Shown in pieces: positions 1 to 64,000 of a stretch of 64,000 bases of DNA (the first letter of the stretch is position 1; every line of letters starts with the position of its first letter). The position numbers and the translations under genes were made by a program. Source of the DNA: Bartonella taylorii (GTDB lineage Bacteria; Pseudomonadota; Alphaproteobacteria; Rhizobiales; Rhizobiaceae); contig NZ_CP083693.1 of assembly GCF_023920105.1 (NCBI RefSeq), positions 265,001 to 329,000 on the forward strand. The letters run 5' to 3'. Under the pieces are notes generated by a model that was not told the origin of the DNA, made no database searches, and saw only the letters and a program-made list of their open reading frames with translations.

Positions 1-750
1 GATCATTTTTAAGCCATTTTCATCTAGATCTTGATTTTTTAAGTTTTCTTGCTTCATATCGTCGGGATGGATTTTAGCCTTAGCAACGACTTGTTTCCAT
101 AAAGCGGACAGCTTATTACGGGAGTTTTCTTCATATGGGATAGAATGGTGGTCGAGATAAGCTTTGCAAGAGGCTTCCAATAGATTTGCTGCAAATAAAA
201 CCGCCTCCCTTGGATCTTTTTCTATATTTTCTAATGCCCTTTTTATTTCGATTTCTACTGCTGAGAGTTTTTTCCCTGCAATAAGTTTTTGTAGCTCTTC
301 TGTAGAGAGGAGACCTGCTTTTTGCAATTCTTGTGTGGAGTTCAACTCATTCTTGATAATATGCCCTCCACGCTGATATTCCAAGTCATACTCCTTTAAC
401 TTTTCTAAAACTGTACGTTTATCTTTTTGTAACTGTAAAACTTTTTCATCTAATGTTGGATTGAATCCGCTTGGATTTGGGTTATAATATTCTTTTTCCA
501 AAAAATTCCCAAGCAAGTTACCAAGGACTTCAAGCGGTTCTTCGCATTCCATATTGATTGCACGTAGCCATGCTTTAACTTTTTCGGGTTTTGAACCTAC
601 TGGAATCTCAGGAGGAGCAAATGATGCAATAAACAAGTCATCTAACTCGTTATGCGTATAATGGTACGCAAACATTGGAGGGAGAAGTCCAATGATTGCA
701 GGAGGGATTTTGTTTTTCTGAGAGATTTTTTGCAGGGATGATAATTGCAT
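1..750 (-). CDS. Abortive-infection family protein (Abi C-terminal-type domain), partial
   Basis: An open frame runs from ATG at 750 to the window edge, 250 codons with no stop, so the 3' end is missing. The N-terminal ~90 residues are a small helical region. A charged, probably coiled middle follows (about 100-180). The last ~70 residues carry the pattern of the C-terminal domain of abortive-infection proteins: a run reading AANLLEASCKAYLDHH, then a Leu/Trp-rich helix. This domain is found in many putative phage-defence proteins; its biochemical activity is poorly known. No partner gene is visible within 1.3 kb upstream. Assignment to the family rests on the domain pattern read by eye. A role in phage defence is inferred from the family. 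Confidence 0.6.
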   Translation of the reverse strand, partial: MQLSSLQKISQKNKIPPAIIGLLPPMFAYHYTHNELDDLFIASFAPPEIPVGSKPEKVKAWLRAINMECEEPLEVLGNLLGNFLEKEYYNPNPSGFNPTLDEKVLQLQKDKRTVLEKLKEYDLEYQRGGHIIKNELNSTQELQKAGLLSTEELQKLIAGKKLSAVEIEIKRALENIEKDPREAVLFAANLLEASCKAYLDHHSIPYEENSRNKLSALWKQVVAKAKIHPDDMKQENLKNQDLDENGLKMI

Positions 751-2004
751 TTTATGGCTTTATAATATCAAAAAGTGATGTGTGGAGTGGTTTTTAGAAT
801 ATGATTTTATTGCCTGGCCTTGCATAGAAAGTCGCGCAACAATTTTGTGGTTTATATAAGGTTTGTGAAAGAGAAATGCCATATTGTGTTTTAAATTTTT
901 TCTCCTTTCATTGTTATAACAGTGAAGAGGGGGTGGATAATGTGTGATAATTCGAAAAATATAGAATGAGAACAGAAGTATAATTTTGTATTATAGCAAC
1001 TGCAATAACATTCTTTATTGGCAGATTGTTTATTGGAGAGAAGAAAGCAGGCAATGCGCATAATTTCTGAAAGGAAGGCTTTATGACAAGAATTTCAACA
1101 ATGGCTATGTATCTCATGATGCGTGTGTTCTTTGCTTGTTAGAAAGAGTAAATGGGACTCTTTATTTATTCGCATAACCGGTAGAGAGTAATGAGTGGGC
1201 AGGGGATCGGTTTACCAATTTCGTTTATTTCTTCAAGCTTACTGTATATCCGCTGTTAGTCTCCCGTACTTGGTAGATGGGGATATCGGTTATCGTGCCT
1301 GTAAGGGAATTTTTAGCAATGAAGTTATGTGTAAAAGGGTTCTGAAAAGTTTCTTTTACTGTAAATTTTATAAGGAAAATTTAAAGGTGGGAAAATCTTA
1401 GGAAAATTTAAAAGCACACTGTAAAAGTAAAAAACAGTCTTAGAGATGGTCTTCTGTATCTCATAGTGTATCAATATTTTAAAAACTTTCTTCTCAAGTA
1501 GGAAGGTTTTTTCCCATTAAAGAGGGAGAGATTTGTTATTACAGTTAACAATGAAATGGAGAGAAAATACTGCTTTACTAGATGTTTTTGTCGCTTCATC
1601 TTCAAACCTGTTGCCATGATGAAATCATAGCGGTTCAATGAGTTTGAAATGGGGTGAATAACATCACCAAGTTTGCAGCACGGTGCTATTTTTACATCGC
1701 GGTGCGTGGCAGAAGATGGTCAGCATTTGGGGTGCTTGCTTGGGATGCCATATTCTATGCTGGGTGCTGTAGGGGTGTCTGTTAGTGCGTTTATGAGACT
1801 ATTCTGCATGGAAACGCGAGGCTTAATTTCGTGGATACTTGCAAAGAACACCATCGGAAAATCCCATATTTCAAGAGGTTTTTTAGAGGTTTCTAAGAGC
1901 ACAAAGGTATCAAAAATTACAAATACCACAAGTGATTGAGTATGCCTAATTTTAGAGCTTAAGGAGCTTGATGGTTCAGTGTACTTTTGTAGAATGATAA
2001 AGGT
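751..2004. other. Gene-poor spacer
   Basis: About 1.25 kb with only short, low-complexity open frames on both strands. The longest, at 1673-1939 on the plus strand and 1720-2040 on the minus strand, overlap each other and resemble no family I know. Neither has a convincing ribosome binding site. This is probably decayed DNA of the kind seen in several other spacers of this window. Confidence 0.5.
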
Positions 2005-2021
2005 TGGGGCGCAAAGCCCCA
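2005..2021 (-). terminator. Possible hairpin terminator after the MFS gene
   Basis: A 6-bp G+C-rich stem (TGGGGC/GCCCCA) with a 5-base loop lies about 80 bases past the stop of the broken MFS gene. On the minus strand only a weak T-run follows, so this is a tentative terminator. Confidence 0.35.
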
Positions 2022-2099
2022 GCGTGTTGATATTTCTCAACAGGGGAAAATGCTATAGCATTTGCCAATGTTATTGATAAGGCGTTCAAACGAAGTATA

Positions 2100-3250
2100 T
2101 CATAAATCGGAATTATTCTCTTTACGCGATATGGAGAGTGCGAGGCAAAACAGTAAAAATGCACAGATAGAGAATATGAAGAATATGATATATGTTTGAT
2201 TGAGGGAAAGGTGTTCCTCCGTCAATAAATGTAACAGAAAGCCTGCGAATACACCCCCTAAGGCTCCACCTATTTGCTGTAATATGCGTGTGATAACTGC
2301 CGTGTCTTTGACGTATAAACTATTGACATGTTGGATGGGGGCAGACAAGCAGACAATGGTGGCGATACCAAGCCCTATGCCTCTTAGCAAGAATCCCAGC
2401 CCATCCATGCTTATATTATAGCCGAAGCATAATAACCCGAAGCTTGATATTACCAAACCAATTCCTATCATGAAAAAGGGAGATTTTTCTTTCCATTGGT
2501 AAGGACAATAGTGATGATGAGGGGAGCAAGAGCATAGACAACATTTTTTTTACGCAAGAGACCCGTTAAATCTAGCCCTTTTTTGCTTTGCTTTGCTGTG
2601 TTTGTCATTTGTGTATGAATTTTTAAACTTTTAAAACAGAAGAGAGTGATAAAGGTTGCACAAAGAACCATGATTGACAGCACAAACAATCCTTTTTGCC
2701 CATTTGATATTCCATACAATACACCCCCTAGCAGTGGTCCAGCAATGTAACCAAGATTACGGACTGTTTGGATAATGCGGTTTATACGGTCTAGTTGCTG
2801 ATCATTGGTTGCAAATTCTGGGACGGAAACGAGGATTGCGGACCAAAAGAGTGAACCAGCACAACCTAGTGCGAAAGAAAGTGCAATATAAACCCAAAAT
2901 TGGTTGGCGATTGCAGCTGTGGCTATAAAGAGTACTTCCAACAATAAAACAATGGGTACTGTTCGCGCTGGTTGGAAGCGATGTAAGAGGCGTGGTGCAA
3001 TTGGTCCGGCACAAATTGCACCCATAAGCCCAGCAAAAAGGAGCATTGAAATAGAGGCTGTGCTTTCTGCTAAGTGGAGAGCAAATGTAACTTGTGCTGT
3101 TTCATCGGCAAAGCTGCTAAAGCCCAAAACAAGGAAAAGTCCCATTTGGGTGAAAATCATGGATTCCTTCTTTGTCACAACGCCCCCCAAGATGCCAAGG
3201 CTTTTACGGCTTTTAAAATTTCCTTCTGCGCTGTGTTGTATGTATATCAT
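2100..3250 (-). pseudogene. MFS transporter, frameshifted
   Basis: Two minus-strand frames together make one ~400-residue major facilitator protein. The upstream part (3250-2468, 260 residues) holds about seven membrane helices and the first half of the central loop. The downstream part (2471-2100, 123 residues) holds the last four or five helices. Around 2480-2500 the reading frame shifts: the first frame runs to a stop after NGKKNLPFS, while the next frame reads WKEKSPFFMIGIG, which continues the transporter naturally. A one-base indel is the simplest explanation. The true start may lie about 29 codons inside the longer frame, at a Met before FTQMGLF. Either the gene is dead or the base call is wrong. 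The substrate cannot be told. Confidence 0.7.
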
Positions 3251-3465
3251 GCAATTTCGCTCTGTCTACTTTTTTCCTGATGAGAGTTGAGAAAGGAAGC
3301 TCTCTCAATAAGAGCTATCTTGAAAATTAGTGTAATGTCTCTTTGCGGTGATGAGTCGTTCTTTTGTTTTAAGCAAGGGGGCTCATGAGACATGAGGGGA
3401 GTGAGGGAGTGAAGTTTACGATATGAAATTCAATGATACAAAAGAGCAGGCAAAAAAAGTTACAA

Positions 3466-3494
3466 AAAAAGCTGTACGGTCTGTACAGCTTTTT
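3466..3494. terminator. Rho-independent terminator
   Basis: AAAAAGCTGTAC, loop GGTCT, GTACAGCTTTTT. The stem is flanked by A and T runs so it can work in both directions. It lies about 30 bases past the stop of the minus-strand membrane-protein gene that ends at 3526. Confidence 0.8.
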
Positions 3495-3525
3495 ATTTGT
3501 TTTATGCATTATAAGGCAAAAGTTT

Positions 3526-4614
3526 TTAAAGCATAAAAGTATCCTTACGGCTTCTGTAACCATAATAGCCACACACACTGGAAATTATGGCACCAATCAA
3601 GCTTCCTAAAAAGCCCCACCAGCCCATATGTGATGCTGTTTTGGTGACTTTAGTCGCAGTGTTTTTTGCTCCCTCTATGGCATCCTCAAGATTGTCCGAG
3701 AGTGTTTCTGCTTGTTCTTCAAGGGCTTTGAGTGCGTCCTCGGTTTTTGTTTCTGCTGTTTGATAGAGTTGAACAGCACGGTTGGCGGTTTTTTGCGCAT
3801 CTGCACGTGACATGCCATTGTTCATAAGACCATTGATGATATCACTTCGATCAAGCTTTGCTGTAATGGCTTCTACACGATCAGATAGGCGCTCACCAAG
3901 ATTTTTTAAAGTGGTGCGATAGTCAGAAGGATCATTTTTAAAAGCTGTTATTGCAGAGCCAATATCGTTGAGGGCTGCCTGATAGGTTTGTTTTAAGCGC
4001 TCAGGGTTGAGGGCAGGAATGTCGCTTTTATTAAGAAGGGTGCGCAATTCACTACCAAGCTGATCAAAATCAACGCCATTGTCACTGTTTTTTGCAAAAA
4101 ACTTTTCAAGACTTTCGCCATTTAATTTTGAAAGAAGGGGAGAAAGATTTGTTTTGAAGTTGTCTACGGTTTGTTGGACCATGGAGCTGTTTTCTAAGGC
4201 AGCTTTAGTCCCTATTTTTGCTGTACTTGAAACTACGTGGATGGCTTGAAGGGTCATCAGAAGTGTTAACAGAGCCCAGGTGAGAAAACCATGAAGGCTT
4301 CCTGAGGATTCTGCAAAACGCCCAGCAACAAAACCTCCCAAAGCAAGGCTTATCAGCATAACGATAAGAGAACCAATGCCAAAGGAGAGAAAAGAACCCT
4401 CAAATGGGGTTGAGGAGGTGAAATCCATTTGGCTTAAGCCTAACGCTGCAACTAGAAAAGAGAGGCAGATAGATGTGGCGAAAGCTGTCACCAGTCCAGC
4501 AAAGATTGCTGACCATGAAATGGGTGTGTAGAAAAAGGAATATTCTTTCTCTAGGGATGTTTCCCCTAGAAAATGAGTATCGAATGGTGTGTCTTCAGGA
4601 ATGCGGGTTTCCAT
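3526..4614 (-). CDS. Conserved membrane protein with helical periplasmic or cytoplasmic domain
   Basis: A 362-residue protein. Helices at about 32-60, 75-100 and 105-125 precede a long soluble stretch (about 130-325) rich in charged and helical sequence, and one final helix (about 330-350) precedes a basic tail. The layout resembles rhizobial and Bartonella proteins often annotated as PhnA-like membrane proteins; I regard that name as uninformative. The soluble region probably forms a coiled coil. The gene stands alone, with a strong terminator just after it and a palindromic site 110 bases upstream. I do not recognise a function. Confidence 0.7.
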   Translation of the reverse strand: METRIPEDTPFDTHFLGETSLEKEYSFFYTPISWSAIFAGLVTAFATSICLSFLVAALGLSQMDFTSSTPFEGSFLSFGIGSLIVMLISLALGGFVAGRFAESSGSLHGFLTWALLTLLMTLQAIHVVSSTAKIGTKAALENSSMVQQTVDNFKTNLSPLLSKLNGESLEKFFAKNSDNGVDFDQLGSELRTLLNKSDIPALNPERLKQTYQAALNDIGSAITAFKNDPSDYRTTLKNLGERLSDRVEAITAKLDRSDIINGLMNNGMSRADAQKTANRAVQLYQTAETKTEDALKALEEQAETLSDNLEDAIEGAKNTATKVTKTASHMGWWGFLGSLIGAIISSVCGYYGYRSRKDTFML

Positions 4615-4724
4615 GTGTTTATCTCCTTGAATAATGCTGGAGATACAATGCTTCCTGAACCATTATGTTCCAAAATGGATAAATGTGCGCCAAAAATGGA
4701 AGGGAAATACCCAAAACAAATGCT

Positions 4725-4747
4725 GATAATCATGCGCTGATTATCAT
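4725..4747. promoter_or_regulatory. Palindromic operator-like site between divergent genes
   Basis: TGATAATC, seven bases, GATTATCA: a perfect 8-bp inverted repeat. It lies in the ~365-bp spacer between the divergent membrane-protein gene (start 4614) and the Bcr/CflA exporter (start 4981). It resembles the dyads bound by Fur-family metal regulators. The rest of the spacer is very A+T-rich, with no gene. Confidence 0.4.
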
Positions 4748-4980
4748 ACCAAAACGATGATAAAACGTCTTCTTAAGAAACTTTAGTCTCGTGCTAGTTG
4801 ATTGAGAAAGTGTGTTTTATGAGAGATAAATACTCTTAAAGAAAATAAAAACTTTATAATAAAGCATTTATATATTTCTGTTAATAAATAAAAAATAGAA
4901 TTATATTTATATAACAAATAATATAGCATTTATTATAGTAAGTAATATTCATTTTTTAAATTACAAAGTGTGCCTTTTTT

Positions 4981-6177
4981 ATGCAACATAAATATACATT
5001 ATCATTCATTATACTTATCGTATGTTTATCGACAGGAGGTCTGATTTCTACAGACATTTTTCTGCCGGCACTTGGAGAGATGCGCCAATACTACCAAGTA
5101 ACAGAATCCCAGATTCAGAGTGCGGTAGCAATTTTTTTGTTTGCATTGGCACTTGGGCAGCTTATTTATGGACCACTAAGTGATAATTTTGGGCGTAAAA
5201 AAACACTTCTATTTGGCTTATTTTTGTGGTTGTTTACCACTCTCAGTGTGCTTTATACGGATAATATTCACGTTTTTCTTGCGTTACGTTTCTTACAAGG
5301 TCTTGGAGCTTGTGCAGGGATTGTTTTAAGTCGTGCTATTATCAATGATTTGTTAGATAAAAAGGCAGCAGGAAAGCTTTATTTGATTGTTTTCCCCTTT
5401 ATTGGGATGTCACCAGCGCTTGCACCTTTAATTGGGGGGCTGTTGTTACAAGCTTTCAATTGGCATGCTACTTTTATCTTTTTAAGTCTTTTTATATTCT
5501 TTACCATTTTGCTCTGTTATTTTGTACTAACGGAGACATTACCTCTTCAAAGGCGTCAGCGTTTTTCACCTGTGGGATTTATCAAGGGGTGTTTCGCGGT
5601 GCTTAAAAATAAACAATTTATTTTTTATGCACTTATTCCGTGTTTTTCTTATGCGGCATATTTTGCGTATATTGTGGAATCGCCTTTTTTACTCACAACT
5701 TTAGGTTTGTCACCGATATATATTGGTTATAGTTATATTGGTGTCTCATTACCCTATATTTTGGGAAATCTCGTGGCGCGATGGCTTTTTAAGCGAGAGT
5801 CTATGGAAAGAACTGTATGGCGCGGGTATATTATTTTTGTTATAGGAGGAATGCTCTTTGCTCTGCAAATGTATCTAAGTCCATGGCCACTTGTGACGAG
5901 TTTTGTAGCTATCGCTGTTCTTACTTTTGGTAATGGTTTTTTATTGCCGTTAGGAACAGCGTTGGCGATTTCATCGCATCCGCAAGCTGCTGGGACAGCT
6001 TCTGGTGTTATGGGAGCCTTACAATTAGGAAGTGCTGCACTAAGTGCTGCGGTTATTGGAAAGATCTCTGGGCACAGTCCACGGGTGATGGCGATCTCAT
6101 TGGCTGTATGTTGTCTATTAGGGTTTATAATTTATATTCGAAAAGCGCATGATTTTATGCATTTGGAAATAGATTGA
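4981..6177 (+). CDS. Bcr/CflA-family multidrug efflux MFS transporter
   Basis: A 398-residue, 12-helix proton-coupled exporter of the inner membrane. Family hallmarks are visible: a first helix ending in STDIFLPAL, the loop 2-3 signature GPLSDNFGRKKTL at about residues 68-80, and the helix-5 region SPALAPLIGG that typifies Bcr/CflA drug/H+ antiporters. Length matches the family (about 390-410). It is monocistronic, with a long A+T-rich upstream region holding a palindrome. Substrates of this family include bicyclomycin and other small drugs; the actual substrate here is unknown. Confidence 0.85.
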   Translation: MQHKYTLSFIILIVCLSTGGLISTDIFLPALGEMRQYYQVTESQIQSAVAIFLFALALGQLIYGPLSDNFGRKKTLLFGLFLWLFTTLSVLYTDNIHVFLALRFLQGLGACAGIVLSRAIINDLLDKKAAGKLYLIVFPFIGMSPALAPLIGGLLLQAFNWHATFIFLSLFIFFTILLCYFVLTETLPLQRRQRFSPVGFIKGCFAVLKNKQFIFYALIPCFSYAAYFAYIVESPFLLTTLGLSPIYIGYSYIGVSLPYILGNLVARWLFKRESMERTVWRGYIIFVIGGMLFALQMYLSPWPLVTSFVAIAVLTFGNGFLLPLGTALAISSHPQAAGTASGVMGALQLGSAALSAAVIGKISGHSPRVMAISLAVCCLLGFIIYIRKAHDFMHLEID

Positions 6178-6463
6178 GTGAAGTGATAAAAAAGATCGTG
6201 CAAAAACGTTGTGATGTTATTTTGCTTAGACGGAAATGACAGACCCTGAGAGTGAATTTTAATGATGCTCATTTTCTCGAGCATGCTTAAAGTTTATTGT
6301 GGCTTAGTTTATAGCTGATACAATCAGTTATTTCGGTGATTATTACAGGTGATAAGCTTATACGCGGGAAAGTTTTGCCATGTCTATATTTTATGCGTTA
6401 TAGTCAGTAGGGAAGTTTCTGCTACAGTTCATGTTTTGAAACAAGAGGGGTGGGGTGTAGATA

Positions 6464-7195
6464 ATGGGACTTCATATTGTTATTCTTTCTCCTGTGATGC
6501 CAATTTGGGATCGTGGCGTTTTTTGTTCCTCGTTTACAAAGCTATGTTTAGCAAAAGGATTCCAAATTACTCTACTTGATACACTGTCCCTTTTCCCTAA
6601 TAATTCTTTTTTTTCTCATAACTCTCCCATAGGAATTTTGTCTGTTATTACAGAGAAACTTGAAAAATATTTTAAGGAATCCTCAGTGTTCGTGGGGTTT
6701 TCTATGGCTGGAATGTTAGTACAAATATTAGCCGCTCGACTTCCAAATGTTCGGGCTGTGCTCGCTGTGAATGCTCCAGGCTATCCAGATAAGACTTTGC
6801 AACAACGACTTGGATCTGTTCTTACTTTATTGGAAAATGGTGATCTGTCGGCAGCTCTAGAAACACTTAATGTTTTTATGTGTCCTCGTGAGGTCATGAA
6901 AAAAAGAGTCTTATTGGAGATTCCTGATGAGCAAAAGAATTTGGCAATTGAACGTATGACGAGAGGATTTAAATTCTTGTTGGGAATGGATGCTAGGGAT
7001 GAGATTATTAAATACACTGGAAGGTTTTTAGCTTTGGTAGGTGAAAACTCACAACTTGCAACCGTAGATAATCAAACGAGAAGTCATTGTATGCATCATG
7101 AATATAAGATTATCTCTGGTGCTGGTACGCGTTTGTGGGAGGATAATCCTACTATGACGAATGCAGTCATTGATGAATGGATTGATAGATTATGA
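6464..7195 (+). CDS. Alpha/beta-hydrolase-fold protein
   Basis: A 243-residue soluble protein. A serine in the nucleophile-elbow-like run VGFSMAGM (about residues 78-85) suggests an alpha/beta-hydrolase with catalytic Ser in GFSMAG. A late His (around residue 209-211, MHHE region) and an acidic residue could complete the triad, but I cannot assign them firmly. Its stop codon overlaps the start of the next gene (ATGA), so the two are translationally coupled and probably act in one pathway. The gene begins just downstream of a G-rich stretch that may serve as ribosome binding site. The substrate is unknown. Confidence 0.65.
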   Translation: MGLHIVILSPVMPIWDRGVFCSSFTKLCLAKGFQITLLDTLSLFPNNSFFSHNSPIGILSVITEKLEKYFKESSVFVGFSMAGMLVQILAARLPNVRAVLAVNAPGYPDKTLQQRLGSVLTLLENGDLSAALETLNVFMCPREVMKKRVLLEIPDEQKNLAIERMTRGFKFLLGMDARDEIIKYTGRFLALVGENSQLATVDNQTRSHCMHHEYKIISGAGTRLWEDNPTMTNAVIDEWIDRL

Positions 7196-9366
7196 AAAAG
7201 AAAATTCTTGTATTACCTGGTGATGGGGTGGGGCTTGAGGTCTGTGATGCTGCGCTGATGGTCTTGGAGCAATTTCAATTGCCGATCGAGTTTACTTATG
7301 GCGATATTGGTTGGGAATGTTGGAAACAGGAAGGAGATCCTGTTCCTCAAGCTACTTGGCAAAAAATCACTGAGAGTGACGCTGTTTTACTTGGAGCTGT
7401 GACCAGTAAAGGAAAAGAAGCGGCTTTAAAAGAACTTGCACCGCATTTAAAAGAGAAAAAACTTGCCTATGTTTCTCCTGTTATTCAACTTCGTCAAAAG
7501 TTAGGTTTGTTTGCGAATATACGCCCTATCAGATACATTTTTGGTCCGAGAAAGCCTTTTCAGTTTTGTGTTATCAGAGAGAATAGTGAAGGTCTTTATG
7601 CGGGATTAGATTTTCGTGGAATAACTCCTGAAACAGCCGCCTGGTTAAAACACCCCAATTTAGAAAAATACGGTCTTGAGGAGGCTGCGTGGACGGTCCG
7701 TTTGCAAACACGCTTTGGTTTAGAGCGGTTATTTGAATACGCTTTTTCTTATGCACGCAAACACGGATTTAAGCGGGTTACTTTTGCTGATAAACCAAAT
7801 GTTATGCGGGAAAGTGGACAATTTGCTCAGGAAATTTTTGAGAAAATCGCGCAATATTATCCAGAAATCGAAGCAGATATTCATAATGTTGATGCGGTCG
7901 CTTTGTGGATTGCAACAAAACCAGAGCAGTTTGGTGTGATTGTTGCTGAAAACATGTTTGGCGATATTCTCTCTGACCTTGCTGCTGGAGTGATGGGGGG
8001 ATTGGGGCTTGCGTCTAGCGCAAATGTGGGCAGCAAAATTGCTTATTTTGAACCCGTTCATGGGAGTGCACCGCGCATTGCTGGACAAAATAAAGCAAAT
8101 CCTTCTGCCATGCTTTATACTACGGCTTTACTTTTAGAGTATTTAGGTTTTCAGGAAGAAGCAAAACAATTATCTGAGAGTGTTGATCAGGTTATTCGCA
8201 TTGGAAAAACTGTCACTTATGATTTGGGAGGCGTAGCCTCTACACGTCAAATGGCTGAAGCTGTTCTTAATTCTCTTGTGAAGTCTGTCTCTGTTTGTCG
8301 TGCAGCAATTATTACGGTGGGTGATGAACTCCTTTCAGGACAATATTTGAATACGAATTTGCAGGATTTAAGTCAGAGCTTAAATAGGAGAAATATCCAA
8401 GTAACACAGCATTTTGTTTGTGCTGATCAATTACAGCAAATAAGTGAGACAGTGATTGCTTGTCTTGGACAAGAAGATCTTATCATTATCAGTGGGGGAT
8501 TGGGACCAACATCAGATGATAAAACACGTGATGCGGTTGCTCAAGCTGTACAGCAGCCTTTGGTTCATCATGAAGCTGTTTGGCAAACGATAAAAGGTCA
8601 ATTACAACGGTTAGGTATTGCGCCTGATGCCAGCAATGCGCGTCAAGCGTTGTTTCCAGAAACAGCAACCGTGCTTGACAATCCTACTGGTACAGCACCA
8701 GGGTTTTATCTCTCTTGTTTTGGAAGTACGCTTGTTGTTTTGCCTGGGCCGCCATCACAGGCTCTTGCGCTTTTAGAGAATTATTTAGAACACAATGAGA
8801 AGAAATATTCTTCTGTATCGCGTGCTCAATATGCATGGACTTTGATTGGAATTGATGAAAGTACAATTGCGCAGTGGGTTGATTGTCATCTTGAAAATGA
8901 GCCATTTGAACGGCATTTTTTATGGAAAAGCCCTTATGTTTTGGTACAACTGGTTGGTCAATCAGAAGCGCCTTTGGCACCGCATTTAATCGAAGAATTT
9001 GAAAGTTATTTTCGCCCATATTTGGTTGGTGCAGAAGTTACTACTGCTAGTAAACAATTGGCAATGCGTGCAGAAGTTCATTGGTTTGCGACTGATCCGC
9101 ACCTTTTACAATATTTTCACTCAACAGAAAAAAGTACAAAAAATGTTCCGAAGCTTGAGGTTGGGGTTAGCTTGTCACCTTCTTTGGAGATACTAGAAAA
9201 TCAAGAAGAAAGCCTTGGACATGCTACCATAACTATACGGATGAAAGGCTATGATGATGAGCGTGTAACTTTTCCCTATACACGTCCGCTTTTAGGTGTA
9301 GTCTTACAGGAATATGCGGCTTGGTTAGTTTTAAAAAGATATTCGCAAACGGAGAAACGCAAATGA
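7192..9366 (+). CDS. Fusion of isopropylmalate/isocitrate-type dehydrogenase and CinA-like domain
   Basis: A 724-residue protein with two unrelated enzyme modules. Residues 1-360 form a complete beta-decarboxylating dehydrogenase of the isopropylmalate/isocitrate/tartrate family. They include the substrate-binding run LRQKLGLFANIRP, the metal-binding run NMFGDILSDLAAG and the NAD-site run FEPVHGSAPRIAG. Residues about 366-550 form a MoCF/CinA N-terminal domain: ITVGDELLSG, then SGGLGPTSDDKTRDA, then NPTGTAPGF and LPGPPSQ. The last ~170 residues are a diverged CinA-like tail (IGIDESTIAQW) without an evident deamidase domain. The joint is in frame with no internal stop, and the frame stays open throughout, so the fusion looks real. 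It overlaps the upstream hydrolase by four bases. The dehydrogenase substrate is not known; leuB function is possible but less likely given the fusion. Confidence 0.8.
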   Translation: MKKKILVLPGDGVGLEVCDAALMVLEQFQLPIEFTYGDIGWECWKQEGDPVPQATWQKITESDAVLLGAVTSKGKEAALKELAPHLKEKKLAYVSPVIQLRQKLGLFANIRPIRYIFGPRKPFQFCVIRENSEGLYAGLDFRGITPETAAWLKHPNLEKYGLEEAAWTVRLQTRFGLERLFEYAFSYARKHGFKRVTFADKPNVMRESGQFAQEIFEKIAQYYPEIEADIHNVDAVALWIATKPEQFGVIVAENMFGDILSDLAAGVMGGLGLASSANVGSKIAYFEPVHGSAPRIAGQNKANPSAMLYTTALLLEYLGFQEEAKQLSESVDQVIRIGKTVTYDLGGVASTRQMAEAVLNSLVKSVSVCRAAIITVGDELLSGQYLNTNLQDLSQSLNRRNIQVTQHFVCADQLQQISETVIACLGQEDLIIISGGLGPTSDDKTRDAVAQAVQQPLVHHEAVWQTIKGQLQRLGIAPDASNARQALFPETATVLDNPTGTAPGFYLSCFGSTLVVLPGPPSQALALLENYLEHNEKKYSSVSRAQYAWTLIGIDESTIAQWVDCHLENEPFERHFLWKSPYVLVQLVGQSEAPLAPHLIEEFESYFRPYLVGAEVTTASKQLAMRAEVHWFATDPHLLQYFHSTEKSTKNVPKLEVGVSLSPSLEILENQEESLGHATITIRMKGYDDERVTFPYTRPLLGVVLQEYAAWLVLKRYSQTEKRK

Positions 9367-10096
9367 TACTCTTTAGGGATTTAGGAATATTCTCCACATC
9401 ATTTTTTTGTTGTTTGGGTTAAAGAAAGTGCTCTATTTGATAGTCTAGATCATTTATATTTACTAGCGTTTCCTTTGACATCAAACAATAGCTAAGCGGT
9501 ATTAATAAAGGTAAAATATTCTACTCTAAATGCTTTTACAGAAAAAATCTCGGTATTATCTTTCAGGTTTTGTTCGTGATATTGCTGGGGCTAGAGCTCG
9601 CCATTACCTTTTTTGCAACAAATATTTATATAGTTTTGGTAGAAATCATAAGGATACATGAATTGTAAAGGGATTTTTGTTCCATGATAAAACCACAGTA
9701 CCTCTTGAAGATTGTTTTATTCAGTTCAAGAAAGATTTTTTGCAAGTGCTGATTTAGAGATGAGGAATATGCTTTTAAGAAGAGAGATAGAGAAAACTTC
9801 TTTATGAAAAAATAAGAAGGGATCTTGATTATTTGTGACTGTACAGAAAAAGTTTGCGAGTCTTGTAGGAAATACACAGTGAAGAGTTAATCGCGAATAT
9901 GCATTTTTTATGAGTCTGCCAATAAATCGACATAAAGATATCATGAGTACACTTCTCATGTTTTTATATCGCACGATGATTAGTTCTTATGCCTTTTGTG
10001 TGGCGATATCTGGTTGTATGTTTTTCAACACGCATTTCGTGTAATATCTATTGTAATGTGCGATGGTGTTTTTGAACTAGAAAAAGCAGGATTTCT
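9367..10096. other. Gene-poor spacer
   Basis: About 730 bp with only short overlapping minus-strand frames (9626-9974) lacking homology that I recognise. It probably holds the promoter of the amidase gene and otherwise decayed sequence. Confidence 0.5.
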
Positions 10097-11041
10097 ATGT
10101 ATCAGATTGATTATAACAGTTATCGTTCTACCAAGAGCTTTAGTCGTCGTGTTCATTTTCTTATCATGCATTATACCTCCCTAAATTTTAAGGAGTCAGT
10201 TATGGCTCTCACAGGAGAGAGAGTTAGTGCCCACTATCTTGTTCCTGATCCATCAGAGCAGACGTATATTGAGGCAGGGTTTAAGGATATGCGTATCTTT
10301 AATCTGGTAGATGAAAACGAGCGTGCGTGGCATGCGGGTGTGAGTTCATGGGCGGGGCGTAGTAATATAAATGATACCTCTATTGGGATTGAAATAGTCA
10401 ATTTAGCTACTGGTCATTCTGATAGTGTAGAGCAGACGTATGTTGAAGTAGCTTTAAAGGATGCGCGTGTTTTAAATCTCGTTAATAAAGATGGGTGCCA
10501 ATTACAGACTAATGTTTGTTCATGGGCTGAGGGCACTCATGTGAGTGGTACAGCTCTACAGTTTGAGACAATTAACCTCACTACTTACAATAATGAAGAT
10601 TTTGTATTTCCTCCTTATAATCCAACGCAAATTGATGCAGTTAAGGAACTGGCATTGAATATTCTTCAACGGTATCCAGATATCATGCCAGTCGATGTTG
10701 TTGGACACAGTGATATTGCCATTGGAAGGAAGAGTGATCCAGGGGCAGCTTTCCCGTGGAAAGAACTTTATATGGCTGGTATAGGGGCATGGTATGATGA
10801 TGAACTAAAAGATCATTATCAAAAACAGTTCTCTAAGGGTCTTCCAGCTAAAGAGGATATTTTGGCTAAACTGAAATGTTATGGATACGATATTTCGGTT
10901 GCATGTACCGAAATTGGATATAAGGATTTGATACGAGCATTTCAACTTCATTTTCGTCAAGAAAATTATGATGGTATTTTGGATGTTGAAACAGCAGCCA
11001 TTATTTATGCTTTGGTAGATAAGTATTTTCCGTCGAATTAA
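10097..11041 (+). CDS. N-acetylmuramoyl-L-alanine amidase (AmiD-like) with internal duplication
   Basis: A 314-residue zinc amidase of the Amidase_2 type that cleaves the lactyl-peptide bond of peptidoglycan or its fragments. Zinc ligands fit His25 (MHYT), His204 (VGHSDIA) and Asp214 (KSDPG); Glu99 (GIEIVN) fits the catalytic acid. The C-terminal ~75 residues form a helical peptidoglycan-binding-like domain ending FDVETAAI-type repeats (GILDVETAAI). No signal peptide is seen, so a cytoplasmic recycling role is possible. Odd feature: residues about 54-103 (EQTYIEAGFKD...NLAT) are followed by a diverged second copy at about 112-163 (EQTYVEVALKD...NLTT), so the catalytic domain carries an extra ~57-residue insert. 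In the second copy the AWHAG motif has been lost. Confidence 0.8.
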   Translation: MYQIDYNSYRSTKSFSRRVHFLIMHYTSLNFKESVMALTGERVSAHYLVPDPSEQTYIEAGFKDMRIFNLVDENERAWHAGVSSWAGRSNINDTSIGIEIVNLATGHSDSVEQTYVEVALKDARVLNLVNKDGCQLQTNVCSWAEGTHVSGTALQFETINLTTYNNEDFVFPPYNPTQIDAVKELALNILQRYPDIMPVDVVGHSDIAIGRKSDPGAAFPWKELYMAGIGAWYDDELKDHYQKQFSKGLPAKEDILAKLKCYGYDISVACTEIGYKDLIRAFQLHFRQENYDGILDVETAAIIYALVDKYFPSN

Positions 11042-11760
11042 TTCAGTGCATCTTTATTAAAATGCGTATAATTCTCATAGTGTGTGTTTTCTATGGCCAG
11101 TGTTTTTTTATTTTGCCTATTGGGTTTGTGTAAAAGAGGCTTGTTTACAGTGTGAGAAAAAAATTACATATAAAGCTATTCATGAAAAAAGCTCTGTAGT
11201 TTTAAGAGGTAAACTTTAAAACCCGTTTCTTTATCGTTTATGAAACACCCTCATTTAAAAAGAGGTAACCTCCTATGGGCCGTCTCTATGCAAGATCAGT
11301 TGTAACATTGGGAGCTGGTAAATAGAATGATGGCATGCGCACTGCAAAGAATATAGGTGCCAATGTTTTCAGGGTTTTGAAAAATATACATCACTTCTAC
11401 TCTTAAGAGGATATTTTTGACGTATTTACAAATACTCAAGTTGTAAATAATTTCGTTATTTATTTTAGCATGATCATTTTTACTAAAAATATTTCTATGA
11501 TCAATTGTCTAATGCATTGAAGCTATATCCTGCTCATTTTGTTTTATTTTGAAAATATTTACACAGCTTTGATGATAAATTCTCTGGTGATAAAAATCTG
11601 CATTATTTATTTAAATCACATGTGTAAGGCTTGTGAAGGCATCCATCGAGAGGTTCATTTGTTTGGAATGTTTTTATAACAGTAAGCAACTTTTTACAGA
11701 GATAGTGGCAAAAAAAACATCATGAGATAGTGTTATAGTTATCCTAGGGAACTTTAAAGA
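11042..11760. other. Spacer holding an integrase-start remnant
   Basis: About 720 bp with no intact gene. The only recognisable item is the integrase remnant at 11275-11345. The rest is A+T-rich, with no feature I can name. Confidence 0.5.
11275..11345 (+). pseudogene. Remnant of phage integrase 5' end
   Basis: The plus strand reads MGRLYARSVVTLGAGK, stop, NDGM. This matches the start of the island integrases near 51.6 and 61.8 kb (MNRLNARAVATLGAGKYNDG), with a stop replacing one Tyr codon. Only about 24 codons are recognisable. It is one of three decayed copies of this integrase start outside the island. Confidence 0.6.
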
Positions 11761-11794
11761 TTAAAAACTGGCAACATATGTTGCCAGTTTTTAA
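11761..11794 (-). terminator. Strong terminator of the porin gene
   Basis: A perfect 30-base palindrome (AAAAACTGGCAACAT and its complement) lies 19 bases past the porin stop, with A/T tracts on both sides. It is a textbook intrinsic terminator, usable in both directions. Confidence 0.85.
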
Positions 11795-11812
11795 AAATAT
11801 AGTTCAAAGGGA

Positions 11813-13027
11813 TTAGAATGAGCGCTGGAAGCGAATCATACCTTGTAAAGCACTTTTCCCATGCAGAGCATGTGTATGTGTTGTAGCATTGTCTATGCTT
11901 TTTAAGGAGCGATCATCGTTCCAAGAAACATAAGTGAGCTCTGGTGTGATCACAAAGCCTGGAACCAGCGTGTATGCAATATTCACAGAAGTTGCAAAGG
12001 TTTTGACAGCGCTATAAGAAACTTGAGCGTTCAAATCTGCTTTTGGAGTGAGTTTGTAAGTTGCACCAGCCCAAGCAGCCCATTTGCCTCCCCAGTTTGC
12101 GTAGATTGTTGTGTTCTGTCGTGATAATACGTTGTTTTCATCTTTTGGATCATGTGCGTAGTAATCAACACTATTTTTATAGCCCGCCATTACCCATAGG
12201 TTAAAACGATCATTGACATTGAAATCTACACGTACTTTACCAGCCCATTTTTTGTAATAAGCATCATAAGCGGCAACTGTTGAAAAGCCCCCCCATTTTT
12301 GCATAAATTTTATACCAAAAACCAGATTAGGAGTGTAATTTTTTATTTCTTTACTTGGGAGACGATCGTTAGGAACAACAGCAATTTTATCATTGTTATC
12401 AATATAGTAGTATGTCTTACCCTCTGTAGTAGGGCCTGAGGCGTTACCTAATTCGGCTCCGATAATGGCAGAAAAGCCAGCGTCACCACTAAAGGTGTAA
12501 GAAATAAAATTGGTACGTGTGTTACCAGCTGGTGCTATGCTGTCATCATTTAGAACGTTTCCATAACCACCGGTCCAACTGTTGAAAATTGTATCATCAA
12601 GACCTACGCGAAAACCACCCAGTTCAATGTAAGCAGCGGATAGTGTTGCACCAGCTTTGTTAGCACCATCACCCCAGCTTGAGTAGATTCGTGCATAAGA
12701 ACGGAGTGTTCCCATTTCTGTTTCAGAAGCGGCTTGAAAAACAAGGGTTAATCGTGATGATGCACCATAGGTTTTTCTTTTTGTAGCTAATTCAGCGTCG
12801 GTTGTTGCATCAACGTTATCACCACCTAGAAAATCAGCGCGGACATTTCCTGATAAACGCATGCAAGTCTCTGTTCCGGGGATATAGAAATATCCTTTCC
12901 CGTATGCATCGCAAACGCGAATATATTCTACAGGCTCTGGTTCTGGAATCACTGTGGAAGCTGCTTGTGCTCCAGAAATTGCTAAGAAAGCTGCTGTAGA
13001 ACTTAAAAATAGGGATTTAACATTCAT
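11813..13027 (-). CDS. Outer-membrane porin, Omp43/Omp2b family
   Basis: A 404-residue alphaproteobacterial porin. A signal peptide (about residues 1-22, cleaved after SGAQA) is followed by the conserved start of mature family members. Two cysteines sit near the N-terminus in VCDAYGKGYFYIPGT and TCMRLSG. Alternating beta-strands lead to the closing aromatic strand that ends MIRFQRSF, with terminal Phe as usual for beta-barrel export. The family forms trimeric general-diffusion channels; in Bartonella the counterpart Omp43 is reported to bind host cells. The gene is monocistronic, with a palindromic terminator and a ~300-bp A+T-rich upstream region. Confidence 0.9.
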   Translation of the reverse strand: MNVKSLFLSSTAAFLAISGAQAASTVIPEPEPVEYIRVCDAYGKGYFYIPGTETCMRLSGNVRADFLGGDNVDATTDAELATKRKTYGASSRLTLVFQAASETEMGTLRSYARIYSSWGDGANKAGATLSAAYIELGGFRVGLDDTIFNSWTGGYGNVLNDDSIAPAGNTRTNFISYTFSGDAGFSAIIGAELGNASGPTTEGKTYYYIDNNDKIAVVPNDRLPSKEIKNYTPNLVFGIKFMQKWGGFSTVAAYDAYYKKWAGKVRVDFNVNDRFNLWVMAGYKNSVDYYAHDPKDENNVLSRQNTTIYANWGGKWAAWAGATYKLTPKADLNAQVSYSAVKTFATSVNIAYTLVPGFVITPELTYVSWNDDRSLKSIDNATTHTHALHGKSALQGMIRFQRSF

Positions 13028-13333
13028 AGTGGATCTCCAATGAAAGGTAGTTTAATCTTTTCTAGGGAATATTATTTGCTCAACTCATGAAAGGCAAAAA
13101 TACGCGATACTTGTAATTCTAGCTATACTTATCTTTTTTAAAGATACAAATATGAAATTATCTTTCTGAAGGATATTCATGTACTATTCAAGGCAATGTG
13201 GTAAAAAAGGCACAATTTTTGTTTTGTTAACTTTTTATGATCTTGGATCATTGAAAAGGAAAAACTTTAGATATTTTTGAAAAAAATCGAAAATGTCTTG
13301 AAGTTTCTGTTGATACCATTTATGCACTTCCTT

Positions 13334-13424
13334 GGAGAGGTGGCCGAGTGGTCGAAGGCGCTCCCCTGCTAAGGGAGTAGGGCTCAAAAGGCTCTCGAGA
13401 GTTCGAATCTCTTCCTCTCCGCCA
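13334..13424 (+). tRNA. tRNA-Ser (anticodon GCU)
   Basis: A 91-base cloverleaf including CCA. Acceptor GGAGAGG pairs with CCTCTCC. The anticodon loop CTGCTAA gives GCT. There is a long class II variable arm (GGGCTCAAAAGGCTCTC) and the T-loop TTCGAAT. It reads serine codons AGC and AGU. Confidence 0.95.
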
Positions 13425-14323
13425 TTCACCAATAAAATCAATGATTCATAAATAAGGCTAGGCATTTTTAGTGCTTTTATTTACTTGATTTATTTTTTCT
13501 TATCCCGACATTTTTGTAGTCTTTTTGCTTCGAGAGTGTATCTCTTGCGGTTTGCAGTTTTTACTGTGTAGCGATGCTCTGTTTGTTGTTAAAAGATATT
13601 TTTTTACGTTCTAAAATTGGATTATCTTCTAAAAGCTCCTTGTCAATTGTTCATTTAAAAAACATTGCATGCTTTCAGAAAATTTTGAGTAGCTACAGAA
13701 AGTTTCTTTGTATTATTGAATTGTTGTATGAACTGTTTTGGGGTAGTTTTATGTGAAGTGTCAAAATTCGAGGTTTTCATTAAAATGGGTTTTGGGAGCA
13801 TTAGAATGAGTTTTAGAGATGTTGCACAGTTTTTTGCTACGATGTTACTCAGTTTGAGCAATCATGCAGGCTAAACCTTAATAAGATTACCTAAATCTTG
13901 GGGGATGATATCTTTGTAATTTTAAAAGCACAATTTTGTAGTTTTTAATAGATGCTCGCAGTTCATAAACTTTTTGTATCCTATGCTGTGGTTTGTGATC
14001 CTTACGCACAATTACTATACAACTTTACCGCCTTGAGTGTTTTGTTATCACAAGATAAGAAGAGATTGAGTATGGCTTGATTTATATGCTGATGCCAAAG
14101 TTATCATCATATCGTTTTATAAACCTATTAACCTGTTTGGATGTGCTGTTGTTTCAGGTACTTCGATTCCGGTGAGCAATAATAGCTTTATGATGTATTT
14201 CATTGATTTTTATCATGATGTCTGCGTTGTGTTTTGAAATGTTTCGATGTGCAGAAGGTCAAAAAAGCATAAGATATATTTCAAAAGGAAACATTTGGAG
14301 ATGGTAATTGTATGGTTTTCTTC
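13425..14323. other. Gene-poor spacer
   Basis: About 900 bp between tRNA-Ser and mccC. Only short frames of biased composition occur, and none resembles a known family. No integrase remnant or repeat was recognised here. Confidence 0.5.
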
Positions 14324-15544
14324 TCATATAGATTTGCGAGAGAGCGTCATCCATCTCATGATAACCAAACCACACATGAAAAAAGTCACGGTTGGTAATA
14401 TAAGATAATAAGAAGGTGACACTTTTGCAGGAAGAAGAGAGATAACGCTTAACACTGCGATTGAAAATATTCTTCCGCTGAAGGATACAGCGCCAACAAC
14501 ACCGGAAATATGCTGAGTTTGTTTTTGGGTAAGCTCTGAAAAAAACAAACTTTTTGCGCCTATCGGTACAGTGCAAATGAAACCATGAATTAACGAAAAC
14601 GCGATGATTGATGCAGTGGTTTGATTGCTATGGACGAAAAAATAAAGCGCTATGCACATAAGGGCAGAAAAAAAGGAAAAATATTTTACAGAATTCTTAT
14701 ATTTTTTATCAAAGACGTGATATTTAGACATCAGTAAATTAGAAAAATATTGCGCTGAGAAGGCTCCGATATGGCAGCACATTAATATTAACATCTGTGA
14801 GCCATTGAGTTGATTTATTTTTCCCCCTGAGAGTATTATCGGTTGCCAGAAGTGATAGATAATCTGAATACCAGCGCTGAAAAGGCACATCAGAAAAACA
14901 AACCATGCTCCTCCCACGGTGTTTTGAAATATCCAGAGCGTTTCTTTAACATTTTGTAGGATGGTTTTTGTTTTTGTCCCTTCACTTTTTGATTTCGTCT
15001 CTTCAGGAACAATAAGAAATACAAAGAGAAGTACTCCCATCATCAGGCACGAGATGATATATCCCATGAAATATTGCTGCGAGTAATATATCGTTGCAAT
15101 TCCTACTATACCACTCATAACGCTTCCGAAGGAATTTACTTGGTGAGAAAGATGCGCATAATGCGAAAAAAGATCCTGTTTGTTGCCTAAAGAATGGTAA
15201 ATCCATCCGTCAATGGCGCTGACAATAAGGCAAATTCCTGCTGCATAGAAGATCTGTGAAATGATAAGTGCTGTCATATTGGGGGCTTGAAGACAGAGAA
15301 TGTAAAACAACCCAGTCATGAAAACTCCAGCTGTGACCGAGTATTTACGCCGATATTTGTCAGCCAAAACAGCACAGGGAAAATCAAGAAGTAAGACGGT
15401 TCCTGAAAAGGTGATTTGTAGCAGAGCCAATTGGGATAGGCTAACACCCATAGACATCAAAAAAATGGCGTGATAAACACCGATCAACATCCGTACTGCG
15501 TGGTAGGATCCATAGGTTACAGCGAGTGTTCGGGGTCTGTTCAT
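14324..15544 (-). CDS. mccC: MccC-like microcin exporter (MFS)
   Basis: A 406-residue, 12-helix major facilitator exporter, close to the ~404 residues of E. coli MccC. The start at 15544 is chosen because its ATG overlaps the mccB stop (ATGA); an in-frame extension 25 codons longer runs inside mccB. The loop after helix 2 reads DFPCAVLADKYRRK, the MFS loop 2-3 signature. In microcin C systems MccC pumps the peptide-nucleotide out and is the main self-protection when no other immunity gene is present. No MccE, MccF or MccD homologue is seen beside it, so this exporter is the only visible immunity. Function is inferred from linkage to mccA and mccB. Confidence 0.85.
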   Translation of the reverse strand: MNRPRTLAVTYGSYHAVRMLIGVYHAIFLMSMGVSLSQLALLQITFSGTVLLLDFPCAVLADKYRRKYSVTAGVFMTGLFYILCLQAPNMTALIISQIFYAAGICLIVSAIDGWIYHSLGNKQDLFSHYAHLSHQVNSFGSVMSGIVGIATIYYSQQYFMGYIISCLMMGVLLFVFLIVPEETKSKSEGTKTKTILQNVKETLWIFQNTVGGAWFVFLMCLFSAGIQIIYHFWQPIILSGGKINQLNGSQMLILMCCHIGAFSAQYFSNLLMSKYHVFDKKYKNSVKYFSFFSALMCIALYFFVHSNQTTASIIAFSLIHGFICTVPIGAKSLFFSELTQKQTQHISGVVGAVSFSGRIFSIAVLSVISLLPAKVSPSYYLILPTVTFFMCGLVIMRWMTLSRKSI

Positions 15545-16605
15545 TGTTTTGTTCCACAGACTTTGCAGTGAGGATTCTTTTTTAAGGAACGCTCTTCTGT
15601 GAAAAGTTTGCTGCTCCATATCCCTACACGGCGATTAGTGGAAAGTAGATCACCATAACCACCCAAAAATTTAAGCGCATCATTGGCGCACATTGAAGCT
15701 GAAAGAGCATTCACGGGGGGAAAGGTGGCGACTTTAAAGTTATTATTGATAGCAGCACAAGCCTCATAGATTAAGTGGTCACTTTTTGGGGGGAGATTTC
15801 CTATGGACGAGCTGCATGCGTAGCAGCCAGTTTGTCCAGGTATGTAAAAAGGGCCAAAAACAGCTATATCATTGACATAGCCGGAATTTATATAGGCTTG
15901 TTTATTTTGGACGCACCATTCATTTATCCATGGTACCAGTTGATCAGGTGTATCAGCAGAAATGATCCATAAATCAGCTGTGGGTAATTTTTTGATATCT
16001 TCTTTCGTAGTGATCGATATTTGTAATTCATGAACTTCTATTTTGCTGTTTCTCCGCATCAATTCACGTCGAAGAACAGTTGTTTTCGGAAGCCCTATAT
16101 CTTCTTCAGTAAAGAGAATTTGTCTGGTAAGGTTGGTCATCTCAATCACATCATTATCAATAAGAATTAATTTCCCTACACCAGAAGTAGCCAGCATTGC
16201 TGATACATGATTACCAATCCCGCCACATCCTAAAATGACGACCACTTTTTGTGATAGGGTGTGCTGAACGGAGTTTGGATTCATACCGTAACTTTGATAG
16301 TGGAGATGACTTCTGGAATACCGATTATTGAAGATATTTTCTGATGTTTCAGCCAAAACAAGAAAATGGTTAGAAAAAAGAAAGTCAAATGAGCGGTTAA
16401 AGTTTTCTCTTAACATGGTTGACGATAGCGAATGGTAAGCTTCTTCTATCGTTTTTTTCTCGATCCATTGTGCGGCGAGAAGTACCAAACTCTCCCAGTG
16501 TTTTCGATCATTGATAATAAATTGTTTTGAGCCTGCACCAAAAATTACATCCTTCTCACGGACAACAACACGTGTGTATTTTCCTAAAATATATTGCTGT
16601 TCCAC
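15541..16605 (-). CDS. mccB: MccB-like adenylyltransferase of microcin C biosynthesis
   Basis: A 354-residue ThiF/E1-like enzyme. In microcin C synthesis MccB converts the C-terminal Asn of the MccA heptapeptide to a succinimide, then attaches AMP through an N-P bond, using two ATP. Residues 1-90 match the N-terminal peptide-clamp domain, and the linker NNRYSRSHLHYQSYG is typical of MccB rather than ThiF or MoeB. The Rossmann motif GCGGIGNH lies at 126-133 and TNLTRQ at 157-162. Two zinc-binding pairs, Cys261/Cys264 and Cys347/Cys350, are intact. Start: GTG at 16605 (MEQQYILGKYT), four bases after a GGGGGGAA site; a GTG four codons upstream at 16617 is the alternative. The stop overlaps mccC. 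Confidence 0.93.
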   Translation of the reverse strand: MEQQYILGKYTRVVVREKDVIFGAGSKQFIINDRKHWESLVLLAAQWIEKKTIEEAYHSLSSTMLRENFNRSFDFLFSNHFLVLAETSENIFNNRYSRSHLHYQSYGMNPNSVQHTLSQKVVVILGCGGIGNHVSAMLATSGVGKLILIDNDVIEMTNLTRQILFTEEDIGLPKTTVLRRELMRRNSKIEVHELQISITTKEDIKKLPTADLWIISADTPDQLVPWINEWCVQNKQAYINSGYVNDIAVFGPFYIPGQTGCYACSSSIGNLPPKSDHLIYEACAAINNNFKVATFPPVNALSASMCANDALKFLGGYGDLLSTNRRVGIWSSKLFTEERSLKKNPHCKVCGTKQ

Positions 16606-16635
16606 ACTTCCCCCCACATTTATTCATTGGTTTAA

Positions 16636-16666
16636 CTTTTACCTGAAAAGTAATTTCAGGTAAAAG
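16636..16666 (-). terminator. Hairpin between mccA and mccB
   Basis: A perfect 13-bp stem (CTTTTACCTGAAA/TTTCAGGTAAAAG) around a 5-base loop, 14 bases after the mccA stop. No long T-run follows directly. Microcin C operons are known for a hairpin here that stabilises the short mccA transcript and lets only some transcripts reach mccB, giving excess peptide. The same role is inferred. Confidence 0.8.
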
Positions 16667-16679
16667 AATTTTTTATTAA

Positions 16680-16703
16680 TTAATTACAACCCATATGATC
16701 CAT
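16680..16703 (-). CDS. mccA: MccA-like heptapeptide precursor MDHMGCN
   Basis: ATG GAT CAT ATG GGT TGT AAT TAA: seven codons ending in Asn, exactly the length and C-terminal residue required of MccA (E. coli MRTGNAN). A strong site AAGGGGGG lies five to six bases before the ATG. It sits 75 bases upstream of mccB on the same strand, separated from it by the hairpin. MccB modifies the C-terminal Asn; the other six residues set import and processing in the target cell. In this family the peptide part is trimmed after uptake, releasing a non-hydrolysable aspartyl-adenylate analogue that blocks aspartyl-tRNA synthetase. The internal Met4 and Cys6 are unusual. No other short frame in the 500 bases upstream of mccB has this set of properties. 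Confidence 0.88.
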   Translation of the reverse strand: MDHMGCN

Positions 16704-17100
16704 GATCTTCCCCCCTTAATTTCTATGTTTCCATTATTTGCCACGAATGTGACAGAGGCGGGTTATGTCGAAACAGCATTATTGTAAATACATTTTTATG
16801 ATAGAGGATGCATATTTTTATAAAAATAGTAATAAGGGTATGCTTTATATAAGTCAGCTTTAGTATGTAAGTATATTGATGAACAATGAGTGCTTCTTAG
16901 GTACATATTGATAGACAGTTGTTAATCGTTTTGATTGAATTCTTTACGATAAGAAAGCTATTGTATGCCAGTAATAGACTAATAGATGTGGCTAAAAAAC
17001 GGGGTATATCTGTGCATTTTTATTTTCTATAGAAATTGGCAACTTTCTTTACCTTAAAAAGATATACAAAATCGATAAGGAAATGTAACATAAATACATT
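16704..17100. other. mccA upstream region
   Basis: About 400 A+T-rich bases between mccA and tRNA-Leu with no gene. The mccA promoter must lie here, but I could not pick a convincing -35/-10 pair by eye. Confidence 0.5.
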
Positions 17101-17185
17101 TGGTGCCCAAAAGAGGACTCGAACCTCCACGCCTTGCGGCACAGGTACCTGAAACCTGCGCGTCTACCAATTCCGCCATCTGGGC
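17101..17185 (-). tRNA. tRNA-Leu (anticodon CAG)
   Basis: An 85-base cloverleaf on the minus strand including CCA. Acceptor is GCCCAGA, the anticodon stem CAGGT/ACCTG encloses TTCAGGT with anticodon CAG, a class II variable arm follows, and the T-loop is TTCGAGT. It reads CUG leucine codons. Confidence 0.95.
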
Positions 17186-17297
17186 TTAAGATTCATCTAA
17201 GCTTGTGAAACAGCTCTGTCAATAAAATTATAAAATTTATTTTTCAGCTCAAAATTATTGCGTTAAACTGCTTATGTCCACTACGATTTTTAGAAAT

Positions 17298-17918
17298 TTA
17301 AGGTGTGATGATTGTCTTTGATAAAATTGTTGAGTCAGAATTAAATGTATAAATAATAGGAATACCGGTTGCTAATTCTTGAGAGATAATTTCCTCACCA
17401 TTTAAACCTTCAAGTGCCATAATAAGAGCACGAAGAGTGTTACCGTGTGCTGCGACCAAAACAGTTTTAGAGCGCAAAATATGCGGTTGGATATGGTAAA
17501 GATAGTAAGGCCAAACGCGTGCACCAGTATCGCGTAGGCTTTCTCCATTAGGGGGAGCAATCGTATAAGAGCGGCGCCATATTTGCACTTGCTCTTCTCC
17601 CCATTGGTGACGGACCTCATCTTTATTTAAACCAGCAAGATCACCATAATTTCGCTCATTCAATGCTGGATTTTTTATCAATTGTAAATCGGATTGTTCC
17701 ATCTGCTCTAAAATGTGTTGCGCCGTTTTTTGCGCGCGCTGTAAGGCAGATGTATAAGCAATATCAAATTTTAAACCAGCTTCTTTAAGTTTCTTCCCTG
17801 CAGCTATTGCTTCAGCATGACCTTTTTTTGTCAAATCGGGATCTTTCCAACCGGTAAAAAGGTTTTTGAGATTCCATTCACTTTGTCCGTGACGGATAAG
17901 TACAAGTGTGCGTCCCAT
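17298..17918 (-). CDS. gpmA: 2,3-bisphosphoglycerate-dependent phosphoglycerate mutase
   Basis: A 206-residue cytosolic enzyme that interconverts 3- and 2-phosphoglycerate in glycolysis and gluconeogenesis. The catalytic motif [10 protein letters not shown] (His at residue 10) is followed by NLFTGW, then [11 protein letters not shown] with the catalytic Glu region, and the second catalytic His in [10 protein letters not shown]. Length matches the short alphaproteobacterial form. It lies 28 bases after dapB on the same strand, so the two are probably co-transcribed, an arrangement typical of Bartonella and Brucella. Confidence 0.95.
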
Positions 17919-17946
17919 TATGAATTTCCTACATTACATTGACTGT

Positions 17947-18759
17947 TTAAAATTCATCGTTCAATCCCAAAACGTCAAGCATTGAATAAAGACCATTTTC
18001 GTGATTCTTTGCCCATAAAGCTGCTTTTAATGCACCATTGGCAAAAATAGAGCGTTCTTGCGCTGTGTGTGAAAAAACGATACGCTCATTTTGGCCGGCA
18101 AAAGTGACACTATGGTCGCCAACAACCGTTCCACCCCGTGAACAGGCAAAGCCTATTGCGCCTTTTTTGCGTTTACCTATATGGCCACTGCGTTCACTCA
18201 CACTCACATTTTTAAGCGTAATATCACGACCTTCTGCTGCTGCTTTCCCAAGAAGAAGAGCTGTTCCTGAAGGGGCATCAACTTTATTAGCGTGATGCAT
18301 TTCGTAAATTTCAATATCAAAATCATCAGGTTCTAATGCTTTGGCAGCTCTCTTTACAAAGTTCGCTAACAAATTTATCCCAAGGCTCATATTGCCGGAT
18401 TTGACAATAGTTGTATATTTCGCAAAATCTGCAATTTTTTCTTCTTCTGTTTTGCTAAATCCCGTTGTGCCAATAATATGGGCAAGACCTTTTTGAGCAG
18501 CATAGTTGGCGTAGAGAATACTGGCTTGTGGCTGTGAAAAATCTAAAATACCTTCAGTATGAGAAAAGGCATTTTCAGGATCATCCGTGATCTGAATGCC
18601 AAGAGGGTTTGAACCAATCAATGTGCCAGCATCTTTGTTTACAAAAGGTGATCCTTTGCGCACAAGCACAGCACAAAGCTCTATATCTTTTCTATCTTGG
18701 ATAGCTGCAATGAGCTCGCGCCCCATTTTTCCATTAGCACCAACAACTGTAAGGCGCAT
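17947..18759 (-). CDS. dapB: 4-hydroxy-tetrahydrodipicolinate reductase
   Basis: A 270-residue NAD(P)H-dependent enzyme of lysine and diaminopimelate synthesis, which feeds the cell wall. The Rossmann motif [12 protein letters not shown] is at residues 4-15, IIGTTGFS is near 96, the catalytic-site run [16 protein letters not shown] sits near residue 155, and the C-terminal dimer region ends [10 protein letters not shown] good GGAG ribosome site precedes the ATG. It is upstream of gpmA and probably in the same transcript. Confidence 0.96.
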
Positions 18760-19332
18760 ATTTTTCTCCTTATAACTTTACTTTTTAAGTATAGGCAAAT
18801 TCTCTCTCTCTTTCCAACGGTTCTTTATTCTCTATAGAAAAAATTTTACTTCTTTAGTTGTGTAAAGAAATTGCTAGTTTATAGAAGTGCATGATAACAT
18901 GATAAAAGGAGTTTTTGTTTTCATTATAGAGTAAACAATGTAGAATGTTACGCAATACGTTTTTTCATATGTATTGGGCAGAATGGAGGATTACAAGTTG
19001 GCACCATCATTCTATTTTTCAGCTCTCAATACTGCCACAGTTTTTGCATTTAAACAATTCATTAAGAGGCATTTTAAATTCTTTCTGAAATGATTTTTAT
19101 TTGCACGCTAATCCTGCTTGTAATGTGTAAGAAAACATTTTTTGATTCATCATAAGATAGGGCGAAAATAAGAAAATATCCTTGTATTTGGAAGATTTCC
19201 AATTGTAAAATGATGAACTGTCTTTATAAGTCAATCCCTTACATGGCGTATAAAAATGCATAAGATTTTGTTGGTGCAGAGGCATATTTCTCTGAGATCT
19301 TTAATATCACTTCTATTTGTCGGGAAATGTGT
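18760..19332. other. Spacer holding an integrase-start remnant
   Basis: About 570 bp between dapB and the GST gene. The first ~220 bases are featureless and A+T-rich; the rest is the degenerate integrase leader described separately. Confidence 0.55.
18985..19285 (-). pseudogene. Remnant of phage integrase start and leader
   Basis: The minus strand from 19072 reads ATGCCTCTTAATGAATTG and onward, aligning with the integrase starts at 51588 and 61841, including the shared run ATAGAATGATGGTGCCAACTTG. Upstream the match continues through CACGCTAATCCTGCTTGTAA, also present at 61872-61893, into the integrase leader. Stops break the frame within 20 codons. Confidence 0.6.
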
Positions 19333-20025
19333 TTAGAAGTCAAGATCCGCATAATGAGGACTTGCTACAATTCCTCGGATGCGATCTGTTAAAAGAGAGC
19401 GAAAAGAAGGTCGCGATTTCATCCTCATATACCAGTCTTTTGCGGCGGGGGATTGTTCCCAGTCAATCTCCCCCAGAAAATCAAGTACAGAAACAGATGC
19501 TGCGGCTGCTAGATCCGCATAAGATAATGCAGAGCCGACTAACCAGTCACGAGATGCACAGAGCCAATTGAGATAGTTCATATGTGGTAAAATGTTGGCG
19601 CGCGCATTGCGTAAAATTTGTGAATTGGGAGCACCACCACCAATGGCTAGCGGCATTTCGCGTTTATAGATTCGTTCTCGTACAATATGGCGTGCTGCTT
19701 CATTTTCAAATTTATTTAAAAACCAGTCATTGAGGCGGCGCACCTCGGCACGGTCTAAAGGGTTTGCTGGAAAGAATTTGTTCTCTTGTCGTAAACTCCC
19801 ATGTGTTTCATCTAAATATTCGTAGATTACAAAGGCTCCTGATAATGGAACTTCATGTTCATCAAGAAGAACAGGGACATGACCAGCTGGATTCAATGCG
19901 AGGAATTCATGCCTTCTTGCCCATTCATGTTCTTCAATCAGTTGAGTGCTTACACCATATTCACCAAGAATGAGGCGTATAAATCGAGAGGCAGAAGATA
20001 GAGGAGAATGAAAAAGTGTCAGCAT
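19333..20025 (-). CDS. Glutathione S-transferase family protein
   Basis: A 230-residue two-domain protein. The N-terminal thioredoxin-like domain (1-80) contains FHSPLSSASRFIRL and the glutathione-site run HVPVLLDE with the cis-Pro, then a Ser/Ala pair. The C-terminal all-helical domain includes LVGSALSYADLAAAA with the conserved N-capping Asp. The active Cys/Ser is probably Ser near residue 8-11. Substrate unknown; roles in detoxification or stress are usual for the family. It is separated from engB by ~140 bases on the same strand. Confidence 0.85.
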   Translation of the reverse strand: MLTLFHSPLSSASRFIRLILGEYGVSTQLIEEHEWARRHEFLALNPAGHVPVLLDEHEVPLSGAFVIYEYLDETHGSLRQENKFFPANPLDRAEVRRLNDWFLNKFENEAARHIVRERIYKREMPLAIGGGAPNSQILRNARANILPHMNYLNWLCASRDWLVGSALSYADLAAAASVSVLDFLGEIDWEQSPAAKDWYMRMKSRPSFRSLLTDRIRGIVASPHYADLDF

Positions 20026-20164
20026 AATCTACACTATCAAATAGAGTTGATGAGATTTTTTTCAAGTAATAAGAATTTTTATAAAGGTGCTTTACTAGAA
20101 GTACAAGATTATTAGTAAAAGCTCACAATTATGTTTAATAAACTTCTAATAAAAGGAATATGTT

Positions 20165-20812
20165 CTATGCTGTGATTGCTTGTAAAATGGCAGCACGCAA
20201 TTCTTCCAAACCTAATGCTTTTTCTGAAGATGTCACAAGAATTTCAGGATATGCTGCTGGATGTTTGAGCAGCTTTGTTTTTGTGGTTATTATTAATTTT
20301 TCAAGGACGTTCGATTTTATTTTATCACTTTTCGTTAAAACAATTTGATAAGAGACGGCTGCTTTATCAAGAAGATCTAGAACATCTGCATCATTTTTTT
20401 TGATTCCATGACGTGAATCAATCAAGACATAAACACGTTTTAGTGTTGTGCGTCCCCGCAAATAGTTAAAAATCAACTCTGTCCACGCATCAACCAGATT
20501 TTTAGGAGCTTCGGCAAAACCATAACCTGGCATATCTACGAGCGCTATAGGGGGGAGATCTCCTAGTTGTCCACTGAAGCCATCGGGGACAAAGTAATTA
20601 AGTTCTTGAGTTCGCCCTGGTGTATTTGAGGTACGCGCCAAGCTTTTTTGTTGGACGAGTGCGTTGATTAAAGATGATTTCCCAACATTGGAACGTCCCG
20701 CAAATGCGATTTCTGGTGGTCCTTCTGGTGGAAGAAAGCGTAATGCAGGTACACCACGAATAAAAACCCACTTGCGAGAAAAAATTCCAAAAAGAGACGA
20801 ACACTTTGTCAT
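20165..20812 (-). CDS. engB: Ribosome biogenesis GTP-binding protein EngB/YihA
   Basis: A 215-residue P-loop GTPase needed for large ribosomal subunit assembly. G1 is [10 protein letters not shown] (near residue 39), G2 lies in NTPGRTQ, G3 is DMPGYG, G4 is LTKSDK and G5 is VTSSEKALG. Length fits the family. Its ATG overlaps the yidC stop by four bases, so translation is coupled to yidC, the usual alphaproteobacterial order rpmH-rnpA-yidC-engB. Confidence 0.95.
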
Positions 20813-22647
20813 TCATGCACTTCTTTTTTGGGTGATTTTCGCCACAAGGCTTTAAGATTATCAAAAAGCTCAATTTTAGCTCCTTGACGTTTCATCATGA
20901 TGCCTTGCTGAATCATTGATAATATATTGTTCCATGCCCAGTAGATGACAAGACCAACAGGGAAGGAAGCAAGCATAAAAGTAAAGATGATTGGCATCCA
21001 CGCAAAGATCATAGCTTGTGTTTGGTCTTGAGGGGCTGGGTTCATACGCATTTGTAAAAACATCGTTATTCCCATAATCAAAGGCCATGCACCAAGCATA
21101 AGAAACGTTGGAGTTGTGTACGGTAAAAGGCCAAATAGATTAAAAAGGGAAGTTGGATCGGGTGCTGCTAAATCTTGAATCCAACCAAAGAAAGGTGCAT
21201 GCCGCATTTCGATGGTGATATAGAGAACTTTATAAAGAGCAAAAAATATTGGAAATTGAACCAACATCGGCCAACAGCCTGCAAGAGGATTGATTTTTTG
21301 GTTTTTATATAGTTCTATAATTGCTTGTTGTTGTTTGGTTCTGTCATCTGGATATTTTTCTTTTATTTCTAACAACATCGGTTGTATAAGCTTCATGCGC
21401 GCCATAGATTTATAGGACTTATTTGCTAGCGGGAAGAGAAGCGTTTTTAAGAGCACCGTGACAAGAAGAATGGCAATACCAAAATTGCCTGTTTGCTTAT
21501 AAAGAAGGTCAATAAGAGAAAACATTGGTTTGGTGATGAAATCAAACCAGCCCCAATCGATTAAAAGAGCAAATTTTTTAATTTTCAAGTCATTTTGATA
21601 GTGATTAATGATTTCAACTTGTTTTGCACCAGCAAAAAGGTGATTTGTAACGGTTTTTGTTTCATTTGGAGCAATAGTTAAAAGCGATCCTAGCAAGTCA
21701 GACTGATAATGTGTTTGCAAGCGATCAAAATAAATAAAGCGGCTTGTATATTCTTTATCTTGTGGGGGAATGACCGCTACAGCCCAATATTTATCGGTAA
21801 TACCAATCCAACCTCCTGTTACTTTGGAGAAAGCTATGCTTTTTTGGCCATTATCAGGATTTGGATCAAGCTCCGCTAAGTTTTTGTATTTCTCAGTTTT
21901 AAGTGAATCACCTGCAATGCCTATCATGCCTTCATGAAGCAGGTAGGTTGCATTTGTATGTTCTGGTGGAGCTGCGCGTGCAACGCGAGCATAGGACGAG
22001 AGATATATCGGTTTATCCCCTTCATTGCTGATAGAATCCTCAATGGTAAACATGTAGTGATCATCAACAGAAAGAATACGGCGGAAAATTTGTCCTTGTC
22101 CGTTATTATAAATTAAAGTGACCGGTGTTGAAGGGGTCAGTGTTGTATTGTTTCCCTCTATTTGCCATTGTGTATCAGATTGTGGCAAGGCTTCTTTTGA
22201 CAAAGACGGACTGGTAAAACCAAATTCAGCAAGGTAGGTCGTTGTGAATCCCTTTGGGTTCAACAAAGCAATTTCCGGTGATTTCTTCTCTACTGTCAGG
22301 CGATATTTTTTGAGGAGAAGATCATCAAACTGTGCACCAACAAGATTAATAGAACCTTCAAGTTCACTGGTTTTTATGGCAATACGATTTGTTTTGGCTA
22401 ATACAGCATTCCGGACTTCAGGAGTCATTTTGTGATCAATTACAGATGCTGCTCCGTGCGTTTGTGCTGCGTCAGAAAAATTTGGAGTAGGAGTAGAAAG
22501 TGCTGACTGTTGTTTTGACAAGTGCTGTGCGATGATTTGTTGTTTTTCTAATTCAGCCTGTTTGGGAACAACATGAAGAAATTGCCATGCGATAAGCACA
22601 CCAAAAGACAACCCAATGGCGATAAAGAAATTGCGGTTATATTCCAT
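20809..22647 (-). CDS. yidC: Membrane protein insertase YidC
   Basis: A 612-residue inner-membrane insertase. An N-terminal anchor helix (about 7-25) is followed by a large periplasmic beta domain (about 60-345). The conserved core starts with the amphipathic and first core helices near [12 protein letters not shown], then [15 protein letters not shown], with core helices to residue ~580 and a charged C-terminal tail. The motif [18 protein letters not shown] is typical. It works with SecYEG and alone to insert membrane proteins. It overlaps rnpA by 11 bases and engB by 4, so it is part of one operon. Confidence 0.97.
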
Positions 22648-23029
22648 TCGTACACCCCTGTTGCCGTTTTTGATGTTTTGTTTTTGGTTTTATCCGTCGG
22701 TTTAATTCATTGATCAAAGATGCAAAAGGTGCATGAAGCACATCAGGACGCGCCACAATGACATAATCTGTTCCTGCCTCCATGTTTTCTGTTAAACCAA
22801 CCCTTACTGCTTCGCGTAGACGTCTTTTGATACGATTGCGTTTGACAGCATTGCCGTTTCTACGTGTAACCGTGAAACCTACGCGCGCAACAAGCGGAGA
22901 TTTTATTTCTGCTGTTTGCTCATGGGATTTAACTTCGAGCAAAAATAAAGGACCGCGTCGTTTTTCTCCTGTGCGTACAGCCAAAAAATCCGATCTTTTG
23001 CGAATACGGCAGGGGTGTTTTTTCTTCAT
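22637..23029 (-). CDS. rnpA: Ribonuclease P protein component
   Basis: A 130-residue basic protein that binds the RNase P RNA for 5' tRNA maturation. The family RNR-type motif is seen as [19 protein letters not shown] (near residues 54-72), after RVGFTVTRR. It follows rpmH by ~120 bases and overlaps yidC, in the conserved ribosomal-protein-L34 operon. Confidence 0.95.
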
Positions 23030-23148
23030 AAAGAGCGTTTTGCAATTTTGCTAAATGCCTGCAAAAGCAGGCACTAAAGGTTTACAACGAAAGCTTCACA
23101 ACAAAAAAGAATAAGTAATATTCAATTGCTGTGAAAATTTATAAATGA

Positions 23149-23283
23149 TTAAGCAGATAACCGCTTACGCCCACGCGCACGCCTTGCGGCGATAACTTTA
23201 CGGCCACCAGCTGTTGCCATACGTGCACGAAACCCATGGCGGCGTTTACGGACAAGTTTAGAGGGTTGGTAAGTACGTTTCAT
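23149..23283 (-). CDS. rpmH: 50S ribosomal protein L34
   Basis: A 44-residue gene read directly from the minus strand. It starts [18 protein letters not shown], continues [13 protein letters not shown], and ends GRKRLSA. Sequence and length are diagnostic for bL34, a component of the large ribosomal subunit. It is the first gene of the rpmH-rnpA-yidC-engB cluster. Confidence 0.97.
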
Positions 23284-23885
23284 TTATTTAAATACCGCGG
23301 AGTGCGGCCCTTCTTAATTTTATGGGCAATTATGCGCTAGATGAACAATCTCACCTTATCATATAGCTGCTTACACATAAGGAAAAATATAAAAAAAGTC
23401 AATCTTAGATTATTTTTCTATCTTTATTAAAACACAAAAAACTCTACGGTAGATGTGTATTTTATTCGTAACATTCTAAAATTTAAGAAAAATAATAATT
23501 GGTAATAGCCCAGTTTACAGTTATCTCTTTTATAATACAAGTGAATACTCAAGACGTTAAAGGAGTAAATAAAGAATCGTCGCTTGTTATTTTATGATTG
23601 TAGCAAAGTGTATTTTTTAACATAAAAAGTGTGTTCAGTTTTGCCTCTTAAAGGCTTTTATAGAAACATTCGTAAAGTGTTTGCATGAAACATGTTTGAT
23701 AGGATTTTGTACTAGATTTTATGCTCGAGGTTTTTATTGAGACTGGTTTCCTGTTTTATAGAGATAAAGTGTAATATATTTACATTTTATAATCCTTATA
23801 AAGTGGAAAACTTCAGGTGGTTAAGTTGAAGTGTTTTTGGTCATTATTGCTATATTTTCTGGCATTTCTATAGAGAGGAAAGAGC
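23284..23885. other. Divergent spacer between rpmH and mrp
   Basis: About 600 A+T-rich bases with no coding signal. It must hold the promoters of the rpmH operon and of mrp. I could not assign specific elements. Confidence 0.5.
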
Positions 23886-24962
23886 ATGAATCCTATTACA
23901 AGCGAGGTTATCCGCAGTGCGTTACATAAAGTCAAAGGACCGGATTTTGAAAGCGATATTGTATCATTGGGGCTTGTTTCAGAAATATTGGTTGCTCATG
24001 GTAAGGTTTTCTTTTCCATTACAGTTCCAGATGGACGTGTGCAAGAATGGGAATCGCTGCGCCGTGTTGCTGAAGAAGTGGTATGTGCTTTGGATGGGGT
24101 TGAATCTGTTGTTGTTACACTTACGGCAGAAAAAAAATCGAAGGTATCTTCACATTTTCTTGCGTCAAAACGTAGAGCAAAGGTATTGCCTGTAAAAACG
24201 CCGATAGAAGGTGTGCGCCATGTGATTGCGGTTGCTTCTGGAAAGGGAGGGGTTGGCAAATCTACAATGGCGATAAATATTGCTTTAGCTTTACAGGATT
24301 CTGGTTTCAAAACAGGTTTGATGGATGCGGATATTTATGGTCCATCTTTGCCACGTTTGACAGGACTTGTTAACCAAAAACCACAGCTTATTGGCGAGAA
24401 AAAACTTCAACCTCTTGAAAAATTCGGACTTAAATTGATGTCGATGGGTTTTTTGGTTGAGGAAGAAAAACCAGTGGTATGGCGTGGCCCTATGGTAATG
24501 GCGGCTGTGACGCAATTGCTCAGAGATGTTTTATGGGAACCTCTTGATGTTTTGGTGGTGGATATGCCACCAGGTACAGGGGATGCACAATTGACACTTG
24601 CTCAACAAGTGCAGTTAACGGGTGCGTTGGTTGTTTCTACTCCACAGGAGCTTGCCTTGGTTGATGCACGTAAAGCGATAGAAATGTTTATGAAAGTCGA
24701 TGTTCCTATTTTAGGACTCATTGAAAATATGAGTTATTTTATTGCTCCTGATACGCGAAAACGCTACGATATTTTTGGTTATGGTGGCACGCGTGCAGAA
24801 GCAGAACGCCGAGGGGTACCTTTCTTAGCAGAAGTGCCACTTGATGCGGCTTTGCGGTCTTCCTCAGATGGCGGTGTACCTATCTTTATCGCTAAGCCTG
24901 ATGAGGAGCATGCCAAACTTTATCGTGCGATTGTTGATCAAGTGAAAGACAAATTTTGTTAG
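23886..24962 (+). CDS. apbC: Mrp/ApbC-type iron-sulfur cluster carrier ATPase
   Basis: A 358-residue Mrp/NBP35-family P-loop protein that carries Fe-S clusters to target apoproteins. An N-terminal MIP18-like domain (about 1-85) precedes a deviant Walker A motif ASGKGGVGKSTMA near residue 120, switch motif VDMPPGTGDAQ, and the late run LIENMSYF. In this copy the usual CxxC pair after ENMSYF is replaced (IAPDTRKRYDIFG), as in many alphaproteobacterial homologues. A GAGAGGAAAG site precedes the ATG. It is monocistronic. Confidence 0.92.
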   Translation: MNPITSEVIRSALHKVKGPDFESDIVSLGLVSEILVAHGKVFFSITVPDGRVQEWESLRRVAEEVVCALDGVESVVVTLTAEKKSKVSSHFLASKRRAKVLPVKTPIEGVRHVIAVASGKGGVGKSTMAINIALALQDSGFKTGLMDADIYGPSLPRLTGLVNQKPQLIGEKKLQPLEKFGLKLMSMGFLVEEEKPVVWRGPMVMAAVTQLLRDVLWEPLDVLVVDMPPGTGDAQLTLAQQVQLTGALVVSTPQELALVDARKAIEMFMKVDVPILGLIENMSYFIAPDTRKRYDIFGYGGTRAEAERRGVPFLAEVPLDAALRSSSDGGVPIFIAKPDEEHAKLYRAIVDQVKDKFC

Positions 24963-25699
24963 ATTTACGTTTTTCTTAGAGAGTTTTCTAGGACACAATA
25001 TTAAAAAACATAAATAGCTGTTTTTATGGGAATTGCATTCCATGAATGTCTCATTTTTGGGTTAGATCTTTTAGATGTGAAATGGGCAAAAAACTAATCA
25101 TACGGTGAGCGATAATTTTGTTTTTATAAAAAAGCTGTCAGTTGTTTTTTTGCTAATGGGATGAAAGATCTCATTTGAGTGCGAAAAACACGGTTTTTTT
25201 ATACGAAGTTGTTGAATATTGATCATAGCGTTGCAAAATGAGATGTTGCGGTACGGATAGTTCATGTTATCTAAAAATGATACATACAGTTGTTGCTGTT
25301 GCTAGTAAGTGATTCATTTTTACTTGGGGTAAAGATTTGAACATCGATAAATGAGGCTGATTTTAAAAATGCCGGTTATAGAGGTTATCGGGAGAATTTA
25401 ACTCTTAAAAAAGATTGAATAAGCTCGCAATGTGGGAATGAGTAGAATTATTTCTTCGGTTCTTGAGTAAAGGTTTTGCGGAAAATTATTGGGACTGATG
25501 TGGTTATTGGTAACGCTGGGAGTTCATTCTATTGAAGGGGATAATAATGAACAAAAAGGGGGTATGATATCAAAAAAGCATGGATGATGGTACAAGCTAT
25601 CTTGTTGTGTTACGAGCAATTATTCGAGTGAGTGATCTTTTGGCAGTGGCAAAGAAAATTTTGCAGAAAGAAATCATTGATGATTACAGATAAAAGTTT
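24963..25699. other. Gene-poor spacer
   Basis: About 740 bp with no supported gene. A minus-strand frame at 25610-25870 overlaps rsmI and is an antisense shadow. Confidence 0.5.
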
Positions 25700-25750
25700 T
25701 TGTTTAGAGCTTGTGAAGAGGGGATATTTGATTATGAAAGAAAGGTATGT

Positions 25751-26635
25751 GTGAAAAAAACATATTTTATAGGTGCTCATGCTTATTGTGCACCCGTCAT
25801 AGAACCAGGGCTTTATCTTGTGGCAACGCCTATCGGAAATCTTGCAGATATCACTCTTCGTGCTTTGCAAATACTTGCAGGTGTTGATATTTTAGCGTGT
25901 GAGGATACGCGGGTGACCCGTGTTTTGTTAGAACGCTATGGTATTCAGAAAAAACCATTTGTTTATCATGAACATAATGCGCAGAAAGCAGGGGTGAAGT
26001 TATTAGCAGCTTTAGCAGAAAATAAAACTGTAGCGCTTGTCTCAGATGCTGGGACACCGCTTATTTCTGATCCTGGATTTCGATTGGTAGAAGAAGCACG
26101 CAAAGCTGGTCACAAAATCGTTCCAATTCCTGGGGCATCAGCACTTTTAGCTGCTCTTGTTGCAACGGGGCTTCCTACAGATAGTTTTTTCTTTGCTGGT
26201 TTTTTGAGTGCGCGAAAGGTACAGCGTCAAAAGCGGTTGGAGCAATTAAGAGCTATTCCCGCGACGTTGGTTTTTTATGAATCACCCCATCGTCTTGTCG
26301 AGACTTTACGGGATATGGTCTCTTTTTTTTCGGCTGATCGTCCTGCCGCAATTTGTCGTGAATTAACAAAAAAGTTTGAAACAGTAGATGTTTCTCATTT
26401 AGGAAATTTGTTAGAAAATTACAGTAAGCAAGCGCATATTCGTGGGGAAATTGTTGTGCTTGTTGGGGAAGCACTTGCCTCCTTGGAAGTGATGAGTGAT
26501 CAAGAAATTGATGAGATGTTATTAGAATTGGCGTGCACACATTCTGCGGCTCAAGCGGCTGCTTTGGCGGCAAAGAAAACTGGCTTAAAAAAGCAGGAAC
26601 TTTTTCAGCGGTTGAATTTTTTAAAAGATGTGTAA
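25751..26635 (+). CDS. rsmI: 16S rRNA (cytidine-1402-2'-O)-methyltransferase
   Basis: A 294-residue tetrapyrrole-methylase-fold enzyme that 2'-O-methylates C1402 of 16S rRNA with SAM. Motifs: [16 protein letters not shown], then [26 protein letters not shown] and [18 protein letters not shown]. The start is taken as GTG at 25751, which follows a GAAAGG site; an in-frame ATG lies 17 codons upstream at 25700. It is followed immediately by yraN, the usual pairing. Confidence 0.93.
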
Positions 26636-26636
26636 A

Positions 26637-27020
26637 ATGATGAGGAAAAGCATACAAAAAGAACGTAGGAAAAAGTCTTTTTATAGGGGTGTTCGTGCAG
26701 AAAAATGGGCTGCTTGGTGGTTACGTTTTAAAGGGTTTCACATTGCTGAAATTCGTTTTAAAACAAAGTGCGGTGAAATTGATTTAATTGCGCGGCGTGG
26801 AAATCTTGTTTTAATCGTTGAGGTAAAAGCGCGTTCAACATTGGCTGAAGCAATGGCGGCGGTTTCTCGGGTGAATGAGAGGCGCATTGAGGCAGCAGCT
26901 GATATTTGGTTAGCACGACAAAAAGATCGTGCTCTTTTATGTTTACGCTTTGACTTGATTGCAATTTTACCGTGGTGTTGGCCGCAGCATATTCCAGCAT
27001 TTTTTACGTCTGGTAAATAA
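26637..27020 (+). CDS. YraN/UPF0102 family endonuclease-fold protein
   Basis: A ~127-residue protein of the UPF0102 family with a restriction-endonuclease-like fold. Conserved runs: [30 protein letters not shown] and [10 protein letters not shown], giving the E-D-ExK set (Glu and Asp in GEIDLI, Glu and Lys in VEVKA). It begins one or two bases after the rsmI stop. Two adjacent ATGs (26637, 26640) are possible starts; an ATG at 26628 overlapping rsmI is less likely. Family function is not settled. Confidence 0.88.
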
Positions 27021-27126
27021 GAGTTTTTATATCATTTTAACCATGGTAGATGGAAAATATTTCGTTTTTATGAGCACATGGGATAAAAAAGTGCTTAACA
27101 GTTTGAGCACTATGAGGAGTGAAATA

Positions 27127-27372
27127 ATGGATGATTATGAAAAGTTTGCAACGGGTTTGTTGATTGTTTTTGGAGCACTTATTATTGGTGGTCTCATGGC
27201 AATGCATATTGCACTCATGAATAAGCCAGGTTTTTTATTTGCATTAGCAGCTGCTGTCGTTGGTTGGTTTTCTGCTTTTGCAGTTATTTTTGATAAGCCC
27301 AAAGTTTATTTGGGATTGATTATTCTTGCTATGTTGTGTGTTGCTTCCTCAATTAGTATTTACGTTAGTTAA
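27127..27372 (+). CDS. Small membrane protein, function unknown
   Basis: An 81-residue protein with three predicted membrane helices (about 8-28, 34-54 and 60-80) and a short acidic N-terminus (MDDYEKFATG). The start is chosen because ATGAGGAG provides a ribosome site eight bases before this ATG; a longer in-frame extension to 26959 overlaps yraN and is less likely. It lies between yraN and the proC-like gene on the same strand. I do not recognise a family. Confidence 0.65.
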   Translation: MDDYEKFATGLLIVFGALIIGGLMAMHIALMNKPGFLFALAAAVVGWFSAFAVIFDKPKVYLGLIILAMLCVASSISIYVS

Positions 27373-27427
27373 AATGCGTGAAGCGCTGGTTGAGTTCTCT
27401 TTAAAATTATGAGGATAAGGAAAAGAA

Positions 27428-28219
27428 ATGAAAATTGGCTTTTTGGGAACGGGTAAAATCAGTACCTCAATGATTGAGGGTTTAATGATGAGCGCTTTTG
27501 ACGTTTCTTCCATTATTGTTTCTCCCCGCAATGCACAAAGTGCAGAGCGCCTTTCACACAATTATGATAAGGTTATTATTGCTGAAAACAATCAAGCATT
27601 GCTGGATTTTAGTGATTGTGTTTTTCTTTGTTTGCCCAACCAAATTGCAGAAGAAGTTTTGCGTTCTCTTCGTTTTCATCCAGAACAGCTTGTCATTTCC
27701 GTGCTTGCCATGGCAAAAGCAGCAGAAGTTGAAGAGTGGATCAACCATAAGGTTTATCGTGCTGTTCCGCTTCCTTTTGTGGCAGAATGTAAAAATTTGA
27801 CGCCCATTTATCCTGATCATCCATTTTTGCGTATTTTGTTTGATGCGTTGGGAGGAACATTGGTGTTGGATGCAGAAGAGCAGTTTAATCTTTTTATGAC
27901 AGCAGGTTCACTCATGGGGGTTTATTTTAATTTTATAGAAACAGCACACCAATGGTTTGTGACACAGGGGTTGGAAAAACAACAATCAGCAGATTTTCTT
28001 GCCATGATGTTTGGAAATCTTACGGATGAAATGCGCAAAACTATAGCAGCCGATTGTTCAAAACTTCTTGATTTTTCTCTGCTTGAGAAAGAGTTTTCAA
28101 CGAAGGGGGGAACAAACGAGCTGTTGTCAAACTGTTTTTCTCGTCAAGGGGGAAGGAGTGCTTTAATAACGGCTCTTGAGACCACTTTGCAAAAAATAAA
28201 CGTTCCGTTTACACATTAA
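27428..28219 (+). CDS. Pyrroline-5-carboxylate reductase-like protein
   Basis: A 263-residue Rossmann dehydrogenase. GFLGTGKISTSMIEGL at residues 4-19 binds NAD(P), followed by VFLCLPNQIAEEVL and VYRAVPLPFVAE. The C-terminal dimer helices contain the region typical of ProC (STKGGTNELLSN, replacing the usual PGGTT). The match to ProC is clear in fold and length, but the final motif is altered, so it may reduce a different imine substrate. A good AGGATAAGG site precedes the ATG. Confidence 0.8.
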   Translation: MKIGFLGTGKISTSMIEGLMMSAFDVSSIIVSPRNAQSAERLSHNYDKVIIAENNQALLDFSDCVFLCLPNQIAEEVLRSLRFHPEQLVISVLAMAKAAEVEEWINHKVYRAVPLPFVAECKNLTPIYPDHPFLRILFDALGGTLVLDAEEQFNLFMTAGSLMGVYFNFIETAHQWFVTQGLEKQQSADFLAMMFGNLTDEMRKTIAADCSKLLDFSLLEKEFSTKGGTNELLSNCFSRQGGRSALITALETTLQKINVPFTH

Positions 28220-28515
28220 AATGCTGGATTAATATGTTCTTTCTGGTCTTAATGAGAGTGGTATTGGTGTGCTCGTTTAGATTTATGTGAACATATACAT
28301 ATTTTAAAACCAAAACAGATTGATATTCAGAATTTTTCTACAGTGATAAGTTAATTTATAAAGATAATTTATCGTTCGTAACTTGAATGAGAACACTGAA
28401 TACAGCACGCTTCTCTTCTTTTAATTTCTCTTTTCATGAACCAAAAAAACGTTTGTTTTTATATGTTATAGAGAGGATCAACATATGGGTACAGATCATT
28501 TAAGAAGGGAGTAAA

Positions 28516-28970
28516 TATGCTCCTTTATAAACAAATTTTATACAGGAGTAGGTGCAACATTTTGTGCTGGCAAATAGAATGGTGATGCCTGTTTGTGCTT
28601 TCATAAACGCAAAGATGATAGTGCCTGATGGATCTTATATTATACTGTTCATGGAGGAGGGTGAAAATAGGTTTTGGGAGTTATGAGAAACATCTCTTTG
28701 AAACAGTTGCGTGAATGCGTAGCGTAAAATGGTGTGTTGTTCATTACGAGGGACGTGAATCCAGTAAAGAAAAGAGAAAAGCAAAAGCGTGTGGTGTTGT
28801 GCAATCTTCATTCTTTAAAAGATATTGCTGTGGATGTTTTTGAAGGTCGGAGAACTGAATTAAAGAAGATGATGAAGATGCACAATGGGTTGCGTCTTTA
28901 CGAGCAGAATGTTCCCACTATATTAGTCTTTGTTTTGTCATTGATAGATAAAAAATTTTAAATAACCGTT
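28516..28970 (+). pseudogene. Remnant of P4-type integrase N-terminal half
   Basis: Translation in shifting frames gives GATFCAGK, stop, NGDACLCFHKRKDD, then YTVHGG, MRNISLKQLRE and VKKREKQKRVVLCNLHSLKD. These align in order with the N-terminal half of the island integrases (ATLGAGKYNDG, LHKRKDGG, YTIHGRR, LRNVSLKKARE, IKEREKQKREAISNLHYLKD). At least three stops and frameshifts are present. The rest of the ~900-bp spacer (28220-29120) shows nothing else recognisable. Confidence 0.75.
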
Positions 28971-29120
28971 ATGTTATAGATATTTCTGATGAAAAAAATG
29001 ATGCGGTAGTAAGAGAGTTTTTGATTGTGGGAGTAGTGATAGAACACATTCTACATTGTGCAAAAACTCGTGCCTTAAAAGTATCGGATAGGATTTTTAT
29101 TTTAGTAGAATGAACAATGA

Positions 29121-30782
29121 TTACATATTGAGATAAAGTGGTCCCTCATTGCCTTGCGGACAGGTCCAATTGATATTTTGGTTTGGGTCTTTGATATCGC
29201 AGGTTTTACAATGTATGCAGTTTGAAGCATTGATAACATAAGTTTCTTGATCATTATGGTCTAGCCATTCGTAGACAGCTGCGGGGCAATAGCGTGTCGA
29301 GGGCCCTCCATAGATTGCATATTCGGAGTTTTTTTGTTTTTTTAATGAGGCTACTTTTAAATGGCAAGGTTGGTTTTCTTCATGATGTGTATGAGAAAGT
29401 GCGACACTAGAAAGACGATCAAAGGTTACAATACCATCTGGTTTTGGATAAGCAATGGGTTGAAATTTTTCTGCTGGTTCGAGACATTCATAATCTGCTT
29501 TTGTGTGAGAGAGTGTTTTAAATAAGGAAAATCCAAATAATTGTTGCCACCACAGATCAAAGCCGGCAAGCTTAATTCCGTATTTTGTGCCGAATTTTTC
29601 CCAGAGTGGTTTCGCGTTGCGTACTTTATAAAGATCTTTTCCAATGGGACCTTTTCGCCAATGTTCTTCGATTTCTTTGACTTCATCATGGGCGCGGCCT
29701 TGAGCAAGAGCGGTAGCGATTTTATCGGCTGCTAATATACCAGATAGGATGGCATTGTGAGATCCTTTGATACGGGGGACATTGACAAAACCAGCAGAAC
29801 AGCCAATAAGCGCTCCACCGGGAAAGGTAAGTTTTGGTACAGATTGCCAACCGCCTTCGCTGATGACGCGTGCACCATAAGAAAGGCGCTTTGCACCTTT
29901 GAAAATTTCATAAAGTTGAGGGTGTGTTTTAAAACGTTGAAACTCTTCGAAGGGAGAAATATAAGGATTTTTATAATCTAAGTGCACAACAAAACCGGCA
30001 GAAACTAAGTTGTTTTCTTGGTGATAAAGAAAACCGCCACCACCGGTACGATTGTCTAAGGGCCAACCGGTAAAATGTTGAACTAAACCAAGTTTGTGTT
30101 TTTGTGGATCAACTTCCCAAAGTTCTTTGAGACCGAGACCAAACTTTTGTGGTTCACGGTTTTTACTAAGATCAAATTTCTGTATTAGTTGTTTTGCAAT
30201 GGAGCCACGCGCGCCTTCTGCGACTAGGGTATATTTTGCTAGTAAGGCCATACCTGGCATGTAATTTTTCCCAGGGGTCCCATTCTTTTCAAGCCCCATA
30301 TCACCTGTGAGAACACCAATGATAGCTCCATTATCGTTTTGAATGATTTCTGTTATGGCAAAACCAGGATAGATTTCGACGCCGAGCGCTTCGGCTTTTT
30401 TGCTTAACCAACGGCAAACATTTCCGAGCGAAACGATATAGCATCCATCATTTGATAAGATTTTTGGGCGCAAAATATTGGGAAATACTGTGGCGTTTTT
30501 GGGCTTTAGAAGAAAAAACTGATCACTGGTGACAGGTGTTTTGAAAGGATGATCGTTTTCATTTCTCCATTCTGGCAAGAGTGTATCAATGCCGATAGGG
30601 TCAACAACTGCTCCAGACAGGATATGTGCACCAACTTCAGTGCCTTTTTCAACGATTGTGACAGAAAGTTCGGGATTAATCTGTTTGAGACGAATTGCGG
30701 CAGAAAGTCCTGCAGGTCCAGCTCCGATAATTACTATGTCAAATTCCATAGTTTCACGTTGGTGATGCACAGATGCATTCAT
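29121..30782 (-). CDS. Electron transfer flavoprotein-ubiquinone oxidoreductase
   Basis: A 553-residue FAD and 4Fe-4S enzyme that passes electrons from ETF to ubiquinone at the inner membrane. The FAD-binding motif IVIIGAGPAGLSAAIRL is near residues 16-32, GALIGCSAGFVNVPRIKG is mid-protein, and the C-terminal ferredoxin-like motif CIHCKTCDIKDP, with a fourth Cys in WTCPQG, binds the cluster. Length matches. It follows etfA by three bases, so it is in one transcript with etfB and etfA. Confidence 0.95.
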   Translation of the reverse strand: MNASVHHQRETMEFDIVIIGAGPAGLSAAIRLKQINPELSVTIVEKGTEVGAHILSGAVVDPIGIDTLLPEWRNENDHPFKTPVTSDQFFLLKPKNATVFPNILRPKILSNDGCYIVSLGNVCRWLSKKAEALGVEIYPGFAITEIIQNDNGAIIGVLTGDMGLEKNGTPGKNYMPGMALLAKYTLVAEGARGSIAKQLIQKFDLSKNREPQKFGLGLKELWEVDPQKHKLGLVQHFTGWPLDNRTGGGGFLYHQENNLVSAGFVVHLDYKNPYISPFEEFQRFKTHPQLYEIFKGAKRLSYGARVISEGGWQSVPKLTFPGGALIGCSAGFVNVPRIKGSHNAILSGILAADKIATALAQGRAHDEVKEIEEHWRKGPIGKDLYKVRNAKPLWEKFGTKYGIKLAGFDLWWQQLFGFSLFKTLSHTKADYECLEPAEKFQPIAYPKPDGIVTFDRLSSVALSHTHHEENQPCHLKVASLKKQKNSEYAIYGGPSTRYCPAAVYEWLDHNDQETYVINASNCIHCKTCDIKDPNQNINWTCPQGNEGPLYLNM

Positions 30783-30785
30783 GGC

Positions 30786-31706
30786 TTATAAAGCTTTCTC
30801 CAACTCAGGAATAATTTGATGAAGATCGCCTATGAGGGCGTAATCAGCAATTTGCATGATAGGGGCTTCAGCATCTTTGTTAATAGCTACAATAACTTGC
30901 GCATCCATTATGCCGGCTAAATGTTGGATTGCACCGGAAATACCGACAGCAATATAGAGTTCTGGAGCAACAACTTTGCCTGTTTGTCCAATTTGCCAGT
31001 CATTAGGAGCATAGCCTGCGTCCACTGCTGCGCGGCTAGCACCTAAAGCAGCTTTTAGTTTGTTTGCAAGGGGGAGAAGGAGTGCCATAAATTGCTCTTG
31101 TGAGCCAAGACCACGTCCGCCTGATATAATAACACGTGCGCAGGTGAGATCAGGGCGATCACTTTTGTTGGTTTCTGCTTTTATGAAAGAAGAAAGGTTT
31201 GGATTGGGAGCTGGTGTTATCGTTTTAATGGGAGCAGTGTTATTTTGGAAAGGGGCTGGTATGAAAGAGGCTGTACGGACTGTAATAACTTTTTGGCGAT
31301 CAGTGGTGCGTACAGTTTCAAGTGCATTTCCTGCATAGATTGGTCGTTTAAAGGTATCGGGGGCAATAACCGCGATAATGTCTGAGATTTGCATAAGATC
31401 AAGAAGAGCAGCTACGCGTGGCATTACATTTTTACCAGTACTGGTAGATGCAGCCATGATCACATCATAATTATTCGCATATTTGACAATTGTATTTGCC
31501 ATAGGTTCAGCGAGTTGATGTGCTAAATAATCAGCTTCAGCAACAAGAATTTGCCGTATACCAGCGAGCTTGGAACTGTTTTCGGCAATCTTTTGAACCT
31601 TTGTTCCACAAACCAAAATATCAATATTATCGCTGATTGCTTGCGCTGCGGTGAGTGCTTTTGCAGTTTCCTCTATATTATGTTCGGCCAATAAAAGAAT
31701 TGCCAT
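30786..31706 (-). CDS. etfA: Electron transfer flavoprotein alpha subunit
   Basis: A 306-residue FixB-type subunit. The C-terminal FAD-binding domain has [38 protein letters not shown] and [14 protein letters not shown], diagnostic of ETF-alpha. It pairs with the etfB product as an FAD/AMP heterodimer taking electrons from acyl-CoA and other dehydrogenases. It lies ~50 bases after etfB and three bases before the ETF-QO gene. Confidence 0.96.
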
Positions 31707-31758
31707 AAGTTTTTGCCCTTTTATACAGTGTTGTTTTTGATCTATTTGTTATCGAATA

Positions 31759-32505
31759 TTAAATGCGATTTGTTTGTTTTAGCGCATTGACTAGTTCTGC
31801 TACATTAGCCACTTTGACACCGGATTGACGGGCTTTGGGCTCTTCAACGCTAAGGAGTGTTAAGCGTGCTTTTGTATCTACGCCAAGGTTGGCAAGTGCT
31901 TTTTGTTCAATGAGCTTCTTTCTTGCCTTCATAATATTGGGCAGAGAAGTATAACGTGGTTCATTTAACCGTAGATCAGCAGTCATCACGATGGGGAGGG
32001 GTAGACAAAGAGTTTGTGTGCCATTATCTACTTCACGGATAACAGTCGCGTGCCCATTTTCTATGTTTAGATGCGAAGCAAAAGTTGCTTGCCCCCAACC
32101 AAGAAGCGCTGCTAACATTTGTCCGGTTTGGTTGCTATCATCATCAATGGCTTGTTTTCCTAAAAAGACTATATCTGGTTTTTCATCATGAACAATGACC
32201 TTGAGAATTTTAGCAATTGCTAGGGGTTCAAGTGTCTGCTCTGTTGTTACAAGGAGTGCGCGATCGGCACCCATTGCAAGCCCTGTTCGTAAGGTTTCCT
32301 GTGCGGCTTCAGGTCCAATTGAAACAAGAACAACTTCTGAAATTTTTCCAGATTCTTTCTGGCGAATTGCTTCTTCCACGGCGATTTCATCAAAAGGGTT
32401 CATAGACATCTTTACGTGAGATAGATCAAGGCCTGTGCCATCAGGTTTGACGCGTATTTTGATGTTATAATCAACAACACGTTTGACAGCGACAATTATT
32501 TTCAT
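31759..32505 (-). CDS. etfB: Electron transfer flavoprotein beta subunit
   Basis: A 248-residue FixA-type subunit beginning [16 protein letters not shown]. The start at 32505 follows an AGAGGATC site and gives the family N-terminus; an upstream in-frame ATG at 32532 would add nine residues. AMP-binding runs [19 protein letters not shown] and [19 protein letters not shown] are present, and the late run [16 protein letters not shown] is typical. First gene of the etfB-etfA-ETF-QO operon. Confidence 0.95.
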
Positions 32506-32532
32506 GATGATCCTCTTTGTTTGTATGATCAA

Positions 32533-33005
32533 AAGTTTATCCTAATAATCATAAGAAACCAAATCGTTTAGAACTGAATTTCACTTATAATTGGTTTTCT
32601 CATTATATAAGCTTTCTTGCATTTATTTGTACTCTTATCATCGTGTCCAATCTATATTTGGCTTTTTTTGCACTTCAATAATTGTCTTCTTTGTTTGAAC
32701 AAAAAGTAAAAAATCAGTGTGTTATGAGAGTATTCTTTCTTTAGGTTCGTATGCTTGCTTTGTAACGGATATCAGAGGTCTTTTATGTAATGGCAAAAAA
32801 GTAAAAAAAGCAAAAATGGAGGAGAGGCTTTTCAATTTAAATCTTGAAAGCAGGAAAATTAAAGTTCACTCTTTTAAAGATTTTTGGCAATGTTTTGGAA
32901 ATTCTTAAAGCTCTATTTACTAAAATAGAGCACACTTTCCATTCATTTGTGCGATTCTTTGCAAAAAATTAATGAGGCGTAGCATTTGCAATACAGTGAG
33001 GGGTA
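32533..33005. other. Divergent spacer
   Basis: About 470 A+T-rich bases between etfB and the next plus-strand gene. A 63-codon frame at 32717-32908 shows no family resemblance and is probably chance. Confidence 0.45.
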
Positions 33006-33839
33006 GTGTTTTTGAATACGAAGAGTCATATTATAGAGCAAATTAAGCATGAAAAACCCTCTTTTTTTGCTATTGAGCAAAAGGAGACGGTGGGCACGCC
33101 TACTGAAGTGACGATGTCGGATATTGCTAAAAAATTGCGCTTGGTTCATGCACAAATGCAGATGAAGCATTCACCGCGTCATTTGACATTACAAAGCTCT
33201 GTGGAAGAGAGTTTTAAATCTTACTTGGATGATATTAGTCGGGCAATTTTGGCAGAGTATTATATACGTCGCCAAAAAGAAAAAAAGCTGTTTGAGCATT
33301 TAGAGCAGATAAAAACGCTTGTTCAGAGTTTGCATAGCGAAAAAAAAAGCTTAGAACAAGCAGCAGTAACACGGTATATGTCTCGTTCAAAATCGTTTGA
33401 TTCTGTTGTACAGCATCTTGCTCATATGAAATGTGAGGAAAGCCAAGAATGCGCGTCGCTCCAAAAGGTACAAAATTTTTCGGAACAAAATAGCATAACT
33501 CCAATCCAAACAAATATTGAAAATACATTGCAACAGGGGAATAGAAGCTCTTCACCAATAGAGGATATGAAGTCTTCTTCAAAAGAGGCTGAGGAGTTTG
33601 TGGAGAATTCTGTAATAGAAGAAAGGCGCTCTGCTGTTCAAGCATCTGGTCGTTGCATTGAAAATGATCAATCTTCTTCATTGAAAGCGGAGTCTCTGGG
33701 AATTTCCTTTTTTTTATGTTATCCTATTAAAAAATTTCTTCTTTGTTTTTTAATCATTGCATTTATGGCAGCGATGACGTTATGCTTTTATGGCTTTTTA
33801 AAAGGAGTTCATTTTTTTAATTTTATGATGTTAGGTTAA
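33006..33839 (+). CDS. Hypothetical coiled-coil protein with C-terminal membrane helix
   Basis: A 277-residue protein. GTG start at 33006 after GTGAGGGG. Residues about 60-125 are strongly helical and charged, probably a coiled coil. Residues 130-220 are Ser/Glu-rich and disordered-looking. Residues 235-265 form one hydrophobic helix near the C-terminus, so it could be tail-anchored with the body in the cytoplasm. I do not recognise a family. It is followed at 160 bases by the TauE gene on the same strand. Confidence 0.6.
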   Translation: MFLNTKSHIIEQIKHEKPSFFAIEQKETVGTPTEVTMSDIAKKLRLVHAQMQMKHSPRHLTLQSSVEESFKSYLDDISRAILAEYYIRRQKEKKLFEHLEQIKTLVQSLHSEKKSLEQAAVTRYMSRSKSFDSVVQHLAHMKCEESQECASLQKVQNFSEQNSITPIQTNIENTLQQGNRSSSPIEDMKSSSKEAEEFVENSVIEERRSAVQASGRCIENDQSSSLKAESLGISFFLCYPIKKFLLCFLIIAFMAAMTLCFYGFLKGVHFFNFMMLG

Positions 33840-33999
33840 GTGATGTGTAGTAGGTTGCACATTCATAATTTTGCAAAAACGTGTGTAGCATCTAAACTTG
33901 TTCTTTTAAACGTGCAACAAAGATTATTGAAGAGGGGAGTTGATTAAAGAGAAGCTCTCGAATTATCTAAAAATTCAAATTATCTTGAAGGTTCTGTAA

Positions 34000-34920
34000 G
34001 TGAGTATTTATTTACCAATTGCTGAAATGTCACTCAACATGCTGATCTTGATTGGTATGGGAGTTGTTGCTGGTTTTTTTTCAGGCCTTTTTGGAATTGG
34101 TGGTGGTTTTCTCATCACGCCTTTATTGATTTTTTATAATATTCCTCCTGCTATTGCTGTTGCAACAGGGGCTAATCAGATGATTGCATCATCTGTAACT
34201 GGGGCGATTACACATTTTAGAAGACGTACTCTTGATATAAAACTTGGTATTTTTTTAGTGATTGGAGGAGGGATTGGCTCTCTAATCGGGATTCAGATTT
34301 TTTCTGTTCTGAAAAAATTAGGGCAATTAGATCTCATGATTTCGCTTCTTTATGTGATTCTTCTTGGGAGTGTAGGAAGTCTGATGATTATTGAAAGTTG
34401 GCGTGATATGGTGCGTCAACGCACAGCACAAAAAGTCAATGTTCGTCTTGCAGGTAGACATAATTGGATCCATCGCTTGCCGTTGAAAATGCGTTTTCGG
34501 ACATCAATGATATATGTTAGCATCATTCCAGTTTTAGGAATTGGTCTTATTGTTGGTTTATTGTCTTCTATTATGGGGATTGGTGGGGGATTCTTTATGA
34601 TACCAGCATTGATTTATCTTATGCGTGTCCCAACTCGTGTGGTGATTGGAACTTCACTTTTTCAAATTACATTTGTCTCTTCTTTTACCACAGTTTTACA
34701 AAGTGTAAGTAATCAGTCAGTTGATATTGTTTTGGCTTTTTTACTGATGCTTGGCGGAAGTATTGGTGCACAATATGGAACACGCACTGGACGAAAATTA
34801 CAGGCTGAACAATTGCGCATGGCGCTTGCATTTTTGGTGTTGATTGTATGTATGCGTCTTGCTTTTCAATTATTTGTACGCCCTGATAATCTTTTCTCTC
34901 TGGATATTCTGATGAGATAA
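34000..34920 (+). CDS. TauE/SafE-family sulfite/anion exporter
   Basis: A 306-residue membrane protein with about eight helices. It carries the two family repeats: GFFSGLFGIGGGFLITPLLI near residue 26 and a second LLSSIMGIGGGFFMIPALIY near residue 188. The family exports sulfite, sulfoacetate or related anions. GTG start at 34000, eight bases after GAAGG. The stop is two bases before the start of the TIGR02186-type gene, the usual alphaproteobacterial pair. Confidence 0.9.
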   Translation: MSIYLPIAEMSLNMLILIGMGVVAGFFSGLFGIGGGFLITPLLIFYNIPPAIAVATGANQMIASSVTGAITHFRRRTLDIKLGIFLVIGGGIGSLIGIQIFSVLKKLGQLDLMISLLYVILLGSVGSLMIIESWRDMVRQRTAQKVNVRLAGRHNWIHRLPLKMRFRTSMIYVSIIPVLGIGLIVGLLSSIMGIGGGFFMIPALIYLMRVPTRVVIGTSLFQITFVSSFTTVLQSVSNQSVDIVLAFLLMLGGSIGAQYGTRTGRKLQAEQLRMALAFLVLIVCMRLAFQLFVRPDNLFSLDILMR

Positions 34921-34922
34921 AA

Positions 34923-35732
34923 ATGGGTAGATTATTTTCTTTATGCATTATTGCGGGTTGCTTTTATATAGTCTCTTCTTCTACGTGGGGGCATGTTGGC
35001 ACGAAAGCTGCGCTCCTTGATCAAGTTAATCACGAGACTATCCAAATTATCGTAACAACGAGTACGATTACAGTTGATGCACATTTTGATGGTCGTGATT
35101 TTTATATTGCTGGTGTTTTGGAAAATATTGATCCATTGTATTCTCGACAGAACCGCTATGATATTGTTGTGAGCTTGGAAGGACAAGCTCGATCTATGAT
35201 TATGCGGGAAAAAAAACGTAATGCTGGAGTTTGGGTTAACACAGATTCTCTCACTTTTAAAAATGTTCCTCTCTTTTATTCTATGGTCACAACGCGTGAG
35301 ACTGATGCTATTACTGGCGTTGAAGATTATAAACGTTTGAGACTAGGATTACCCTATTTGTTGTTGCAGACGGATGAACAAGATCAGGGGAAAATACAGA
35401 TTTTTCGCGATGAACTTATAAAATTGCAAAAAGCTAAAAACCTTTACCATGAGGAAGTGGGTGGCGTCCGTTTTGGTTCCGGTGCACTATTTACAGCGCA
35501 TTTTCGTTTGCCGGCAAATATTCCTGTCGGACATTATCAGGCTCGAGCTTATCTTTTCCGCGATGGGGAATTTATTGATAGTGCGACTACAACTCTTGAA
35601 ATCGTTAAAGCACATATTGCTTATACAATTTTTCATGCAGCGCATAAGCATAGTTTTATATATGGTATTGTAGCGGTAATTGTGGCTATTAGTACAGGCT
35701 TTTTATGTCGTTTAATTTTTCGAAAAGATTAG
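34923..35732 (+). CDS. TIGR02186-type membrane-anchored protein
   Basis: A 269-residue protein with a signal-type N-terminal helix (about 5-22), a periplasmic beta-rich region (about 30-240) and a C-terminal helix (about 245-265). The run ITVDAHFDGRDFYIAGVL and the tail ending RLIFRKD fit the conserved family that sits beside TauE-type exporters in alphaproteobacteria. Its exact job is unknown; partnership with the exporter is inferred from two-base spacing. Confidence 0.82.
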   Translation: MGRLFSLCIIAGCFYIVSSSTWGHVGTKAALLDQVNHETIQIIVTTSTITVDAHFDGRDFYIAGVLENIDPLYSRQNRYDIVVSLEGQARSMIMREKKRNAGVWVNTDSLTFKNVPLFYSMVTTRETDAITGVEDYKRLRLGLPYLLLQTDEQDQGKIQIFRDELIKLQKAKNLYHEEVGGVRFGSGALFTAHFRLPANIPVGHYQARAYLFRDGEFIDSATTTLEIVKAHIAYTIFHAAHKHSFIYGIVAVIVAISTGFLCRLIFRKD

Positions 35733-35754
35733 TAGAAGGGAAACGTGAAGGCGT

Positions 35755-36036
35755 TTATTTTTTATGAAAAATGCGTAGAAAAAGAAAAATAGGCACAACA
35801 ATAATGGCACCCATCATGGTCATATGGGAAAAATTTGCAAGAGTTATAAATCCTGTTTTCCATAGAGATTTAAAAAATTCTATTATTCTTTGCACGAGAC
35901 TTGGAGGAGTCCACCCAAAAAAGTTCATCACGATGCCAACAAGGAATGAAAGGATGAGCAATTTTAAAGCAACATGCCCTGATGTTCTTCCAAGAAATGC
36001 ATGAAGAGAATTAGACAACTTTTTCCTTTTGTTCAT
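35755..36036 (-). CDS. DUF6460-type small membrane protein
   Basis: A 93-residue protein with two membrane helices (about 24-44 and 66-88). A conserved WTPPSLVQRIIEFFKSLW stretch lies between them. The pattern matches a small alphaproteobacterial family of unknown function. It is convergent with the TIGR02186-type gene, with only 22 bases between stops, and lies 53 bases downstream of a small same-strand gene. Confidence 0.75.
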   Translation of the reverse strand: MNKRKKLSNSLHAFLGRTSGHVALKLLILSFLVGIVMNFFGWTPPSLVQRIIEFFKSLWKTGFITLANFSHMTMMGAIIVVPIFLFLRIFHKK

Positions 36037-36089
36037 TTTAATTCACTTTCGCGTATATTACGCTTTCACTGCATAACACAATCATGTTA

Positions 36090-36227
36090 TCACCAAAAAG
36101 AAAAAATGTTTCTTTTGTTTTTCCTTACTTTTTTTTCGAGTTCACCACCTTGTAATACTGGTGTAACATCTGCGCTTGTTTCTGAAACGCGTTCGTGTTC
36201 TGTTGGCATTTTTCGAGGTTTTTTCAT
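36090..36227 (-). CDS. Possible small protein, 45 residues
   Basis: ATG at 36227 is preceded by AAAGGA at a six-base spacing. The product begins MKKPRKMPTEHERVSET and ends in a Lys-rich tail, KNKRNIFSFW. It is hydrophilic. It lies just upstream of, and on the same strand as, the DUF6460 gene, so they may form an operon. The evidence is the ribosome site and the spacing; I recognise no family. Confidence 0.5.
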   Translation of the reverse strand: MKKPRKMPTEHERVSETSADVTPVLQGGELEKKVRKNKRNIFSFW

Positions 36228-36477
36228 AGTATTCCTTTCATTAATTTGATGGATATTGTTTAGTTTCTAAGAATTTGTGGGAGAATATTGATAATGTCTC
36301 GACGTTCTACATGATGATGAAAATTTTCTGTACTACGTCTAAGAACCTATAATAGCTTTATATATTGTGTATAGGGCGTAATTTCAAGACATCTTCTCTT
36401 AGAGAGACTATTCATTTGGGTAAAATTGTGCTCGTATAGGTATTAACAGTGGATATTTCAATCTGCGTAAATTGAAA

Positions 36478-37146
36478 AAATAGTAAGTTTGTTGTTGAAA
36501 AAGCATGCGGAACAAAGGAAGCAGAGTTTAGTGTTTCTGAAAGAGTGGGGAGCTTTTAATTGGATTGTTGAAGAAAGTTTTGGTTATTATCTGCGGATGT
36601 GTGGTAAAATGACAGGTTATTACGCTGCTCATGTTTCAGATTATATTCTCTTTGCCTTAAAATATCGCGAGGTACAAATTTTGAGTTATTTTTTGGTGTG
36701 GAGTTGTGGAAAGCTCAAATTCCCTCTGAATAAGGGATAGATGTGGTTATTGTGGGCAGTTTACAACTTATTTAGGATTATCAAAATATCAAATTGTTAA
36801 GGAGGTTTTTGCACAAACGGGAGTTGGCGGTTTGATGACACTTCATTAGAAAATCGTAAGAAGAAGTTCTGTTTGATGAAATAAAGAATAAGTTTTTGCC
36901 TTATATGCCATGAGTTTAGGTGTTGTGGTATCATCAACAGGTAGTTATCATGCGTGATATCACTCATTGGATATTAGAGCATTTTCTGTTGCATATTTTT
37001 GTTTGGCCTATACCTGTTCAGGGGGAAAGAATGGTTGGAAGGTAGCTGCTGCTTTTGAAGATTTTGAATTTTACTTCTAAGAGGTGTGGTTTCTAAGCCT
37101 TATCTTATTATTTTTGTCTGTCGTTGTTGCATGGGGAATTTATAGA
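36478..37146 (+). pseudogene. Decayed xseA copy 1
   Basis: The sequence aligns from start to about residue 220 with the intact xseA at 41787. The first part, SLLLKKHAEQRKQSLVF, corresponds to [36 protein letters not shown] matches [18 protein letters not shown]; later come runs equivalent to [13 protein letters not shown] and [13 protein letters not shown]. Many stops and indels are present. Its last ~250 bases serve as the upstream region of the following binding-protein gene. Confidence 0.8.
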
Positions 37147-37169
37147 ATAAGCTTTAAAAGGAAAAGTCT

Positions 37170-38801
37170 ATGAACTTGAAAAGAAAAATATTGAAGGGTA
37201 GCAGCTCTTTTGTTTCTGCTGTTATTGCTTTGGGGATACTTGTGCAACAAGTTGCAGCAAAAACACCTGCCGATACCCTCGTGATGGCTTTGAATCTCGA
37301 TTCAATCGAGACTTTTGATCCTGCGCAAATCAATGAACGTTATGGCAATGAAATTGTTGCCAATATTTGTGATAATTTAATCGATTCTGCTACAGATGAT
37401 CCAGCTAAAATAGCGCCTTCTTTGGCAAAGAGTTGGGATGTTTCAAATGAGGGCGGGGGTACGGTAATTACTTTTCATTTGCGCGATGGTTTGAAGTTTA
37501 ATGATGGTCGGCCTGCTGGTGCTCATGATCTTGTTTGGGGTATGAGGCGGATTGTTAAATTGAAGTTGTCTGCAGCGGCAGTATTTAACGAATATGGAAT
37601 TACAGAACAAAATGTTGATTCTACTCTTCAAGCACCGGATGAAAAAACCGTAGTGATGAAATTTGATAAACCTTATCCAGCAGAGATAATCCTTGGACAT
37701 ATTCTTACTACTCGTGTTGCTGCTTTGCTTGATCGTGAGACAATTATGAAACACGAACAAGATGGTGATATGGGCAATCGCTATTTGGCAAGTCATGCTG
37801 CTTGTGTTGGTCCTTATCAATTAGTGAGCTGGCGTTCTGGAGAAGCAATTTTGTTGCGTGCAAGTTCCAATTATTGGGGAGAGGCAGCAAAATTGAAGCA
37901 GATTTTAATTCGTCATATTGCAGAGCCTGGCACACAACGTTTGTTGTTAGAAAAACATGATATCGATGTTGCTCGTAATGTGATGCCAGAGGATATAGCA
38001 GATCTTCAAGCAACAACAGATATTAAGATTGAAAAAGTGTTGGCGCCATCTGTGATAATGTGGGGATTTAATACGACAAATCCCATTTTTGCCAATGAAA
38101 AGGTGCGTTTGGCGATGCGCTATCTTATCGATTATGACACTATTGGAAAGACTCTTCTTAAAGATGTTGGTATTCCACGGGCAAGCTTTATTCCCATTGG
38201 TAATCTTGGGGCTTTGAATGAAAAAGAAGGGCAACCCTTTAAACTTGATCTAAAAAAAGCCAAGCAGCTTTTAACGGAAGCAGGTTATCCGAATGGTTTT
38301 CAGGCCAATATTTTAGCAGGAAAATCTCCTTATCCTTTTGCTTTGCCCATTGCTCAGTCTATCCAGGACAATGCAAAAAAAATAGGTGTGCGCTTTAAGA
38401 TTGAACATTTTGTAGGAACGCAGTTGTTTTCAAAACTTTATGCACGGGGCTTTGATACAATTTTTATGGGATGGAATAACGATTCTGCAGATCCTTATAC
38501 AATGGCTTCACGTCTTGTTTATAATCCTGATAATCGATTTGAAGCTAAAAACACAGGCTATCCTAGTTGGTGCCATGGCTATTTTGATGAAGATATGAAT
38601 AAGAAGGTAAGGGAAGCCCTGTTTCAAAAAGATCCACAGAAACGGGCACAAATGTATGCTGATTTGCAGCGTGATTTTATGCAAAAAGGACCTTATGCTT
38701 TTATTTATCAGACATATAGTATTATCACTATGACACCTGAAGTAAAAAAATGGGTGTGGAATAGTGCACCACGTATTTTTTATAATGCTATTGAAAAATA
38801 A
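37170..38801 (+). CDS. Peptide ABC transporter substrate-binding protein, copy 1
   Basis: A 543-residue periplasmic protein of the SBP_bac_5 (DppA/OppA) family. A Sec signal peptide (about 1-30, cleaved after VAA) precedes LVMALNLDSIETFDPAQ, the conserved SAKSWDVS...ITFHLRDGLKFNDG region and the late run FDTIFMGWNNDSADPY. It delivers oligopeptides, or in some Bartonella and Brucella relatives haem, to an inner-membrane permease; no permease genes are adjacent. The second copy at 39727 is roughly 85% identical by eye. Ribosome site AAAAGGAAAAG. It is followed by a hairpin at 38846-38891. Confidence 0.9.
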   Translation: MNLKRKILKGSSSFVSAVIALGILVQQVAAKTPADTLVMALNLDSIETFDPAQINERYGNEIVANICDNLIDSATDDPAKIAPSLAKSWDVSNEGGGTVITFHLRDGLKFNDGRPAGAHDLVWGMRRIVKLKLSAAAVFNEYGITEQNVDSTLQAPDEKTVVMKFDKPYPAEIILGHILTTRVAALLDRETIMKHEQDGDMGNRYLASHAACVGPYQLVSWRSGEAILLRASSNYWGEAAKLKQILIRHIAEPGTQRLLLEKHDIDVARNVMPEDIADLQATTDIKIEKVLAPSVIMWGFNTTNPIFANEKVRLAMRYLIDYDTIGKTLLKDVGIPRASFIPIGNLGALNEKEGQPFKLDLKKAKQLLTEAGYPNGFQANILAGKSPYPFALPIAQSIQDNAKKIGVRFKIEHFVGTQLFSKLYARGFDTIFMGWNNDSADPYTMASRLVYNPDNRFEAKNTGYPSWCHGYFDEDMNKKVREALFQKDPQKRAQMYADLQRDFMQKGPYAFIYQTYSIITMTPEVKKWVWNSAPRIFYNAIEK

Positions 38802-38845
38802 GTATGTCTTAAATGTTGTAACATATAAAAATACTATCATGATAT

Positions 38846-38891
38846 CTTCGATGTTTTGTATAGGGTTTAAAACTTTAGCAAAATATCGAAG
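38846..38891 (+). terminator. Hairpin after binding-protein copy 1
   Basis: CTTCGATGTTTTG and CAAAATATCGAAG pair with one mismatch around a 20-base loop, 45 bases past the stop. A T-rich stretch follows. Probable terminator. Confidence 0.5.
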
Positions 38892-39029
38892 TTTATTTGT
38901 AAAATGTATTGATTTATTCTCTATAGAGTAACTTCAATACACCCTTCTTTAGAGAGGGGCTATGCATTTTTATAAAATGCATGTACACATAGATATTAAG
39001 ATTGGAGATTTTAATCTTAAGTAAACTAA

Positions 39030-39703
39030 AAAAATAATAAATTTGTTTGTTAAAGAAACGAGCACACTGAATATAAGCAGAATTTAGTATTTTTTAGAAA
39101 AAGCGGGGGACCTTAGAATGTACTGTTGAGAAAAAATTTGGTTGTATGTAGGTGAATTTGGGGAGTATGAGGTTATTGTGGAGCTGATGCTTCAAATTGC
39201 ACTGCCTTTCCTTAAAAATGATGATATGCTGGGGATTGTCCTTGGTGTGGGTTCATGAAAATGCTCAAATTGCCTTGTGAGGAAGGAGAGGAGTGTCCAT
39301 GGTTAGCACTTGCTTATGAGGATCATCAAAATATCAAAGGATGATTGAGGTTTTTAAACCAACCGAGGTTGGTGCTCTGAGGATTCTTTTTAGAAAATCG
39401 CAAAAAGAGATTTGAAGCAGAAGTCTTGTTTGATGAGATAAAGAAGAAACTTTTGTCTTATATGCCCTGAGTTTAGGTGTTGTGGCATCATCAACAGGTA
39501 GTTATCATGCGTGATATCACTCATTGGATATTAGAGCATTTTCTGTTGCATCTTTTTGTTTGGCCTATACCTGTTCAGGGGGAAAGAATGGTTGGAAGGT
39601 AGCTGCTGCTTTTGAAGATTTTGAATTTTACTTCTAAGAGGTGTGGTTTCTAAGCCTTATCTTATTATTTTTGTCTGTCGTTGTTGCATGGGGAATTTAT
39701 AGA
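39030..39703 (+). pseudogene. Decayed xseA copy 2
   Basis: A second degenerate xseA segment with the same extent as copy 1. It contains counterparts of KFGY, of the [22 protein letters not shown] region (GSSKYQRMIEVFKPTEVGAL, in broken frames) and of the [10 protein letters not shown] region. Its final ~250 bases are nearly identical to those before binding-protein copy 1, showing that the two units arose by duplication. Confidence 0.8.
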
Positions 39704-39726
39704 ATAAGCTTTAAAAGGAAAAGCCT

Positions 39727-41358
39727 ATGAACTTGAAAAGAAAAATATTGAAGGGTAGCAGCTCTTTTGTTTCTGCTCTTATTTCCATGGGAATGTTTGT
39801 GCAACAAGTTGCAGCAAAAACGCCTGCCGATACTCTTGTGATGGCTTGGAATCTCGATGCAATAAGTACATTTGATCCTGCACAACTCAATGACCGTTAT
39901 GGAACTGAAATTGTTGTCAATGTTTGTGATAATTTAGTTGAATCCGCTAAAGATGATGCAACTAAAATGGTTCCTTCTTTGGCAAAGAGTTGGGATGTTT
40001 TAAGTGATGATCAGAGCACGGTAATTACTTTTCATTTGCGTGATGGTTTAAAGTTTAATGATGGTCGTCCTGCTGGTGCTCATGATCTTGTTTGGGGTAT
40101 GAGGCGGGTTGTTAAACTGAAGATGTCTAATGCTCCTACATTTAATGAATATGGTATCACAGAACAGAATGTTGATGAGGCCTTTCAAGCACCGGATGAA
40201 AAAACCGTAGTGATGAAATTTGATAAACCTTATCCAGCAGAACTTATTCTTAGCAATATTTCTACTAACCGTACTGTTGCTTTGCTGGATCGTGAGACAC
40301 TTATAAAACATGAACAAGATGGTGATATGGGAAACCGGTATTTGGCTAGCCATTCTGCTTGTGTTGGTCCTTATCAGATAAGTAGCTGGCGTCCTGGAGA
40401 AGCCCTTTTGTTGCATGCAAGTCCTAACTATTGGGGAGAAGCACCTAAATTGAAGAAGATTTTAATTCGCCATGTCGCGGAGCCTGGAACACAACGTTTA
40501 TTGTTGCAAAAACACGATATCGATGTTGCACGTAATTTGATGCCAGAGGATGTAGCAGATCTCCAAGCAACAACAGATATTAAAGTTGAAAGAGTGTTGG
40601 CGCCTTCCATGATCATATGGGGCTTTAATGCGACAAATTCTATTTTTGCCAATGAAAAGGTGCGTTTGGCGATGCGCTATCTTATTGATTATGAAGGACT
40701 TGGTAAGACCCTTCTTAAAGATGTTGGTGTTCCACGTGCAAGTTTTATTCCTCTTGGTAATTTTGGAGCTTTGGATGAAAAAGAAGGGCAACCCTTTAAA
40801 CTTGATCTTCAAAAGGCAAAGCAGCTTTTAACGGAAGCAGGTTATCCGAATGGTTTTGAGGCCAATATTTTTGCAGGTGCATCTCCTTATCCTTTTGCTT
40901 TGCCCATTGCTCAGTCCCTTCAAGACAATGCAAAAAAAATTGGCGTGCGTTTTAAAATTGAACGTTTTGTAGGTACGCAGTTGTTTTCAAAATTTTATGC
41001 ACGAGGTTTTGATACGATTTTTTTCGGATGGAATAATGGCTCTGGTGATCCCCATACAATGGCTTCACGTCTTATTTACAATCCTGATAATCGGTATGAG
41101 GCAAAAAATACAGGCTATGCTAGTTGGTGCCATGGGTATTTTGATAAAACTATGAATCAAAAGGTTCAGGATGCGTTGTTTGAAAAAGATCCACAAAAAC
41201 GGGCGCAAATGTATGCTGATTTGCAGCGTGAATTTATGCAAAAAGGACCTTATGCTTTTATCTATCAGACATATAATATTGTTGCTATGACACCTAATGT
41301 CAAAAAATGGGTTTGGAATAGTGCACCACATATTTTTTATAGTGCAATTGAAAAATAA
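39727..41358 (+). CDS. Peptide ABC transporter substrate-binding protein, copy 2
   Basis: A 543-residue paralogue of the gene at 37170, with identical length, signal peptide and ribosome site. Differences are spread through the protein, for example LDAISTFDPAQLNDRYG instead of LDSIETFDPAQINERYG, and NGSGDPH for NDSADPY near the C-terminus. The ligand pocket may therefore have diverged. No stop or frameshift is present in either copy, so both are probably functional. Confidence 0.9.
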   Translation: MNLKRKILKGSSSFVSALISMGMFVQQVAAKTPADTLVMAWNLDAISTFDPAQLNDRYGTEIVVNVCDNLVESAKDDATKMVPSLAKSWDVLSDDQSTVITFHLRDGLKFNDGRPAGAHDLVWGMRRVVKLKMSNAPTFNEYGITEQNVDEAFQAPDEKTVVMKFDKPYPAELILSNISTNRTVALLDRETLIKHEQDGDMGNRYLASHSACVGPYQISSWRPGEALLLHASPNYWGEAPKLKKILIRHVAEPGTQRLLLQKHDIDVARNLMPEDVADLQATTDIKVERVLAPSMIIWGFNATNSIFANEKVRLAMRYLIDYEGLGKTLLKDVGVPRASFIPLGNFGALDEKEGQPFKLDLQKAKQLLTEAGYPNGFEANIFAGASPYPFALPIAQSLQDNAKKIGVRFKIERFVGTQLFSKFYARGFDTIFFGWNNGSGDPHTMASRLIYNPDNRYEAKNTGYASWCHGYFDKTMNQKVQDALFEKDPQKRAQMYADLQREFMQKGPYAFIYQTYNIVAMTPNVKKWVWNSAPHIFYSAIEK

Positions 41359-41407
41359 AAGAGTATTAAGTTTATAAAATACGAAAAAGTATGATTACGA
41401 TATATTT

Positions 41408-41445
41408 AACGTATTGCAAAGCGTTTAAAAACTTCGCAATACGTT
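41408..41445 (+). terminator. Hairpin after binding-protein copy 2
   Basis: AACGTATTGC and GCAATACGTT form a 10-bp stem, extendable with one mismatch, about 50 bases past the stop. It is in the same relative place as the hairpin after copy 1 but has a different sequence. Confidence 0.55.
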
Positions 41446-41619
41446 GAATTTTATAGGTGATATGTTGATATGTTTTATAGAGAATTTCATTTCAAAACAT
41501 TCTCTTTTAGGAAGAGATTTCATTCTCATTAAAGATGTATTTGTGTGGATGTTAAGATTTAATATTTTAACTGTCGTTGATGCAATTTTATGAGATAGAA
41601 TAATGGTTGTGTGGATTTC

Positions 41620-41775
41620 CATACAATGGCTTTAGGTGTTATTTATAACTCTCATAATCGGTTTGAGGCTAAGAATATAGGTATCTGAATTGGTGCTAAT
41701 GGGTATTTAGATAAAAATATAAATCAAATGATTAAAGATGCAGTGTTGCAAAAAGATTCACAGAAACGGGTGTAA
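41620..41775 (+). pseudogene. 3' stub of a third binding-protein copy
   Basis: Broken-frame translation gives HTMALGVIYNSHNRFEAKN, then WCxxGYLDKNINQMIKDAVLQKDSQKRV. This matches the C-terminal part of the two intact copies (TMASRLIYNPDNRYEAKN, FDKTMNQKVQDALFEKDPQKRA). It ends 12 bases before the xseA start, so the ancestral order was binding protein then xseA. Confidence 0.8.
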
Positions 41776-41786
41776 AGAATTGAAAA

Positions 41787-43217
41787 ATGGTAAGTTTGTT
41801 TGGTGAAAAAATAGGTGCAACGAATGTAGCAGAATTTACTGTTTCCGAAATAGCAGGGGCTTTAAAGCGCGTTGTTGAAGAGAAATTTGGTTATGTGCGG
41901 GTGCGGGGAGAGATATCAGGTTATCGCGGGGCTCATGCTTCCGGTCATGCTTACTTTGCCTTAAAAGATGATAAGGCACGGTTGGAAGCGGTTATTTGGC
42001 GTGGCATTATGGAAAAGCTCAAATTTCCTCCCGAAGAAGGGATGGAAGTGATCGCTGTCGGCAAACTGACAACTTACCCGGGGTCATCAAAATATCAAAT
42101 TGTCATTGAGGCGCTTGAGCCAACAGGAGTTGGCGCTTTGATGACACTTCTAGAAAAGCGCAAGAAAAAGCTTGCAGATGAAGGTTTATTTGATGAATCC
42201 AAGAAAAAACCTTTGCCTTATATGCCGCGAATTATAGGTGTTGTGACATCACCAACAGGCGCTGTTATTCGTGATATTATTCATCGTGTATCAGATCGTT
42301 TTCCATTGCATATTTTGGTTTGGCCCGTCCGTGTTCAGGGGGAAACAAGTGGTCAGGAAGTGGCTGCTGCTGTTGAAGGTTTTAATGCTCTTCCTTTAGG
42401 AGGGCTTGTTCCAAAACCTGATCTTATTATTGTTGCACGGGGAGGAGGAAGTTTAGAAGATTTATGGGGATTTAATGACGAAGCTGTTGTTCGTGCTGTT
42501 TATGCGTCAGCTCTTCCGGTTATCTCTGCTGTTGGGCATGAAACAGATTGGACTTTGATTGATTATGTTGCTGATTGGCGCGCTCCAACTCCCACAGGAG
42601 CGGCAGAAAAGGCTGTTCCTGTTAAGCTTGATCTCGAAGTGTATGTTGCGTCTCTTGGTGCCCGTTTACGCAAGGGATTGGTGCGTTATTTTGATTTTCA
42701 TCAACAAAAATTGCGTGCTATTATAAGAGGGCTTCCGACTGTCGATCAACTTTTCGCTCTACCTCGGCGTGGTTTTGATGAAATTTCAAGTCGATTGCTG
42801 CGTGCTCTTCATGTGAGCTGCGATAAAAAACATTTTTCTTTTCATGCGCTTGCTATACGTTTTTCACCGCGTTTACTGAATACTGAAAAAGCGAAACGTA
42901 ATACAAAGGAGTATACTGCGCGCCTTCATCGTGCTTTTGTGCACAATGTGGAAAAACAACGTGCTCAGGTAGAGGTCGCGTTTAGGCTTTTAAAAAGCAC
43001 TTCGTATCAAAATATTTTAGAGCGTGGTTTTGTTTTGGCTTTGGGGCAGGATAATAAGCCCATTAAACGGTTGGTGCAGTTTCCTGAAACGGGGCAAATC
43101 AGTTTACGTTTTTTTGATGGTGAAGTTAGTGTTTCAACGCATGATCATGCTCTCAACCGATCTTCAAAATCTAAACGGATCAAATCGAAGCAAGATGATC
43201 AAGGAACGCTCTTTTAA
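41787..43217 (+). CDS. xseA: Exodeoxyribonuclease VII large subunit
   Basis: A 476-residue subunit of ExoVII, which with XseB degrades single-stranded DNA. The N-terminal OB-fold (about 15-110) includes [19 protein letters not shown] and a [12 protein letters not shown] strand. The catalytic domain follows, with [34 protein letters not shown] and [18 protein letters not shown], all diagnostic. A long helical C-terminal region precedes the Lys-rich tail. It is the only intact copy; two upstream copies are decayed. It is followed after 34 bases by tag. Confidence 0.95.
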
Positions 43218-43251
43218 TACAATAAATGTGGTGCTCGATGAAGGGCTTCTT

Positions 43252-43821
43252 ATGGGGGCGGATGGAAAAGTTCGTTGTTCATGGGCAGGGACGGATCCAC
43301 TTTATTGTGCTTATCATGATAATGAATGGGGAAAACCTGTTTTTGAAGATCGCCATTTGTTTGAGAAAATTTGTCTTGAAGGTTTTCAGGCAGGGCTTTC
43401 TTGGCACACAATTTTAAAAAAAATCCCTTCTTTTCGAAATGCGTTTGATCACTTTGATTTTGAAAAAATTATGCATTATGATGAAGTAAAAGTGCAAATG
43501 TTGATGCAGAATAAAGGTATTGTTCGCCATCAAGGAAAAGTTCGATCGGTGCTTAATAATGCATTTAGAGCGCAGGAAATTATAACAGAGTGGGGGAGTT
43601 TGTCCCGCTATTTTTGGTCGTTTCAACCACCACAATCAGAGCGTTATAAAAAAATAGATTTTCAAACACTGTTGGCTAATCCCATAACACCTGCTTCTCT
43701 TCGCCTTTCTAAGGATTTGAAAAAACGTGGTTGGACATTCGTTGGTCCTACAATTTGTTATGCTTTTATGCAGTCCGTTGGGATTGTCAATGATCATCTT
43801 GAAGGGTGTTTTTGTCGATAA
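43252..43821 (+). CDS. tag: DNA-3-methyladenine glycosylase I
   Basis: A 189-residue helix-hairpin-helix glycosylase that removes 3-methyladenine from DNA. It shows the zinc-site and active-site residues: RCSWAGTDPLYCAYHDNEWG at the N-terminus with Cys, then LEGFQAGLSW, VRHQGKVRSVLNNA, and the C-terminal zinc ligands His and Cys in NDHLEGC. The start at 43252 follows GAAGGG at six bases; an earlier in-frame ATG at 43195 would overlap xseA. Probably co-transcribed with xseA. Confidence 0.92.
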   Translation: MGADGKVRCSWAGTDPLYCAYHDNEWGKPVFEDRHLFEKICLEGFQAGLSWHTILKKIPSFRNAFDHFDFEKIMHYDEVKVQMLMQNKGIVRHQGKVRSVLNNAFRAQEIITEWGSLSRYFWSFQPPQSERYKKIDFQTLLANPITPASLRLSKDLKKRGWTFVGPTICYAFMQSVGIVNDHLEGCFCR

Positions 43822-44039
43822 GTGTGCACTCTCCTTTCCTAGAGAGGATGTTATTCAATAGAACAATAAAAGAACATAGAATGGTCTTTTGATCGTTTAA
43901 TATGTTTTTTTGATTGAGTTAGTTGGTTCTGGATGTAATGGTGTAGTGTGGAGCTGTTATTGCATTGTTCTATTTTCTGAAATTTAATGAAATATATTTG
44001 TTAAATTTTTTGTTGAATATATGATGACTAGTATATTTT

Positions 44040-44400
44040 GGAGTGCCGATACGGTAACCATCACCAAGTGGGAAAAGGCACTTGCCGGCGCCTTTGACTT
44101 TTCTGAACATTGGAAAAGTTGAAACAAGGTTGCGGGATTATTGCTCAATGGTTTGGCAATTTATGGGATGATTTTAAGCAAAACCTTTCCAATTTTTGGG
44201 GTTGGTTGGGGAGTTTTTTGCCCGCGAAAGGCTTTCTTATGGTGCAAAATCCGGTATAGAACAGGCGAGGAAAGACTTGGCTAATTGGATGTTGATTGCT
44301 GACACTCATTACAAGGCTGAAGGATTTTTTTAAATCCTTGCCCCAACGTATCAGAGAATGGGTTGGCAGCATTGATTTATAGGACCAGTTTCATTGGTCA
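44040..44400 (+). pseudogene. Phage tail tape-measure protein remnant
   Basis: In shifting frames the plus strand reads SADTVTITKWEKALAGAFDF, then IAQWFGNLWDDFKQNLSNFW, then FFKSLPQRIREWVGSIDL. The last run is typical of the C-terminal end of tape-measure proteins of P2-like phages. Frameshifts and stops interrupt it. It is followed by a late-control gene D remnant, the usual tail gene order. Confidence 0.6.
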
Positions 44401-44494
44401 AGTTGGCTTTGCGGTAAAATACCCATTAAACTTATTGTGCAGTGAGAACAGCATTAGTGTTTCTATGGGTGTTTTGTTGTCGAATCGATTGTAA

Positions 44495-45236
44495 GTGTCT
44501 GGGGTAGCTATGGGGAGATTTTGCGCCTTTTGTGGCAAAAGTGCCTCTATGTATAAAGAAATCAAAGAACAAAGCAGTGAATATTTTGACTATAGAACCG
44601 TTGGTAAAATTGTTGAAATATTAGTTAAACGCCATGGGTATCAAGCAAAAGTGAATCAACAGTTCACTAAGAAACCTTTACCTTACATGATTCGTACGGA
44701 TCAATCGACCCATGATTTTTTAACACGGCTTGCCGACCGGGTGCAGGTGCGTTTTTTAATTAAAGACAATGAGTTTTTGTTTTTGAGCGATTACAGTTTA
44801 CCGGCATTAGCAATCCATAAATAGGACTTCTTTCATTGGGAATTTACCCTTGAGCCACGCACCCAATATGGCACCATTGAAGCCTCTTATTTTGATCATT
44901 CACCAAGAGCAGCAATGTCAAGTCAAGCATCAGACAGGTTTTATTGGTCCTGTGCGGCGTCTTCGTACTTGTTACACCAGCAAGGAAGAGGCTTTGACTG
45001 CAGTGGCATCAGAATCAGACCATCTATGCTGTGTTGTGGGGAGTGGTTCTTTGTCTTTCGAAGGGCAACCAGAAATCATGGCCGATCAGCCTCTAGTGTT
45101 GCAAGGGTTTCGGGCTGAAATCAATTGTCCATAGAAAGTCGCAACCGTTACTCATTGCTATGATAAGCAAAGCGGATATATCACAGAAATTACACTCGAA
45201 GCTCCAAAAAAGGGAAAAGAAAGCAGCGAAAAATAG
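44495..45236 (+). pseudogene. Phage late control gene D (tail protein) remnant
   Basis: The first 109 codons stay open (44495-44824) and include TVGKIVEILVKRHGYQAKVN and IRTDQSTHDFLTRLADRVQVRF, as in P2-like gpD baseplate hub proteins. After a stop the match continues in other frames: FTLEPRTQYGTIEASYFD, a middle part, and finally VATVTHCYDKQSGYITEI near 45140-45190. Decayed P2-type tail gene. Confidence 0.72.
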
Positions 45237-45649
45237 AAGTTGGGTTGGTTGCTCAGCCAACTGGGATAGTTTGCAACACATCCATCCGATGTAAGATAAC
45301 ACAACATCGCAGCCACTTCTTATCACTTGAAGCAATGAGAAGATGGCTAATATAGATGAAAGAGTGTTAAAAATGATGGATACACTTTGTGAAGAAACAT
45401 TAAAATCTGTTGTTTCTATAGAACCAGCTGCTGCTTATGTTGGTGGTAAAATCAAGTTGGTGAAGACTATGTAGTCGCGGCTTTGCTATTTTAGCATATA
45501 GCAATAAGCGAGTAAAAACATATAAATAGAGCACACCGTGAACGGAGGCGTCACAAACTCTTGTTGAAATATTGTCTAATATAGGTACAGTATGTCAGGC
45601 AACCGCTACTGCATTATAGAGATGAGCAAAATCCCTTTTAATAAACTTT
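45237..45649. other. Short spacer with a 43-codon frame
   Basis: No supported gene. A frame at 45343-45474 (begins MANIDERVLKMMDTL, ends KIKLVKTM) has no clear ribosome site; it could be a fragment of a phage protein. Confidence 0.35.
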
Positions 45650-45821
45650 TGTCAGTCTTGTCAGTTCTTTTTAGAACCTATATCATTTTTTTTAAATGAG
45701 AGAAAATTAAAATCATTATATTTCAATGAGTTAAGTTTTGTCAATTTTTCAAAATACAACTTATTAAAACAGCCATAACAAACAAATACAACTGTAAATA
45801 TATATTTGTCAGTTTGTGTCA
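45650..45821. repeat. Paired TGTCAGT repeats, left set
   Basis: TGTCAGT occurs at 45650-45656, 45659-45665, 45805-45811 and 45815-45821, in two pairs spaced 9 and 10 bases. The region is A+T-rich. The ~190 bases around it match, in inverted orientation, the segment near 47230-47430. Confidence 0.65.
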
Positions 45822-46481
45822 GTGCATTGAATCGACAAAAGTGATCATTTAGTGAATGATTAAAACATGTCTTATGAGAGTATGTGATCCTTTAAAGCCT
45901 TTCAAAAGAAAGGGATTATAATCATAATAAATGCTATCAAGACCATTATGGTTATGAGTTTTGGAGGTTTAGGGGGTGCTTCTTATACGTATTATTTTAT
46001 TTTTTTATCCAAAATAAAAGTTTATTATATTTCAAGTGGTTAATTTTATCAATTTTTCAAAAAACAATCTATATCAACATTACAACCTATAAATTCAACT
46101 AATGCTATATATTTTGTAGAGTTTTGGGGGAGTAAACACCTTCAAATCCTATAAGTAATATAAGAAAATGAATATACATAACTCTCTTTAAACAAAGCTT
46201 CTGATAACAATAAAGCTATCATTTTAGATTACGGTATAACCTCTTAAAGGCAATGTAAAAGAAGTGTATTCACTTTAAGATGGGATTTCTTAAAAGTCTT
46301 AAAGCAATTCAAATAAGAGTATCTAAAAGTGCAAGTTTTTTCTTTTTAGAATAACGCATATAAACACTCCTTTTAAGATTGTATGTAAGTAATTTAACAA
46401 GAGAGGTATAGATTAATGGTTATAAGACCTTATACCCCTTGTAAGGTTATCACACTCATTATGTGAGCATGCTTTATAAGT
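45822..46481. other. Gene-poor A+T-rich spacer
   Basis: About 660 bases of very A+T-rich sequence with no coding signal. Long A/T tracts could fit a replication origin or a decayed region, but nothing is diagnostic. Confidence 0.4.
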
Positions 46482-46941
46482 CTATTCAGTTTCTCTAATT
46501 TCCAATTTTGGTAGGTTCTTAACAATCTTCATTGTTTCTAAACTTACAGTAATAACCCTTTGAAACAATTCTAATGGATAAGCAGGGTTGCCAACGGTTT
46601 CAACAGCATAACGATTGGCATCATTCACAATGCCGCTCTTTTTATCAGCCTTAACACATTGACGACCCATTATCCATTCAAGAGCGGGTTTACCATTGAC
46701 GATATACTCATAAGCTTCAAGAGGGATGCCTGTCATGATGATATTGCTGTTATAAATAACAGTCGATTTATCTTTTTCCTTACTATTCTTAATTTTTGCG
46801 AATTTCATTTCAGTCACATAATAGAATTTCTCATAATTAGAGATCTCTGTAAATTTTGGATTACCCTTTTTTAAGGCACGGAATAAGATTCTACAGTTTC
46901 ATAATTCACGTGCAAATGATCCAGTTCACGCCCTGTTACAA
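46482..46941 (-). pseudogene. C-terminal remnant of a type ISP restriction-modification helicase
   Basis: The open part (46817-46482, 111 residues) contains YEYIVNGKPALEWIMGRQ, KSGIVNDANRYAVE and QRVITVSLETMKIV, a highly conserved end of large helicase/methylase proteins of the type ISP class. Upstream, in another frame, GRELDHLHVNYETVE continues the homology to about 46941. The rest of the large gene is gone. Confidence 0.6.
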
Positions 46942-47238
46942 CAGAGCTCCGTTTTCGTATAAGGGGTTTAATTATCTTCAAAAGAATCAAAACGAAGCTT
47001 ATTAAATCCATTTTGAACGAATTGAGAAAAAATGCAGAAAAATGCTAAAAAAGCGGATAAATTTTTTTCAAAAGAGTTTTTAAATGCTGTTTATCCGCAG
47101 CCCATGAGAGAGATCAGATCAGCAAAATAGTGAAATTTGCTGTTTATTTTATGGAAAAAAGACAAATGAAGCATGTGCTTTTAAAATATCATAATGATTA
47201 TTTTGATAGGTTTTATGAGTCACTAAAATAATCTAGTT

Positions 47239-47415
47239 TGTCAGTTCAATTTACAAACACAAACTGACAAATATGTATTATGGATTGTATTTAAGGTTAT
47301 ATTGTCGATATAGGTTGTATCGTTAAAATGCTAACATATTGAAATATAATGTTTTAATTTTTTTTCTCATTTAAAAAAATAATATAGGCTCTAAAAAGAA
47401 CTGACAACACTGACA
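47239..47415. repeat. Paired ACTGACA/TGTCAGT repeats, right set
   Basis: TGTCAGT lies at 47239-47245, and ACTGACA at 47263-47269, 47400-47406 and 47409-47415. With the left set this gives eight copies. The segment is an imperfect inverted copy of 45640-45830, including a shared stretch around TTCTTTTTAGA. It lies just downstream of the DUF3987 gene of island copy 1. Confidence 0.65.
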
Positions 47416-47539
47416 GCACTGGACAAAACTCTTCTGTTCAGATCACTCAGATCATTTGCTTTTGGAAAAAAGTTCCTTGATGAGAATGCCATAAAAAGAG
47501 TTTTGCGTGGTTGTCTTAAAGACTTCAAAAGAGATTTCT

Positions 47540-49130
47540 TTATTGTTTTATGCTGTTGTTTTTAACCAAAGGATGCCATTCATACCGTCTATCAGGACGC
47601 CGACCTAATTCATTCCCCTCTATAGGAAATTCACGAATATAGTTACAACGATATAAAAGCTCTAAAGCTTGCTTAACGGCTCCATTGTCTTTTAAAGACC
47701 TCCAACACCGTCTATAGATATCTCTTGCCGTAAAAACATTGGGTAAATGATCACAGCGCTCTACAATTAATTTTGCACGCTCTTCTGTTAATGTATCATT
47801 CGCCGCATAAAGACGTTTTGCATGACTTATCAAATATTTTTCCCAATACAAGGCTCTTTCAAGGGCATCTCTATTGATTTCAAAACGCCCCCCTTCACTC
47901 AATTCAAAAATCAATGCAAGGGTTGGTATGGTTTTATTCATTTTCAAAAGATGCGCTTGTAAACTTGATGAGAAATGACCTCCTTTGATTGTTCTTTGAA
48001 AATTTTCCCACCATTCACGAAACATTTCTTGAGCTTCAGCAGAAAAACGTATGGTAATAGGGTGTTTTGGTGATCCTAATGGTTTATCATAAAGAGAACG
48101 AAAAATCCTTTGATAACTTTCCCATGCCTTTTGATTGGGAGGTCTATCAACCCATAACCGCTCTTGTCGCTCATCGGGCCACACCAGCATTTGAAAGCGT
48201 TGCAATAAGCCGTCATTATTTGTTCCATGGTGCATTGCTTGAATGAGTGGAATAATGCGTGAAGGTTGAATGCCTCCAATTATGGATAAAGTGACATGAG
48301 GGATAAAAATGGTTCCACGCCCTATACGGTCATAGGTAAATTGATCATCTCCATTAAAAGCTGTTAGATAAAAAGCACGGTCTGATTGATATTCCTTACG
48401 TTCCAAATCGGATAAAAAACCAGATAATTCATCACGAACCAACAATAAACCACGGGGGTTTTCTTTTAACAATTCCCCAAGCTTTTCGACGGTCACATCG
48501 TTGACAATAAGACGTCGTTTATTAAGCGTGTCATCTTCCTCACTTTCTTTATATTCAAGAGATTGAGAAAGAAGAGCAAGGGCTTGTTCCTCGTCTTGAT
48601 CTTTGAGTGCTTTGTAGGCTTGTTTTTTCTTTTCTCTTTTGTCTAATTCAATAAGAATATCTTTTGTTTCTTGCTGTTTTTTCTTCTTTTCCTCTTGAAA
48701 AACATCGAGAGGTGCTAAAGCAGCTTCCATGGTATCTGTTTTCATAGTTGAAGGTTCCCCCACAATGGCACCCCAGAGATTAGGAACAATTTTCCAATTG
48801 GCATGTTGTTTTGGAGCAACCCGCACGCCATTGCCAATGACAGCAGCCAAACCACAGAGAGCAGAGACAGCAATAAAATCCATTGGAGCTTGTTGACGCT
48901 CTGAAACGTCATAAATATAGTTCATGAATGACATTGGCAGCTGTAATGGATTAAAAGGCTCGACGGGTAAAAGAAGCTGTAGCAATCGGTTTTAATTGCC
49001 CCCAACCATTTTGTTGCAAGGCTTGTTCATAAGGAATGGCTTTTAAACAAGTATTATCGTTTAAAGAGGCATTATCGTTATCATTGACGGGGGTATTTTC
49101 ATTATTGTGTTGTAAATGACTATCTTTCAT
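47540..49130 (-). pseudogene. DUF3987-type phage/satellite replication protein, frameshifted start (copy 1)
   Basis: The main frame (48985-47540, 481 residues) is a DUF3987 protein. It has a P-loop-like run GEPSTMKTD near residue 77, a Lys/Glu-rich coiled coil (about 98-155), LLVRDELSGFLSDLE and FMLVWPDERQ-type downstream motifs (here QMLVWPDERQERLW), and a winged-helix-like C-terminus. Its natural N-terminus lies in another frame, starting MKDSHLQHNNENTP at 49130. It is joined by a one-base frameshift near 48980, where IATASFTRR... should run into LLPVEPFNP. The same break is in copy 2. Such proteins sit beside primases in phage satellites. Confidence 0.7.
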
Positions 49131-50023
49131 AGTTCCCTCTTTTGAGAAAGTAATACGTTATTAAAATCGGCTCCTTTTGGAGCTTGCATGATAAAGACTT
49201 CAAAGCCTTGGCTATAAGCACGTGCAGCTAGGGTAAAACCTGCTTTACGCCCCGCATCATCCCCATCCATTGCAATGGTGAGACGGGATTTAGTATCGGG
49301 TAAATTCACACGCATCATGCCACTGGTTGAAAGGGACGCCCAAATTAATGGGCTCTGATAACAACCCAGATAGCAGAGCCAGACCGGTTTCAATGCCCTC
49401 ACAAATGACCAGATGTTTGGGATTGGCTTGACTTAAATGCACCGCGCCACCCGTTACAGATCCCAACATGGCTTTTTCTGGTTTTTGGTCTGTTTTGCAG
49501 CCATTGTCTTTTAAAAAGGTTCTATGAATGGCAAAAGAGCCAGCACCCTTAACAAGAGCGACCAACGCGAGTAGCGTAATCCCTAAAGGGTGTGGACATT
49601 TGCTATGAAAGCATAAATCAGTAGGCAAATCACATGTATACCCCGCATACGTAAATAGGTTTCTGCTAAAGTATTTTTGATTGGTTTGCTTTGTAGCCAA
49701 ATTGCTTTTGCTCTCTCTGCTTTCTGTTTTGCTCGTTTGAGATCAGTACAAAACTGTTTTGAGAAAGAGAGCGTCTGATTATAAGCTTTATCAAAAAAGG
49801 CTTGTTTTCCAAGCAAGCCAATTCTAATGAGTGCTTGTATGATCTCTCTAAAAGAGCAGCCAGCATAACAAGTGAGTAAAAGACGCCCATCATGTCCATT
49901 GGCAAGGGATAAGCTAGGTAGCCTATCATCATGAGCAGGACAACAGGCTATCCCATAATATCCATGCCAAACACCACGTAAGGCACGTGTAATATCCTGC
50001 GCATTCTTAAAAGAACACATCAT
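49127..50023 (-). pseudogene. Primase/TOPRIM protein broken in two places (copy 1)
   Basis: Three overlapping frames make one P4-type DNA primase. The N-terminal zinc-finger part (50023-49583) has CCPAHDDRLPSLSL and LLTCYAGCSF. The middle frame (to 49290) includes HLVICEGIETGLALLSGL. The last frame (49402-49127) has the TOPRIM run LTIAMDGDDAGRKAG. Frameshifts lie near 49640-49680 (RMRGIH/YTCDLPTD) and near 49330 (LLSEPINLG/ASLSTSGMMR). Its stop overlaps the start of the DUF3987 frame. Identical damage is in copy 2. Confidence 0.75.
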
Positions 50024-50024
50024 T

Positions 50025-50219
50025 TTAAATCCTATAACGTTGCTGTTTTGCTTTCTCGATTACATTGATAAGATCCGATTGTAACCAACGCGATAAGAAA
50101 CCAAATTTTAGAGGTTTGGGGAGAGAGCCATTGGTTACATGACGTCGGAATGTTGAGACACTCATATGAAGCAATTTTGCACTTTCACGGTCTGTCAAAA
50201 GAATATCATTTTCTGTCAT
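50025..50219 (-). CDS. AlpA-like helix-turn-helix regulator (copy 1)
   Basis: A 64-residue protein starting MTENDILLTDRESAKLL, six bases after an AAAGGA site. The winged helix-turn-helix pattern LLHMSVSTFRRHVTNGSLP is that of AlpA/excisionase proteins, which control excision of P4-like islands. It lies between the primase and integrase genes and is intact in both copies. An in-frame ATG 19 codons earlier is less likely. Confidence 0.78.
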   Translation of the reverse strand: MTENDILLTDRESAKLLHMSVSTFRRHVTNGSLPKPLKFGFLSRWLQSDLINVIEKAKQQRYRI

Positions 50220-50426
50220 ACTAAAATCCTTTCTATCAAAAAATGAGAACAAATCATAACTATTTATTAACCACATTTTGGTTCATTTTTGAAGGTATTT
50301 TAATCATAGAAAACAATATATTATTATAGTTTTTCTAATGTGATAATTTATGAATCTTATTGAGAAAGAATGAGAGAAAAGAGAGCTAAAGTTATCCACA
50401 GATAATGGGGTTATTCACCCCATATC

Positions 50427-51588
50427 TTAAGATTGACCTGTAACATATGCCGCCCATTTATCCATATAGACACGGCGCTGTTCTAGATAGTCAGTGCGAC
50501 GATAGGCACGTTCTACTTTACCGCCTACTGTATGACTGAGAATAGTTTCAGCGACCTCATAGGGGGCATCGGTTGTTTCAGCAAGCCAATTGCGTAAACT
50601 AGAGCGAAAACCATGGGGGCAGGTTTCAAGTCCAATACGTTTCATATATTGTAACATATTACCCTCACCAAGGGGCCCCCGACCGCTTGCAGAAAAGAAA
50701 AAATCACTGCGAGACAGCAAGCGTGCTTGTTTTAAGATTTCTAATGCTTCAGATGATAAGGGCACGCGAAATTCTGTTGTAGCATCCCGCTTTCCTTTCA
50801 TATTCTCAGCAGGGATGATCCATAGATCACCCTCAACCTGATCTTTATGGATATGACGCAAAGGACGTGTGCGAACGCCTGTCAAAATAAGCAAACGTAA
50901 TGCCAGTTGTGTGAGGGTTGATGCTTCGCAAAGTGTTTTATAAAAATCGGGAACATCTCTCCAATCCATTGCAGGTAAATTTTGTGTTTTATGGAGTTGT
51001 TTTCCTAAGAGCGCGCGTGCTTTTGTTGTTGTTTGTAAATCAACATCCAAACCCAAGGCAGCCGCATGTTTGAGACAAATATTGAGACGGGTAAGAGCTC
51101 TATTAGCTGTTGCGGCTTTTGTATGCCAAATAGGAGCAATAACATTGCGTATTTCTGTTTGCGTAATCTAACGGGTAAACACCCTAATTTAGGGAGAATA
51201 TGAAGTTGTAAAGGCGAAAACCAACGCCCATCTTTACCATCTCCTTTTAATTCAGCTTTACGGCTTTCAAAAGCATCTAAAGCAATGTCTTTTAAATAAT
51301 GGAGATTGCTTATTGCTTCACGCTTTTGTTTCTCACGTTCTTTAATAGGATCACGACCTTCGTGCAAAACAGAACGCCATTGGTTTGCCAATTCACGGGC
51401 TTTTTTTAAAGAAACGTTTCTTAAGGTACCCAACCCATTTCACGGCGCCGCCCATGAATGGTATAACGATAAAGCCATTGAGCACCACCATCTTTACGCT
51501 TATGAAGAAGCAAGCCGGCACCATCATTATATTTTCCAGCCCCCAATGTTGCGACAGCCCTTGCATTAAGGCGGTTCATAAGAGCCAT
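50427..51588 (-). pseudogene. P4-type tyrosine integrase with two frameshifts (copy 1)
   Basis: Start MALMNRLNARAVATLGAGK at 51588; the first part ends at a stop near 51421. The second frame (51433-51005) continues TLRNVSLKKARELANQW. The third (51056-50427, 209 residues) is the catalytic domain. Frameshifts lie near 51425 (REMGWVP* versus GLGTLRN) and near 51165 (LPVRLRKQK versus TQTEIRNVI). Catalytic residues are present: Arg in GVRTRPLRH, His-x-x-Arg in PHGFRSS, His in LSHTVGG, Tyr in RRTDYLEQRR. Copy 2 has the same lesions. Confidence 0.82.
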
Positions 51589-51602
51589 TTTTAGTCCTTT
51601 CT

Positions 51603-52143
51603 TGTATAAATTTTATCTACACACCAGCCCCGCTTTTGACGTGCAAGCAAGTGATATGAATTGATTCAACATAAACAGGTTTGGAATGAAAGAATCTTGC
51701 GTTATTCGAGGGTCTAATTCAATATGAATAATGCTAGATTATCATTATAAATCAATATGATTGTATCTTTAATAAGAAATAAAAGTTTGTATTTTGGCGT
51801 CGAGTAGAACCTCTTTTAAAAGTAATTTCACCGCAAGTAGTATTTCACAAAATTACAATTAAAACAGAAAAATAATTGAAAAATTTTTCTTCTGAGAAGC
51901 TGATTTACGCAACAACTATTCTTTATTTCAGCCCAAAAAAACCTTTTTAAAATTACTTGATAAAGCAGAGCATTGCATATTTCTTATTGCGATTGAAGTG
52001 AAATAGCCATTGAAATCAGGAATAATACTTTTTGAATGAACTTACTAATTAAAATGGAAATTAGCTGAGCACAAGAGTTTTTCGATTTATACCGGTATAG
52101 GCCAATTTGTTTTCCAAACTGAATATTGCGTATTACAGTTAAA
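51603..52143. other. Integrase leader and spacer before the RiPP operon
   Basis: The first ~120 bases are a diverged counterpart of the leader upstream of integrase copy 2 (GATTCAACATAAACAGGTTTGGAATGA and similar). The remaining ~420 bases are very A+T-rich, with no gene seen. Confidence 0.5.
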
Positions 52144-52172
52144 TTGACTTTACAATTATAAAGTTGTAAATT
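52144..52172 (+). promoter_or_regulatory. Candidate promoter with palindrome for the RiPP operon
   Basis: TTGACT (52144-52149), 17 bases, TAAATT (52167-52172). The spacer contains the inverted repeat TTTACAA-8-TTGTAAA (52149-52170). It lies 50-80 bases upstream of the precursor ATG. The spacing is right and the boxes are moderate; the palindrome may be a regulator site. Read by eye only. Confidence 0.4.
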
Positions 52173-52224
52173 TCAATGCCTTGAATATAAATAAGGTACA
52201 TAATAACAATATGAGGAGGATATT

Positions 52225-52314
52225 ATGTCATATAAAAAACCGCAGGTGATTGGCACTGTGAATAGTGCAACCTTAACTTGTTATAAACCATTGGTGCGAG
52301 ATAGAAAAAAATAA
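52225..52314 (+). CDS. Putative RiPP precursor peptide, 29 residues
   Basis: ATG at 52225 follows a very strong AGGAGG site at five bases. The peptide begins MSYKKPQVIGTVNSATL, has a single Cys at position 19 (TLTCYKP) and ends in a basic tail, LVRDRKK. Two Tyr-Lys pairs (Y3-K4 and Y20-K21) frame the central hydrophilic part. It is too short for most gene finders. It is followed by a strong hairpin and then a PqqD-fused radical SAM gene, an arrangement that strongly suggests a ribosomally made and modified peptide. The start YKKPQVIG recalls leader sequences recognised by PqqD-type domains. The modified residues are unknown. Confidence 0.78.
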   Translation: MSYKKPQVIGTVNSATLTCYKPLVRDRKK

Positions 52315-52321
52315 AAAAGCA

Positions 52322-52349
52322 GGATAAGGGCGCTGCTGCGCCCTTATCC
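52322..52349 (+). terminator. Attenuator-like hairpin after the precursor gene
   Basis: A perfect 12-bp stem (GGATAAGGGCGC/GCGCCCTTATCC) with a 4-base loop, seven bases after the precursor stop, followed by a short T-rich run (ATTGTATTATT). It probably gives abundant short precursor mRNA with partial read-through into the modifying enzymes. Confidence 0.8.
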
Positions 52350-52382
52350 ATTGTATTATTAAGAAACAATTTAGGAGGGGGG

Positions 52383-53621
52383 ATGTTTCGTATTAATCTC
52401 GACGAGAATAGCATAACTAGATTAAATGATTTTCAGACTATTGTGCTTAATGATTCAGCTATATTTTTAATTGATTCAGTTTTTTTACAAAATCAGAAAA
52501 TTGAAACTGTTGCGGCAAAGCTTAATGTAGAGAAAGAGATTTTAGCATCAGATTTTTCAATCTTGTTAAGAGAACTAGAAAAGAATGGTTTTCTTTTAAA
52601 GAAGGGAAACTTGATTAGTGCGTCAGATTCGATTTTTGATCTTAAAAAATTATGGGTACCTGTAACACCTATTATACATATTATCCAGAATTGCAATAGC
52701 CCTTGTATCATGTGCGATTGCTGGAAAATTAAGGAAAAAAATTGGCATACTCCAGAAAGTTTAATACCCTTATTTAGAATGTTGAAAGAAAAAGGAGCTG
52801 CCTCAGTGATGCTTTCTGGGGGAGAACCTTTAATGCATCCGAAGCTTAAAGATATTTTATTAACGTTGAATGAACTAGGTCTGCCTGTTGAATTAAATAC
52901 CAATGGCATCTTATTGCATAAAAATTTATGGATTTCACAGTATGACATAAAAGAAATTGTTATTTCTATGGATTCGACTAGTGTCCAAGGATATTATGAT
53001 ATACGGGGGGCGAATAAATTTGATCGCGTGTGGAAAAACATTGAAACAGTTAAGAATCTTCAACCTCTGCAAAGTATAGGAATAAGAGCGACAGTTACCA
53101 AAGAGATTCTAGAAAATATTATTAATTTTATCGATTTTTGTATAAGCAAAGATGTCGATTATATCGGATTCAGCCCGCTCGATACGTCGTCATTTAGTTT
53201 TTCTAGAAAAAATAATACAAAGGATCGATCTAAGGCTTTAAGAAACAAAATTCTTCCGCCAAACGCCTCACTTTTTCATTTGAGAGATGAATTATCAAGG
53301 AAAGAATCCCCCCTCCAGATTTATATAGATAAAAAGTTCCAAGAAAGGAAAATCTCATGGACGTCACAAAATTTTGTAAATTGTATTAATTATTACTTAG
53401 GCGAGAATTCTACATACGTTTCGTCGCCGTTAATGTGTTTATTTCCATTTTCATCCTTGGTATTGGACTATAATGGAGATTTAAAAAATTGCTTTTATTC
53501 AGAAGCTTTTGGGAATCTACAAAATTATGAGGCAATAGATTGGTCTGCTCAAAGCGTTTTAAAATCTTTGAAAGAATCTGGCGCATGTAGCGGATGTCGT
53601 GGGAAGGTATTTTGTGGATAA
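52383..53621 (+). CDS. Radical SAM peptide-modifying enzyme with N-terminal PqqD-like domain
   Basis: A 412-residue protein. Residues 1-80 form a PqqD-like recognition domain (LNDSAIFLIDSVFLQ... LLRELEKNGFLL) expected to bind the leader peptide. The radical SAM core follows: the CX3CX2C cluster motif at Cys104, Cys108 and Cys111, and GGEP at 146-149. The C-terminal part is SPASM/twitch-like, with Cys352, Cys370, Cys402, Cys405 and Cys411 available for an auxiliary Fe-S cluster. The layout matches PqqE- and sactipeptide-type maturases that form carbon-carbon or thioether cross-links in peptides. The ATG follows GGAGGGG. The stop overlaps the next gene by eight bases. Confidence 0.88.
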   Translation: MFRINLDENSITRLNDFQTIVLNDSAIFLIDSVFLQNQKIETVAAKLNVEKEILASDFSILLRELEKNGFLLKKGNLISASDSIFDLKKLWVPVTPIIHIIQNCNSPCIMCDCWKIKEKNWHTPESLIPLFRMLKEKGAASVMLSGGEPLMHPKLKDILLTLNELGLPVELNTNGILLHKNLWISQYDIKEIVISMDSTSVQGYYDIRGANKFDRVWKNIETVKNLQPLQSIGIRATVTKEILENIINFIDFCISKDVDYIGFSPLDTSSFSFSRKNNTKDRSKALRNKILPPNASLFHLRDELSRKESPLQIYIDKKFQERKISWTSQNFVNCINYYLGENSTYVSSPLMCLFPFSSLVLDYNGDLKNCFYSEAFGNLQNYEAIDWSAQSVLKSLKESGACSGCRGKVFCG

Positions 53622-55398
53622 GGTTAAGCAATTTAAGATTTATAGTGTTAGCAAGTCTACTGCTCTAGTGGTTGCTGTTTTACCACTTTTTTTGTCGGAA
53701 AAATTGCATTTGTCGCAAGCGGATATTGTTTTAATCGGTAGTTATTTTTTATTGCTTCCTTTGATCTTAGAAGTCCCCTTGGGTTTATTATCAGATGTTT
53801 ATGGAAGTAAGCGCGTTATTTATACTGGGCTGTTTTTCTTTCTTTGCGGTTTTTTAGCTCTTTTTATGAATTATGCATATTTTGCTTACGCCACTTATTT
53901 GTTATGTATTACATTAGCAGCCGCTTGTTTCTCAGGTGCGGAAGATAGTTTACTCTTTTCTGTAGTACCAAAGCATCGCACACTGTTTTCCGTTAAGTCC
54001 GAAGTGGCTGCTGTTACCTATAGTGTGACAACGGTACTTATTTTTTTAGGGGGAATACTTTATTATGTGCATCCTGCATTGCCTGTGATTTTTCAAGTCC
54101 TTTCATTAATTTTTGCTATTTTTATGTTTTCAAAACTGACAAAGGGATTAGATAGTTTTCATATCAACGCTCATCCGAATATTTTCACAGTTATGTGCGC
54201 CAGCCGTAAAGAAGTCAAAAATCCTTATCGCTTCACTCTTATTTTTTTAAGTGCAGTTTCAGCTTTTGCTATTTTGGTTAATAATCGAACTGTTTCTATC
54301 GCATTTTCTGATTTTTTGCCATTTCAACCTGCTATTTTGGTTTCGATTATTTTTATCATTGGGAATTTTTTTTCAGCAAGTTCCAATATATTGTTTCAGA
54401 AGTATTTTTCAAAGTTTCAAAATCCTATTTTTCCCGTCTTAATGATTGGTTGTATGGTAACCATTGCTTTTTTTCTCATGTCATTTCAAATCATTGCGGC
54501 TCTTATATTAGGATTTTTACTGCTATGTGTTTTTAAATCTGTTTATCGATCTTATCTGTCGTCTCTTCTTATAAATTCACTGATTGATCCCAAAGCTATC
54601 GCGACTGTTTTATCATTTACAGCCATTATTACAGCTGTTGTATCCTTTGCATTCAGTTTTTTATACGGTCATGTTTTTTCAACGTTCTGGCAAGCTAATT
54701 TGTGGTTGTCAGTGATTATGGCTGTGATTTTTGGGGTGTCTGCTTTAATTATTTTTGTCAGAAAACAAGAAATCATTTGGTTACAGCCTGAAAATGCACA
54801 ATCGTCAAAACAACATTTCTTGAAACGCAAGCATCAAGAGTTTTGCTATGGGCAAATTTATCCGGAAGCATCGTGCATTAATGAAAACATCAAGGATGGC
54901 TCTTTTCGACAAAGTCTCTATCCTGCACCAAATTTGATAACACTTTGCGATGAAGTAGTCGAATGGGAGTTTATCCGGGGTACTGTATTGAGCCAAATGG
55001 ATTTGCTACATCAAAAGACGATTATTGATCAAATCAATAAGATTTTTCAAGATCGATTAAGCAAGAATATAATCTTATCACATGGAGATTTACATCCTGA
55101 TAATATCATTGTTACTCCTGATAGTTCTTTTATGGTAGTGGATTGGGATTTATGTCAAGAAGCCAGTCCGGAATTGGATATCTTAACATTTTTCACCAGT
55201 CCAAGATTATCTCTCAATTTAGAAGAACGGATAGACTATATTTCTCATTTGCTGTCTATATCAAAGGATGAAGCTTTACCAATGATAAAAGCGTTTGTGG
55301 CTAAAAAAATTTCTGATCTTTGTCTATACCAAAATATTTTCATGAAACAATTAGTATTGGATTATATGAACTTGAATAAGAAATTTCATGGGCGATAA
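53614..55398 (+). CDS. MFS exporter fused to an aminoglycoside/choline-kinase-fold domain
   Basis: A 594-residue fusion. Residues 1-385 are a 12-helix MFS transporter, with LLSDVYGSKRVIY as the loop 2-3 signature near residue 60. Residues about 405-594 carry the phosphotransferase (APH) fold end: the Brenner motif HGDLHPDN at 490-497 and the metal-site run VVDWDLC with Asp510 and Asp512. The N-terminal nucleotide-binding lobe of the kinase is short or missing, so activity is uncertain. GTG start at 53614 after GGAAGG; a GTG five codons upstream is the alternative. It overlaps genes on both sides. Export plus phosphorylation could give self-protection or a maturation step; both are inference. 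Confidence 0.82.
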   Translation: MDKVKQFKIYSVSKSTALVVAVLPLFLSEKLHLSQADIVLIGSYFLLLPLILEVPLGLLSDVYGSKRVIYTGLFFFLCGFLALFMNYAYFAYATYLLCITLAAACFSGAEDSLLFSVVPKHRTLFSVKSEVAAVTYSVTTVLIFLGGILYYVHPALPVIFQVLSLIFAIFMFSKLTKGLDSFHINAHPNIFTVMCASRKEVKNPYRFTLIFLSAVSAFAILVNNRTVSIAFSDFLPFQPAILVSIIFIIGNFFSASSNILFQKYFSKFQNPIFPVLMIGCMVTIAFFLMSFQIIAALILGFLLLCVFKSVYRSYLSSLLINSLIDPKAIATVLSFTAIITAVVSFAFSFLYGHVFSTFWQANLWLSVIMAVIFGVSALIIFVRKQEIIWLQPENAQSSKQHFLKRKHQEFCYGQIYPEASCINENIKDGSFRQSLYPAPNLITLCDEVVEWEFIRGTVLSQMDLLHQKTIIDQINKIFQDRLSKNIILSHGDLHPDNIIVTPDSSFMVVDWDLCQEASPELDILTFFTSPRLSLNLEERIDYISHLLSISKDEALPMIKAFVAKKISDLCLYQNIFMKQLVLDYMNLNKKFHGR

Positions 55399-56002
55399 TA
55401 TTGTAATTTGTAATAAAAATTGCAGTGCGGGCTGCAATCATTGTCCGTATTCGATGGAATGTATGGTGAGAGATGACGCGTTGCCTGAATCTTTATATAC
55501 AATAAATGACATAAAATCTGATTTTATTATTCTTTCTGGTGGAGAGCCTTTTGAGCTCGATTATGATTTACTTCATAAATATACTTGTATGTGTCTCATT
55601 TGTAAAAAATATTTTCGGATTGCCACAGGGGGGCATATCTATATTCAACCATATTTGAAGCTATTAAAGAGTAATCCGTTCTTTTTAGGGATACAAATAG
55701 GCACAGATGTTATTTCAGAGATAAGAAATCTAGACAGTAAAAAATATAAACAAAAGTGGGTGCGTAACATAGAATGTATGAAAAAATATAGCGTACCATA
55801 TAGTGTGACGATTACTTTATCGGAGAGATTCGATTTGGCAGAAGTGTTAGCTCTAATATGTATCGCTGCTCCCGAGTTCATTTTAGTTAATTTTGAAAAT
55901 AGAAAAAAGTACGAGAATACATTTCAGTTAAATATGATACGGGATTTTTTTTCTGGCTGTGAGATAAAATATGGATATACGCATCAGAGTTTACACCAAT
56001 AA
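55388..56002 (+). CDS. Small second radical SAM protein
   Basis: A 204-residue protein with the cluster motif CSAGCNHC (Cys12, Cys16, Cys19) directly at the N-terminus and the SAM-site motif LSGGEPF (GGEP at 51-54). The TIM-barrel half continues to about residue 170, with TDVISEIRNLDSKKY in the middle. It is much shorter than the first radical SAM enzyme and has no SPASM or PqqD domain, resembling minimal activase-type or partner rSAM proteins. Its ATG lies inside the last codons of the MFS-kinase gene. Composition is visibly A+T-richer than neighbouring chromosomal genes. Confidence 0.8.
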   Translation: MGDNIVICNKNCSAGCNHCPYSMECMVRDDALPESLYTINDIKSDFIILSGGEPFELDYDLLHKYTCMCLICKKYFRIATGGHIYIQPYLKLLKSNPFFLGIQIGTDVISEIRNLDSKKYKQKWVRNIECMKKYSVPYSVTITLSERFDLAEVLALICIAAPEFILVNFENRKKYENTFQLNMIRDFFSGCEIKYGYTHQSLHQ

Positions 56003-56963
56003 ATATAAATTATCGGATTCTTTTCATAGTTCTTCTGGTGTGTTAGTTGAAAAAACAGAACTGATAATTTTATTTACTGTTCGGGATAAAGTTATTTCGC
56101 CCTTTGCTATGGAGTTGCCATTGTCACCTAGTCACGGAGAAATGCCGGACGATTTTATAAAATCTGTAAATGAAAGATCAATAAATAAAAGTAAACACTT
56201 TTCAAATTCTTTAAGCTATTTCTTTGGGTTGGAAGATTTTTTTAAAAAAGTTGAAATGGCTAAAATTATTAATTCTGGATTAATAAAATCTATTAAAACG
56301 ATAGGAATAGGTGAAATTATTGATGATGAGATACGTAATTACGATTTGATAAAATTGAAATCATCGAATCAGTATTTGGATGATACAATTGCAATTGTTA
56401 ATGAAAACAAAAATGTAAAATTTATTATTGATTTCAATGCAAGTATTAATTTTGAGCAGTGGAATTATTTTATTGATAGGATAGATAAGAATAATTTGTT
56501 TGGAATAGAACAGCCTATGAAATTTCCTTCAAAAATTCCAGATTTGGGTTTCTTAAATATCGCTGATGAGACATTTGTGAAATGTGGTTATGAAAAAATT
56601 CACGAATATGGCTATAATGCTTTTGTCTATAAGCCATTTGCAAGTAATATTAAAGAATTATATAAGTGTTTTGAGAATAAAAATAACTACGTTGGTATGG
56701 TTGGAAGTAATGTTTCTGGCCCTTTAGATTGTAGTTTTTGTAACATCATAAATCATTATATGCCTACCAAATTAGCAGGAAATCGTGCAAGTAATTTTGA
56801 AGCGCATCCGTTAAATAATAAAACTGAGGATTTAATGAGAATTCGAGAAAAAAAGATATATCTCTCTGATGAATTGTTTATTTATCTTGATAAATTTTGC
56901 CGAAAGGTATCGGATTTGTATTTTGATATGAATAAATTAAAAGAAATTGCTACAAATATATAG
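55971..56963 (+). CDS. Enolase-superfamily enzyme, dipeptide epimerase-like
   Basis: A 330-residue protein. The barrel shows the full acid-base and metal set of the muconate-lactonizing/dipeptide-epimerase subgroup: KLK (128-130), Asp154 in IIDFNA, Glu180 in GIEQP, Asp199 in IADET, and Lys221 in YKPF. The N-terminal capping domain is diverged and the C-terminus is short. Enzymes of this set abstract an alpha proton, so they epimerise or cyclise carboxylates such as dipeptides. It overlaps the small rSAM gene by 32 bases and is the last gene of the operon. An epimerisation step on a peptide product is inferred. Confidence 0.78.
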   Translation: MDIRIRVYTNKYKLSDSFHSSSGVLVEKTELIILFTVRDKVISPFAMELPLSPSHGEMPDDFIKSVNERSINKSKHFSNSLSYFFGLEDFFKKVEMAKIINSGLIKSIKTIGIGEIIDDEIRNYDLIKLKSSNQYLDDTIAIVNENKNVKFIIDFNASINFEQWNYFIDRIDKNNLFGIEQPMKFPSKIPDLGFLNIADETFVKCGYEKIHEYGYNAFVYKPFASNIKELYKCFENKNNYVGMVGSNVSGPLDCSFCNIINHYMPTKLAGNRASNFEAHPLNNKTEDLMRIREKKIYLSDELFIYLDKFCRKVSDLYFDMNKLKEIATNI

Positions 56964-57842
56964 TGTTTCCTACTCTGAAGCAGCTATGTTTCGTGAATAG
57001 ATATAGGACATACCGATGGAAGAACGATATGGTGCTTGTCTCATGTATCGGAATCTTATATACTAAAAGTGTCAAAGATGGTGGCAAAATTGGCTTTGAT
57101 TTTTTTGATATTAGCAGTAATTTAAACAGCAACTTGCCTTTTTTATTCAAGATTTTTGATGAGAAAGAATTATAGGTATTTCAGCTTGATGTTTATTATA
57201 AAGCTGAGCTCACCCCCAATCAGAACAGTATAGCAGGTGGCCTTATTATCTTACTTAAAGGGGGCTAGCTAAGAAGCATACGCTTGTTATTATATCGAAT
57301 GTTCTCAATTTGCATTCGATTAAACTTACAAATTAAGATGGCGTTTATTCTAATACTATCAATACTGGGCTTATGGATTAAACATTCAAGTCCAATAGTT
57401 CGCAGAACAAATGAGCCATGCATCCAAAATGCCAATTACGAGTAATATAAATCCAGATGATATTGTAGCTGATATTCACGTAATACCATCAATACTCCCA
57501 AATGACTTCTATTATCGTAAGTTTTTCTTTTCTCTAGAGATAATCACCAATGTCATAAAAATATATTTTACCATACTGTTGCACGTTTGGACTTTTTACA
57601 AAAATAGAAATTTCCATAGAGTAGCTCGAGATCCTAAACAAAAATATTAAAATATAATGTTTTTTATTTTTTATTATTTAAAAAATAACATAAACATTGG
57701 AATAACTCTCCAAAAGCAACAAAACTCTTTGTAAGAAGAACTCTGATCATTTTCTTTGAAAAAAGAGCAATGAAGAGAATATCACTAAAAAGAGCTTTGA
57801 GCGATTGGCTTGAAAAACTCTCAAAAGAGATTTCTCTATTGT
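56964..57842. other. Unassigned region after the RiPP operon
   Basis: About 880 bp with short plus-strand frames (56963-57175 and 57411-57650) that I do not recognise. From about 57645 the sequence is a diverged counterpart of the region downstream of island copy 1 (AATATAATGTTTT..., then AAAACTCTT and AAAAAGAG runs). No TGTCAGT repeats are present on this side. Confidence 0.45.
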
Positions 57843-59383
57843 GTAGTCCTATGATTTTTCACCAAAGTGGGCTATTCATAGCGTTTTGTAGGCCGACTGC
57901 CTTTTGGTTTTTTTGTCTTCATAAATTTCATGAAGATAGTTGCAACAGCATAAAAGCTCTAAAGTTTGTTGAATAATTCCTTTATCCTTTAAAAGCTTCC
58001 AATCACGCTTATAAACATCTCGTGCAGCTAAAACCATCTGGTAAATGATCACAAGGCTCTACAATGAGTTTTGCATGACTTATCAAATATTTTTCCCAAT
58101 ACAAGGCTCTTTCAAGGGCATCTCTATTGATTTCAAAACGCCCCCCTTCACTCAATTCAAAAATCAATGCAAGGGTTGGTATGGTTTTATTCATTTTCAA
58201 AAGATGCGCTTGTAAACTTGATGAGAAATGACCTCCTTTGATTGTTCTTTGAAAATTTTCCCACCATTCACGAAACATTTCTTGAGCTTCAGCAGAAAAA
58301 CGTATGGTAATAGGGTGTTTTGGTGATCCTAATGGTTTATCATAAAGAGAACGAAAAATCCTTTGATAACTTTCCCATGCCTTTTGATTGGGAGGTCTAT
58401 CAACCCATAACCGCTCTTGTCGCTCATCGGGCCACACCAGCATTTGAAAGCGTTGCAATAAGCCGTCATTATTTGTTCCATGGTGCATTGCTTGAATGAG
58501 TGGAATAATGCGTGAAGGTTGAATGCCTCCAATTATGGATAAAGTGACATGAGGGATAAAAATGGTTCCACGCCCTATACGGTCATAGGTAAATTGATCA
58601 TCTCCATTAAAAGCTGTTAGATAAAAAGCACGGTCTGATTGATATTCCTTACGTTCCAAATCGGATAAAAAACCAGATAATTCATCACGAACCAACAATA
58701 AACCACGGGGGTTTTCTTTTAACAATTCCCCAAGCTTTTCGACGGTCACATCGTTGACAATAAGACGTCGTTTATTAAGCGTGTCATCTTCCTCACTTTC
58801 TTTATATTCAAGAGATTGAGAAAGAAGAGCAAGGGCTTGTTCCTCGTCTTGATCTTTGAGTGCTTTGTAGGCTTGTTTTTTCTTTTCTCTTTTGTCTAAT
58901 TCAATAAGAATATCTTTTGTTTCTTGCTGTTTTTTCTTCTTTTCCTCTTGAAAAACATCGAGAGGTGCTAAAGCAGCTTCCATGGTATCTGTTTTCATAG
59001 TTGAAGGTTCCCCCACAATGGCACCCCAGAGATTAGGAACAATTTTCCAATTGGCATGTTGTTTTGGAGCAACCCGCACGCCATTGCCAATGACAGCAGC
59101 CAAACCACAGAGAGCAGAGACAGCAATAAAATCCATTGGAGCTTGTTGACGCTCTGAAACGTCATAAATATAGTTCATGAATGACATTGGCAGCTGTAAT
59201 GGATTAAAAGGCTCGACGGGTAAAAGAAGCTGTAGCAATCGGTTTTAATTGCCCCCAACCATTTTGTTGCAAGGCTTGTTCATAAGGAATGGCTTTTAAA
59301 CAAGTATTATCGTTTAAAGAGGCATTATCGTTATCATTGACGGGGGTATTTTCATTATTGTGTTGTAAATGACTATCTTTCAT
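57843..59383 (-). pseudogene. DUF3987-type replication protein, broken (copy 2)
   Basis: Second copy of the gene at 47540. Residues 1-395 of the main frame (59238 onward) are the same as copy 1, including the shared frameshift near 59235. At the C-terminus it differs: a 14-residue segment is missing after LISHAK, the tail reads KLIVEPCDHLPDGF, and then the frame shifts; the out-of-frame remainder ARDVYKRDWKLLKDKGIIQQ is a diverged version of the copy 1 tail. So the copies differ here but not upstream. Confidence 0.7.
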
Positions 59384-60276
59384 AGTTCCCTCTTTTGAGA
59401 AAGTAATACGTTATTAAAATCGGCTCCTTTTGGAGCTTGCATGATAAAGACTTCAAAGCCTTGGCTATAAGCACGTGCAGCTAGGGTAAAACCTGCTTTA
59501 CGCCCCGCATCATCCCCATCCATTGCAATGGTGAGACGGGATTTAGTATCGGGTAAATTCACACGCATCATGCCACTGGTTGAAAGGGACGCCCAAATTA
59601 ATGGGCTCTGATAACAACCCAGATAGCAGAGCCAGACCGGTTTCAATGCCCTCACAAATGACCAGATGTTTGGGATTGGCTTGACTTAAATGCACCGCGC
59701 CACCCGTTACAGATCCCAACATGGCTTTTTCTGGTTTTTGGTCTGTTTTGCAGCCATTGTCTTTTAAAAAGGTTCTATGAATGGCAAAAGAGCCAGCACC
59801 CTTAACAAGAGCGACCAACGCGAGTAGCGTAATCCCTAAAGGGTGTGGACATTTGCTATGAAAGCATAAATCAGTAGGCAAATCACATGTATACCCCGCA
59901 TACGTAAATAGGTTTCTGCTAAAGTATTTTTGATTGGTTTGCTTTGTAGCCAAATTGCTTTTGCTCTCTCTGCTTTCTGTTTTGCTCGTTTGAGATCAGT
60001 ACAAAACTGTTTTGAGAAAGAGAGCGTCTGATTATAAGCTTTATCAAAAAAGGCTTGTTTTCCAAGCAAGCCAATTCTAATGAGTGCTTGTATGATCTCT
60101 CTAAAAGAGCAGCCAGCATAACAAGTGAGTAAAAGACGCCCATCATGTCCATTGGCAAGGGATAAGCTAGGTAGCCTATCATCATGAGCAGGACAACAGG
60201 CTATCCCATAATATCCATGCCAAACACCACGTAAGGCACGTGTAATATCCTGCGCATTCTTAAAAGAACACATCAT
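59380..60276 (-). pseudogene. Primase/TOPRIM protein broken in two places (copy 2)
   Basis: Same three frames and same frameshifts as the gene at 49127 (zinc finger with CCPAHDD, HLVICEGIETG, then AMDGDDAGRK). Shared damage shows that the lesions came before duplication or homogenisation. Confidence 0.75.
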
Positions 60277-60277
60277 T

Positions 60278-60472
60278 TTAAATCCTATAACGTTGCTGTT
60301 TTGCTTTCTCGATTACATTGATAAGATCCGATTGTAACCAACGCGATAAGAAACCAAATTTTAGAGGTTTGGGGAGAGAGCCATTGGTTACATGACGTCG
60401 GAATGTTGAGACACTCATATGAAGCAATTTTGCACTTTCACGGTCTGTCAAAAGAATATCATTTTCTGTCAT
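60278..60472 (-). CDS. AlpA-like helix-turn-helix regulator (copy 2)
   Basis: Identical to the 64-residue regulator at 50025, with the same AAAGGA site and start MTENDILL. With the integrases broken, this and its twin are the only undamaged genes of the repeated block. Confidence 0.78.
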   Translation of the reverse strand: MTENDILLTDRESAKLLHMSVSTFRRHVTNGSLPKPLKFGFLSRWLQSDLINVIEKAKQQRYRI

Positions 60473-60679
60473 ACTAAAATCCTTTCTATCAAAAAATGAG
60501 AACAAATCATAACTATTTATTAACCACATTTTGGTTCATTTTTGAAGGTATTTTAATCATAGAAAACAATATATTATTATAGTTTTTCTAATGTGATAAT
60601 TTATGAATCTTATTGAGAAAGAATGAGAGAAAAGAGAGCTAAAGTTATCCACAGATAATGGGGTTATTCACCCCATATC

Positions 60680-61841
60680 TTAAGATTGACCTGTAACATA
60701 TGCCGCCCATTTATCCATATAGACACGGCGCTGTTCTAGATAGTCAGTGCGACGATAGGCACGTTCTACTTTACCGCCTACTGTATGACTGAGAATAGTT
60801 TCAGCGACCTCATAGGGGGCATCGGTTGTTTCAGCAAGCCAATTGCGTAAACTAGAGCGAAAACCATGGGGGCAGGTTTCAAGTCCAATACGTTTCATAT
60901 ATTGTAACATATTACCCTCACCAAGGGGCCCCCGACCGCTTGCAGAAAAGAAAAAATCACTGCGAGACAGCAAGCGTGCTTGTTTTAAGATTTCTAATGC
61001 TTCAGATGATAAGGGCACGCGAAATTCTGTTGTAGCATCCCGCTTTCCTTTCATATTCTCAGCAGGGATGATCCATAGATCACCCTCAACCTGATCTTTA
61101 TGGATATGACGCAAAGGACGTGTGCGAACGCCTGTCAAAATAAGCAAACGTAATGCCAGTTGTGTGAGGGTTGATGCTTCGCAAAGTGTTTTATAAAAAT
61201 CGGGAACATCTCTCCAATCCATTGCAGGTAAATTTTGTGTTTTATGGAGTTGTTTTCCTAAGAGCGCGCGTGCTTTTGTTGTTGTTTGTAAATCAACATC
61301 CAAACCCAAGGCAGCCGCATGTTTGAGACAAATATTGAGACGGGTAAGAGCTCTATTAGCTGTTGCGGCTTTTGTATGCCAAATAGGAGCAATAACATTG
61401 CGTATTTCTGTTTGCGTAATCTAACGGGTAAACACCCTAATTTAGGGAGAATATGAAGTTGTAAAGGCGAAAACCAACGCCCATCTTTACCATCTCCTTT
61501 TAATTCAGCTTTACGGCTTTCAAAAGCATCTAAAGCAATGTCTTTTAAATAATGGAGATTGCTTATTGCTTCACGCTTTTGTTTCTCACGTTCTTTAATA
61601 GGATCACGACCTTCGTGCAAAACAGAACGCCATTGGTTTGCCAATTCACGGGCTTTTTTTAAAGAAACGTTTCTTAAGGTACCCAACCCATTTCACGGCG
61701 CCGCCCATGAATGGTATAACGATAAAGCCATTGAGCACCACCATCTTTACGCTTATGAAGAAGCAAGCCGGCACCATCATTATATTTTCCAGCCCCCAAT
61801 GTTGCGACAGCCCTTGCATTAAGGCGGTTCATAAGAGCCAT
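60680..61841 (-). pseudogene. P4-type tyrosine integrase with two frameshifts (copy 2)
   Basis: Same three-part integrase as the copy at 50427, starting at 61841. Upstream (61842-61950) lies the leader with CACGCTAATCCTGCTTGTAA, the sequence also found near 19099. The tRNA-Met gene, a typical target for such integrases, lies ~1.1 kb beyond the integrase start. Confidence 0.82.
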
Positions 61842-62015
61842 TTTTAGTCCTTTCTTATACAAATTTGATCCACACGCTAATCCTGCTTGTAACGTGCAAA
61901 TGAGTGGTTTTGATTGATGCAACATAAACAGATTTGAAATGAGAGAATCTTAGGATATTCGGGTCTCTCATTCAATATGCAAAACAGTGAATTATCTTTA
62001 TAAATCAAAGTGTTG

Positions 62016-62084
62016 CTGTATATGGACGTACCTTCCTAATCAAAGATCCCGACGGCCATATTATTCGTGTTTGTCCACTGGATT
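62016..62084 (+). pseudogene. C-terminal scrap of a glyoxalase/VOC-type protein
   Basis: The plus strand reads YGRTFLIKDPDGHIIRVCPLD then stop. The DPDGHIIRV run is typical of the last strand of VOC-superfamily proteins. Only about 22 codons remain. Confidence 0.45.
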
Positions 62085-62179
62085 AAAAAGCCTTAGATCC
62101 GATCTTTAATCGTCTGAATTATAATAATTGTCTGTGTTCAAAACCTACAGGCGGTCTAATTGTTTTGGGGATCAGTCGG

Positions 62180-62823
62180 CATTATTGCATGGCCAGTGAT
62201 CAGTTCCTGTATCAAAATCATAGAAGCTATCCCCCATTGCACTTATGCTGAGCTTTTTATTGGAATGGGAGGAATATTCTTTAGGAGGAAATTGATACCT
62301 TTATATGAAGTCATCAATGATCGTTCAGGTGATGTGGTGAATTTTTTTCGGGTGTTGCAACGCCATTATCACCCTTTTATGGATCTGTTTGAGTCCCAGA
62401 TAAGCAGCTGTGAGGCGTTTCAAAGTTTTACTCTACGAGATCCAAAGACTCTGACGGATTTAGAGCGGGCTTTGCGATTTTTATATCTGCAGCGGTTGAG
62501 TTTTGCTGGGCAGGTGTGACCATTGAACATTTAGACTGGTTTGACTTTATCAGGCGCTATGACCGGCTAAATACCTTGTTCTACCTTACTTTGGCGTTGA
62601 GGATTATTATGGAAAGGATTTGTTTAAGCGGGAGAATTATCAGGCGGTGTCCACACTGCTTGCACAATTAAAGGGGAAGTTTCTTCTGTCTCTTAATGAT
62701 GTGCCTCAGATGCGAAAAACCTTTAGCCAATTTAAGATAAAAGAGGTGAATACATCTTATACATGCGGTTCAAAGAATCAGACTCTGGCTCGAGAGCTCA
62801 TCATTTCAAATTGCGATTTTTAG
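62180..62823 (+). pseudogene. DNA adenine methylase (D12 class), broken
   Basis: An open part (to 62519) contains AELFIGMGGIFFRRKL, the SAM-binding start of Dam-like methylases, and YEVINDRSGDVVNFFRV. After a stop, FDFIRRYDRLNTLFYL continues in the next frame; the catalytic DPPY is lost by a deletion, then VEDYYGKDLFKRENYQ and KFLLSLNDVP follow in the last frame. At least two frameshifts. Phage-type orphan methylase remnant. Confidence 0.75.
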
Positions 62824-62989
62824 AGGGAGAGAAAAATACTCATAAAAGGGGCCTTAAATACCCTTTGAAAGGTCTTTGAAGACCCTTTGAGAACCCCTTA
62901 AAAATCCTTTGAAAAAAAATAAATTGGTACAAAACCTAGTGGCAAAATATACAAAACCCGCCGACAAGTTACACAAACCCTTTAAAAAA

Positions 62990-63066
62990 TGGTAGCGGAG
63001 GAGGGATTTGAACCCCCGACACAAGGATTATGATTCCTCTGCTCTAACCTACTGAGCTACTCCGCC
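62990..63066 (-). tRNA. tRNA-Met (elongator, anticodon CAU)
   Basis: A 77-base cloverleaf including CCA. Acceptor GGCGGAG, D-stem GCTC/GAGC, anticodon stem GAGGA/TCCTT with loop ATCATAA giving CAT, T-loop TTCAAAT. The sequence is the alphaproteobacterial elongator tRNA-Met type; it lacks the initiator features. Confidence 0.93.
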
Positions 63067-63235
63067 AAAATAGAGAGATATGATTGTAACTCACCTTATC
63101 TTTTGCGGATATAAGAGGTAGAATAGTGATATGTCAAGCATCGTTTTTAAGCTTTTCTCTTGTCATTCTATTTCATCCTCGATATGGAGTAAATGAAAGT
63201 ATGTTTTTTATATGATGAGCAGGGTAAGGCATAAA

Positions 63236-64000
63236 ATGATGCCACGTGTAGCGGTTTTAGGATGTGGTTCTTGGGGTGGAAATCATATACGAACACTCCA
63301 AGGGCTCGGAGCTTTAGCAGCAGTTTCTGATATGGATGTTGAGCGCGCGGCGCACTTTGCTTGTATGTATGGTGTTGAAGCCATTGCGCCAAAAGATCTT
63401 TTTACTCATAAAGATATTGATGCGCTGGTGTTGGCATTGCCTGCGCAATTTCATACAGAAAATGTTCTGCGTGCTGTTAAAAATGGTAAAGATGTCTTGG
63501 TTGAAAAACCAATAGCCTTGAATATTTCTGATGCTGAACGTCAAGTGCAGGTTGCTGGTGAATATGGGCGCATTTTTATGGTGGGGCATGTTTTGCGATT
63601 TCACCCTGCTTTTGAAAAAATATGTGAGTTGGTGGCAAAAGGAGAGCTGGGGGATGTGCGTTATATTTATTCTCATCGATTAGGTTTTGGCAAATTTCAT
63701 ACACAAAGTGATGCTTTATGGGATCTTGCTCCTCATGATCTCTCGATGATTTTGGCTTTGACAGGTTGCGAACCTTCTGAAATTCGCGGAGAGGGGGCTG
63801 CTGTAGTTGATAAGCTTTCTGATTTCGCACATGTTCATATGGTATTTCCCAATGGTATACGTAGCCATCTTTTTGCTTCACGCCTAAGTCCTTATCGTGA
63901 AAGGCGCTTAACAGTTGTTGGTACAAAAGCTATGCTTGTCTTTGATGATATGGAGCCATGGAGTCGTAAATTAGCGTTGCATCATTTTGCTGTTTGGAAA
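63236..64000 (+). CDS. Gfo/Idh/MocA-family oxidoreductase, partial
   Basis: An open frame of 255 codons from ATG at 63236 to the window edge. The N-terminal Rossmann motif VAVLGCGSWGGNHIRTL is followed by the family run VLVEKPIALN with the catalytic-site Lys in EKP, and by WDLAPHDLSMIL later, where His is expected to be catalytic. These are NAD(P)-dependent sugar or inositol dehydrogenases; related enzymes serve sugar-nucleotide synthesis. An AAGG site lies about ten bases before the ATG pair. The 3' end is outside the window. Confidence 0.85.
   Translation, partial: MMPRVAVLGCGSWGGNHIRTLQGLGALAAVSDMDVERAAHFACMYGVEAIAPKDLFTHKDIDALVLALPAQFHTENVLRAVKNGKDVLVEKPIALNISDAERQVQVAGEYGRIFMVGHVLRFHPAFEKICELVAKGELGDVRYIYSHRLGFGKFHTQSDALWDLAPHDLSMILALTGCEPSEIRGEGAAVVDKLSDFAHVHMVFPNGIRSHLFASRLSPYRERRLTVVGTKAMLVFDDMEPWSRKLALHHFAVWK

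Follow-up and report, generated by a model that had tools for sequence, protein, structure and literature searches.

Does a compact block of genes in Bartonella taylorii encode a ribosomal peptide pathway that has not been described, and if so, what would its product be for? The block occupies positions 52225-56963 of the window (the whole 64,000-nucleotide stretch that was analysed), all on the forward strand. A gene for a 29-aa precursor peptide (52225-52314, with GAGGAGG upstream) is followed by a 12-bp hairpin (52322-52349) and by genes for a radical-SAM protein (rSAM1, 52383-53621, 412 aa), an MFS-APH fusion that we call the exporter-kinase (53599-55398, 599 aa, GTG start), a second radical-SAM protein (rSAM2, 55388-56002, 204 aa) and an enolase-superfamily protein (55971-56963, 330 aa). 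The exporter-kinase, rSAM2 and enolase genes each overlap their predecessor. All five frames and the hairpin lie where the first-pass annotation, which read them as a candidate undescribed RiPP pathway, had placed them. For the cassette proteins, every NCBIfam model listed stays below its cut-off, and routine annotation would therefore not name the pathway.

rSAM1 has a radical-SAM core (C104-x3-C108-x2-C111; Pfam Radical_SAM, E = 2.1e-16) with a PqqD-like N-terminus and SPASM-like C-terminal cysteines, and its best relative of solved structure is the RiPP maturase SuiB (6e-10). The PqqD domain that had been assigned to it is undetected in the window protein alone, as in the single proteins of Nicoletella, the streptococci and Ancillula, but it does appear in the aligned N-terminus of four of the nine family members (Pfam PqqD with E of at most 1: 4.9e-14 and 2.1e-7, which pass the cut-off, and two near 0.03). 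These four thus show the radical-SAM maturase with an RRE/PqqD-like peptide-binding domain by which RiPP loci are recognised. A full SPASM motif has seven cysteines, CX9-15GX4C - CX2CX5CX3C - C. rSAM1 has C352-x12-G-x4-C370 and C402-x2-C405-x5-C411 and lacks the last two cysteines, because its chain ends one residue after C411; Pfam SPASM is found in two of the nine members, at 0.038 and 0.12.

The precursor consists of a YKKP leader, a Thr-Cys-Tyr core near the C-terminus and a Lys-rich tail. Across the family precursors measure 23-33 residues, and Thr-Cys is invariant, followed by Tyr or Phe (TC[Y/F]). A short frame with this motif, first noticed in three loci and then present in four of four further non-streptococcal ones, lies at most 300 nt upstream of rSAM1 in all seven non-streptococcal loci, the window included. 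When the 300 upstream nucleotides were shuffled 1500 times, a frame of this kind arose 9 times for the window and 17-22 times at each of the four further loci. Outside Bartonella all eight loci have the frame: six directly before rSAM1 and two, the streptococcal ones, on the opposite strand adjoining rgg, where they were located by searching for the motif and where shuffles yield a match in 44-58 of 500. Six other Bartonella loci have kept the precursor, with 10 silent versus 2 replacement codon differences. The hairpin between precursor and maturase genes (fold z = -3.97; none of 200 shuffles equally stable) recurs at the same position in 7/7 loci folded (z from -2.9 to -6.4) and is probably an attenuator or stability element. 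Hence, a short conserved precursor gene stands beside the maturase, as in RiPP loci, and its recurrence with a common motif in homologous operons outside the genus supports the candidate pathway.

These data also bear on a different identity for rSAM1: it would be a viperin of the prokaryotic type or an AgnC7-like enzyme for a nucleotide antibiotic, and the 29-aa frame would have arisen by chance. The PADLOC viperin model does match rSAM1 (2.6e-16), as does AgnC7 of plasmid pAgK84 (24% over two thirds, E = 5e-14). Yet both alignments begin at about residue 98, past the PqqD-like part, and cover the generic radical-SAM core only; the NCBIfam viperin model scores 48.5 bits, where its cut-off is 180; and a chance frame sits badly with seven TC[Y/F] frames in seven non-streptococcal loci. 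We rejected both identities, and consider this explanation almost certainly wrong.

One scan of a genome-contig collection retrieved eight rSAM1 relatives outside Bartonella (35-48% identity) in Pseudomonadota, Bacillota, Chlamydiota and Actinomycetota. rSAM2 and the enolase-like gene are also present in six of these eight loci, and one of the other two is cut by a contig end. Roseibium, Vibrio and both streptococci have the operon in the same gene order, and four more loci have a partial or rearranged version; together these span four phyla. The exporter is an MFS protein fused to a kinase or adjoining one. The first-pass annotation had made its reading depend on the genes co-occurring elsewhere, and they do so in other phyla, which indicates that the set is more than a chance assembly. 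Some copies are incomplete: Nicoletella has rSAM1, the MFS protein and the kinase, with no rSAM2 match in its genome, and in Ancillula rSAM1 is interrupted and rSAM2 is without its third cysteine. An Rgg regulator (RGG_Cterm, 1e-40) adjoins the streptococcal operons, presumably with an SHP-like peptide. GNAT genes adjoin two of the eight outside loci and possibly provide a further immunity step.

The cassette is rare. Counting in each case the genome used as centre, rSAM2 occurs in 2/118 Streptococcus, 2/100 Chlamydiota (the second, G974, in a different setting) and 1/65 Vibrio genomes, and rSAM1 in 1/61 Pasteurellaceae. In an even sample of the class (385 genomes) the enolase-like protein matched only the window's own genome, and in even samples of the phylum the same was true of rSAM2 and the exporter-kinase (398 genomes) and of rSAM1 (299 genomes), bar one distant radical-SAM protein (L031). 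Viral contigs held no relatives of the single rSAM1, enolase-like and exporter-kinase proteins, nor of the rSAM1 alignment; for the rSAM2 alignment there was a single partial match (37% across 55 residues). A phage collection gave ten distant radical-SAM matches. Among plasmids, rSAM1 had distant radical-SAM matches in 45 records (30 of them listed), all below 60% identity, and no match was obtained for the enolase-like protein, rSAM2 or the exporter-kinase, nor for Roseibium rSAM1 at 1e-20 or streptococcal rSAM2.

What might the two last enzymes add? rSAM2 is a minimal radical-SAM protein (C12-x3-C16-x2-C19, GGEP, FRIATGG) whose Pfam Radical_SAM match (1.5e-6) falls 0.6 bits under the Pfam cut-off. 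The final gene had been called an enolase-type enzyme; the window sequence alone supports this poorly (MR_MLE_C 0.21, DgcA 0.0018), but the family profile does so clearly (PDB 3iji 8.7e-7; L-Ala-D/L-Glu epimerase 1jpd 2.5e-4). K130 and K221 are its catalytic lysines, and DFN (154-156) and EQP (180-182) are metal-ligand motifs; K130, D154, N156, E180-Q-P and K221 are invariant in all eight enolase-like proteins; the third motif, ADE (198-200), is not. By alignment with 3iji, these residues show the arrangement of the two-lysine (MLE-type) subgroup, with KxK on strand 2, Lys on strand 6 and metal ligands on strands 3-5. Outside Bartonella identity falls to 17-31%, and the streptococcal and Ancillula proteins (17-21%) were assigned by position and common motifs; one streptococcal protein scanned alone had no Pfam match. 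In dipeptide epimerases a DxD motif holds the dipeptide's amino group. This motif is absent from the entire window protein, which by this feature does not class as a dipeptide epimerase proper. The 1jpd and 3iji enzymes are its nearest characterised relatives and have the two lysines in common with it, but it differs from them in lacking DxD and in lying within a RiPP operon. In such relatives the lysines serve two-base proton transfer (PMC5808125). In the open-access literature that we searched for links between enzymes of this kind, dipeptide epimerases included, and RiPPs or their precursor peptides, the matches listed included reviews and the MslH structure; we found no enolase-type epimerase in any RiPP pathway, and no case of radical SAM on a peptide together with enolate-type proton transfer. 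For radical-SAM RiPPs in Bartonella the same literature gave one paper, on the honeybee gut, and nothing similar appeared among the other matches listed.

Both parts of the exporter-kinase are recognised by Pfam (MFS_1 3.7e-14; APH 2.3e-6 / EcKL 2.8e-7). The kinase part has a short N-lobe and catalytic HGDLHPDN and DWD (HEDLHPGN in the catalytic loop of the streptococcal copies), and the HxDxxxxN and DxD-type metal site of APH-like kinases is invariant in seven of seven fusions aligned (H495, D497, N502, D515, D517). Fifteen of the 16 Bartonella species loci have an intact exporter-kinase, and 2 have all five genes intact. Over similar retained lengths we counted 2 distinct disruptions in the exporter-kinase versus 33 in the other genes. 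With the one broken locus left out, the exporter-kinase shows 0 disruptions in 24,724 retained bp (14 non-window loci), versus 46 in 26,861 bp for the other cassette genes over all 15 non-window loci. The dN/dS values of the exporter-kinase (0.27, nine degraded loci) and of the rSAM1 remnant (0.24, eight of these) are not separated. In Bartonella the rSAM1 and rSAM2 genes contain homopolymer tracts.

The kinase had been proposed to shape the end product; since the exporter-kinase is retained while the other genes are broken, self-protection fits better. It is most likely a self-immunity gene, kept by many Bartonella that would no longer produce the compound. Alternatively, it may be kept for an unrelated cause such as general efflux or resistance; the Bartonella cassette would then be decaying cargo of a mobile element and have no function today. 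The operon does have a copy of a 3.9-kb primase-integrase module on either side (the two are 99.1% identical), and few Bartonella loci are complete. The module's integrase is split into two frames, and no exact 15-base copy of the tRNA-Met end, such as might mark an attachment site, was found within the window. Against a mere passenger stand the contrast in disruptions and the relatives in other phyla, which carry the exporter-kinase together with the biosynthetic genes; we find this account improbable. The dN/dS comparison is neutral here.

A somewhat less improbable, but still unlikely, alternative is that the product is a cofactor, metallophore or signal rather than a toxin, and that the exporter-kinase is kept for the uptake or use of a neighbour's product. 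The PqqD-like domain and short precursor resemble PQQ-type systems, Rgg control in streptococci suits signals as well as toxins, and the conserved Cys could bind metal. However, an APH-type kinase joined to an exporter, with adjoining GNAT genes, is commoner in self-protection, and the patchy, mobile-looking distribution with biosynthetic genes decaying in Bartonella would be unusual for a cofactor.

We therefore favour, with fair confidence, a new radical-SAM RiPP family that makes an antibacterial product from TC[Y/F], with the exporter-kinase as its immunity gene. The product would probably be small and epimerised and most likely aimed at competitors. The PqqD-like domain would bind the leader, rSAM1 would install a new bond at the core or oxidise it, and rSAM2 would perform a second radical change. 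The cassette itself encodes no protease, and host proteases would release the short product. The enolase-type enzyme would then shift an alpha-proton, most likely epimerising the residue beside the free carboxylate, and the exporter-kinase would pump the product out and phosphorylate what remains inside. More tentatively, the product may be a tripeptide-sized ribosomal antibiotic in which the radical-SAM pair rebuild Thr-Cys-(Tyr/Phe) and the epimerase sets a D centre after excision, the exporter-kinase being a portable immunity that outlasts the producer genes. If true, a ribosomal route would yield a small molecule resembling nonribosomal peptides. A single substrate would undergo both radical-SAM chemistry and proton transfer of the enolate type, and this compact, rare gene set over four phyla, with its pinpointed three-residue core, is suited to heterologous expression. 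Within one genus it clearly illustrates how a probable immunity gene can survive the decay of its producer genes, with a bearing on competition among host-restricted bacteria.

How does the cassette compare with known systems? The agrocin 84 cluster of pAgK84 makes an antibiotic and has resistance genes, and by E-value its radical-SAM protein AgnC7 ranks with the best of the plasmid matches listed for rSAM1, but a precursor peptide, an enolase and an exporter-kinase are not annotated in the 16.8-kb stretch viewed. In PQQ and mycofactocin systems a very short precursor is paired with a PqqD-like domain and a radical-SAM/SPASM enzyme, and the products are cofactors. The cassette resembles them in its short precursor, PqqD-like domain and plausibly small product. 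It differs in its core (TC[Y/F] instead of E-Y or V-Y), in that relatives of PqqB/C/F or MftD-F were not seen among the five genes, and in having, alone in this comparison, an enolase-type enzyme and an exporter-kinase. Also comparable are the streptide-type and other Rgg-controlled RaS-RiPPs of streptococci (SuiB), which have an RRE-type radical-SAM/SPASM-like maturase and a short precursor, and which share the Rgg gene with the streptococcal copies of the cassette; an Rgg regulator beside the operon is described for other RaS-RiPPs too (PMC13361665). That source names core motifs for 16 subfamilies, and when TTCF was compared with these, TC[Y/F] was not among them. Unlike the RaS-RiPPs, the cassette adds a small second radical-SAM protein, an enolase-type enzyme and an exporter-kinase, and it ranges far beyond the streptococci.

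We found all five frames and the hairpin of the operon in the window at the coordinates proposed by the first-pass annotation. A strong ribosome site precedes the precursor frame (52225-52314), and the next gene is rSAM1 (52383-53621), a PqqD-like/radical-SAM/SPASM-like protein of 412 aa that matches Radical_SAM (2.1e-16). Among solved structures, its best relative is the streptide maturase SuiB (5v1q, 6e-10, alignment beginning at residue 14). The exporter-kinase fusion (53599-55398), which matches MFS_1 (3.7e-14) and APH-like kinases, precedes a minimal radical-SAM protein, rSAM2 (55388-56002). The enolase-superfamily gene (55971-56963) is weakly matched in a single-sequence search and clearly as a family profile, which retrieves 3iji (8.7e-7) and the L-Ala-D/L-Glu epimerase 1jpd (2.5e-4) from the PDB. 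The G+C content of the operon is 32.4%, versus 37.7% for the window. The operon lies between two copies of a 3,941 bp direct repeat (47815-51755 and 58068-62008, 99.1% identical, spacing 10,253), each carrying primase-type genes (DUF3987/Toprim) together with an integrase broken into two frames. There is a tRNA-Met at 62990-63066; a search of the window for an exact 15-base repeat of its end found none. Elsewhere in the window, two neighbouring SBP_bac_5 family solute-binding proteins of 543 aa each (37170-38801 and 39727-41358) are an apparent tandem duplication.

We then searched genome contigs with an alignment of rSAM1 and one distant relative. This gave 51 pattern matches, of which 16 encode rSAM1 relatives: eight in Bartonella and eight elsewhere, the latter at 35-48% identity. 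The true spread of the cassette is probably wider, because the count comes from one scan of genome contigs that relied on short exact patterns. The outside loci belong to Vibrio sp. Isolate32, an uncultured Roseibium (L041), Streptococcus sciuri and S. castoreus, two Chlamydiae MAGs (L044 and L046), a Candidatus Ancillula MAG and Nicoletella semolina; lineage was verified for three genera. Roseibium and Vibrio have the complete gene set in the order of the window. The streptococci keep this order for rSAM1, exporter-kinase, rSAM2 and a shorter enolase-like gene. Ancillula does so too, but its rSAM1 is interrupted, its rSAM2 lacks the third cysteine and its enolase-like frame is short. The enolase-like genes of these last three loci were assigned by position and shared motifs, at 17-21% identity. 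L046 encodes rSAM1, rSAM2, a methyltransferase, an enolase and a GNAT, with MFS and kinase as separate genes. Nicoletella has rSAM1 with MFS and kinase frames; rSAM2 had no match in its genome, and the enolase was sought in the retrieved locus only. The L044 sequence stops inside rSAM1. Overall, rSAM2 and an enolase-like gene accompany rSAM1 in six of the eight loci, and MFS and kinase in seven. Next to the Vibrio operon is a gene for a GNAT acetyltransferase (L038, 10484-11068), and the methyltransferase and GNAT of L046 lie inside the operon (7909-10275); all three are possible tailoring or immunity enzymes. A further Chlamydiota genome (G974; L057, 7352-10124, minus strand) encodes an rSAM2 relative (E 7.4e-37) after a TP_methylase-family gene (1.1e-9) and an ABC-type ATPase, with a short frame and its ribosome site upstream, possibly another RiPP-like cluster.

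The motif Thr-Cys-(Tyr/Phe), TC[Y/F], was first noticed in the frames of the window, Vibrio and Roseibium, and was then present in all four further non-streptococcal loci. When the 300 bases upstream were dinucleotide-shuffled, such a frame arose in 7 to 22 of 1500 cases. In the precursor alignment (eight rows, two from Bartonella), M, T and C are common to all, with Y or F after C; a YxKP leader occurs in four of seven lineages, and most precursors, L044 excepted, have a basic tail. The six other Bartonella loci retaining the precursor show 10 silent versus 2 replacement codon differences. Both streptococcal operons start with a hydrophobic peptide, presumably SHP-like, that faces an Rgg gene (RGG_Cterm 1e-40). 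Just past rgg, the opposite strand encodes a 29-aa TTCF peptide preceded by a good ribosome site; it was discovered by motif search, and a match also arose in 58 and 44 of 500 shuffled copies of the region searched in the two species. A stable hairpin separates precursor and rSAM1 in all seven non-streptococcal loci (z -2.9 to -6.4), with no evident shared sequence among the seven. This is as expected of a device holding the precursor above the enzyme.

Conserved motifs suggest how the product might be made. Gene content, motifs and retention are read directly from the sequences, and the steps from leader recognition, bond formation, excision and epimerisation to toxicity and immunity are inferred. 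The PqqD-like domain of rSAM1, matched in four of nine members (two above the cut-off), should bind the precursor leader. rSAM1 conserves C104-x3-C108-x2-C111, with an extra Cys two residues further (CDCW), and five C-terminal cysteines spaced as in the first part of SPASM; together these make at least one auxiliary cluster likely. The first bond would most likely form at T-C-aromatic, because these are the only residues common to every precursor besides Met1. rSAM2 conserves two or three cluster cysteines, GGEP and FRxATGG, and its nearest solved relative is the peptide epimerase YydG, a weak match (0.0018). Enzymes of the enolase superfamily require a carboxylate beside an acidic C-H, so the putative epimerase should act after excision, once proteolysis frees a C-terminus. 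The window protein has no DxD, the mark of dipeptide epimerases, hence its substrate should differ from theirs. It conserves K130 and K221, which match by alignment the two lysines of L-Ala-D/L-Glu epimerases that flank the substrate alpha-carbon (PMC5808125). The kinase has a short N-lobe and conserves HxDLHPxN and DWD.

Within Bartonella, the exporter-kinase is present in 16 of 71 species genomes, and all 15 loci other than the window were retrieved for comparison. Their settings vary: some adjoin primase-integrase modules, others occupy sites common to species pairs or groups. All five genes are intact in two loci, the window and Bartonella sp. CM31XJBT. The sole defect of B. grahamii (L006) is a one-base length difference in a T tract of rSAM1 (near 52474-52480 in the window), a change common to L006, L007, L021 and L022. 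A G tract of rSAM2 (near 55628) is one base shorter in L007 and L029, and one base longer in L024, L026, L027 and L028. These tract changes may be either decay hot spots or phase variation. In the remaining loci, frameshifts and deletions cost rSAM2, enolase, precursor or parts of rSAM1, singly or combined; L020, for example, keeps precursor and rSAM1 and has lost most of rSAM2 and the enolase. In L019, L023 and L025 (also L024 and L027), deletions removed the precursor and the rSAM1 start, spared the sequence ahead of the precursor (up to roughly 52223-52234 in the window) and placed it closer to the intact exporter-kinase.

The exporter-kinase frame is open in 15 of the 16 loci, the broken one being in genome G807 (L030). 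It differs at its extreme start in L024, L027 and L029, where frames are still 602-605 aa. In still-alignable sequence we counted 2 disruptions in 26,380 bp of exporter-kinase, both in L030, against 46 in 26,861 bp of the other four genes in the same 15 loci. With shared events counted once, the only correction for kinship in this test, the count becomes 2 against 33 (binomial p 3.8e-8). For the exporter-kinase, dN/dS came to 0.26 across 15 loci and 0.27 when only the nine most degraded were compared. These values do not set it apart, because the rSAM1 leftover (286 nt, eight of these nine) gives a similar value (0.24). The simplest reading of this retention is that the exporter-kinase would protect against a toxic product, and is kept as immunity in species that stopped making it.

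Concerning known systems, TC[Y/F] is absent from the 16 streptococcal subfamily motifs in the accessible part of a 2026 review (PMC13361665). Among the matches listed, no NCBIfam model reached its cut-off for the window proteins (for rSAM1, the best 25 of 57). Among the results listed from searches of open-access full texts, none describes this gene set. The cassette probably represents a RiPP family whose enzyme set is unusual.
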